Below are positions 1 to 38,639 of a stretch of 38,639 nt of DNA, in pieces; the first letter of the stretch is position 1, and every line of letters starts with the position of its first letter. Source of the stretch: an uncultured Geobacteraceae bacterium (GTDB taxonomy: Bacteria; Desulfobacterota; Desulfuromonadia; Geobacterales; Pseudopelobacteraceae); contig CAIQWT010000103.1 in the NCBI GenBank assembly GCA_903875605.1, forward strand, positions 1 through 38,639, written 5' to 3'. The notes beneath the pieces were generated by a model. That model ran no database searches, was not told the origin of the DNA, and saw only the letters and a list, made by a program, of their open reading frames with translations. A program made the position numbers and the translations under genes.

Positions 1-792
1 AATACAGAAGATAATTTCAAAAGTGACGATATGACAATTGTTATTAAACGAGCATTTTTAGATGATGGAACCATTACCAATACTTTGATTTTTAATAACA
101 ATAATACTGGGGTTGCAGGTACATACTGGCCAGGCAATCCTACAGTAAATATGAACAGTGATTTTAATCCAGGGAAAGCAGATCCGACTTACTTTTTGTA
201 TGGAGTTAATAATTATAGTGCTTCAGGTCTTGGTATGCCTTTCAATCGCGCAGATTTTTTTGTGGCTCGTCCAGCAACTACGTCCAGTATCCCAACTATG
301 TGTGCATCTAATACCGGAATTCTCTACAAAGCTACAGTAAACCATGATGGAGGCAAACTAAATTATAAGCCTCTTCTTGATTGTGTTGCAGATATGCAGG
401 TTGTATTCGGTTGGGATGTAAATAACGATGGTATAATTACTGAGTCTTCTGCCTATGGCTCTTCCGTTTCTGTCTCTGGTACTGCTTCTGGTGATAGCAT
501 AAAGGCTATTATGTTAGATGCAATCAAGATACGAAAAACGCTTAAATATATTAAAGTCTACATAATGGCACAAGAGGGACGCAAAGATTTAAATTTTAAA
601 AACACCGACATGCTAATGAATAATACCTATTCTGTCGTAGTTGGTGATGCAAATACGTCAGCTTCACTTTACAATTCCGCATCAAATGTGAGTATAACCA
701 AAGGATATACCGCTGCTGATTTGACTGCAAAGGGTTGGCTGAATTATCGCTGGAAAATTTATCGAATCGTGGTAAGGCCAAAGAATCTTTAG
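1..792 (+). CDS. PilW-like type IV pilus minor pilin, 3' part (5' end outside window)
   Basis: The reading frame is open from base 1 to the TAG at 790-792, so the first ATG (31) is probably internal and the N-terminal prepilin signal lies outside the window. The visible ~260 residues show the C-terminal half typical of Geobacter PilW-like proteins: a segment on differences from an ideal ('DMQVVFGWDVNNDGI'), followed by 'YIKVYIMAQEGRKDLNF' and a closing 'WKIYRIVVRPKNL'. PilW is a minor pilin thought to belong to the priming complex at the pilus tip. The PilX-like gene begins 21 bp downstream on the same strand, which supports a minor-pilin operon feeding into pilM-pilQ. The family call comes from the motif pattern and from context. 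The missing N-terminus is the main limit. Confidence 0.72.
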   Translation, partial: NTEDNFKSDDMTIVIKRAFLDDGTITNTLIFNNNNTGVAGTYWPGNPTVNMNSDFNPGKADPTYFLYGVNNYSASGLGMPFNRADFFVARPATTSSIPTMCASNTGILYKATVNHDGGKLNYKPLLDCVADMQVVFGWDVNNDGIITESSAYGSSVSVSGTASGDSIKAIMLDAIKIRKTLKYIKVYIMAQEGRKDLNFKNTDMLMNNTYSVVVGDANTSASLYNSASNVSITKGYTAADLTAKGWLNYRWKIYRIVVRPKNL

Positions 793-813
793 GCTAGTTA
801 CAGGGATATTTCT

Positions 814-1470
814 ATGAATATGCTCGCTAATAAAAAAGGAATAGCGTTGATTACGGCGCTAATGTTGACACTAATTTCTTTAACAATAGTGATGTACCTA
901 ATGTATATGATAACAGCAGGCGTTAAGATGTCAGGAGCAAATAAACGTTATAAAACAGCATTGGAAGCGTCATACGGCTCTACCGATATAGTTCTGAAGG
1001 ATGTTATTCCGATATTATTTAAAAACATGACGTCAGAAGGCTGGTCACCAAAAAGCAATTTAGGATCGTCAGGGTTTGCATCATTTCTTAACATAGAATC
1101 CTCTTCAGACGGATGTCTCAAAGAAAAATTAACACGTCCTGCATCCAAATGGAGCTCTGTTTGTGGTCGTTCACCTGTTGCAAAAACCGATTTTGATATA
1201 AAATTGAATCTTAATTCAACATCCGATCCGTTTACCGTTTACACAAAAATAGTAGACACAATGTGCAGTGATCCTAAGCCATATCCTGAAGGTAAATGTA
1301 CAGGCAGCGATCTTTCAGGAGTGAATCTTGATTGCGGAGCAGGTACAGCCGGTGGCTGTGGCGGAGTCCCAGTTCAACACTTACCTGCTACATATCGAAT
1401 TGAAGTTCAAGGGGAACGCAGTACCAATCCACTTGAAAAATCTAAATTATCAGTACTATATGCGTATTAA
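814..1470 (+). CDS. PilX-like type IV pilus minor pilin
   Basis: This 218-aa protein starts at an ATG preceded by AGGG at about the right distance. The N-terminus 'NKKGIALITALMLTLISLTIVMYL' has the basic-Gly prepilin cleavage context followed by a long hydrophobic helix; the residue after Gly is Ile and no Glu is present at mature position 5, as is common in PilX (PilX_N family). The remaining ~170 residues have several cysteines (for example near residues 110, 117, 151, 162, 174 and 182), which may form disulfides in the periplasm. PilX-type minor pilins help initiate pilus assembly and, in other species, support adhesion. It directly follows the PilW-like gene. No PilY1 gene is seen downstream. 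The next gene is a decayed Uma2 copy, so the pilus cluster is interrupted here. Confidence 0.75.
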   Translation: MNMLANKKGIALITALMLTLISLTIVMYLMYMITAGVKMSGANKRYKTALEASYGSTDIVLKDVIPILFKNMTSEGWSPKSNLGSSGFASFLNIESSSDGCLKEKLTRPASKWSSVCGRSPVAKTDFDIKLNLNSTSDPFTVYTKIVDTMCSDPKPYPEGKCTGSDLSGVNLDCGAGTAGGCGGVPVQHLPATYRIEVQGERSTNPLEKSKLSVLYAY

Positions 1471-1560
1471 CAAAGGTAGCGGACCTCTGAGCACAGGAGT
1501 CGTCTGAGGGGGGCGGTATAATTGTGGACATCAGCCAGAGTCTGTTTGAGGTGAAAATAT

Positions 1561-2149
1561 ATGTCAACTTCACCAACGTTGAAAGAGAAAGAGCGATTTA
1601 CATACTCAGATTATCTGACTTGGCCAGAGGATGAGCGATGGGAGTTAATCGACGGTGTCGCTTACAATATGAGTCCGGCACCTGGTAGGCGTCATCAGGA
1701 AATATCTATTGCACTGGCATCACAATTTTACAACTACCTTTAAAGGAAAACCGTGCAAGGTCTACGATGCTCTTTTCGATGTAAGATTGAGAGAAGCAGT
1801 TGATGAACATGACAATGTAACTTGTACGGTGGTGCAACCCGATATTGTTGTAACCTGTGATTCATCAAAGCTGGATGATCGAGGATGCAATGGAGCGCCG
1901 GAAATGGTTGTATAAATCATTTCACGGTCAACAGGTTCATACGATTTAACTACTAAATTTGATCTCTATCAAAGGCACTCTGTCAAGGAGTATTGGATAG
2001 TCCTCCCTGAAGAACAGGCTGTTATGGTTTTTTAATTACAGCAAAATGGCTTGTACGGTTCGCCTGACCGCTTTTGCGGCAATGACCGAGTCTCAGTGAT
2101 AATCTTGGATGATTTGATAATTGATCTGGCAGATGTTTTTGCGGAGTAA
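1561..2149 (+). pseudogene. Decayed Uma2-family (DUF820) endonuclease-like gene
   Basis: Translation in three blocks gives one Uma2-like protein of ~195 residues. Residues from ATG 1561 run 'YLTWPEDERWELIDGVAY...MSPAPGRRHQEIS', then a frameshift near 1735-1745 moves the match to the next frame ('KGKPCKVYDALFDVRL', 'VVQPDIVVTCD'). That frame meets TAA at 1913-1915 and TAA at 2033-2035 before ending at 2147-2149. Uma2 proteins have a PD-(D/E)XK nuclease fold and unknown biological role; they are abundant and multi-copy in cyanobacteria and some other bacteria. Compared with the copy at 8371-8954, the first stop falls exactly on the predicted catalytic Glu (the E of 'IIEIS'). The gene has one frameshift and two nonsense codons and is surely inactive. 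It separates the minor pilin genes from the XRE-pilM block. The 90 bp before it holds no gene. Confidence 0.85.
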
Positions 2150-2188
2150 ATAAGCCAGTCATCGATTGGATTGCCTCACCGTTTAAAT

Positions 2189-2216
2189 TTGAGGTTTATC
2201 TTGTCATCACTATAAT
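2189..2216 (+). promoter_or_regulatory. Candidate sigma-70 promoter for the XRE-pilMNOPQ operon
   Basis: TTGAGG (2189-2194), a 16-bp spacer and a perfect TATAAT (2211-2216) lie in the AT-rich gap between the decayed Uma2 gene and the XRE gene. The predicted leader would be about 155 nt. A TTGACA at 2317-2322 is closer to the gene but has no convincing -10 at the right distance (AAATGT at 2340). Pattern match only. Confidence 0.35.
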
Positions 2217-2380
2217 GGAAGTAGACTGTTCTGTGGCTACACTAATCAACGTTTAAAAAAACTTTCGAATAAATAGCTGAAAGTTGTTCTTTTATGCATA
2301 ATTATATAAAATTATCTTGACAGAATTCTAAATTTTAGTAAATGTCTCTTAAGCTATATTTAGTTTATTGGGCGTAATCT

Positions 2381-2587
2381 ATGAAAATCAAAAATACAGT
2401 AAAATCTATCCGCGAAGCCAGATTATTGAGCAAGTCAGAGCTTGCCCGTAAAGCTGGCATTTCTGTTCTTACTGTTGGAAGAATAGAGCGTGGTGAAGAG
2501 TGCCGTATGGAGACGATGCGAAAAATTATTCTGGCATTAGGATACAGCCTTGAGGAAAAAAACAAAGTATTCCCGAGTCAGGAATAA
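2381..2587 (+). CDS. Small XRE-family helix-turn-helix transcriptional regulator
   Basis: This 68-aa protein consists almost entirely of one Cro/C1-type HTH domain. Helices 2 and 3 are visible in 'KSELARKAGISVLTVGRIERGEE' (about residues 17-40), with the usual 'KIILALGYSLEE' helix after it. Proteins of this family bind operator DNA as dimers. The gene starts 12 bp before pilM and is transcribed in the same direction, so it very likely shares the pilMNOPQ transcript and may regulate it or itself. The ribosome binding site is weak (GGG about 9 bp upstream). There is no extra ligand-binding or dimerisation domain. The target is unknown. Its position between the decayed Uma2 copy and pilM could mean either that it belongs to the pilus operon or that it is a leftover of an inserted module; the short spacing to pilM favours the first. 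Confidence 0.8.
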   Translation: MKIKNTVKSIREARLLSKSELARKAGISVLTVGRIERGEECRMETMRKIILALGYSLEEKNKVFPSQE

Positions 2588-2599
2588 CAGGATAGTTAT

Positions 2600-3655
2600 A
2601 TGTTTCTTTTTAAAAATAAAAAAGATGTCATAGGTATCGATATCGGATCAAGCTCCGTTAAGGTGGTCCAACTAAAGGACAACAAAGGGTCTTTTCAGTT
2701 GCTGAATGCTGGGATTTATCCATTACCTCCAGAGGCAATTGTAGACAACACTCTGATGGACAGCTCTTCAATTGCTAAGGCCGTAAAGAATCTGGTCGCA
2801 AGTCTTGGTATTAAGACAAAAGAGGTCGTTTGTTCCATCTCAGGAAATTCAGTTATTATCAGAAAAATTGTGCTTCCGGCAATGCCGCAGGAGGAGCTGG
2901 AGGATCAGATATCATGGGAGGCTGAACAATATATTCCCTTTGATATTAATGATGTCAATATGGACTTCCAGATTTTGTCTCCAGACAGTTACGACCCTGC
3001 AAAAATGAATGTTCTGCTGGTCGCCAGTAAAAAGGATATAATCAGCGATTATGTTGCAGTGTTCAGCGAAGCCGGAATGCACCTTTCCGTTGTAGATGTT
3101 GATTCATTTGCAGTGCAAAACGCATTTGAAGCCAATCATGACTTTAGCTCAGAAGACATTTTGGCCTTAATCAACATCGGTGCCAGTGTAATGAATATAA
3201 ACGTTATGAAAGATGGCATTACACTTTTTACTCGAGATGTACAAATGGGGGGCAATCTTTACACTGAGGAGATTCAGAAGCAAATCGGGCTGAGTAGTAA
3301 AGATGCTGAAACCAGCAAACTTCTGGCCAGTGAATCAGGTAACGACCAGCTTCGTAGTGTAATCCTGAAAGTAAACGAGACAATCACTCAGGAAATTCGC
3401 CGTTCGCTCGATTTTTATAACTCGACAGCAAATGACAATCGTATTTCCGCCGTTTTTATTAGCGGGGGGTGTTCGAAGGTCTATAATCTTATTAACACAA
3501 TTTCTGAAAAGACCGGTTTGACTGTTGATAGACTTAATCCCTTTGCAAAACTAAAATACAGTGAAAAAGATTTTGACTCTGAATACCTTGATGAGATCGG
3601 TCCGTTTATGGCTGTACCGGTTGGCCTTGCTATCAGGAGGGTAGGGGATAAATGA
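2600..3655 (+). CDS. pilM: Type IV pilus assembly protein PilM
   Basis: PilM is an actin-like (FtsA-fold) cytoplasmic ATP-binding protein that docks on the N-terminal tail of PilN and links the inner-membrane alignment complex PilNO to the cytoplasmic motor. The 351-aa length is normal. The phosphate-1 motif 'IGIDIGSSSVKVVQL' (about residues 12-26), the 'SWEAEQYIPFDINDVNMDF' signature of PilM, and the later phosphate-2/adenosine loops ('LALINIGASVMNINV', 'AVFISGGCSKVYNL') are all visible. It begins 12 bp after the XRE gene with AGGA upstream of the ATG and overlaps pilN by 4 bp (ATGA), which implies translational coupling. Everything in the sequence looks intact. Confidence 0.95.
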   Translation: MFLFKNKKDVIGIDIGSSSVKVVQLKDNKGSFQLLNAGIYPLPPEAIVDNTLMDSSSIAKAVKNLVASLGIKTKEVVCSISGNSVIIRKIVLPAMPQEELEDQISWEAEQYIPFDINDVNMDFQILSPDSYDPAKMNVLLVASKKDIISDYVAVFSEAGMHLSVVDVDSFAVQNAFEANHDFSSEDILALINIGASVMNINVMKDGITLFTRDVQMGGNLYTEEIQKQIGLSSKDAETSKLLASESGNDQLRSVILKVNETITQEIRRSLDFYNSTANDNRISAVFISGGCSKVYNLINTISEKTGLTVDRLNPFAKLKYSEKDFDSEYLDEIGPFMAVPVGLAIRRVGDK

Positions 3656-4230
3656 TCAAAATCAATCTTTTACCCGTCAGAGCTGCCAAGAAGAAGGAAA
3701 CTGCAATACAGCAATTTATTATTGCCGGCGTAGTTATTGTAATAATTGGCCTGATCGTAGCTTCACTCTATGCAGTAAAATTCGTCCAGGTCACTGCAGC
3801 CAAGGATGATATAGCAACTGCAAATAATAAAATTAATGAACTTAAAACTAAAATCGGCAAACTTGAAGAGATCAAAACACTGAAAGAGCAGGTTAAGAAA
3901 AAACTGGATGTTCTTGCTCAATTAAGAAAAAATAAAACCGGTCCGGCGCAGAGATTGGCGAGTTTAAGCGACCTTACGCCGGAACAGTTATGGCTGACAA
4001 ATTATAGTGAATCAGGCGCTGATGTTAAAATCTCCGGTATTGCCTTTACAGAAGAGTTAATCGCACAATTCATGAAAGCGCTTGAAGCCTCCAGTGACTT
4101 TATGTCGGTTGAGTTGCTGGTATCCGAACAGACTGAAATGGCTGGAACCAAGTTAAAAAAATTCGATATATCAATGAAGCTTGAGTCAGCAGTCACTCTG
4201 TTACCGGCGCCCCCTGCAGTAAAAAAATAA
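3652..4230 (+). CDS. pilN: Type IV pilus assembly protein PilN
   Basis: PilN is a bitopic inner-membrane protein. The N-terminal 'MIKINLLPVR' is the conserved cytoplasmic PilM-binding tail (INLLP). A single TM segment follows at about residues 23-44, then a coiled-coil stretch rich in Lys/Glu/Leu (about 50-90) and a periplasmic ferredoxin-like domain, which pairs with PilO. The length of 192 aa is usual. The start overlaps the end of pilM by 4 bp, and a GGAGGG-like ribosome binding site lies inside the pilM 3' end. pilO follows after 25 bp. The protein is intact and the assignment is firm. Confidence 0.94.
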   Translation: MIKINLLPVRAAKKKETAIQQFIIAGVVIVIIGLIVASLYAVKFVQVTAAKDDIATANNKINELKTKIGKLEEIKTLKEQVKKKLDVLAQLRKNKTGPAQRLASLSDLTPEQLWLTNYSESGADVKISGIAFTEELIAQFMKALEASSDFMSVELLVSEQTEMAGTKLKKFDISMKLESAVTLLPAPPAVKK

Positions 4231-4255
4231 CTAACATCATTCAGGTGGTCTGGAT

Positions 4256-4864
4256 ATGGATCCAAATGTAGAAAAAATACTTAAGCTGCCCACCAAACAG
4301 AAAATTCTTATTTTGGTGTTTGTTTCGATAATTGAAGCTGCTGCTTTAGTGTGGTTTTTATATCTTCCCAAGCACAATGAGTTGAATGGACTAAAGGCCG
4401 AGTTGGATAAGCTGCAGGGTGAAATTACGGAAAAAACACGGATTGCCAATAATCTGCCAAAACTTCAAAAAGAATATGACCAACTGAATCAGGAGTTAGC
4501 GCTAGCATTGACGGAGTTACCAAACTCCAAAGAAATTCCCTCTTTGTTGACTAGTATTACAACATTGGGTAAAAACGCGGGGCTTGATTTTCTTACATTT
4601 CGTCCCAAGGGAGAAGCTCCTAAAGATTTCTATGCTGATGTGCCGGTTGATATAATCGTTTCCGGATCATATTTTAGTGTTGCAAATTTCTTTGCCGCCG
4701 TTGCGAACCTGCCACGAATCGTTAATATTACCAATGTCGCTTTTTCAGATATCAGGAATGTTAATAATCGCATGATGACCAAAGTTATATGCCTTGCTAC
4801 GACATTCCGCTTTCTTGATAAAAAAGAGATTAAGGATGATAAAAAAGTTGAGCCTAAAAAATAA
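4256..4864 (+). CDS. pilO: Type IV pilus assembly protein PilO
   Basis: PilO forms the periplasmic heterodimer with PilN that links the outer-membrane secretin (through PilP) to the cytoplasmic ATPases. This 202-aa protein has a short cytoplasmic tail, one TM helix at about residues 17-38 ('ILILVFVSIIEAAALVWFLYL'), a coiled coil (about 40-95) and a C-terminal ferredoxin-like domain containing 'VDIIVSGSYFSVANFFAAVANLPRIVNI', the PilO signature. It sits between pilN and pilP. Its last 29 bp overlap the start of pilP in another frame. The Lys-rich C-terminus ('KKEIKDDKKVEPKK') is unremarkable. Confidence 0.93.
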   Translation: MDPNVEKILKLPTKQKILILVFVSIIEAAALVWFLYLPKHNELNGLKAELDKLQGEITEKTRIANNLPKLQKEYDQLNQELALALTELPNSKEIPSLLTSITTLGKNAGLDFLTFRPKGEAPKDFYADVPVDIIVSGSYFSVANFFAAVANLPRIVNITNVAFSDIRNVNNRMMTKVICLATTFRFLDKKEIKDDKKVEPKK

Positions 4865-5402
4865 TTATTATTACATAATATGTGCTGTATTTGTTTGCGC
4901 GCTGTTTATATCATCGTGCAGTAAAAAACAACCGCAGGCACCTGTTGCTGTACCTCCTCAGCCACCAAAAGAGATCGTGCCGCCTAAGCCTATTCAAAAA
5001 CAGGTCAGCACGGCATTGCGTCTCCCACCGCCACCGACAAACCAATTTGATTTCAGCAATAAAAAAGATCCATTCAAGCCTTTTGTCGCAGTTAAAATGG
5101 AACCGAAAAATTCACCGGACAAAATAAAAATAACTCTACGAAACGCTTTACCCATCCACAGTTTTGACGTTAGCCAGTTCAAGCTGATCGGCCTCATTAC
5201 AGGAGGCCGTGAAAGTCAGGCGATGGTGACAGACCCATCTGGCAAGGGTTACGTGCTTAAAGTCGGAATGTTAATCGGAAAGAATGATGGCAAAATTGTT
5301 TCGATCAACTCAAGCGGCGTTGATATTTTAGAGCAGTTTAGAGATGACAACGGCAGGGTTCGGAAAGAAAATATTAAACTTTCCCTGCCCAGGAAACAAT
5401 AA
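4836..5402 (+). CDS. pilP: Type IV pilus assembly lipoprotein PilP
   Basis: PilP is an inner-membrane lipoprotein that connects PilNO with the periplasmic domains of the PilQ secretin. From the ATG at 4836 the protein has 188 aa: a basic N-terminus, a hydrophobic stretch and the lipobox 'FISSC' with lipidated Cys28. An upstream in-frame ATG at 4794 would add 14 basic residues inside the pilO gene and give a poor signal peptide, so 4836 is preferred; AGAG lies about 7 bp before it. A Pro-rich linker (about residues 33-60) precedes the HR domain with 'FKLIGLITGGRESQAMVTDPSGKGYVLKVG' features typical of PilP. It is followed by pilQ after 9 bp. Confidence 0.92.
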   Translation: MIKKLSLKNNYYYIICAVFVCALFISSCSKKQPQAPVAVPPQPPKEIVPPKPIQKQVSTALRLPPPPTNQFDFSNKKDPFKPFVAVKMEPKNSPDKIKITLRNALPIHSFDVSQFKLIGLITGGRESQAMVTDPSGKGYVLKVGMLIGKNDGKIVSINSSGVDILEQFRDDNGRVRKENIKLSLPRKQ

Positions 5403-5411
5403 GGAGTTAGT

Positions 5412-8132
5412 ATGAAGTGTATGAAAACTAATTTAAGAATTGCGCTTTTAGCCCTTTCTGTTTTTATAGGTTTTTTTGCTGTTTCGCCGGTTATTGCAGT
5501 ATCTGCGGAACAACTTGAAGCTAAAAAACTTGTAGCTATCGAATCAGTTACGTCTGTCGGTGAAGGTGCCGTTACTGAACTGGCTATCAAGCTAACAGCC
5601 GCTGCTACTTATACAAGTTACAAAACGGCATCACCATTGCGCCTGGTGATCGACTTTTCACAGGTTACGAAAGGTAATATACTTGCGCCGGTCGTTGTTA
5701 ATAAGGGGAATTTTAAGTCAATAACTACGAGCCAGTTTGATACTGATGCCGGCGTATTGACCCGTATGGAAATTGAGCTTGCAGTTGACAGCGAAGCCGT
5801 TCTTTCTGCACTTCCAGGCAATCCAAGCGAGATTAAAGTATCGTTCCCGGCTTTAGCTGTGATTGCTCCCGCTGCAGATAAGGATTCGGCCTCAAAGGTA
5901 CCAGTAGCAGCTGAACCGCCTGCGTCAGTATCTGATATTTCAACTGCTGGCGGCACGGTTGCTGCGCTGCTGACCTTGACTGCAATTTCGGTTAACGATA
6001 ATACGATCACTCTTTCGGTTGATGGAGCCATTACTGATTTTAAGACGTTCCGGCTAAACAAGCCTGAACGGTATATTGTCGATTTAATAAACGTAAAAAA
6101 TGGTCTGCCATCCCGATTATTGCCATTAAATGCTTCCGGTGTTGCTTCCGCTAGAATCGGTGTTTACCCCGACAAGCTACGTGTAGTCCTGGATGCCGTA
6201 AACGGGAGTTTTCCTGAAGCAACAGCAGTCAAAACTGATTCTGGGATTATTATTACTCTCGACATCAAGGCCGTTGATGAAAATGCTAATACAAAACTGA
6301 CCGCTACACGTGTTGAAAAAACTACGTTACCGGCCGCAGTTCCTGCTGATTTGAAACCGGTTTTTAAGGCAAATGTTTATCCGGAAATTAAATCTGAAGC
6401 TGTTAAGCAGGCTGTCCTCGAAAAGCAGGAACCTAAGGCCACTAAAAATCCATTTGCTGCGCCAGTAATTGAAATGATTGATTTTCAGGTGATAGATGGT
6501 ATATCGCGAGTGTCAGTAAAGGTAAATGGAGACATTATTGTCGATCCACCAGTTAAATCCCCTGGATATATAACGGTGACTATCAAGAACGCCGCATTGC
6601 CGAAAAATCTGCAGCGTTCACTGGAAACGCGTTCTTTTGCATCACCAGTACTCCGAATAACACCAATTTCGGTAAAAGCTAAAAAAGGAGCAGATACAAA
6701 AATCCGTATTGCTACGCGTGTCTCTGCCCCTTTTGAATTCCGTAAAGAAGGGGACATGCTGTACGTTGATTTCAAGCATCCTGAAGGATTATCTGGGGAA
6801 AAGCTGATAAGTGAAGCCACGGAACAGAAAAAAACAGCAATCCCAAAAGCCCCGACAAGCTCTGATGAAGAGATATCGGCCGACTTTACTCCTGCTGCAG
6901 AGCCCACTAGTAAGCCTTTTGCTTCTTCACGTGGTTATAAGGGTCGTAAAGTTACCTTGGAATTTGCAGATGCTGAAGTCAGAAAGATATTCCAACTGCT
7001 ATCCGAAGTCAGCAATAAGAACTTTGTTCTTGGTGATGAAGTGTCCGGTGCAATCAGTCTCAAGCTTGTCAATGTGCCGTGGGATCAGGCTCTTGACATT
7101 ATCCTCGATACCAAGGGCCTTGATAAACGAGAAGATGGCAATATTATTCTGATAAAAGGTAAAGGTAAATTCAGATCTCAGGCTGAGGAAGAACTTGATG
7201 TAAAAAAGACCCAATTGAAAAGCGAAATACTATATACCGAATATTTCCCTGTGAATTACAGTAAATCCGGAAATATGAAATCGCAGATTGAAGGATTGAT
7301 AACTGCAAACACCGGTAAAGTTAGTGAGGATGAACGAACTAATACTCTTATAGTAACGGCAATTAAATCCGATATAGACAGAATTAAAACATATCTTTCA
7401 AAAATGGATGTTCCGGAACGCCAGGTTATGATTGAGGCGAGAATAGTTGAAGCGTCATCAACCTTCACGCAGAATCTAGGTGTTAGCTGGGGAGTTCATT
7501 ATCGCGATGGCGCTGCCTCTTTTCTAGGTATAAATCAGATGGATAACAGCTTTGGCGGCTTGACTAACCCTGCTGTTACATCTGGGCAAAGTGGCGTTGC
7601 GGGCTCTAACATGGGTATTTCCTTTGGCCGCCTTGCAAGCAATATTCAGTTGGATATGCGGCTAAATGCCGCTGCGACTGCTGGCCTGATAAAAATTGTC
7701 TCAACTCCTAAGATTGCTACTCTCAATAATAAGACGGCTAAAATCACCCAGGGTCAATCAATACCTTATCAAAATACCACATCAACCGCCGGTGCGACCA
7801 CTCAGTTTGTACAGGCGGTGCTGTCGCTTGAGGTCAAGCCACATATAAATGCCAATGGGACAATAGGGATGGAAATCAAGGCAACAAACAACTCGGCTGG
7901 AGCAGGTAATCCACCTCCGATTAATACGAAAGAAGCAACGACGGAAATGTTGTTAAAAGACGGGGAAACTACTGTTATAGGCGGTATTTATAAGGAAGAC
8001 GAAACCCTGTCAGAAGACGGTGTTCCATTCTTAATGGACATCCCCTTTTTGGGGCGGCTGTTTAAGTCTACAGAAACAAGAAAAATTAAATCAGAGTTGC
8101 TTATATTCATTACTCCGAGGATTCTGAATTAG
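5412..8132 (+). CDS. pilQ: Type IV pilus secretin PilQ
   Basis: PilQ forms the outer-membrane channel through which the pilus exits. This 906-aa protein is long for the family because of an extended periplasmic part. An N-terminal signal peptide (about residues 1-30, ending 'AVSA') is followed by AMIN-type peptidoglycan-binding domains (about 40-135, 190-285 and a third-like segment about 355-460), a linker rich in Ala/Pro/Glu, an STN domain (about 511-585), a secretin N1/KH domain (about 608-675) and the secretin beta-barrel domain (about 680-906) with 'TAKITQGQSIPY', 'EVKPHI' and the closing 'SELLIFITPRIL'. The start has an excellent AAGGAG ribosome binding site 5 bp upstream. No terminator is seen after the stop; Uma2 debris begins 10 bp later. 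Confidence 0.96.
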   Translation: MKCMKTNLRIALLALSVFIGFFAVSPVIAVSAEQLEAKKLVAIESVTSVGEGAVTELAIKLTAAATYTSYKTASPLRLVIDFSQVTKGNILAPVVVNKGNFKSITTSQFDTDAGVLTRMEIELAVDSEAVLSALPGNPSEIKVSFPALAVIAPAADKDSASKVPVAAEPPASVSDISTAGGTVAALLTLTAISVNDNTITLSVDGAITDFKTFRLNKPERYIVDLINVKNGLPSRLLPLNASGVASARIGVYPDKLRVVLDAVNGSFPEATAVKTDSGIIITLDIKAVDENANTKLTATRVEKTTLPAAVPADLKPVFKANVYPEIKSEAVKQAVLEKQEPKATKNPFAAPVIEMIDFQVIDGISRVSVKVNGDIIVDPPVKSPGYITVTIKNAALPKNLQRSLETRSFASPVLRITPISVKAKKGADTKIRIATRVSAPFEFRKEGDMLYVDFKHPEGLSGEKLISEATEQKKTAIPKAPTSSDEEISADFTPAAEPTSKPFASSRGYKGRKVTLEFADAEVRKIFQLLSEVSNKNFVLGDEVSGAISLKLVNVPWDQALDIILDTKGLDKREDGNIILIKGKGKFRSQAEEELDVKKTQLKSEILYTEYFPVNYSKSGNMKSQIEGLITANTGKVSEDERTNTLIVTAIKSDIDRIKTYLSKMDVPERQVMIEARIVEASSTFTQNLGVSWGVHYRDGAASFLGINQMDNSFGGLTNPAVTSGQSGVAGSNMGISFGRLASNIQLDMRLNAAATAGLIKIVSTPKIATLNNKTAKITQGQSIPYQNTTSTAGATTQFVQAVLSLEVKPHINANGTIGMEIKATNNSAGAGNPPPINTKEATTEMLLKDGETTVIGGIYKEDETLSEDGVPFLMDIPFLGRLFKSTETRKIKSELLIFITPRILN

Positions 8133-8142
8133 TAACCCGCCT

Positions 8143-8331
8143 ATGAATACTCTCGCCTTACATACATTGACTCAGCATGAGTTCATGGACCGGGAGTCTC
8201 TCCAGGAATATAAAAGCGAATACTACTCAGGAGAGGTTTTTCCCAGTCCGGCGTATTAAACTTACCCGGATGCTAAGTTTATATGCCTGCAGGCAGGATT
8301 GATATGTGACGCTGAAAAAGAAGTTCCGTAA
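8143..8331 (+). pseudogene. Fragment of a third Uma2-family gene
   Basis: Starting at ATG 8143 the frame reads 'LTQHEFMDRESLQEYKSEYYSGEVF', which fits the N-terminal Uma2 pattern (a 'T..E(F/Y)...E' helix followed by 'EYYDGEV'). It stops at TAA 8257-8259. The same frame continues with 'TYPDAKFIC', reminiscent of the Uma2 'YPD..VVC' strand, and stops again at 8329-8331. The central ~60 residues of a Uma2 protein are missing. It belongs to a different Uma2 subtype from the two other copies, which have 'ERWE(L/I)IDGVAY' at the equivalent place. It is inactive debris between pilQ and the next Uma2 copy. The first half of the match is clearer than the second. Confidence 0.55.
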
Positions 8332-8370
8332 ACGAGTACATTAGTCATAACGGGAAAATAAGGAATATTT

Positions 8371-8954
8371 ATGCCCGTATTAGATAAAAAAAATAACGAA
8401 CGCTGGTCTTATGCCGATTATCTTACCTGGCCTGATGATGAACGCTGGGAAATAATTGATGGTGTCGCTTATGCCATGAGTCCGTCGCCTGGCACACGGC
8501 ACCAAGATATATCATTGCACTTAACGCTACAGATAGGTGGCCATCTAGATAAAAAACCGTGCAAGGCTTTTGCAGCACCTTTTGATGTGCGTCTGTCTGA
8601 GAATCAAGGGGCAAGTGACAATTATGTTGAGACAGTTGTTCAGCCTGATATTTTAGTTGTCTGCGACAAAAAAAATTGGACGAACGTGGTTGTAATGGGG
8701 CTCCGGATTTCATTATTGAAATATCATCACTATCAACCGGTAAGAATGATCTTACAATAAAGTTTGATCTGTATCAGCGGCATGGTGTTAAGGAGTATTG
8801 GATCATTCATCCTGCAGAACAAACGCTGCTGGTATACAGGTTAGAAGAAGATGGCCAGTACGGCAAACCAGACAGATATGCCGGAGATGACAGGGTAACT
8901 GTCCCGCTTTTTGGTGAATTAGTGGTTGATCTTGGAGCGGTTTTTGCTGAATGA
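8371..8954 (+). pseudogene. Uma2-family (DUF820) nuclease-like gene broken at an A8 run
   Basis: The N-terminal part (ATG 8371, AAGGA ribosome binding site) and the C-terminal part (to TGA at 8952-8954) lie in two frames that meet at eight A residues (8668-8675). Joined by a -1 shift, or by one extra A, they give a complete protein of ~194 aa with the Uma2 layout: 'ERWEIIDGVAY', 'PFDVRL', 'VVQPDILVVCD', 'FIIEIS' and 'KFDLYQRHGVKEYWII', thus the predicted PD-(D/E)XK residues Asp, Glu and Lys are all kept. Apart from this indel nothing is damaged. The disruption may be a real pseudogene mutation, a sequencing error in a homopolymer, or a site of transcriptional slippage or -1 frameshifting ('A AAA AAT' in phase). 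It is a close paralogue of the decayed copy at 1561-2149. Its biological role is unknown. Confidence 0.85.
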
Positions 8955-9008
8955 GCTGTTAATAATACGTTAATAATTATCAGTAATGATATTTAGAGGA
9001 GTTGGCAC

Positions 9009-9560
9009 ATGGGAAAAATATTCGTGCTTTTTGTTGTATTGTTCTTGGGATTACTTGGTTGCGGTAATTCTACGGGATCCTCTACCGACTTGAATACAGT
9101 CTATCTTGCTGTATCCCCCTCTTCGAGCAGACTGGAAGCAGATGTCCTTACTGGTAATTCCTGTACAAATGGTGGAGGGACTTACACGACAGAATCTATT
9201 CCAATAACTATAACCTCTACAGCCTATTCCACCGCGCTAGTAAAATCCCCTGTTACGATTAATAATATTAAAGTCAGTTATTCCAAGTACAATACCAATT
9301 CAACTGCACCAACTCTCTTAGATCAATATGATACCGGATTGACTATCAACCCGGATGAAGTAAAAACTTTTAATGTGAATGTGGCAACCGATAAACTGAA
9401 GCTTGATTTAGTGCAAACGTATAACTTTAATCTCTGTTCTTTGGATTACTGGGAATATTATGCAACGATTACTTTTAGTGGCGTCGAAGATTATACTAAG
9501 AAGTCGTTTTCATTTAGTACGATTGTAAAAGTTGCTTTTGCAGACAGAAATAATTTGTAA
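9009..9560 (+). CDS. Small lipoprotein of unknown function
   Basis: This 183-aa protein has a clear type II signal peptide with lipobox 'GLLGC' (Cys18) and no Asp at +2, so outer-membrane sorting is plausible. The start is supported by GAGGAG about 9 bp upstream. The remainder is Ser/Thr/Asn-rich and strand-forming, with cysteines near residues 52 and 138, and looks like a single beta-sandwich domain that I do not recognise. It lies between the Uma2 debris that follows pilQ and the giant CFI-box lipoprotein, all on the same strand. The position next to pilQ suggests a link to the cell surface but no specific role can be named. Confidence 0.8.
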   Translation: MGKIFVLFVVLFLGLLGCGNSTGSSTDLNTVYLAVSPSSSRLEADVLTGNSCTNGGGTYTTESIPITITSTAYSTALVKSPVTINNIKVSYSKYNTNSTAPTLLDQYDTGLTINPDEVKTFNVNVATDKLKLDLVQTYNFNLCSLDYWEYYATITFSGVEDYTKKSFSFSTIVKVAFADRNNL

Positions 9561-9632
9561 AACAAGAATGTTAGATGTTTACGTATTACCAGAAAAAGTT
9601 TCATGCGTTTTTGTTTGGACATTTAGAGGGAC

Positions 9633-9749
9633 ATGCGGACTTGTACAGATTTGCGGACTTTGTCAGATGATGAACTAGTCAGAGATTATGGAGTGAGTCA
9701 CGAATTTAATGTTTTCTACTTTAAGGTAGAAATAGGTTTTTTACAGTAA
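9633..9749 (+). other. Possible small ORF (38 aa) in the gap 9561-9772
   Basis: An ATG at 9633 opens 38 codons ending TAA 9747-9749. The peptide contains 'LRTLSDDELVRDYG', which resembles the 'LSDEELV' opening of ECF sigma factors and related helices. AGAGGG lies only 2 bp before the ATG, too close for an efficient ribosome binding site. It could be a gene remnant, a small protein or chance. Nothing else is recognised in this 212-bp gap apart from the GAGGGAG ribosome binding site of the next gene. Confidence 0.15.
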
Positions 9750-9772
9750 TAAGTTAGAGGGAGTTACCTAAT

Positions 9773-12700
9773 ATGAAATTTTGTCAATTGATGACATACC
9801 TAATGCTGACTCTTCTGACCGGACTGATGCTAAGCTGTTCCGGTTCCGGGCAAAACAATAGAAATGCATTGAAATATACACCCAAGCTTGTTGGCTCTGA
9901 AATAGCCCTCTCAACATTTAACGACGATCAGCAAAATCCACATGTTATCTACCTAGCTGATAAACAACTGTTCTTCTCTGTATGGGAAGATTGGCGTAAC
10001 AGGAATGTAACTGGTTCTGATATTTACGGCCAGTTTATTAATCCTGATGGCACGATGTGCTCATCTGCTTTCCCCATCACTCGTGCTTCCGGTAATCAAA
10101 CCGTCCCGCAAGTTGCATACCGCCAGGACATTACCTACGGGACTGATAGTAAGCTGGTTATAACTTGGCAGGATACTCGAGGAGTTAGTAATGGTCGGTT
10201 GGTTTTGGGGACAGGTGACGGTGTAACTAAAATATTTAGTGGTACGTTACCAGACAATATGAGGGTAAAGAGTAACGTAAAAATTATCGCCGACAACCAG
10301 GTAATAACTGATGATGGATTGGGGACTTTGTCTGGATCAACCGGTGTGACCGGTACTGTAAATTATTCAACCGGTGCTGTAACCGTAACCTATACAACTG
10401 CACCTGCAGCAAGCGAGGACGTTCTGGCTGTTGGAAATCTTGGCTATGTTTATTATGAACAAATCAAGCAGGCGAATATTCCAACCACTGCTGTGTGTGG
10501 AAGTTTTGTTGCCCCAGTTCCAACAAATGGCATTCCAATCAATTTTAATCTTCCAGACGAACATGTGCCTGTACCAACTGTAAGTGCTGTTAACAACACG
10601 GTGCTGATAGGAAATGGTGATGGTGCCAAGAAATCGTTTACACCGCTATCTGCATTGGTGTCCCCCGTCCTATCCAAGACGCTTGCAACAGGATACGGAT
10701 CAAACATCCTGACCATTCAAGTCAATGGCGTTGCGGTTTTGACCGATACCGGGAACGGCGGCCTGAGCGGCGCCAGCGGATCCGGGACTATTAATTACTC
10801 AACGGGAGCGCTTACTGTTGATTTTAATGTTGCCCCGGCGGCAAATCAGCAGGTTACAGTCTCCTATTCATACCAGGTCGTTACATACTCAACCTATACC
10901 CGTCCAAATACGGCTGATTACCTTTATTCTCGTAAAATGCCGAAGATTGTTTATGACCCTGTTCGGGATAATTTTTGGATGGCATGGAGCGAATCGCGCA
11001 GCAAAATAAACTCTATTGACGAACTCTTTTTTAAGTATGGGGCAAATGCGGTTGTCAGAGCTGAATTCGGCGACACAACCTATCCGGGGTATGCTGTAAT
11101 CAAGGGTAGCGACCTTTCTTTTGATTTTTCAAAAATGGGAGTTGTCGGTGCCGATGTTGTACGCAATAGACTTACAAACTCGAACCGTTTTATTTCCGGA
11201 ACTGAAACCGGCCTAACTGCGACTGCTGAATATGAGTTTTTTACAAATGTTACCAATGTGACACTTGCTGTCGATACAACTTCACCCGAAGTTCTGCTTG
11301 TTTGGGACGGTCTACGCAATAAGAGTCTTCTGAATGTCACATGTACGGATAAAAACGATAATCAATATTGTGATGCAGGTGAAGTTTGGACAGCAATATT
11401 GACGCCACCAACACCTTATGAAGTCGGGCAGAGTCATATTTATGCACTTTTCGATAAGGAAATAGCTCGCCCGGTCGTTTATTCCAGATACCTTGAAAAT
11501 ACGACACCAGACGGCAAACTGCCAGGTAATCAATCAAAAAAACCGGCGGCCGGTTTTGATCCTATTTTTAAACGCTTCCTGGTTGTATGGGAAGACATGC
11601 GTGATGGTAAAACTAACAAAATATTCGGCCAATTAGTAAATTCCGGAGTTGGTTCGTACAACAGTAATATTAATATTGGTTTTCAGGATCTAACGACTCC
11701 AGGAACACTCGATCCAAACGTAGCAGTCACTTCTCAGACCAGTCCTACTGTTTCCTATGACGCAGTCAACCAACGGCATTTTGTTGCCTGGCAGGATGGA
11801 CGAAACGGTCAGGTATCAAATGAAAACATGGATATCTATGGCCAGTTTATTGATGGAGAAGGGACTCTTCGCGGTTCGAACTATGCGATAGTAACAAATA
11901 TCTCTAATCAATTGGTCCCTGCTATTACCTATAATACTTTTACTAACCAGTTTTTGGCTGTTTGGAAAGATGCTCGAAACTCTACTACAACTGCATCAGA
12001 TATTTATGGGCAGCTCTTTTCACTAGGCCAGCCGCAGATGACGCTTTTAAAACTGGACAATACACCGCTACTTCCTGCGCTGTTAAATTTTGGCTCAATG
12101 TCCCTGTCTCAATTTACATCGCAGTCATTTAAAATGAGAAATACCGGTGATACCAGTATCACGCTGTCCTCAATAGTATCACCAGTCGACTCAACTTACA
12201 GCGTTGTTAATAGCATTCCGTTATTGGGAATAGAACTGGTGCCTGGTGGAGAATATGTTTTTTCCGTAAAGTACACACCGACTACGCCCGGAACAAATGT
12301 ATCCAGTTTTACAATTAAGACAGATGCCGGTGATAGAACCGTTGCATTACAAGGTGAGGGTATTTCGAGTAACCAGTTGTCGATGAGTGTAATTACGTTA
12401 TCTCAAGTAACTGTCCCCGGCGATACAAGCTCTAATCCAGCAAAAGTTGATGCCATAGACTTCGGTTCTTTAAGTCTTGGAACTTCCAGCACTAAATCAA
12501 TGACAATCAAAAACGATGGAACGATTCCTTATAAAATTACTTCAATAAGCGGTATTGGTACATACAGTACCGTTTCCAACTTTTTGGATGGGTTCACTAT
12601 TTCTAGTACGGACTTCTCATTTTTTCCTGTGACTTTAAAACCTGCCGAAAGCATAACTGTATCTATGATGTATTGGTCTCCAGTTGCTGATGAGAGGATT

Positions 12701-14836
12701 CAGCAAATCCAGATTAATACTGATAATTCTTCGTTATTAAAGCCGGTCTATTTGTATGGAAAAACGACCGCTCCATCTGCAAAACTGAGCGCAACAACAC
12801 TCGACTTCGGGGCTGTTTCTGCGAGCCCTGCTGCAACCAAAGATTTGACCTTCAGTATAAGCAATACAGGGAATGATACTCTTAAAATATCAAGTTTTGG
12901 CGCTATGCCACATGGTTATTCAATTGTAAGTCCAACATTGCCCCTAACAGTACAGCCAGGCAGTTCATCACTTGTTAAGATTCGCTTTACACCGTCTGAA
13001 AACATCAGTTATTCCAGTTCAATCTCAATACTAAGCAATGATCCACTTGCAATTGACTCATTAACAAAATTATCCACTTTAATACTCAATCTGAACGGAA
13101 CGGGAACCGGACCTAAACTATCCGTTTCACCTTCACAGCTGGATTTTGGTTCGGTTGGCTCAAATACTGAAAGAACATTACCCTTAACTCTTTTAAATAC
13201 CGGCAACTCTTCCCTCACGATTAATTCCTTAACTGAAATCCTCGCTCCTTTCACAGTAGTAACACCAGGAGCGCTTCCTCTCCAGCTCCTGCCAAATACA
13301 GCAGTTACCGTTTTTGTAAAATACAGTCCGACTGCAGTGGGTAGTAATCTGTCCAGCTTGGTCATTAATTCTGATAGTATTGGAGGGGCTCAAACGATTC
13401 GGATGCAGGGCTTTACCTACTTATTGAATTCCGGGACGGTGAGCATAAATCCGTCACCGATCTCATTCCCTTCGACAGCGACAGGTGACACCCAGTCACA
13501 AAACCTTGTTCTTACAAATACTTCACTGGTACCGGTCAAAATAACCAATATTGACGGCCCAGGCAGCGCGTTTAAAATCAAAAATGCTCCGTCATTACCC
13601 TATACTCTTGATGCTGGTGCCACTCTTGCCCTTATAACCTCATTCAGTCCGATAACGGCCGGAAGCTATAACTCTAATATCGGTTTTCTCTTCGACTATC
13701 TGGCATCCCCGGTTAATGTCGGCATTTCCGGGACATCGGGGGCTACTACAGCCAGCGGTTCAATTAAATACTTTTTGTCAAATGTGGATGTCAGTAAAAA
13801 CCTCGCATTTGATAACGTGTATTTAAAATCAGCTTCAACCAAAACAATTACGGCTAAAAATAGCGGTGCAAGCAGCATAACTATCGTTAGCGCCACGTCG
13901 TCTAATTCAGCTTTTACTGCCAACATTCAACTTCCGTTTACTTTGTCGTCAAATTCACCTTCAAATACAAAAGACTTTTCTGTTTCATTTATACCTTCTG
14001 TTAAACAGTCCTATACTGGTCAGCTTACGTTGACTGATGATGTCGGTAACATATATCAAATGGGTCTCACTGGTAATGGCAGTCCGGTAAATGTTACTGT
14101 TGATAATAGAGTAGAGACTAGTGCTGTCGTATCTAGTTTTGCTCCACTTCTTTCAACACAGTATTCAACAGCTGAAAAACCTGTGAATCTGAATATAAGC
14201 AAAGTAATCGATGTTGTTGTTAGTGGCATATCCTCCGGTGGAACTATTCCAATTACAGTAACAGTAGATTATATCCCTACCAGCCCAAGGTTTTTTAACA
14301 TTGCTAATAACACGTGGACTGAGTTCACTCCAGATTCTGTAGATACCGTTAACAAAACATTTACTTATAGAGTGAAGGACAGTGTTGCTGCTGGCGATGC
14401 TGCGTCTTTAATGGATAGTAACTCGATTTCAAAAAGTATTCATGGACAAGTTGTTATTGCTTCTTTTGGAACGGCAGTAACTGACTCGATCACACCGCCT
14501 CCTTCATCGGGTGGTGGTGGCAGTGGATGTTTTATTGCCACTGCAGCTTATGGCAGTTATCTTGACCCCCATGTTATGGTTTTACGAAACTTCCGTGACA
14601 ACGTCTTGTTGAAATCCGAAGCAGGCACAGCTTTTGTTGCGTTTTATTACAGATTCAGTCCTCCAGTTGCCGACTTTATCGCCAAACATCCACTATTGAA
14701 ACTTATCACGCGCTTTGCGCTGACTCCGTTGTTATTTGCTGTGGAGTACCCAATTTTGTTACTAAGCTTTTTTGCTGGCCTGTTTGGCGTTTTGTTGCGC
14801 TTTAAATCTTTCCGGTACATATTCCACGAAGCCTGA
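9773..14836 (+). CDS. Giant surface lipoprotein with choice-of-anchor-D domains and CFI-box C-terminus
   Basis: The 1687-aa protein begins with a type II signal peptide ('LMLSC', Cys22). Residues ~40-700 carry beta-propeller-like repeats with 'WEDWRN...DIYGQF', '[13 protein letters not shown]', 'WQDGRNG...DIYGQF' and 'WKDARN...DIYGQL'. Inserted among them are two copies of an ~80-residue beta module with '[20 protein letters not shown]' and '[20 protein letters not shown]'. Residues ~765-1440 are tandem ASH/choice-of-anchor-D domains ('LDFGSVGSN', 'LLNTGNSSL'). After a Gly-rich linker, C1586 starts the CFI-box ('[10 protein letters not shown]...[10 protein letters not shown]'), followed by hydrophobic helices up to the end. 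CFI-box-CTERM is a recognised C-terminal region of unknown sorting role. The gene has GAGGGAG upstream and its own strong terminator downstream. Function is unknown; a cell-surface structural or adhesive role is inference. Confidence 0.88.
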
Positions 14837-14859
14837 TCGATGAGAGGATGTAATTACTG

Positions 14860-14899
14860 ACAAGATGCCCCGTAGTTTGCTGTGGGGCATCTTGTTTTT
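14860..14899 (+). terminator. Rho-independent terminator after the CFI-box gene
   Basis: A perfect 12-bp inverted repeat (ACAAGATGCCCC at 14860-14871, GGGGCATCTTGT at 14884-14895) with a 12-nt loop is followed by a T run. It lies 23 bp after the stop codon of the 1687-aa lipoprotein gene and separates it from the dockerin exoprotein gene. Confidence 0.93.
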
Positions 14900-15452
14900 C
14901 AGAATGCTAAACTGATTTTTTTATTGAAAAAACGGTTCACATTGAATACGTCATCGATATTATTCTGATATTTTTTTATGGCTCCAGAAGTTTCAAAAAG
15001 TGAAGTCCTTTATAAATACACAATAGCAGCACTTTGACACCCCTGCCAAATGTAACTCCTCATAATTGTAATCTTCAAAGCATAATCCTAATAGATATCT
15101 CCCCCTTCATTTCAATAAAATAACTTGATTATAATTATGAATATTCTGAAATTAATATAATTATTAGAAACCTTGACACATCATTTATCAGAAGTGTAAA
15201 AACTTAGGCTTGAATTGGTGTAGATTAAGCTAATATACTGTCGTGATGTCTATTAAATATAGTAAATACAGTTATTTAGACATATTTATTGTTTGAAATA
15301 AATATGGGTTCACTTTGAAAAGCTAATATTAGAAATCTTGTATACCTAGCCAAATCTAATTAACATAGTGGAATTACATGGTTTATCTGACTTCAGGCAG
15401 CCATTGGTGTGTTTGAATTATTTCGGATTATTTTGGCGGCGTGAGGGGATTA
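14900..15452. other. Long AT-rich intergenic region upstream of the dockerin exoprotein
   Basis: Together with the sites listed up to 15544 this is a 645-bp gene-free stretch, the longest in the window. I see no convincing ORF and no c-di-GMP or cGAMP (GEMM) riboswitch core. It contains two promoter-like pairs: TTGACA (15173-15178) with TGTAAA (15195-15200), and TTGAAT (15210-15215) with TATACT (15234-15239, 18-bp spacer). Its length suggests multi-input regulation of the 7.8-kb gene that follows. Confidence 0.5.
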
Positions 15453-15462
15453 TCTGTACAGA
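15453..15462. promoter_or_regulatory. Perfect 10-bp palindrome, candidate operator
   Basis: TCTGTACAGA is a perfect palindrome located 23 bp upstream of the -35 of the best promoter candidate for the 2587-aa exoprotein. The position fits a dimeric regulator, but such a short palindrome may occur by chance. Confidence 0.25.
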
Positions 15463-15485
15463 CAAAAGCCTCTTAGGCGAGTCTT

Positions 15486-15514
15486 TTGATCTTTTAAGAC
15501 ACTACTAATATAAA
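15486..15514 (+). promoter_or_regulatory. Candidate sigma-70 promoter of the dockerin exoprotein operon
   Basis: TTGATC (15486-15491), a 17-bp spacer and TATAAA (15509-15514) lie 30 bp before the ATG at 15545, predicting a leader of about 24 nt. The -35 lies within a small inverted repeat (GTCTT at 15481-15485 and AAGAC at 15496-15500). Confidence 0.45.
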
Positions 15515-15544
15515 TTATAGAAATATACAGTTTGGGGGAAAAAT

Positions 15545-18500
15545 ATGAACAGGAACATTTTTGGATATATTCTTACGCTGGTTATTTTGCTTTGTACGTT
15601 GGTCTCAGAAAATGTGCGGGCAGCTGATCCTCTTGATAACTGGCATTGGAAGAATCCGATTCCTCAGGGAAATGCACTTCATGGCGTTTCCTATGGTAGC
15701 AACAAGTTTGTTGCTGTTGGTGATTATGGAACTATTCTGACCTCTACAGACCTTGGTATCAACTGGAATAACAGAACTGCCCTAAACTCTGGTTCTGCTG
15801 GAACAAGAGAAAATTTGAGATCGCTTGCATTCGGTAATATTAGTGGCAGCGGAGTTGTCGCCCCAGGTTTCGTTGCAGTCGGTGACAACGGAACAATTCT
15901 GAAATCAACTGATGGCAATAGCTGGGCGCTTGATTCAACTTCTGGAATAACCACTAATTTGCATTCTGTTGCGTTTGGAATTATTGCCACTTTGAAGCAA
16001 TATTTTGTCGCTGTTGGTGCAAATGGCACAGTTATAAGGACTAATGACGGGACATCTTGGAGTACAGCTACGGATACAACGGCAATGACAGGGGAGATGT
16101 TGAATGGCGTTGCTTTTGGTCCTGTTCCTAACACTTTTGTAACTGTAAGCAACAATGGGAATATCTTTTATTCTATTGATAATGGAGCTAAATGGATAAA
16201 GAGTTCTGACAGCAACTCATCTCGGCCGCTAAAAGGCGTCTCTTTTGTCAATGGCAATTTTATAGCTGTTGGTACTGCCGGCGCAATAATCAGCTCTGCA
16301 AATGGAGTTAACTGGGTTGTTCAAGCATCTGGTACTGCCGCTGATCTCAATGCGGTAACCTATGGATCTATAAATGACACTTTTGTTGTAGTTGGTAATC
16401 TCAGTAAAATCATCGGTTCTACTACCGGTTTCACAGCATGGCGTTCATTCCCTTTTCCAGAGCAGTCAACTCCATCGAATTATAATATTCTTGCAGTAAC
16501 CAATGATGGTGACAAAACGTATGTTGCCGTGGGCGATAATGGAGAAATATTACGTTACAACCCTGGGACTGCTTCAGCTGTCTGGACCGCTATAAACACA
16601 GGCCAGATAGGTCCGTATGTTAGTTCTCTTGCCTATAACACAAGTAATACCAATACGGGTTCGTCTTTTAATATTTATGCTGGAACAAATGTTGGTTTAG
16701 GATGGGGGGTCTCTTATTCGGCAAATGCTGGGGCTAGTTGGTCCATGAAAAATACAGGTCTTATCTCTTGGATAGTTAACTCACTTGCGTTAAACCCTGG
16801 TGTAACTTCTGCCACTGACATTCTCTATGCAGGTACTATTTCTGGATTACACAAAAGTATTGATGGCGGTACTGATTGGGGCAGAATTGTCCCACCTTTA
16901 AATATCAATATAACTGCAGGTAATACTTCGAATACTATTACCTGGGCTGCGGTAACAGGAGCTACTTCGTACAATATTTACAGATCAACGAGTGCTGGAG
17001 TCACAAAATCCAGCACATTATTGAGTTCGGCTGCTGTCTCACCCTATCCCGATGGCGGATTAACAAACGGATCTACGTACTATTATGCTATTACCACTAA
17101 TTTTCAACTACCCGTCGCCACTAATCATCAGGAAAGTGCCTTAAGTAGCGAGGTTTCAGCCAAACCACAAGCGTCTCAAACATATATTCCTGATTCAGTT
17201 TCTGTTACCGCTGGCGATGCAATAAACACGATTACATGGCAACCAGTTACGGGGGCAACATCTTATAGTCTTTCTATTGACGGTTCAAAAAGTAGTGTCA
17301 CTTCACCATATATAGATTCTTCATTGATAAATGGTATAAATCATACTTATTCAGTAACGGCGGTTGGTGTTGTAAGGACGCCAGCGAATATAGCAGTAAG
17401 TAAAGGTGTCGTAACATGGGATCCTGTTCCTGGTGCCGGTTCGTATGAAATTTCAATAAATGGAGGAGGCTATGTAGCAGCTACATCTCCATACACATAT
17501 ATTGGACGGGTCGCTAGTTATAATATTAATGCACTGAATATTCAAACGGCTGCTGCTCCCAGTACAAATGTAACCGAGAGCCTTATTACCTGGCCTGCCG
17601 TTATTGGTGCAACTTCCTATGATGTATCAGTAAACGGCGGGATACCAATAAACGTCGCTGCACCGGCAACCTCATATACACATAACGGAGCTGTTACAAG
17701 TAATAGTGTAACTGTCGTTGGCGGCGCTTCAGCAGGCTCAACATCTATTGGAACTGTTACGGTAACTAAGACTGATATCTCTTGGCCTGCGGTTGCTTTA
17801 ACTAACTCGTACAGCATAGTAGTAAATGGAGGGGCTGCTGTGACACCAGTAGTTTCTCCCTATACATATAACGGCGCGGTTACCAGCGTAACCGTAACTG
17901 CAATAGATAACACAAGAATTGTTATAACTGGCAGTTTAGTTAGTACTATCACATGGGATGCTCCGTTTGTAGAACCAACTACGTATACTATTACAATAAA
18001 CACTGTAGTTCAGCCGGTTCAGAATGCACCACTCACTTCTTTTAATTTTGCTGGTGTGATTAATCCTGGGTTTACTGTCATTTCTACTAAAACCGAAAGT
18101 GACCCAAGTAGTATAGTCGGTGCAACTCCGCAGAGAACATCAATTCAGTTAACTGCCGTAAATACGGTAATAGTTGATCCTGTTACTCCAAGCACGATCT
18201 ACCTTGGAAACGCTTCCGGTTTATTCAAAAGTATTGATGCCGCTCTTACTTTTACTGAACTACTCTATTCAGCAGCACCTATATCATTTGCAAATGTAAA
18301 TGCTATAACTGTCGATAGAACTACGCCAGCAACTATATATGTTGGCGCAACAGGTGGCCTAGGAAACGGCATCTATAAATCAACAAATGGCGGCGTTTCG
18401 TGGGCGCTTCTTAAAACAGGTGTGGTGAATACAATCGCACTTGATCCGATAACAGCTTCAACCATTTACATCGGTACTTCTCTCGGCGCATTTAAAAGCA

Positions 18501-21500
18501 GTGACTCAGGAGACACCTGGAATGTTACCAATCCAGGGCTTGGCAGCTTTCCGGTAAACTATTTCGGCATAAATCCTGTTTTACCAAACGTAATCTACAT
18601 GGGCACGGATGTTGGTATCTTTGTTACATACAACTCCGGCATAGACTGGTCTGGTTTCAGTAATGGACTTGTATCATCTTTGGTTAACGCCATTGCTTTT
18701 GATTCTGGCAAGCCTGATCAAATATATGCGGGGACAGGTGGCGGCGGTATGTACAAGCTGACTGATGTTTTTGATATAAATTGGTCAAGCCAGAGAAACG
18801 ACATTGTATTTAACTCCTCGTCCAAATCAAGCAGTGAGTTTTATGGTATAGGATTCGGTGCAGACAACTTTGTTGCAGTTGGTAACAATAATACCGTTGC
18901 GCTGCTCGGAAATGCATCTTTACCTGTTGTGACGGGTGATTTTAAGGCAGTTGTATATGGTGAAAATTCTTTTATGGCCGTTGGCGCATTCGGTTCGGAA
19001 GGTGCTGTCTACCAATCTGATACAGCTGGTGTCTCCTGGAATGGTCCACTTGTAGATGCTGTTACAAAAGCCTCTATTGCGTCATCTGGACTCTATGCAG
19101 TGACTTATGGTAATGGAACATTCGTCGCCGCAGGTTTGTCTGGTAAGTTGCTTACTTACACTGGCAATGTTTACAACAATAGTCTTGTCTCAGGTGTTAC
19201 AACTCACCTTCGGGCAGCAGCGTTTGGCAATGGTACTTTTGTTGTTGCCGGTGATAATGGCGCAATTATCACTTCGAGTGATGCCGCAAGTTGGACTGTT
19301 CGCAGTTCTGGTATTACTACGCAGATTAATGCCATGAGCTACGGCAATGGGAGCTTTGTTGCCGTAGGGGCGGGTGGTGTAATATTGATTTCTACTGATA
19401 ATGGCGCTAGTTGGCAGTCTGTTGCTTCACCAACATCAGGTAATTTTTATGGTGTTGCGTTTGGGAATGGTGTTTTTTCGGCGGTTGGTGAAGATGCCGT
19501 ACATGGAACAATATTTACCTCATCCGATTACGGTTCAACTTGGTCAGCTCGTCCTTCTGGAACGGTAAATTCGCTTTATGCAGTGGCATTCGGCAAGGGG
19601 CAGTTCTATGCTTCTGGACGTTTTGGTACGGTAATAATGTCTGACACCGTTCCGGCTGCCCCGGCAACTGTAACGTCCACAACACCGGCAGACGGGGCAA
19701 CAGGTGTTCCGGTGAATTCTCCAATAACTGCAACATTTTCTGCAAATATGAATGGTGGAACTATAACTACTCCTCCTTGGGGAGATGGTACGGCGGGCAG
19801 TTTCAAAATAGTTCCCGCTGTTACTACGCCTGTAGCCGTTCCTCTTACTGGTGCGATAAGCAGCTATGACAGCGCCAATTTACGGGCAACTTTGTCACAT
19901 ACGGGGCTTCTTGCTTATGGCACTAATTACACGGCCACATTGACTACGACAATAATGGATGCCGCCGGAAATGCTCTCCCTGCTGTTTACACGTGGCAGT
20001 TTACGACAGCACAATTGCCCGATACTACTCCTCCGTCAGTGGCTAAAACTGTCCCGGCGGCTGACGCTACAAGTATTGATTTAGCTTCTACTATAACAGT
20101 GACTTTCAACGAGGCAATTGATAAAACTACAATCAACGAGTCTAAGCAGTCAGGATTCATTCTCAAGAATATAACAGATGGAAACAACATTCCTTGGTCA
20201 GTGACTCTCAGTTCCATGGGTGCTGTTTTTACTCCCACGGTACCATTGATCGCGAGTAAGTTCTATGAGGCGACAGTGACTACAGCGGTAAAAGATCTAT
20301 CTGGAAACGCCATGATCTTCTCCAAGGTATGGTCATTTAAAACAAGTGAAGCAATATACAGTATTTCGTTGACGGTCGCCGATGCAAACGGCAGTGTTGT
20401 CAGCACTCCTAACACTTTGTCATCGCCTGTTACCTCTGCAACCAACGCAGCTCAGAGTGTCGTGTCAGTGAAAAATAATACAGCCGCCATGTTTTCAATT
20501 ACTCCATCCGCTAACTATCATATTGCAGATGTCAAGCTTGATGGCACCTCGGTACTTACTCCTGTGATAAGCAACAGCAACAGTTATACCTTAGGTGCTG
20601 TATCTGCGGACCATGCAGTCTCTGTCTCTTTTGCAATCAATACTTATGCCCTGACCACGAGTGTTTCTAGTGGCAACGGCGCATTGTCAACATCAAGCGC
20701 AAACCCAAGCCACGGCACAAGCCCAACGGTAATAATTACACCGGTTGACGGTAACATTCTGACTGGTTTGTTCGATAACGGAACCGCCATAAATTTCAAC
20801 AGCTCTCCTCTTCCCGCTGGATTGACAAGAGGAACTGCCAATATTAACGGTAAGTTTACTTGGACGTACACAATATCTAATATTGCCGCAGTCCATAACA
20901 TTACAGCCAGTTTCAGTGTGGATAACGTGTCTCCAACAGTAGTGTCAGTATCGGCTACAAATATTGATTCCGCTGGAATGGTAGATCCTGCGACAAAAAT
21001 AGATGTGGTGTTTAGTGAAGCTATTGATTCATTGACGATCAACCAAAATGCTGTTCCGCAGACAGGTTTTACCCTCACGAATGTTACTGATGGGGGAACA
21101 GTTCCATGGACGGTTGATCTCTCTGTGCTAGGAAAAGCAGCTTTTACCCCATCGTCACCACTGTTGCTTGGCAAAACATATAAAGCAACTGTTGCAAATA
21201 CAGTTACGGATCTGTATGGCAATGCGTTAACGGCAAGCCTAAATAATGAACGAATATTTTCTACACGTCCCGCTACACACAAAATTATTTTGATTAATGG
21301 TGCAAATGGAGTGGTAACAAGTGACGCAATCGCACTTGATAAAGTAGGCGATAAACAAAATGTAAATTTCTTGATTACTCCTAATGTCAATGATGGCTAT
21401 GCACTTTATGAGTTAGCAGGTGTTTCCATCGATGGTGCGCCTGTTACTCCATTGCCAAATAGGAAGATGAACTCTGATGGAGTTACTTTTACCTATTCAT

Positions 21501-23308
21501 ACACAATGAATACAATCATTAAAGACCAGATAATTGCGGTGACTTTCGTAAAAATACCAGCGACAATACAATTAAAAGTGAATGTGCAGGTCTCTGGAAC
21601 AGGATCTGTTAGCCCAAGCAGTGGTATAAATTTAGTTGCTGGAGAGAGACAGCTCTTTAATATAACTTCAGCTAGAGGTTATGAGCTCGACACTCTGTCG
21701 TTTGGTGGCATAGGCATAGCTCTAGATCCTAATTTGTATGCTACAGACGGGTCATATAATTACACAACACTGCCAGTGACCCAAAACTCTAGTCTTGCAG
21801 TTGCATTCAAGTTGATTACCTATAATTTGACCATGACTCCACAGCAACCTGTCGGCGGTAAAATTTCTGTCGATGCACCGATAGATCTAATCGGTAAAGC
21901 GTACGTTTATTATGGCGGAACAGCAACGTTTACGATTAAGCCGGAAGCTGGTTACATCCTTAAAGATCTTAAGCTTGGTGATGGTACATCGGTCAAATCC
22001 CAGGTGGTAAATAATACATTTACCTTGCGCAATATTACGGCACCTTATACGCTCGATGTAGAATTTGAATTCAAGTATACCGTGACTGCAACAGCGGAGG
22101 GCAAAGGCACAATTTCACCCGCTGTTGGCGAGCTGTTTGTCATTTCTTCTGCCGGTACTTCCATTGTCTCGAAAAATACAGTTATGAAATATACTTTAAC
22201 TCCTGCAACCGGCTACAAGCTTGACGCGGTCGGAGGAACTTGTGGCGGTACATTAAGTGGATCTGAATACACAATTAATGCCGTTACTACGGACTGTAGC
22301 GTAAAACCAAGCTTCAGTATCAAGTCTTTTGATGTGACGGTTGCACCAGCGATTACAAACGGTAAGGTGACAATCTCTTCGGCTACGGCTCAATACGGAG
22401 GTTCTGTAGATGCGGTAATAACTGCTAATCCAGGGTTTATCGTTACTGATATAAGAATTAAGAATGTCAACAATGGTATTGAAACTTCAGTATTGGCAGC
22501 ATCTAAAACAAACTCATCCGGAGCGTCAACTTATACAATACTAAATATTCAGAACGATTATGAGATAACAGCAGTTTTGAATACTCTTACTTATCCAGTC
22601 AACACCTCCGCTGGAACAGGCGGCACTATCACAGCCACGAGCGCTGTAGCTTATGATAATTCCAAAACAATTGTTATCACGCAAAACACCGGATATAAGC
22701 TGTTGGATGCGACATTGGACGGAATTTCTGTAAAATCGCAGCTTACTGCCACACCGCTCACATTTGAGCTAACCCTGAATAACATCACTGCAGAGCACAC
22801 TGTTGTCGCAACTTTTGTGATAATTACCCAGACGATTACTGCGTCAGTCAATAACAGTGCGCTTGGTACTATTTCGCCAAATGGTGCAGTCAGGGTGAAT
22901 TATGGCGGAAGTCAAAAATATCAGATCACGCCTGCAACTGGTGCCAGCCTGAAAGAGCTGCTGGTTGATAATGTTCCAGTCACTCCGGATGTGAACGGCA
23001 CTTATACAATTACGAACGTAATTAAAGATCATTCTATTGTTTCAAATTTTGTCACATCCGGGATTACCGTTGCATACCCAGATGGTGACATAAACAGCGA
23101 TGGTAAGCTGGATATAGCTGATGTTTTACTGGCACTGCAGATGTCTATAGGACTTAGGATTCCGACACCGACCGAACTTCTACACGGTAATGTTGGTCCG
23201 ATGAATAATCAGAATAAACCACCTGTTCTCAATACACCCGGTGTAATTGACATTGAAGACGTAGTGGTTCTTTTGCAGCGGTCGGTTGGGAATATCCTTC
23301 CCTGGTAG
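15545..23308 (+). CDS. Giant secreted repeat protein with C-terminal dockerin-like module
   Basis: This 2587-aa protein has a Sec signal peptide (1-26, cut at 'NVRA|AD'), and a GGGGG ribosome binding site. Domains in order: a YCF48/BNR-like propeller ('FVAVGDYGTILTSTD' repeats, ~27-450); FN3-like modules (~450-858), several of them only ~58 residues apart; a second propeller (~872-1365); three Big_5/SbsA-type Ig-like domains (~1371-1490, 1494-1600, 1792-1905) alternating with InlB-like 'bacterial repeat' modules (~1602-1790 and ~1911-2500). The end is dockerin-like: a full calcium loop 'DINSDGKLDIAD' (D2515, N2517, D2519, D2523, D2526) plus helix 'VLLALQMSIGL', then a second half 'VIDIEDVVVLLQRSVG' (D2569, D2572) and a terminal Trp. 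No enzymatic domain is seen. The next gene, 29 bp downstream, encodes a lipoprotein with a cohesin-like domain and is the likely partner. Function: extracellular, probably adhesive or structural (inference). Confidence 0.9.
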   Translation: MNRNIFGYILTLVILLCTLVSENVRAADPLDNWHWKNPIPQGNALHGVSYGSNKFVAVGDYGTILTSTDLGINWNNRTALNSGSAGTRENLRSLAFGNISGSGVVAPGFVAVGDNGTILKSTDGNSWALDSTSGITTNLHSVAFGIIATLKQYFVAVGANGTVIRTNDGTSWSTATDTTAMTGEMLNGVAFGPVPNTFVTVSNNGNIFYSIDNGAKWIKSSDSNSSRPLKGVSFVNGNFIAVGTAGAIISSANGVNWVVQASGTAADLNAVTYGSINDTFVVVGNLSKIIGSTTGFTAWRSFPFPEQSTPSNYNILAVTNDGDKTYVAVGDNGEILRYNPGTASAVWTAINTGQIGPYVSSLAYNTSNTNTGSSFNIYAGTNVGLGWGVSYSANAGASWSMKNTGLISWIVNSLALNPGVTSATDILYAGTISGLHKSIDGGTDWGRIVPPLNINITAGNTSNTITWAAVTGATSYNIYRSTSAGVTKSSTLLSSAAVSPYPDGGLTNGSTYYYAITTNFQLPVATNHQESALSSEVSAKPQASQTYIPDSVSVTAGDAINTITWQPVTGATSYSLSIDGSKSSVTSPYIDSSLINGINHTYSVTAVGVVRTPANIAVSKGVVTWDPVPGAGSYEISINGGGYVAATSPYTYIGRVASYNINALNIQTAAAPSTNVTESLITWPAVIGATSYDVSVNGGIPINVAAPATSYTHNGAVTSNSVTVVGGASAGSTSIGTVTVTKTDISWPAVALTNSYSIVVNGGAAVTPVVSPYTYNGAVTSVTVTAIDNTRIVITGSLVSTITWDAPFVEPTTYTITINTVVQPVQNAPLTSFNFAGVINPGFTVISTKTESDPSSIVGATPQRTSIQLTAVNTVIVDPVTPSTIYLGNASGLFKSIDAALTFTELLYSAAPISFANVNAITVDRTTPATIYVGATGGLGNGIYKSTNGGVSWALLKTGVVNTIALDPITASTIYIGTSLGAFKSSDSGDTWNVTNPGLGSFPVNYFGINPVLPNVIYMGTDVGIFVTYNSGIDWSGFSNGLVSSLVNAIAFDSGKPDQIYAGTGGGGMYKLTDVFDINWSSQRNDIVFNSSSKSSSEFYGIGFGADNFVAVGNNNTVALLGNASLPVVTGDFKAVVYGENSFMAVGAFGSEGAVYQSDTAGVSWNGPLVDAVTKASIASSGLYAVTYGNGTFVAAGLSGKLLTYTGNVYNNSLVSGVTTHLRAAAFGNGTFVVAGDNGAIITSSDAASWTVRSSGITTQINAMSYGNGSFVAVGAGGVILISTDNGASWQSVASPTSGNFYGVAFGNGVFSAVGEDAVHGTIFTSSDYGSTWSARPSGTVNSLYAVAFGKGQFYASGRFGTVIMSDTVPAAPATVTSTTPADGATGVPVNSPITATFSANMNGGTITTPPWGDGTAGSFKIVPAVTTPVAVPLTGAISSYDSANLRATLSHTGLLAYGTNYTATLTTTIMDAAGNALPAVYTWQFTTAQLPDTTPPSVAKTVPAADATSIDLASTITVTFNEAIDKTTINESKQSGFILKNITDGNNIPWSVTLSSMGAVFTPTVPLIASKFYEATVTTAVKDLSGNAMIFSKVWSFKTSEAIYSISLTVADANGSVVSTPNTLSSPVTSATNAAQSVVSVKNNTAAMFSITPSANYHIADVKLDGTSVLTPVISNSNSYTLGAVSADHAVSVSFAINTYALTTSVSSGNGALSTSSANPSHGTSPTVIITPVDGNILTGLFDNGTAINFNSSPLPAGLTRGTANINGKFTWTYTISNIAAVHNITASFSVDNVSPTVVSVSATNIDSAGMVDPATKIDVVFSEAIDSLTINQNAVPQTGFTLTNVTDGGTVPWTVDLSVLGKAAFTPSSPLLLGKTYKATVANTVTDLYGNALTASLNNERIFSTRPATHKIILINGANGVVTSDAIALDKVGDKQNVNFLITPNVNDGYALYELAGVSIDGAPVTPLPNRKMNSDGVTFTYSYTMNTIIKDQIIAVTFVKIPATIQLKVNVQVSGTGSVSPSSGINLVAGERQLFNITSARGYELDTLSFGGIGIALDPNLYATDGSYNYTTLPVTQNSSLAVAFKLITYNLTMTPQQPVGGKISVDAPIDLIGKAYVYYGGTATFTIKPEAGYILKDLKLGDGTSVKSQVVNNTFTLRNITAPYTLDVEFEFKYTVTATAEGKGTISPAVGELFVISSAGTSIVSKNTVMKYTLTPATGYKLDAVGGTCGGTLSGSEYTINAVTTDCSVKPSFSIKSFDVTVAPAITNGKVTISSATAQYGGSVDAVITANPGFIVTDIRIKNVNNGIETSVLAASKTNSSGASTYTILNIQNDYEITAVLNTLTYPVNTSAGTGGTITATSAVAYDNSKTIVITQNTGYKLLDATLDGISVKSQLTATPLTFELTLNNITAEHTVVATFVIITQTITASVNNSALGTISPNGAVRVNYGGSQKYQITPATGASLKELLVDNVPVTPDVNGTYTITNVIKDHSIVSNFVTSGITVAYPDGDINSDGKLDIADVLLALQMSIGLRIPTPTELLHGNVGPMNNQNKPPVLNTPGVIDIEDVVVLLQRSVGNILPW
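17231..18000 (+). repeat. Tandem short FN3-like modules (protein-level repeat)
   Basis: Inside the 2587-aa protein the motif '(I/V)(T/S)W.PV.GA.SY....NGG' recurs at about nt 17231, 17407, 17581, 17774 and 17945, a spacing of about 57-64 residues. A normal FN3 domain has about 90 residues, so these modules are shortened or interlocked. The DNA itself has diverged between copies. Confidence 0.65.
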
Positions 23309-23337
23309 AAGGCATACGAAAATAGAATGGAGATATT

Positions 23338-24561
23338 ATGAAATATATCGGTATATTGAAGTGTGGACTTGCAGTTTTATTGTTAGTACTTGCCGGCTGT
23401 GGCGGTGGCTCTTCTTCTTCCAGCACCCCGGTAGATGTTACGCCTTTACCACAAACCACCAAAATAACGGGCATTGCCTCTAAAGGTCTTATAGGTGGTG
23501 GCACTGTTACCGCTTATAAAATTATCAACAGTGCCGTAAGTGATGTTATTTCTTCCGGAACAACAGGTGCTAACGGATCCTACTCACTTGATTTGGGCAC
23601 ATATACGGGACCGGTGCTTTTTGAAATCAGTGGTGGTACTTATACAGATGAAGCAACCGGTAACCCCACAACCATTCCTGTGACTGCACCATTACACGCT
23701 GTTGTTTCGAGTGTTACAGGAATAACTTCTGTGGCTGCAATTACTCCGCTTACAGAACTCGCATACCAACTTGCGGGCTCAATACTGACTGCTACAGCTA
23801 TAAACAACGCAAACCAGCAGGTGTCTAGCATCTTCAAAGTATATGATGTTATCAAGGTCCTACCTGTTAGCCCAACCAAGATAGTGCTTGATGCACTGCC
23901 AAGCTCTATCCAGGGACAGGATCAGCGAGATTACACGCTGGTGCTTGCGACGCTTTCTCAGGTTTCTTCCACAAAAGGATTAAGTGTTGCTGAAACTGTT
24001 AATTATCTGAAAAATAATATCAGCGGAGCGGTACTCACCACCGTTGCAGCAACGGCACTGCAAGATGCTGCAGCCGCTTATTTTAATCCATCAAACACAA
24101 AAAATACGACAGGTGTGACTGATCCGGCTTCGACCAATCTAGTTTACATTGGGGCTAAGCAGGTCAGTGTGAAATTGTCTACAACGGGAACTATTCCAAA
24201 CGGTAATGCCATCAAGGGTATGCAGTTTGAAATTGATCTGCCTAGTGGTGTCTCTGTTAAGTCAGATACCAGCGGGGTCCTTGCCAACGCTCAAATATCT
24301 GGAGTTGCACCGACAGAAACGTCTATGCTTGTGGGCAACACCTCTGGAAGTAAATTGTCAATTTCTTTTGTTAATAACAGTGGCATAGCAACTGGCGAGT
24401 TTGTTACGTTGGTTTTTGATGTCGCAAATAACGTATCCATTCCGACTATAGGCAGCTTTTTTATACCAACAGGGTATAAAGTGACGGATTTGGTCAGGGA
24501 CAGCGGTACCGTCAGTTTATCTGCAGTTTCCATTTTTGTTTCAAGTGTTACCAATAAGTAG
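23338..24561 (+). CDS. Lipoprotein with C-terminal cohesin-like domain
   Basis: This 407-aa protein has lipobox 'VLAGC' (Cys21) followed by a Gly/Ser linker, so it is anchored in a membrane, probably the outer one. Residues ~42-110 resemble a carboxypeptidase-regulatory-like beta-sandwich ('GIASKGLIGGGTVTAYKI...GANGSYSLDL'). Residues ~120-255 are mostly helical. Residues ~268-400 resemble cohesin: two facing beta-sheets with 'IKGMQFEIDLPSGVSV', 'LSISFVNNSGIATGEFVTLVFDV'. Cohesins bind dockerins. The gene starts 29 bp after the 2587-aa dockerin-bearing protein (GGAG ribosome binding site), is clearly co-transcribed with it and is followed by a strong terminator. The inferred role is to hold the exoprotein at the cell surface. 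The cohesin call rests on motif pattern, not on a profile search. Confidence 0.78.
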   Translation: MKYIGILKCGLAVLLLVLAGCGGGSSSSSTPVDVTPLPQTTKITGIASKGLIGGGTVTAYKIINSAVSDVISSGTTGANGSYSLDLGTYTGPVLFEISGGTYTDEATGNPTTIPVTAPLHAVVSSVTGITSVAAITPLTELAYQLAGSILTATAINNANQQVSSIFKVYDVIKVLPVSPTKIVLDALPSSIQGQDQRDYTLVLATLSQVSSTKGLSVAETVNYLKNNISGAVLTTVAATALQDAAAAYFNPSNTKNTTGVTDPASTNLVYIGAKQVSVKLSTTGTIPNGNAIKGMQFEIDLPSGVSVKSDTSGVLANAQISGVAPTETSMLVGNTSGSKLSISFVNNSGIATGEFVTLVFDVANNVSIPTIGSFFIPTGYKVTDLVRDSGTVSLSAVSIFVSSVTNK

Positions 24562-24647
24562 GCCTTTGGGTTTGACCGGTTAAGTCGTAAATGCCGTCGT
24601 CAGAAGTTTTATAGATCAACCTTGCATGAAGTTATTACTTATAAAGA

Positions 24648-24685
24648 ACAAAAGAGGGCGCAATATAAAATGCGCCCTCTTTTGT
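24648..24685. terminator. Bidirectional rho-independent terminator
   Basis: A perfect 14-bp inverted repeat (ACAAAAGAGGGCGC at 24648-24661 and its complement at 24672-24685) with a 10-nt AT-rich loop lies between two convergent genes. A-rich left and T-rich right arms give a U tract on either strand, so it ends both the cohesin-lipoprotein operon and the outer-membrane protein gene on the - strand. Confidence 0.95.
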
Positions 24686-24718
24686 GTCAAAACTTAGTGT
24701 TCTCAGAAACCGTAAAAA

Positions 24719-25462
24719 CTAGAAGCTGATACCGGCCTTCAGTGAGTAGATCGCCCTGACAGCATATTCAGCCTCAGCAGTTACACTCAACAATGGCAAA
24801 GGTGAAATTTTAACTCCACCAAAATAACGTGGTACCGTTATGTTTTCACTTTTCAGAGTAGGAGCCAACGTTTTTAAATTCCCCTTCGCTTCGCTGTTAA
24901 TCACTAGCATGCCGGCACCGGCATACGGGGTTATAAAGAGAAACCCCTTGCTGACGGAAGCATCAACGCCATAGGTCTGCAGTGAAAGATCATCTACACC
25001 GGCCAGCTTTGTATAAGTTGCCCGAACGCCAACAGCCGGAGTGGCCATGGTGCCGTCCAAAATCGCTTTGCTTATCTCCGCTCCATACAGTTTGATATTG
25101 CTGCTTGGTACATAAGCATACATAGCGCCCACATCAATGCCAAAAGGGAGCCCTTTGCGAGCACGCAGCTTGGGAATAACAAGATAGGAAGGGGCATCAC
25201 TTTTAAACGCAGCATCCCAGTAAGAACTGCCTTTATCGATACTTATGGCACTGACTTCGCCGCCTATATCAAAGCCGGTAATGCCAAGTGGAGCGGCAGG
25301 CGCCATATTCCTGTATCCGAGCGCAGCGCCGGCTTCTTTACTGAGACTTTTGAACTCATCTTTGGTGATTGAAGAAGTAAAACCGATGTCTGCAGCCAGT
25401 ACCGGTGAAACAGCAAGAGTCAGTGCCGCTGCAACTACCCCACATAATAACGTTTTTTTCAT
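24719..25462 (-). CDS. Predicted outer-membrane beta-barrel protein
   Basis: This 247-aa protein has a typical Sec signal peptide ('MKKTLLCGVVAAALTLAVSPVLA|AD'). The rest alternates polar and hydrophobic residues, with Gly/Tyr-rich strands ('FGIDVGAMYAYVP', 'VGVRATYTKL', 'YGVDASVSKGFLFITPYAGAGM'), and ends in 'YSLKAGISF', a C-terminal Phe strand as recognised by the BAM complex. This fits a small 8-12-stranded barrel. I do not recognise a named family or substrate. AGGGGG lies upstream of the ATG, with a good promoter at 25494-25522. The gene is monocistronic: it is convergent with the cohesin-lipoprotein gene and divergent from the RND operon. A relation to the efflux operon, for instance as its outlet, is not supported because it lacks the TolC architecture. 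Confidence 0.8.
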   Translation of the reverse strand: MKKTLLCGVVAAALTLAVSPVLAADIGFTSSITKDEFKSLSKEAGAALGYRNMAPAAPLGITGFDIGGEVSAISIDKGSSYWDAAFKSDAPSYLVIPKLRARKGLPFGIDVGAMYAYVPSSNIKLYGAEISKAILDGTMATPAVGVRATYTKLAGVDDLSLQTYGVDASVSKGFLFITPYAGAGMLVINSEAKGNLKTLAPTLKSENITVPRYFGGVKISPLPLLSVTAEAEYAVRAIYSLKAGISF

Positions 25463-25493
25463 GTAAACCCCCTTTTAATTTCGTGTATAGCGC

Positions 25494-25522
25494 AGTGTAC
25501 CAAAGCAGGCAATAATCGTCAA
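25494..25522 (-). promoter_or_regulatory. Candidate sigma-70 promoter of the outer-membrane protein gene
   Basis: On the - strand, TTGACG (25517-25522) and TACACT (25494-25499) are separated by exactly 17 bp. The predicted start site lies about 25 nt before the ATG at 25462. It fits well with the strong AGGGGG ribosome binding site. Confidence 0.5.
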
Positions 25523-25584
25523 TCTCCGCATGCTGTACTCACATCGGTTGTAATATTTTTTTGATTTCCCATTTATTCATCTAC

Positions 25585-25593
25585 TGGTATATA
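25585..25593 (+). promoter_or_regulatory. Candidate extended -10 promoter of the RND operon
   Basis: TGGTATATA (an extended -10, TGn plus TATATA) lies about 44 bp before the RND adaptor start. No good -35 is found at 16-18 bp; TTGATT at 25561-25566 is 21 bp away. Weak evidence. Confidence 0.25.
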
Positions 25594-25636
25594 CTCCCGA
25601 AACTTTGCTGAAATAGACAATACAATGGAGCTTTAC

Positions 25637-26842
25637 ATGCATAGTAACAGCCGCATACTTTCCAGAATATCATTATCTGCCTCTCTTTTAGCTTTTTGTA
25701 TCACACTGTCCGGTTGCCCCAAAAAAGCAGAAAAACCAAAGGGACGACCGCCCGCGCTTGTAACCACTGCTGCTGCAACTCTGCAGAATATACCGGTGCT
25801 GATTAAGGCCATCGGTACTATGGAAGCTTCTGAAAGTGTTGTTGTCAGAACCCAGATTAGCGGAGAGTTGACCAAGGTAGCATTTCGAGAAGGTCAGGAT
25901 GTGGAGAAGGGGGCCCTTCTGTTTCAGCTTGATCCGCGTACCTATCTGGCAGCCATAAGAAAGGCTGAAGCAACGCAGGCAAGAGATAAAGTTATTATGG
26001 ACAACGCCAGGAAAGATTACGAACGATATTCCAACTTGGTTAAAGATGGTATCGTGACTCAGGAACAGGCCGAAGGGTATCGCACCAAGGCTGAATCTAC
26101 CGCTGCTGATCTGGCCGCCGACCTGGCTGCCGTAGATAGCGCACGCGAACAATTGGCCTACTGTACTATAACTTCCCCGATTAGTGGTCGCCTTGGAGTG
26201 CTTGCAGTCGATCGCGGCAACGTGGTCAAGGCGAATGATACGGTGTTGGTGACTATAAACAAACATACCCCCATTCATGCTTCATTCACTATTCCGGAAA
26301 AACAGTTACCGGAAGTAAAACGTCAAATGTCAGGAAGCAGGATATCCGTGGAGGCCGAGATACCTGGAGCAACACTCAAGGAAAAGGGCGTTGTTTCGTT
26401 CTTTGACAATACCGTGGACCCTACTACAGGAACGATCAAGCTCAAGGCGACGTTTGCCAATGCTGCAAGACAACTTTGGCCCGGGCAGTTTGCAAATCTC
26501 TCGATTCTCCTTGGAATGAAAAACAATGCCGTAGTCGTTCCTAGCCAGGCCATCCAGACCGGACAGAATGGACAGTTTGTCTTTGTGATTAAACCTGATG
26601 CAACTGCAGAAATACGGCAGATTGTCTCCGGTCCGGTTTCTCAAGGCGTGACGGTTATCGAGAAGGGGCTGCAATCCGGTGAACAGGTTGTTATAGATGG
26701 CCAGATGCGGGTAATCCCGGGCGGTAAGGTGGAGATCCAGGTGGCAGGTGGCAATGGACAGGGGAAAAATGAAGAACAAAAGGGTAAGGTACAGGGTGCT
26801 GTAGAAGTCAAAGGGCAAATGCCGGGAGTTACCGGGAAATGA
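25637..26842 (+). CDS. RND efflux periplasmic adaptor lipoprotein (MdtA/AcrA type)
   Basis: This 401-aa membrane fusion protein bridges the inner-membrane RND pump and an outer-membrane channel. The lipobox 'TLSGC' (Cys27) anchors it to the membrane. The order is standard: beta-barrel/lipoyl half-motif ('GTMEASESVVVRTQISGELTKV'), alpha-helical hairpin (~105-165), second lipoyl half ('CTITSPISGRLGVLAVDRGNVV'), beta-barrel ('ASFTIPEKQLPEV') and membrane-proximal domain ('AVVVPSQAIQTGQNGQFVFVI'). I chose the ATG at 25637 because GGAG lies 6 bp before it; an ATG 12 bp upstream (25625) lacks a ribosome binding site. The C-terminal ~35 residues are a Gly/Lys/Gln-rich tail. The stop overlaps the pump gene by 4 bp (ATGA). 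Confidence 0.93.
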   Translation: MHSNSRILSRISLSASLLAFCITLSGCPKKAEKPKGRPPALVTTAAATLQNIPVLIKAIGTMEASESVVVRTQISGELTKVAFREGQDVEKGALLFQLDPRTYLAAIRKAEATQARDKVIMDNARKDYERYSNLVKDGIVTQEQAEGYRTKAESTAADLAADLAAVDSAREQLAYCTITSPISGRLGVLAVDRGNVVKANDTVLVTINKHTPIHASFTIPEKQLPEVKRQMSGSRISVEAEIPGATLKEKGVVSFFDNTVDPTTGTIKLKATFANAARQLWPGQFANLSILLGMKNNAVVVPSQAIQTGQNGQFVFVIKPDATAEIRQIVSGPVSQGVTVIEKGLQSGEQVVIDGQMRVIPGGKVEIQVAGGNGQGKNEEQKGKVQGAVEVKGQMPGVTGK

Positions 26843-29800
26843 ATATTTCCGAACTCTTCATAAAACGCCCCATTATGACCAGTCTAGTTATGCTGGCTGT
26901 CATGATATTCGGCCTGTTTGCTTATCGCTTACTTCCGGTTAATGACCTGCCGAGCATCGATTTTCCTACAATTCAGGTAAGTGCCAACCTGCCCGGCGCG
27001 AGCCCTGAAACCATGGCCTCTTCAGTTGCCACGCCTTTGGAAAGGCAGTTTTCAACTATTGCAGGTCTTGATTCCATGACTTCAACAAACGGCCAGGGTG
27101 TTTCTATCATCACCCTCAAATTTGCTCTCGAAAAAAGTATCGACTCGGCTGCCCAGGATGTTCAGGCCGCGATTTCCAAGGCGGCCCGCCAGTTGCCCCA
27201 GAATATGCCTACACCCCCCTCTTATCAGAAAGTCAACCCGGCCGACCAGCCGGTTATCTATCTTGCTCTCAGCTCACAGACCCTGCCGCTCTCTGATGTC
27301 AATGAATTTGCTGATACCATCATAGCACCGCGAATCTCGATGGTTAATGGAGTGGCCCAGGTACAGGTTTACGGATCGCAGAAATTTGCTGTGCGGGTAC
27401 AGCTTGATCCCAAGGCCCTTACCAGCCGTAAAATTGGACTGGATGAAGTGGCAGCCAGTCTGGCCTCTTCGAACGTAAATCTGCCTACTGGCGGATTACA
27501 GGGTGCTAAACAGGCTTTTACCATCCAGGCGAGCGGTCAACTATACGATGCTAACGCATTCAAGTCGCTGATCGTGACCTATCGAGGCGGCGCACCGGTA
27601 CGGCTCTCGGATATCGCCATCGTCTCCAACAGTGTTGAAAATGACAAGATTGCCGCTTGGTACAATACCAAAGGAGTCTCCACCCGAGCCATCGTGCTGG
27701 CGGTTCAACGTCAGCCGGGGACTAATACGATTGAGGTTGTGGATAATATTAAAAGGCAGATGCCCAGCTTTCGCAGTCAGCTTCCGGCCTCTGTAGATCT
27801 AAACGTCCTGTTTGACCGTACCGATACGATCCGTGAGTCGGTTACGGATGTAAAGTTTACTCTGCTGCTGACGATTGCCCTGGTTATTCTGGTTATATTT
27901 CTCTTTTTGCGCAATCTCTCTGCCACGGTTATTCCCAGCCTGGCGTTACCGCTCTCCATTATAGGTACTTTTGGAATAATGTATGCCCTCGGTTTCTCGA
28001 TCAACAATATCACCCTGATGGCCCTGACTCTGTCGGTCGGTTTCGTGGTGGATGATGCCATCGTTATGCTGGAAAATATCGTCCGTCATATGGAACATGG
28101 CGAATCGGCCATGGATGCCTCGTTCCGTGGCTCCAAGGAAATCGGCTTCACGATTATCTCCATGACTATCTCGCTGGTAGCTGTATTTATACCAGTCCTC
28201 TTCATGGCCGGGATGCTGGGCAGAATGCTGCATGAATTTGCCGTTACCATTACTTTTGCCATTCTTATTTCCGGCATAGTATCACTTACCCTGACCCCAA
28301 TGCTCTGCAGTCGCTTCCTTAAGCCGCCGGCAGAACAGAAGCATGGCCGACTCTATAACTTTATGGAGCGGTTTTTCGACGGGATGCTGCACCTTTACGA
28401 ACGCTCTCTTTCAAAGGTGCTCCGTTACCGGCGTACTACGGTGATTGTTACTCTTGCTATGATGGTAATTACTGTCTGGCTTTTCTCTCGCATGCCGATG
28501 GGATTGCTGCCTGCTGACGATATCGGTGCCATTTTTGCCATTACCGAGGGTGCTCAGGGCGTATCTTTTGAAGAGATGAAGAACCAGCAGAAAAAATTGA
28601 TGAATATTGTACTGGAAGAGCCGAACGTTGAGGCTTTCATGTCTTCGGTAGGCTCTGGCGGCACCAGGGTTGGTTCCAACAGCGGCTTCATGTTTATGAA
28701 ACTTAAGCCGAGGAGTGAGCGGAAACTAAACGCCGATCAGATTATCCAGAAGCTGCGGCCTAAGGTTATGACTGTGCCTGGTATAATGATGTTTATGCAG
28801 AACCCGCCACCAATACGTCTGGAGGCGACTCTAGCCAAAGCTCAATACCAGTTTGTACTGCAGAGCCCGGATACGGAGGAGCTTTATAAACAGGCCGCGG
28901 CGTTTGAGATGAAAGTTCGTGGCATGCCGATGCTGCAGGACGTGACCAGCGACCTGCAGATCAAAAATCCTCAGGTTAATCTTGATATCGATCGTGATCG
29001 GGCTGCATCGCTGGGAATTACCGCACAGCAGATTGAGGATACTCTCTATTCAGCCTATGGTTCGCGGCAGGTTTCTACGATATTTTCTCCGACCAACCAA
29101 TATCAGGTGATTATGGAGCTGGAACCCAGGTATCAGCTTGACCCGTCTGTTTTAGGGCTGTTATATGTCCGCTCCAACAGTGGTCAGTTAGTGCCCCTGT
29201 CATCTCTCGGTACCCTGAAAAACAGCCTTGGGCCGCTGTCGGTAAACCATTTAGGTCAGATTACTGCAGTCACCATTTCTTTTAATCTCAAGCCGGATGT
29301 TCCTTTGGGGGATGCCGTTGCGGCTGTTGAGAAAGAAGCAAAGTCTCTGCCAGCGGCCATTACCACCGGGTTCCAGGGGACAGCTCAGGTTTATCAGGCC
29401 TCTACCAAGGGGCTGGCCCTTTTGTTGATCATCGCAATACTGGTAATCTACATTGTGCTGGGCGTGCTATATGAAAGTTATATTCATCCACTTACGATTC
29501 TGTCTGGTCTGCCATCGGCAGGTTTTGGTGCCTTGATCACGCTGCTCATTTTTGGTAAAGATCTCAATTTGTATTCATTTGTCGGTATCATTATGCTAGT
29601 TGGTATTGTCAAAAAGAACGCTATCATGATGATAGATTTTGCTCTGGAGGCGCAGCGAAACGAAGGGAAAAGCCCAATGGACGCCATATATCAAGGTTGT
29701 CTCGTCCGGTTTCGTCCGATTATGATGACATCTTATGCGGCACTTATGGGTACGCTTCCGATTGCTATCGGCCTTGGAGCCGGTGCGGAATCACGTCGTG

Positions 29801-29955
29801 GACTTGGCCTGGCTGTTGTAGGCGGCTTGCTCGTATCACAGCTGTTAACGCTCTATATTACTCCGGTTGTCTACTATTATATGGACCGTCTGCAGAGTTT
29901 TGCCATGAGACATCGTAAAAAACCTGTAGAAGCCGTAGATTCTGCCGATGTATAG
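26839..29955 (+). CDS. RND-family multidrug efflux pump, inner-membrane subunit (MdtB/MdtC-like, HAE1)
   Basis: This 1038-aa proton antiporter has the usual HAE1 length and the duplicated 6+6 TM topology. TM1 is in 'FIKRPIMTSLVMLAVMIFG'. The porter domain shows 'DLPSIDFPTIQVSANLPGASPETM', and the proton-relay Asp pair is in 'GFVVDDAIVMLENI' (TM4, about residues 405-409). The second half contains 'LGVLYESYIHPLTILSGLPSAGFGAL' and 'GIVKKNAIMMIDFA'. The 'KKNAIMMIDFA' form and the adaptor type fit the MdtBC-like branch. Substrates cannot be predicted from sequence. It is translationally coupled with the adaptor gene. No TolC-type outer-membrane factor is encoded in this window, so the pump must use a channel encoded elsewhere. 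Confidence 0.94.
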   Translation: MNISELFIKRPIMTSLVMLAVMIFGLFAYRLLPVNDLPSIDFPTIQVSANLPGASPETMASSVATPLERQFSTIAGLDSMTSTNGQGVSIITLKFALEKSIDSAAQDVQAAISKAARQLPQNMPTPPSYQKVNPADQPVIYLALSSQTLPLSDVNEFADTIIAPRISMVNGVAQVQVYGSQKFAVRVQLDPKALTSRKIGLDEVAASLASSNVNLPTGGLQGAKQAFTIQASGQLYDANAFKSLIVTYRGGAPVRLSDIAIVSNSVENDKIAAWYNTKGVSTRAIVLAVQRQPGTNTIEVVDNIKRQMPSFRSQLPASVDLNVLFDRTDTIRESVTDVKFTLLLTIALVILVIFLFLRNLSATVIPSLALPLSIIGTFGIMYALGFSINNITLMALTLSVGFVVDDAIVMLENIVRHMEHGESAMDASFRGSKEIGFTIISMTISLVAVFIPVLFMAGMLGRMLHEFAVTITFAILISGIVSLTLTPMLCSRFLKPPAEQKHGRLYNFMERFFDGMLHLYERSLSKVLRYRRTTVIVTLAMMVITVWLFSRMPMGLLPADDIGAIFAITEGAQGVSFEEMKNQQKKLMNIVLEEPNVEAFMSSVGSGGTRVGSNSGFMFMKLKPRSERKLNADQIIQKLRPKVMTVPGIMMFMQNPPPIRLEATLAKAQYQFVLQSPDTEELYKQAAAFEMKVRGMPMLQDVTSDLQIKNPQVNLDIDRDRAASLGITAQQIEDTLYSAYGSRQVSTIFSPTNQYQVIMELEPRYQLDPSVLGLLYVRSNSGQLVPLSSLGTLKNSLGPLSVNHLGQITAVTISFNLKPDVPLGDAVAAVEKEAKSLPAAITTGFQGTAQVYQASTKGLALLLIIAILVIYIVLGVLYESYIHPLTILSGLPSAGFGALITLLIFGKDLNLYSFVGIIMLVGIVKKNAIMMIDFALEAQRNEGKSPMDAIYQGCLVRFRPIMMTSYAALMGTLPIAIGLGAGAESRRGLGLAVVGGLLVSQLLTLYITPVVYYYMDRLQSFAMRHRKKPVEAVDSADV

Positions 29956-29999
29956 AACTAAAGTGAATGACACTCGGTTCTTGTTTTAGAGGGTAGATC

Positions 30000-30404
30000 G
30001 TGGCAAAAACAGCCGAAATGAAAATACCGGACGATATTGAATATCGCGTTATCGGCAATGCGTTCGGTTTGCTTATTGCCTCGGCCGGTCTGCTGGCGGG
30101 AGAAATGGTTCGTGAACGCAGTTTTGAATATTGGCTTAATGATACAGTCCCGCTACTATTTGCCCTCTGGATGGTATACAGGCTGTACAGAAATTTTTTG
30201 CTGACGATGAATGCTTATCCAGGCGTAACACCCTCTGATGCGGTTCTCCGAGATCGTCAGATTCGCGAAACTCTTAAATCTGAACAGGTTGCAGTTGCAC
30301 AGATTTCTTCAAAAACCGGTTATACTGCTGAGCAGGTCGTTCAGGAAGTAGCAAAACGTATCGAATCCCAGAAGGCGGCGGCGCAAAAAAAGAGTAATCA
30401 GTAA
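30000..30404 (+). CDS. Small two-TM protein of unknown function
   Basis: This 134-aa protein starts with GTG at 30000 behind GAGGG. It has two predicted TM helices, 'VIGNAFGLLIASAGLLAGEMV' (about residues 17-37) and 'TVPLLFALWMVYRLY' (about 49-64), then a soluble Lys/Gln-rich helical tail (~80-134) with 'QISSKTGYTAEQVVQEVAKRIESQKAA'. I know no family for it. It lies 44 bp after the RND pump and 14 bp before the GspE-type ATPase gene, so it belongs to their transcript. The cytoplasmic helical tail might contact the pump or the ATPase; this is speculation from position only. Confidence 0.8.
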   Translation: MAKTAEMKIPDDIEYRVIGNAFGLLIASAGLLAGEMVRERSFEYWLNDTVPLLFALWMVYRLYRNFLLTMNAYPGVTPSDAVLRDRQIRETLKSEQVAVAQISSKTGYTAEQVVQEVAKRIESQKAAAQKKSNQ

Positions 30405-30418
30405 TATCGACGGGAAAA

Positions 30419-32209
30419 ATGGCGGAACCCAAAAAACTGACATTTGAGAATCTGGCTCATTTGATGGAGCGTCGTGGTCTGTTGTCCCGAGATCAGCTTC
30501 ATGACGTACTCGCACGTGGAAAAGCACAGGAATCGCGAATCTTATCACTTCATCACTCCGGTGCATCGCGCAGATCTGCCGCCGGAACGGAATTTGTTTC
30601 TCCCGCGGAGCTTCTTGCCTCTTTTAATTTTGAACTTCATGGCTCACCGGGGAATAATCTTACGGAAGATATTATTACAGAAGCGCTGGCTTCTGCTACC
30701 GGACTGACTTATCTTAAAATTGATCCCCTCAGGCTTGATCTAAATATAGTTACCGATCACATCCCGCGCCCGTTTGCCCTGAAAAATCTGATTGTTGCTG
30801 TAGAAGAGTCGACAGGCGTTATCACGGTCGCTGTGGCAGATCCGTTCAATGAGGCTATTGTCAACGAGCTGGCCTCTGCACGGCGCCTGGAAATCAGACG
30901 GGTACTCAGCTCAAAAAACGATATTCTTAAAATACTGCGAGAGTTTTATGGTTTTCGTGCTTCGGTGGTGGCGGCAGAGGCAGAAGCCTCGACATCGATA
31001 GATCTCGGGAATCTGGAACAATTTTTTAAGCTTAAAGGCCATCAGGACATTGAAGGCACTGACAAGCATGTGGTCTCAGCGGTAGAGTTTCTCCTTAATT
31101 ATGCATTCGATCAGCATGCCAGCGATATTCATATTGAGCCAAAACGGGAAACGTCCCTGATCCGTTTTCGTATCGATGGTGTTATACATAACATTCACGT
31201 TATTCCAAAGCCGCTGCATGCCCCCATCATCTCTCGCATTAAGATGCTTTCCCGTATGGATCTGGCCGAAAAAAGACGTCCTCAGGATGGCCGTATCAAG
31301 ACAAATTTTAATAACAAAGATATCGAGCTGCGAGTTTCAACTGTGCCGGTTGCCTTTGGTGAAAAAGTTGTTATAAGGGTTTTTGATCCGGATATTTTAC
31401 TGCAGGATCTCGACAGTATGGGCTTTTACCCGCGTGAGATGGCACTTTACAACTCTTTTCTGCGTCGCCCGAACGGTATAATTCTGGTTACCGGTCCGAC
31501 CGGCAGCGGCAAAACAACCACTCTCTACTCTTCGCTCCGTTCGCTCTCTTCTCCGGAGGTAAACATCGTCACGGTCGAAGATCCGATCGAGATGGTTATG
31601 GAAGAGTTTAATCAAATTGGTGTACAGCAGGGTATCGGCGTCAGTTTTGACAGCATTTTACGCAATATTCTCAGACAGGATCCCGACATAATTATGATCG
31701 GCGAAATTCGCGACCGGGAAACAGCAGAAAATGCAGTTCAGGCCGCCTTGACCGGGCATCTTGTACTTTCCACACTACATACCAATGATTCAGCCTCAAC
31801 CATAATCCGCCTGCTGGATCTGGGGGTGCCGCCATTCCTGATATCGGCGACTCTTCTTGGAATAGTCGCCCAGCGTCTGGTACGTAAGATCTGTCCCCAC
31901 TGCAAAAAAGTCCGTACACTTTCGCTGGATGAATGCGAATATCTGCAGTTAACAGAAAAAACGTACACTGTGTGGGAAGGGAAGGGGTGCAAAGAGTGTC
32001 GTGGTACTGGCTACAAAGGGCGCAGTGGTTTGTTTGAGGTTATGGATATGAACGACAGGCTTAAGGCTCTGGTGGCCGGATCTGTCGATCTTGCAACGAT
32101 AGTTGAAGCTGCCTGTCAGGACGGCCTGGTAACTCTGCGTGAAATTGCTATTAAAAAAATGCTGGAAGGGGTGACTACCTACGAGGAAGTTATTGCCATG
32201 ACAGGGTGA
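30419..32209 (+). CDS. GspE/PilB/MshE-type secretion ATPase
   Basis: This 596-aa hexameric ATPase of the type II secretion/type IV pilus superfamily has an N-terminal GspE-II/MshEN-like domain (~60-175; in some homologues this binds c-di-GMP), then the catalytic domain: 'HASDIHIEPK' (about residue 238), Walker A 'GPTGSGKTT' (359-367, Lys365), Asp box 'VEDPIE', Walker B 'IIMIGEIRD' (~424) and His box 'LSTLHTND'. A tetracysteine zinc module is formed by 'CPHCKK' (~492) and 'CKECRGTGY' (~524). All key residues are present. It is the last gene of the RND run, with no GspF/PilC, pseudopilin or secretin gene next to it. It may drive the pilus encoded at the left end of the window, a T2SS encoded elsewhere, or be an orphan. 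The neighbouring convergent gene encodes a cohesin-like secreted protein. Confidence 0.9.
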   Translation: MAEPKKLTFENLAHLMERRGLLSRDQLHDVLARGKAQESRILSLHHSGASRRSAAGTEFVSPAELLASFNFELHGSPGNNLTEDIITEALASATGLTYLKIDPLRLDLNIVTDHIPRPFALKNLIVAVEESTGVITVAVADPFNEAIVNELASARRLEIRRVLSSKNDILKILREFYGFRASVVAAEAEASTSIDLGNLEQFFKLKGHQDIEGTDKHVVSAVEFLLNYAFDQHASDIHIEPKRETSLIRFRIDGVIHNIHVIPKPLHAPIISRIKMLSRMDLAEKRRPQDGRIKTNFNNKDIELRVSTVPVAFGEKVVIRVFDPDILLQDLDSMGFYPREMALYNSFLRRPNGIILVTGPTGSGKTTTLYSSLRSLSSPEVNIVTVEDPIEMVMEEFNQIGVQQGIGVSFDSILRNILRQDPDIIMIGEIRDRETAENAVQAALTGHLVLSTLHTNDSASTIIRLLDLGVPPFLISATLLGIVAQRLVRKICPHCKKVRTLSLDECEYLQLTEKTYTVWEGKGCKECRGTGYKGRSGLFEVMDMNDRLKALVAGSVDLATIVEAACQDGLVTLREIAIKKMLEGVTTYEEVIAMTG

Positions 32210-32224
32210 TGCACTTGGTAATTA

Positions 32225-32261
32225 CTTCTGCAGGGACGCAATCATAACGCCCCTGCAGAAG
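32225..32261. terminator. Stem-loop between convergent genes
   Basis: A perfect 11-bp inverted repeat (CTTCTGCAGGG at 32225-32235, CCCTGCAGAAG at 32251-32261) with a 15-nt loop lies 16 bp after the ATPase stop and 12 bp beyond the stop of the opposite gene. No clear T run follows on either side, so termination by this hairpin is likely but not typical. Confidence 0.65.
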
Positions 32262-32272
32262 GTAGATATTTG

Positions 32273-33550
32273 TTATTTATTCTTCGGAATCTTTTCTACA
32301 GACTTTTTTGCAACTGCAGTTATGTTAGCAAGATAATTGGCAACAAAAATATACTCATCCATATAATCTCTTACCCCATCGTTATTCAAATCATGCAGAG
32401 GGGCTTTTGCCGTACCGACCTCCTTGAGAAACTTCTCCCAACCGCTTTCGTCTAGAGTGAGCGTCGTTTTAAGCGGAGGGGCAACGGTAAGCGGGTATTC
32501 AAACTCCTCAGCCCCGGCTATAATAGTCATTATAACCTTTGTAAGCCCTACTTCAGGTAATACCTCAACTGTCCAGCGTCCTTTAATCAGCTTGTCCTGC
32601 TTGAAAGAAACCAACGTCCCGCCATTTACGGCAAAATTAGGTGAAGAGGTTATTCTGGCCGGAATGTCAACTGTCAAAGCGGCTTTACTATTGCCATCGT
32701 TCAGCAGAATAGCCGGCTCTTGATGAATAGTCTGGGCAACCTTCTTGTCAAAAAGCAGAGCAACGACTGGCAGCTTTTTACTGCTATTGTACTGCTTAAA
32801 ACGCTCTGAAATCCCCTTGTAAACAATATATTGCTGGGTTTCTTCCGGTTTTACTTCGGTGTCCGGTTTACCGGCCGGCTGGCTCTGTTCAATGACTTTG
32901 GCAGCAGTCGGTTCTCCGGAGGACACAGAAACAGAGGAGGAAGGTGTCGGCTTTGAATCAGCACGTTGCTGTAGATCTGTCGGCAGTGTTACTGTGCCGA
33001 GATAGGCCGGTATGGTTGAGGCCGTGCTGGCTGTGGTTGAGGCTGTACTGGTTGTGGTTGTTGAACTGCTTTGCGGTGATGATAGGTTGGTTACTGCCGC
33101 TGTTTCGTTTGAATTAGTGTTGCTGACAGAGGCTGCAACGCTGATAGTGGCGGAAATAGCTTTCCCCGTGCTGTCGATCATGCTTACATTTGCTGACGTA
33201 ATACTTCCTGTCCCCGATCTTCCCGCAAATGAAACGGTCGCAATCTGGCCATTCCCGGAAAAAGAGTTGGTACTGATTATTGCAATTTTTATGGAGCCGG
33301 GTATTGAGGTGTTAGCAGCAAGCATCGCCCCGGAGACAAGTCCTCCCTGGGTAACTGTTGGGGAATTCAGTGATGCAGAGTCATATGTCATGTCTAGCTG
33401 GATACCGGCAACATTGTTCATGCCAATTCCCTGTACAGTGTAGGATGAATCTCCGGATGGAGTGATTGATACTATGGCCGCAAATGAAGGGACTGCGAAG
33501 CAAAGTACTGTTATTACAAAGACTAAACTGTTTCTGAAGATAAAACTCAT
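32273..33550 (-). CDS. Secreted cohesin-like protein with a C-terminal EF-hand (dockerin half)
   Basis: This 425-aa protein has a Sec signal peptide (1-24, 'VPSFA|AI') and no lipobox. Residues ~25-140 look like a cohesin domain: 'AAIVSITPSGDSSYTV', 'GIQLDMTYDSASLNSPTVTQ', 'IKIAIISTNSFSGNGQIATVSFAG'. A Ser/Thr-rich linker (~141-215) follows, then a second beta domain (~270-370). The C-terminus has one EF-hand-type calcium loop, 'DLNNDGVRDYMD' (D387, N389, D391, D395, D398), with a helix after it, as in half of a dockerin. Cohesins are dockerin receptors, so this protein may both receive and be received. AAGGAG precedes the ATG and a promoter fits at 33595-33623. It is convergent with the GspE-type ATPase gene. 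A functional link is possible because cohesin-fold proteins do occur in secretion gene clusters, but this is inference. Confidence 0.8.
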   Translation of the reverse strand: MSFIFRNSLVFVITVLCFAVPSFAAIVSITPSGDSSYTVQGIGMNNVAGIQLDMTYDSASLNSPTVTQGGLVSGAMLAANTSIPGSIKIAIISTNSFSGNGQIATVSFAGRSGTGSITSANVSMIDSTGKAISATISVAASVSNTNSNETAAVTNLSSPQSSSTTTTSTASTTASTASTIPAYLGTVTLPTDLQQRADSKPTPSSSVSVSSGEPTAAKVIEQSQPAGKPDTEVKPEETQQYIVYKGISERFKQYNSSKKLPVVALLFDKKVAQTIHQEPAILLNDGNSKAALTVDIPARITSSPNFAVNGGTLVSFKQDKLIKGRWTVEVLPEVGLTKVIMTIIAGAEEFEYPLTVAPPLKTTLTLDESGWEKFLKEVGTAKAPLHDLNNDGVRDYMDEYIFVANYLANITAVAKKSVEKIPKNK

Positions 33551-33594
33551 TACTTGATTCTCCTTATCTAAAAAGTGTCATTGATGTTAAGTGA

Positions 33595-33623
33595 AGCATA
33601 GTATGCTGAATGTTCAAATTCAA
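33595..33623 (-). promoter_or_regulatory. Candidate sigma-70 promoter of the cohesin-like gene
   Basis: On the - strand, TTGAAT (33618-33623), a 17-bp spacer and TATGCT (33595-33600) lie about 45 bp before the ATG at 33550. This would make the gene independent of the cytochrome gene upstream. Confidence 0.4.
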
Positions 33624-33659
33624 TAGAAATGAGTAACACAAAAATGAATAAACTGCAGA

Positions 33660-35405
33660 TTAATGAATAACCCAGGCACTTTTTTTGACTAGCACCGGAC
33701 TTTCGCCCCGGGTCAACTGAACTATATAGCACCCCTTTGAGGCATATCGCTGTCCCGGTCCAAAACTGAGGCGAGCGTAAGTAGGTGAGGGTTGATCAGG
33801 GATCATTCCGAGCACATCAAGGAAATTGTCGCGGTAATAATTCCCCCTCATTTCCATCAAATCCATCGTTATGAGCTGCGTAATGGTTTCAGATGTCTGT
33901 CGTGCCGTTTCTGGAGGTTTGTGACCTGGAAGCTGTGCAAGGTTTACAAGCGTTTTTGATTCATCTTCGATTAAGATACTGCCACCCATTGCTGACGGTA
34001 CTGCTGCTTTGGCAAACGAGTAGGGATACGTTATGTAAGTAAACTCACGAGCATTGTCGGGTAACTTGTGGAGCTTGTCCCCGAGGTAACGAGCAGATAC
34101 AAAGACAGACTTTGGTTTGTTCGTGATCGATGAGAGTGATTCCAGAGCCGTTAGAACGTCTGTGTCATCCCAAAGGATAATCGTCTCCGTATTTTCCTTC
34201 TTGATTATCTGTTGAAGAAAACCGGAAGTGATTTTCTCTCCGACTTGTAATTGTACTGTAACCACTGGTGGTTGATTACGCTCTCGAAGTGTTTGTTCAA
34301 AACCAGCGGAGAGTGCGGCGCCTTCGATAGAATTCCGCACAATCTGGACAACTTTTTTATCTGTTTTACCTTCTTGGGTGCTGATCAGATAGCGGGCGGC
34401 GGCTTGACCCTCCTGATAGTATCCTTTAGAAGGGTACAGAGTATACCAATCGGTATCTGAAATAACTGGAAAATCAGTCTGGGGTAATATGCATGGGATT
34501 TTATTGTCTTCACTAAATTGATGGATAGGGCGCCAACCACTGCGAGAAATCCCTCCTAGTAAGGCAAATACAGGCTCCTGTCGATAATACTCTTCAAGCT
34601 GGGTGTGCCAGGTGTTTTGAGCCCCTTTTAAAAGCCACACAGATAGTGTTAGTTTGCGTGTAGAAAGCTCCTTTGAAACCATCATGTTTTCGGCCATTTG
34701 ACGGGACTTTTTCCCGAGAGAGCTCTTATACGAGTTGACCTGACTATTCTTAATATTTATATAACGCTGTAGCGGAGCCAACATTGAGTCTCGCTCTTCC
34801 TTGCTTACATCTTCAGTAATAATGGAGGCAAAGTGGATTGTCGTATCTGAAATCCCGGGAGGGAATCGGGCCGAAAGAGATTTCAGATATGTGATGAGAA
34901 CAGCCATATCATTGTCTTCAAGTAAGTAGCGGGGCATCACATCATTCAGCGTGCTGCCCCATGGGGTGGCACCACTTCGGATTACTTCAGCAAGTGTTGT
35001 ATCATTGTATGCCGGACGCCTGTCTGGAAAAGGGAAAAATGTTTGTGTCAGGCCTTTGAACAGGATTTTGAAAGGCTGAAAAAGTTGTAAGCCTGATGTG
35101 GGGGGGGTGAATACGCCACCTTCTACGGAACCCAGACCGCCGCGGAGATGGCAACTTACGCATGAGAATGCCGTACCCGGAACGGGGAGATCACCTTTAA
35201 CAAAAGCTTGAATTGGTTCACCGGAGGGCAGGATGCCATTTCGATACATCTGCTCTCCAAGTTGGAGTGATTCACTTGAAGGAGATAAAAGAGGTTCATT
35301 ACCAGCCGATGCGTCACTTATGTGCATAAGTGGTAGTAGAATAAGCGCCGTAGCGAAAGCCGATTTCGAGAGCCAGTTATAAAATATATGGCCCATTACG
35401 GTCAT
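33660..35405 (-). CDS. Cytochrome c fused to a type I periplasmic binding protein domain
   Basis: This 581-aa periplasmic protein has a signal peptide (about 1-34, 'DASA|GN'). Residues ~42-180 are a monohaem class I cytochrome c: 'CVSCH' (C82, C85, H86) with probable distal ligand Met157 in 'VMPRYLLEDNDMAVLITYLKSL'. Residues ~187-530 resemble a type I periplasmic binding fold of the Leu/Ile/Val-receptor kind ('VFALLGGISRSGWRPIHQFSEDNKIPCILPQ', 'YYQEGQAAARYLI', 'VVQIVRNSIEGAALSAGFEQTL', 'TIILWDDTDVLTALESL'). No permease or ATPase gene is nearby, so a sensory or redox-coupled binding role is more likely than import. It overlaps the SCO gene by 4 bp and is presumably co-translated with it; SCO could help with redox or metal handling. 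Ligand unknown. Confidence 0.85.
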   Translation of the reverse strand: MTVMGHIFYNWLSKSAFATALILLPLMHISDASAGNEPLLSPSSESLQLGEQMYRNGILPSGEPIQAFVKGDLPVPGTAFSCVSCHLRGGLGSVEGGVFTPPTSGLQLFQPFKILFKGLTQTFFPFPDRRPAYNDTTLAEVIRSGATPWGSTLNDVMPRYLLEDNDMAVLITYLKSLSARFPPGISDTTIHFASIITEDVSKEERDSMLAPLQRYINIKNSQVNSYKSSLGKKSRQMAENMMVSKELSTRKLTLSVWLLKGAQNTWHTQLEEYYRQEPVFALLGGISRSGWRPIHQFSEDNKIPCILPQTDFPVISDTDWYTLYPSKGYYQEGQAAARYLISTQEGKTDKKVVQIVRNSIEGAALSAGFEQTLRERNQPPVVTVQLQVGEKITSGFLQQIIKKENTETIILWDDTDVLTALESLSSITNKPKSVFVSARYLGDKLHKLPDNAREFTYITYPYSFAKAAVPSAMGGSILIEDESKTLVNLAQLPGHKPPETARQTSETITQLITMDLMEMRGNYYRDNFLDVLGMIPDQPSPTYARLSFGPGQRYASKGCYIVQLTRGESPVLVKKSAWVIH

Positions 35406-35980
35406 TTGTTGGCCATCTTTTGATATTCACTGATAAATTCGAGGCTGCTCATGAGTCCGAAAATCCTGATCCACTTGTTGTCCCCCGAAGGTCGCATTAA
35501 AGTCAGTGGATAATGGGACATTTTGTTAGGTATATAGGCGTTGAAAGCTTTCATTACAGTGTCTATATCTTTACGGGATCCGGTAAGGAAATCCCAACCC
35601 GGTTTTGCTTTATAACGTTTCAAATACTCATTCATAACCATTGGTGTATCGTTCTCCGGGTCGATTGATATCGATACGAGATGAACTTTTTTGGAATCAG
35701 AACCGATTTTGTTCTGGAGGTTGACGAATCCAGCAGATAGGACAGGGCAGATTGTTGTACAGGTTCCAAAGATAAAGTCCACTATGATTGGCTTGTTTGA
35801 TTGCATCAATTCTTTGAAGCGTACTTTTGCCCCGTTCTGGTTTACCAGGACGACATCAGGCATTGAATAGTTCTCAATAGTTCGTTTGTACTGTGTTCCG
35901 GCATGACTCAAATCACAATGGAATATACCTAATATGATAGAAAAAAACAGGAGCAGGTTTGAGGGGATGCTACCACGCAT
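35402..35980 (-). CDS. SCO1/SenC/PrrC-family copper or thiol protein
   Basis: SCO proteins are periplasmic thioredoxin-fold proteins that bind copper for cytochrome oxidase assembly or act as thiol reductases. With the ATG at 35980 the protein has 192 aa, a clean signal peptide ('MRGSIPSNLLLFFSIILGIF...LSHA|G') and AGGA 7 bp upstream. The ATG at 36014-36016 would add 12 residues but has no ribosome binding site and lies close to the terminator of the previous gene. The copper motif CxxxC is present as 'FGTCTTICPV' (C74, C78) and the conserved His is H156 in 'MSHYPLTLMRPSGD'. 'VSISIDPENDTP' is another family signature. No oxidase genes are nearby; its partner is the overlapping cytochrome-binding protein gene. 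Confidence 0.92.
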   Translation of the reverse strand: MRGSIPSNLLLFFSIILGIFHCDLSHAGTQYKRTIENYSMPDVVLVNQNGAKVRFKELMQSNKPIIVDFIFGTCTTICPVLSAGFVNLQNKIGSDSKKVHLVSISIDPENDTPMVMNEYLKRYKAKPGWDFLTGSRKDIDTVMKAFNAYIPNKMSHYPLTLMRPSGDNKWIRIFGLMSSLEFISEYQKMANK

Positions 35981-35986
35981 AATGTG

Positions 35987-35990
35987 TCCT
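35987..35990 (-). promoter_or_regulatory. Ribosome binding site that decides the SCO start
   Basis: AGGA on the - strand lies 6-7 bp before the ATG at 35980. No purine-rich stretch precedes the alternative ATG at 36016, hence the shorter protein is preferred. Confidence 0.6.
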
Positions 35991-36033
35991 AACAAAGATA
36001 ATTTACTAATTTGCATTTGAAAGACAACTTAAA

Positions 36034-36066
36034 ACAGGTAGTCACGCATCCAGCATGACTACCTGT
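36034..36066 (-). terminator. Rho-independent terminator after the small cohesin-like lipoprotein
   Basis: A perfect 11-bp inverted repeat (ACAGGTAGTCA at 36034-36044, TGACTACCTGT at 36056-36066) with an 11-nt loop; on the - strand it is followed by TTTT. It lies 30 bp past the stop of the lipoprotein gene and isolates it from the SCO operon. Confidence 0.85.
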
Positions 36067-36096
36067 AACATGCTGCGACCAATTTGGTCTACTTCA

Positions 36097-36678
36097 TCAT
36101 TGATAAGACGTGCTGAACTTGAGCTCACAACCTCTCGCTGGAACATCAAATGATGGTGGATCGGTCTGCTTTATAGAATAGGTTAAGCCTGAATTTAAAG
36201 GTTGAAATGGTATGTTGGAATCTGCTGATGCAAGCTTAAAGTAAAGTTTAGCAAATTCAGTGCCGTTACCAATTGAGCTGCTTTTTAATGTTGAAATTGT
36301 GTTGTTATTAAGAGGAATCGGAATACTGAATGCAATTAGGCCATTACTGTCATCGTAGCTTCCAGAAATTGCGTTAGTCGGAGAATTTAATAGAGTTCCT
36401 GAAAATGATATTGACCCGCTGCGGAGAGGGAAAATATGTTGTCCGGGATCCTTTGGTAATGGGGAAGAGTAATTAACTAAAACACCGAACGGTACTTTCA
36501 CGCTGACGTCAATAGCAGTAACCTGAGCAGTTGAAGATGACATGGTGCCAAATAAATATGCAGAGAGGATTACTTTTGACGTGGGGACAGGAGGGGTGCT
36601 GCCGCCTCCGCCTCCACAGGCTGATAGTGTAAGCGCGATTATGCTGCAAGTTACTATGTTAATCATATTTTTCTTCAT
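36097..36678 (-). CDS. Small lipoprotein with cohesin-like domain
   Basis: This 193-aa protein has lipobox 'TLSAC' (Cys21) and a short Gly-rich linker. The rest is one beta-rich domain whose order of motifs matches the cohesin-like domain of the lipoprotein at 23338-24561: 'VTAIDVSVKVPFGVLV' against 'IKGMQFEIDLPSGVSV', then an 'ISFSG' strand, 'GLIAFSIPI', and 'GTEFAKLYFKL' against 'GEFVTLVFDV'. The gene follows the large dockerin-bearing repeat protein (67-bp gap with a hairpin), the same order as the first pair. The ATG has GGGGGA upstream. It probably is the surface receptor for its upstream neighbour (inference). It differs from the first lipoprotein by lacking the N-terminal regulatory-like and helical domains. 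Confidence 0.7.
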   Translation of the reverse strand: MKKNMINIVTCSIIALTLSACGGGGGSTPPVPTSKVILSAYLFGTMSSSTAQVTAIDVSVKVPFGVLVNYSSPLPKDPGQHIFPLRSGSISFSGTLLNSPTNAISGSYDDSNGLIAFSIPIPLNNNTISTLKSSSIGNGTEFAKLYFKLASADSNIPFQPLNSGLTYSIKQTDPPSFDVPARGCELKFSTSYQ

Positions 36679-36707
36679 AAATTAGATCCCCCGGTTTGGT
36701 TTTAAGA

Positions 36708-36737
36708 ATGTCCCCACCCTTTAAGGGGTGAGGACAT
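36708..36737 (-). terminator. Hairpin between the dockerin exoprotein and the cohesin-like lipoprotein
   Basis: ATGTCC at 36708-36713 pairs with GGACAT at 36732-36737, and the stem continues inward through CACCC/GGGTG with one C-A mismatch at 36714/36731. On the - strand the hairpin is followed by TCTTAAAA, a poor U tract. It may be a partial terminator that lowers expression of the downstream lipoprotein, or an RNA-stability element. Confidence 0.6.
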
Positions 36738-36744
36738 GATCCGA

Positions 36745-38639
36745 TTAAAGGCTTATTAGCCCGGCAGCGCGAAGCAATAGAACGTGTGCATCTCCAGAGT
36801 CAATTTTACCGTCCGGTTTTGGATTCCCATTTATGTATGGGGCAACATCGGCGTGAATAAGGTCGAGACTGGTAACCTGTGCCAAGCCAACAGCTATCTG
36901 GAGCGCCCGCAATGCACTTGCGAGATAAGACGTTGTTCCTGGTAAAATGCCATCTTTATGGCCATATGTGGTACTTGCTATGAATGGTCCATATTGCACT
37001 CCACCATTAAGTGAATTGTCTTTCAGTTTGACGTAGACCGTCTTTGAGCCTTCCCCGGTTGAGAGGGCCCACTGTTTACTAAATGTTCCTGTTATTCCGG
37101 CGGATACAACAAATGGCTCTTCAGGGGAATAATTTACGCCGTCATTTGAAAACTGGATTTTGCTGATTCCTTCAGCATCTATAGCTGAAATGTCTAATGT
37201 GACGGAGGCATTTGTACTCAAAACGCTACCATTGTTGATTTTTACTGAAGCTATCATGTCTGGAACGTGAATTGCCCATGTTCCACTGTTTATTGTCTCG
37301 GAGTTACCAGCAACATCTACGGAAAAATATTTAATGGTTGTTCCGGATGTCGACGTCACAATAATTGGAGCCGTATAGACTGGTGACCCGGTGTTAGGTG
37401 TCGTGCCGTCTATCGTGAAATAAGTCGTTGCCGCTTTGTTGGCTGTAAGCGTTACATTTACAGGGGCTGTGGCATATGTACCCTGTACCGGAGTTGCAGC
37501 TGTCGTTGGATTTGCAGTGTCCAGTACAATGCTTGCAAAAACCGGATCATAAAGCGTCCCACCACCCAGAGCTGCATCACGGTAGCGTACGTACACTGTT
37601 TTGATGCCGTCTGCAGCAGTCAGTGACCACGTTTTTGAAGTTTTATAACTTTCCTCCGCTGAGAAGTTAACAGCATCGTTTGAGAACTGCATTGTCGCTA
37701 CACCAGTAGGGTCAATAGCACTAAGATTCAGTGTCACAACATTACTGTTCGTTCTGGTAGCTCCATTATTAATCCTAATGCTTGATACCATGTCTGTTGA
37801 GTGCAATTGCCACGTACCTGTTTTTACAGGCTCAATATTACCAGCTTTATCAATCGAAAAATATTTAATTGTCGTTGATAAAGCGACGCTGATTGGCGTG
37901 GAGTACTCAGTTGATAAACTGGTTGGCGTTGTGCCGTCAGTCGTGTAATAAATTTTTGTTGATTCACTGGCAGCAAGCGTCACTGCGAGTGGTGCCGTAG
38001 CATAGGTGCCGGGGATTGGGGCAGAAGTTGTCACCGGCTGAACCGTATCCAGAATAATGCTGGTGGTAATAGGATCATACTGGAGTCCGCTGCCATCCCT
38101 GAATTTTACATAAACTGATTTAGTCCCATCACCTGAAGTAAGAGTCCAGGATTTGGTTGTTGTATTCGAAGTAGCCGGAAATGGCTCTTCGTTTGAATAA
38201 TTCACGCCGTCATTGGAAAACTGCATGCTCTTGACTCCTTGTGAGTCAATTGCGCTTAGCTGAAGTGTCACCAATGGGTTGTTTGTTGCAGTCGCATTGT
38301 TATTGATCTGTACACTCGAGTCCATATCAGGCGTATGGATAGTCCATGTGCCGGTTTTAACGAGCTCAATGTTGCCGGCCTGATCGATGGCGCAGTATTT
38401 TATGGTTGTGGTTGCAGAGACAGTTATGGCTGCTGTGTACACAACACGGGTTAAGGAGTTAGTTGCGCCGGGGTCACTTCCGTCGATCGTATAGAAGGTC
38501 GTTGCCGGTTCGTTGGCGGTCAGGCTCACTTGAACTGACCCTGCAAATGTTCCCGGATTAAGGCTGGTAGTCGTAACAGGAGCTACGGTATCCAGTACAA
38601 CCTGTGCAGTTACTGGATCATACAGAGTTCCGCCACTTG
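36745..38639 (-). CDS. Large repeat exoprotein with C-terminal dockerin-like module (N-terminus outside window)
   Basis: The frame is open to the right end of the window (38639), so the GTG at 38529 is not the true start; about 630 residues are visible. They form three units of ~180 residues, each with a chitobiase C-terminal-like beta-sandwich (CHB_HEX_C-like: 'IYYTTDGTTPTS', 'IKYFSIDKAGNIEPVKTGTW') followed by an Ig-like module ('VTLNLSAIDPTGVATMQFSNDAVNFS', 'KTVYVRYRDAALGGGTLYDP', 'VLDT..P'). The last ~65 residues are dockerin-like: a first half 'YLASALRALQIAVGL' that has lost its calcium ligands, 'LDLIHADVAPYINGNPKPDGKID' and 'SGDAHVLLLRAAGLISL' with a usable second calcium loop. No catalytic domain is visible. 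The next gene downstream is a cohesin-like lipoprotein. Confidence 0.85.
   Translation of the reverse strand, partial: SGGTLYDPVTAQVVLDTVAPVTTTSLNPGTFAGSVQVSLTANEPATTFYTIDGSDPGATNSLTRVVYTAAITVSATTTIKYCAIDQAGNIELVKTGTWTIHTPDMDSSVQINNNATATNNPLVTLQLSAIDSQGVKSMQFSNDGVNYSNEEPFPATSNTTTKSWTLTSGDGTKSVYVKFRDGSGLQYDPITTSIILDTVQPVTTSAPIPGTYATAPLAVTLAASESTKIYYTTDGTTPTSLSTEYSTPISVALSTTIKYFSIDKAGNIEPVKTGTWQLHSTDMVSSIRINNGATRTNSNVVTLNLSAIDPTGVATMQFSNDAVNFSAEESYKTSKTWSLTAADGIKTVYVRYRDAALGGGTLYDPVFASIVLDTANPTTAATPVQGTYATAPVNVTLTANKAATTYFTIDGTTPNTGSPVYTAPIIVTSTSGTTIKYFSVDVAGNSETINSGTWAIHVPDMIASVKINNGSVLSTNASVTLDISAIDAEGISKIQFSNDGVNYSPEEPFVVSAGITGTFSKQWALSTGEGSKTVYVKLKDNSLNGGVQYGPFIASTTYGHKDGILPGTTSYLASALRALQIAVGLAQVTSLDLIHADVAPYINGNPKPDGKIDSGDAHVLLLRAAGLISL
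36990..38620 (-). repeat. Three ~535-bp tandem units
   Basis: The 'VLDT..P' joint recurs at about 38589, 38049 and 37517 on the - strand, giving a period near 535 bp (~178 residues). Unit-to-unit similarity is clear in protein and still partly visible in DNA (for example around the 'IKYFSID' and 'MQFSNDGVNYS' segments). The array probably continues beyond the window. Confidence 0.75.

What the first reader, a model, noticed from the sequence alone, without database searches (positions are those of the whole stretch)
36097..38639. Second dockerin exoprotein/cohesin lipoprotein pair in the same gene order
On the opposite strand 12 kb away, a different repeat protein (CHB_HEX-like plus Ig-like units) again ends in a dockerin-like module and is again followed by a lipoprotein whose single domain matches the first cohesin-like domain motif by motif. 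The architecture of the exoproteins is unrelated, while the C-terminal module and the partner are shared. Repeated pairing of unlike cargo with the same anchor type argues for a dedicated, modular anchoring system.
Basis: partly seen in the sequence, partly recalled or inferred. Interest (0 to 1): 0.85.

Follow-up and report, generated by a model that had tools for sequence, protein, structure and literature searches.

The report
Dockerin-cohesin surface anchor in Geobacterales
Many bacteria of the metal-reducing order Geobacterales seem to clip very different secreted proteins, including a copper enzyme of the kind linked to iron respiration, onto the cell through a dockerin tail that fits a cohesin-like lipoprotein encoded next door.

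Summary
The protein at 36745-38637(-) ends in a module whose AlphaFold model (pLDDT 90.6) has dockerins as its 11 best PDB matches. The next gene, 36097-36678, is a lipoprotein whose model has cohesins as its 8 best matches, with weak TM-scores (about 0.3). Profiles place its domain in one family with the pair-1 lipoprotein domain (97.5%, E 6.6e-12), and the pair-1 type with Pfam-type cohesins (92%, E 5.5e-7). Pfam itself sees no cohesin in these lipoproteins.

The pairing is enriched. By models from other families, a cohesin-like gene follows 72 of 101 dockerin ORFs in this family and 24 of 45 in two others. A lipobox count gave 66 of 96 against 14 of 193 controls. Genome counts correlate (rho 0.87, 141 genomes).

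The cargo was under-read: the exoprotein is cut by the contig end, and full-length relatives are OmpB/MofA-type multicopper oxidases. SCO1 and MofC-like genes follow, as beside ompB. Of these oxidases, 12 of 12 with the dockerin have the lipoprotein, 0 of 15 clear cases without it.

Binding and anchoring are inferred, not tested. A cohesin-bearing type II secretin suggests an export link.

The parts
36745..38637 (-). C-terminal 630 aa of exoprotein 2 (CHB_HEX_C_1 + Big_7 repeats, dockerin tail), cut by the contig end; by homology and context an OmpB/MofA-type multicopper oxidase
   Evidence: full-length relatives with Cu-oxidase_2; likely N-terminal part on contig C84 (pieces not joined)
36748..36972 (-). 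bipartite dockerin module; first Ca loop degenerate, second loop with an apparent insert (DVAPYINGNPKPDGKID)
   Evidence: AF2 pLDDT 90.6, pTM 0.79; Foldseek 11 best hits all dockerins; 112 of 114 such modules end within 8 aa of the C-terminus
36097..36678 (-). lipoprotein with cohesin-like domain (193 aa, lipobox LSAC-G)
   Evidence: AF2 pLDDT 73.5; Foldseek 8 best hits cohesins, weak TM; recognised at E 1.2e-15 by a model built only from other families
35402..36016 (-). SCO1/SenC copper chaperone, part of the ompB-type cluster
   Evidence: PF02630 E 5.8e-21; same kind of gene beside ompB in G. sulfurreducens (PMC5566968, passages)
33660..35405 (-). MofC-like protein: periplasmic binding domain plus one CxxCH motif
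   Evidence: PF13458 E 1.3e-8; CVSCH in the translation; look-alikes beside oxidases in several loci, judged by eye
32273..33550 (-). secreted protein with N-terminal cohesin (PF00963) and a C-terminal single EF-hand-like loop DLNNDGVRDYMDEY
   Evidence: PF00963 20.7 bits, below the 24.1 cut-off; two homologues over the cut-off, more
30419..32209 (+). GspE/MshE-type secretion ATPase beside the cluster
   Evidence: T2SSE E 7.7e-127, MshEN E 1.6e-15; look-alikes at the same place in L197 and L198
15545..23308 (+). exoprotein 1 (YCF48-like propeller, Big_5, InlB-like repeats) with dockerin tail at about 23066-23305
23338..24561 (+). lipoprotein 1 (407 aa), cohesin-like domain at about 24109-24558
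   Evidence: E 2.5e-25 with a model from other families

Best explanation
A modular attachment system of Geobacterales. Secreted proteins with unlike working parts end in a dockerin module. The next gene encodes a lipoprotein, probably of the outer membrane, with one cohesin-like domain that binds that dockerin and keeps the exoprotein on the cell. The pair in this window serves an OmpB/MofA-type multicopper oxidase cluster (oxidase, lipoprotein, SCO1 copper chaperone, MofC-like protein, cohesin/EF protein). Shown here: the dockerin fold (model), one lipoprotein domain family, its profile link to cohesins, the repeated pairing and the oxidase context. Inferred: calcium-dependent binding, outer-membrane sorting (Gly after the Cys), surface orientation, and export by the type II system whose secretin carries a cohesin.
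For: Dockerin: model and fold search; Pfam Dockerin_1 in 7 of 27 modules at E<=0.01; PDB profile search best hit a dockerin, E 0.012. Lipoprotein: fold search 8 best hits cohesins; profile links with clean controls. Pairing: the next gene is cohesin-like in 72 of 101, 24 of 45 and 9 of 19 dockerin ORFs of three groups, scored by a model from another group; lipobox rule 66 of 96 against 14 of 193 controls (Fisher p 8.7e-28). Conversely 105 of 116 cohesin-like ORFs follow a dockerin ORF, though most loci were fetched for the dockerin. Genome level: 90 of 101 dockerin genomes and 1 of 40 others have the lipoprotein. Natural control: oxidases with the dockerin 12 of 12, clear cases without 0 of 15. 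Partner similarity across genomes exceeds 499 within-genome shuffles (0.36 against at most 0.30; 77 pairs). CG at the Cys in 79 of 84 lipoprotein calls.
Against: No binding, calcium or localisation data. The cohesin fold match is weak (TM 0.30-0.36, best E 8.6e-3). Pfam sees cohesin in 0 of 36 lipoprotein domains, and PDB profile searches find no cohesin. The pair-2 subfamily alone does not match the Pfam-type cohesins (2%); the link runs through the pair-1 family. In one search, 60 of 165 dockerin ORFs have no adjacent partner. Congruent partners could reflect inheritance as one locus, and purely within-genome comparisons were not significant (0.19, p 0.18). The first Ca loop of this dockerin is degenerate. 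Two distant genomes have many dockerins; in the one looked at (G515) no clear partner lipoprotein is adjacent.
Confidence: 0.72

Rival explanations
1. The lipoprotein faces the periplasm and is a secretion adaptor or chaperone: it holds the dockerin tail near the outer membrane until the cohesin-bearing type II secretin takes the cargo. It works before export and does not retain the product.
For: A secretin with a C-terminal cohesin sits in a type II cluster of this genome. PF00963 proteins occur in 50 of 52 dockerin genomes and 10 of 24 others of the family (tables; p 2.5e-7). OmpB needs the Pul/OxpG type II system (Mehta 2006 as cited in PMC3543383, passages).
Against: One private lipoprotein per cargo fits a private anchor better than a shared exporter. 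The lipoprotein families do not match the secretin cohesin in profile comparison (2%). Ten genomes keep PF00963 proteins without detected dockerins.
Confidence: 0.15
2. Ordinary operon conservation: the lipoprotein belongs to each cluster for a reason unrelated to the dockerin tail.
For: Gene order is conserved; linked genes also give congruent similarity.
Against: Unlike cargoes share the same kind of neighbour; 15 of 15 clear oxidases without the dockerin lack the lipoprotein; genome counts of the two parts correlate.
Confidence: 0.08
3. Secreted toxin with an immunity lipoprotein: large repeat protein followed by a small lipoprotein gene.
For: General gene order; one cargo has RHS repeats (L192).
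Against: The C-terminal module is the conserved part and is modelled as a dockerin, whereas such toxins vary at the C-terminus (recalled); cargoes include oxidases and a peroxidase-like protein.
Confidence: 0.02

Closest known systems
Cellulosome type II cohesin-dockerin anchoring (Clostridia and relatives)
   Same: C-terminal dockerin on cargo, cohesin on a cell-attached protein; the lipoprotein model is closest to cohesins, 7 of the 8 best hits titled type II.
   Different: Single-cohesin lipoproteins in a Gram-negative envelope; no ORF with two cohesin-like domains among 187 cohesin-like ORFs of the fetched loci; a partner gene beside most cargoes; redox or repeat-protein cargoes; an apparent insert in the second Ca loop; cohesin not seen by Pfam.
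Non-cellulosomal dockerin/cohesin proteins of ANME archaea and their sulfate-reducing partners (PMC9012536, PMC10553843; passages read)
   Same: Dockerin and cohesin proteins outside cellulose degradation, proposed for extracellular assembly or adhesion; [quoted passage not shown]
   Different: Found by existing domain models. The word lipoprotein has 0 hits in PMC9012536 and 1, on a cytochrome, in PMC10553843, so a cohesin lipoprotein partner is not described there under that word.
OmpB/MofA multicopper oxidase clusters and the Pul/OxpG type II system (PMC5566968, PMC3543383; passages read)
   Same: Oxidase, MofC-like and SCO1/SenC genes; type II secretion.
   Different: Dockerin and cohesin have 0 hits in both papers. 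Here a subset of the oxidases carries a dockerin and an extra lipoprotein.
Geobacter genes annotated with fibronectin type III, dockerin, cupredoxin and laccase domains in a soil metatranscriptome (PMC6199725; passages read)
   Same: Probably the same kind of protein; reported as highly expressed.
   Different: Dockerin genes were read there partly as a sign of cellulose degradation; cohesin and lipoprotein have 0 hits.

Membership tests
Dockerin | Two Ca-loop/F-helix repeats, three-helix fold | tested here: met
   AF2 helices 16-27, 35-41, 59-69; 11 best PDB hits dockerins, TM up to 0.73; first Ca loop degenerate in the window's pair 2
Dockerin | Recognised by Pfam Dockerin_1 | tested here: inconclusive
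   7 of 27 modules at E<=0.01; the window's pair-2 exoprotein shows none
Dockerin | Calcium-dependent binding to a cohesin | not testable with these tools
   needs a binding assay
Cohesin | Sequence membership in PF00963 | tested here: not met
   0 of 36 lipoprotein domains
Cohesin | Profile homology to PF00963 proteins | tested here: inconclusive
   pair-1 family against cohesin/EF proteins 92-95%, E 5.5e-7 to 4.6e-8; mixed alignment 82.5%, E 9.9e-6; pair-2 subfamily alone 2%; against the secretin cohesin 2%
Cohesin | Cohesin fold | tested here: inconclusive
   8 best Foldseek hits cohesins, best probability 0.90, but TM 0.30-0.36
Outer-membrane lipoprotein | Signal peptide with lipobox, no Asp after the Cys | tested here: met
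   CG at the Cys in 79 of 84; the sorting rule is recalled from E. coli
Cellulosome | Scaffoldin with several cohesins | tested here: not met
   no ORF with more than one cohesin-like domain in the fetched loci; whole genomes were not scanned for this
OmpB/MofA multicopper oxidase cluster | Multicopper oxidase with SCO1/SenC and MofC-like genes | tested here: met
   the oxidase part lies on another contig and was not joined

The most novel reading that the evidence does not exclude
A two-step cohesin relay that builds the outer redox layer of Geobacterales: dockerin-tailed cargo is first gathered by the cohesin on the type II secretin and, once outside, handed to its own cohesin-like lipoprotein. 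In this genome the same tail serves an OmpB-type oxidase and proteins encoded inside multiheme-cytochrome clusters, so one modular clip would position much of the extracellular electron-transfer machinery.
Probability: 0.25. Interest if true: 0.92.

Novelty: new variant of a known kind. Interest (0 to 1): 0.78.

Why it matters
How Geobacterales keep large secreted proteins at the outer surface is, as far as I recall, poorly known. If this holds, the part that holds an OmpB-type oxidase is named and can be deleted or swapped. It would give an order-wide (dockerins in 101 of 141 genomes) non-cellulosomal dockerin-cohesin system in Gram-negative bacteria, question the reading of Geobacter dockerins as cellulose tools (PMC6199725), and offer a natural surface-display clip.

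Tried and rejected
Pfam and NCBIfam on the lipoproteins: nothing useful. PDB profile searches with lipoprotein alignments: no cohesin. Secretin cohesin as a close relative of the lipoproteins: not supported. A first pairing count with a too strict lipobox rule (56 of 103) was superseded. Of the 84 lipoproteins, four are not recognised by the cross model: three look spurious and one (L095) divergent. In one search the control asked for a lipoprotein of at least 90 aa and left out the partner lipoproteins themselves; three of its 14 hits (L021, L024, L032) come from loci fetched by the lipoprotein. The set (24 of 46 with a cohesin-like partner) shares 7 dockerin ORFs with named loci used, so it is not independent; one search redoes the test by family. 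In one search two oxidases (L138, L139) scored as lacking the lipoprotein have it. Three of its 18 rows without dockerin (L150, L151, L152) lie directly before a separate dockerin ORF, behind a stop or in another frame, so I set them aside and count 15. Two of the 12 dockerin rows (L261, L265) are fragments with only 129 aa of the oxidase query. One search used 77 of the 84 pairs: dropped were short or unclosed lipoproteins, modules far from the C-terminus, and five loci named by hand (L081, L093, L095, L112, L115). G515, a distant genome, has 10 dockerin ORFs in one cluster without a clear cohesin-like neighbour (one weak match, E 0.001). The order scan with the pair-1 profile misses pair-2-type lipoproteins (for example G022).
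Full report
What is in the window. On the minus strand, 36745-38637 codes for the last 630 aa of an exoprotein with CHB_HEX_C_1 and Big_7 repeats. Its final 75 aa form a bipartite module. The next gene, 36097-36678, codes for a 193-aa protein with a signal peptide and lipobox ending in Cys-Gly. The window is a whole contig, so the exoprotein is cut by an assembly end. Pair 1 (15545-23308 and 23338-24561, plus strand) has the same order with an unrelated exoprotein. The two modules are 41% identical.

The module is a dockerin by model. A prediction from 21 sequences has pLDDT 90.6 and pTM 0.79, with three helices. Its 11 best PDB matches are all dockerins (best probability 0.98, TM-score up to 0.73, no E-value below 0.001). 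Pfam Dockerin_1 sees only 7 of 27 family members at E<=0.01. The family consensus...DALxALRxxxGLxxPT...HGDVAPLxNGxPxPDGKIDxxDVxxILxKxVGL, carries what looks like an insert in the second calcium loop (my reading of the alignment). In pair 2 the first loop has lost most acidic positions. Of 114 distinct modules, 112 end within 8 aa of the C-terminus.

The lipoprotein domain is cohesin-like. Pfam finds no cohesin in 36 such domains and PDB profile searches find none. The AF2 model (14 sequences, pLDDT 73.5, pTM 0.69, nearly all beta) has cohesins as its 8 best PDB matches, 7 of them titled type II, but with TM-scores of only 0.30-0.36. Profile comparison joins the pair-2 type with the pair-1 type (97.5%, E 6.6e-12; 96.1% without the Gly-rich leader). 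It joins the pair-1 type with seven cohesin/EF proteins of the kind at 32273-33550 (92.3%, E 5.5e-7; 93.1-94.9% with trimming); five of the seven are over Pfam's cohesin cut-off, the window's own and L201's are just below. An alignment of both lipoprotein types gives 82.5%. Unrelated beta-sandwich repeats and the dockerin family gave at most 0.5%. The pair-2 type alone does not reach the cohesin/EF proteins, and neither type matches the secretin cohesin. So cohesin homology is well supported for the pair-1 type and indirect for this member.

The pairing is general. Among 114 distinct dockerin ORFs, 84 are followed within 300 nt on the same strand by a lipoprotein, with a median gap of 39 nt; three of these look spurious. 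For loci fetched by the dockerin the figure is 66 of 96; for control ORFs of the same loci 14 of 193 (Fisher p 8.7e-28). With models built from one set of families and applied to the others, the next gene is cohesin-like in 72 of 101 cases in the own family (51 of 80 without loci also found through the lipoprotein), 24 of 45 in families f3/f4, and 9 of 19 unassigned (model of f1 for the last two). The window's lipoproteins score 2.5e-25 and 1.2e-15 with the model from other families. In reverse, 105 of 116 distinct cohesin-like ORFs follow a dockerin ORF (many of these loci had been chosen for the dockerin). Across 141 genomes of the order, 101 have dockerins and 91 have the lipoprotein by the pair-1 profile; 90 have both, and 1 has the lipoprotein alone. 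Counts correlate at rho 0.87, and at 0.77 among the 90. Shared ancestry inflates such figures. For 77 pairs, similarity of neighbours across genomes is higher than with partners shuffled inside each genome (0.36 against mean 0.15, maximum 0.30); joint inheritance of the locus could do this without binding. Restricting to within-genome comparisons gave 0.19, p 0.18.

The cargo. Three full-length relatives of exoprotein 2 were scanned and carry Cu-oxidase_2 (L195, L198, L139). Downstream of the lipoprotein lie SCO1/SenC and a protein with a periplasmic-binding domain and a CVSCH motif. This is the layout reported for the ompB cluster of G. sulfurreducens (SCO1/SenC, MofC-like; PMC5566968, passages). 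OmpB needs the Pul type II system with pseudopilin OxpG (PMC3543383, passages). A natural control follows. Of 30 OmpB-type ORF rows with readable 3' ends, 12 end in the dockerin and all 12 have the lipoprotein next (10 by script, 2 more; two rows are fragments). Eighteen rows lack the dockerin and none has the lipoprotein next; three of these stand directly before a separate dockerin ORF and are set aside, which leaves 0 of 15. The second OmpB-like gene of this genome (L247) has neither.

Other cargoes. In the own genome 7 of 9 dockerin loci have the partner. Three of the nine lie in clusters with multiheme proteins, the largest with 20 to 37 CxxCH motifs (L186, L187, L188); L187 has no partner lipoprotein. 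Their exoproteins carry NHL and Glucodextran_B domains; others carry RHS, InlB-like repeats, a di-haem peroxidase domain or multicopper domains.

Export. A type II cluster of this genome encodes a lipoprotein-like secretin with a C-terminal cohesin (PF00263 and PF00963, 54.9 bits) and, further on, a Ctp-type protease; neighbours that look like GspE, GspF, pseudopilins and FtsE/FtsX were judged by eye. A profile of this secretin cohesin finds cellulosomal cohesins in the PDB (best E 6.3e-6). PF00963 matches occur in 50 of 52 dockerin genomes and 10 of 24 others of the family (tables; p 2.5e-7). The cohesin/EF protein at 32273-33550 has look-alikes beside that cluster in two loci and beside dockerin loci in others. 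This makes a link to export plausible, not shown.

Range. In a phylum-wide sample 9 of 395 genomes matched at E<=1e-8: seven of this order and two distant ones. One named Nitrospirae MAG has a pair (L144). Other named records with hits include Oryzomonas japonica, Geomonas and Geomesophilobacter.

Literature. Searches for dockerin with cohesin and Geobacter, noncellulosomal with dockerin and cohesin, cohesin domain with secretin and type II secretion (no paper), dockerin with Geobacter, cytochrome and extracellular electron transfer, and dockerin with lipoprotein and outer-membrane or anchor terms found no description of this pairing in the titles, abstract starts and passages seen. Most subscription papers are not held, and Peer et al. 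2009 on non-cellulosomal modules could not be read. One soil metatranscriptome reports Geobacter genes with fibronectin, dockerin, cupredoxin and laccase domains as highly expressed (PMC6199725, passages), so the domain co-occurrence itself is partly in print; PMC10553843 mentions an adhesin with adjacent cohesin/dockerin domains in sulfate reducers (passages).

Verdict. Anchoring on the cell surface is the best explanation, at about 0.7, with a periplasmic secretion adaptor as the main rival.

Noticed in passing
L184:10484-12979 (own genome contig C50): Secretin (PF00263) with lipobox-like start and a C-terminal Pfam cohesin (54.9 bits) inside a type II secretion cluster; PF00963 is over the cut-off in 60 of 76 family genomes, often in frames of this length.
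   Followed up: partly
window 32273-33550 (-): Cohesin plus single EF-hand-like protein, with look-alikes next to OmpB-type loci (also one without a dockerin, L244) or beside the secretin cluster (L194, L201).
   Followed up: partly
L186, L187, L188: Dockerin exoproteins inside multiheme-cytochrome clusters; L188 has a 1900-aa protein with 37 CxxCH motifs.
   Followed up: partly
L131:247-3964: One dockerin exoprotein followed by three tandem cohesin-like ORFs, of which two have a lipobox Cys and the third does not.
   Followed up: no
L319:2-15479: Three dockerin exoproteins (one multicopper, one peroxidase-like) around a single 598-aa lipobox protein with a cohesin-like end, with SCO1- and MofC-like genes by eye.
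   Followed up: no
L328, L329 (G515): Cluster of 10 dockerin ORFs in a distant genome of the phylum without clear adjacent cohesin-like lipoproteins; L305 of the same cluster has a weak cohesin-like match and a dockerin in one ORF.
   Followed up: no
L185:7175-14892 (own genome contig C92): 2384-aa repeat protein with a cohesin match of 28.2 bits (not listed), an EF-like C-terminus and a Gly-rich lipoprotein gene next to it.
   Followed up: no
L150, L151, L152: OmpB-type oxidase pieces directly before a dockerin ORF, separated by a stop (L150, L152) or a frame change (L151); described only, nothing joined.
   Followed up: no
window 9773-14836 (+): 1687-aa protein with HYDIN/ASH-type Ig repeats.
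   Followed up: no
window 30000-32209 (+): Small protein gene and GspE/MshE-type ATPase, with look-alikes beside the dockerin locus in L197 and L198.
   Followed up: no
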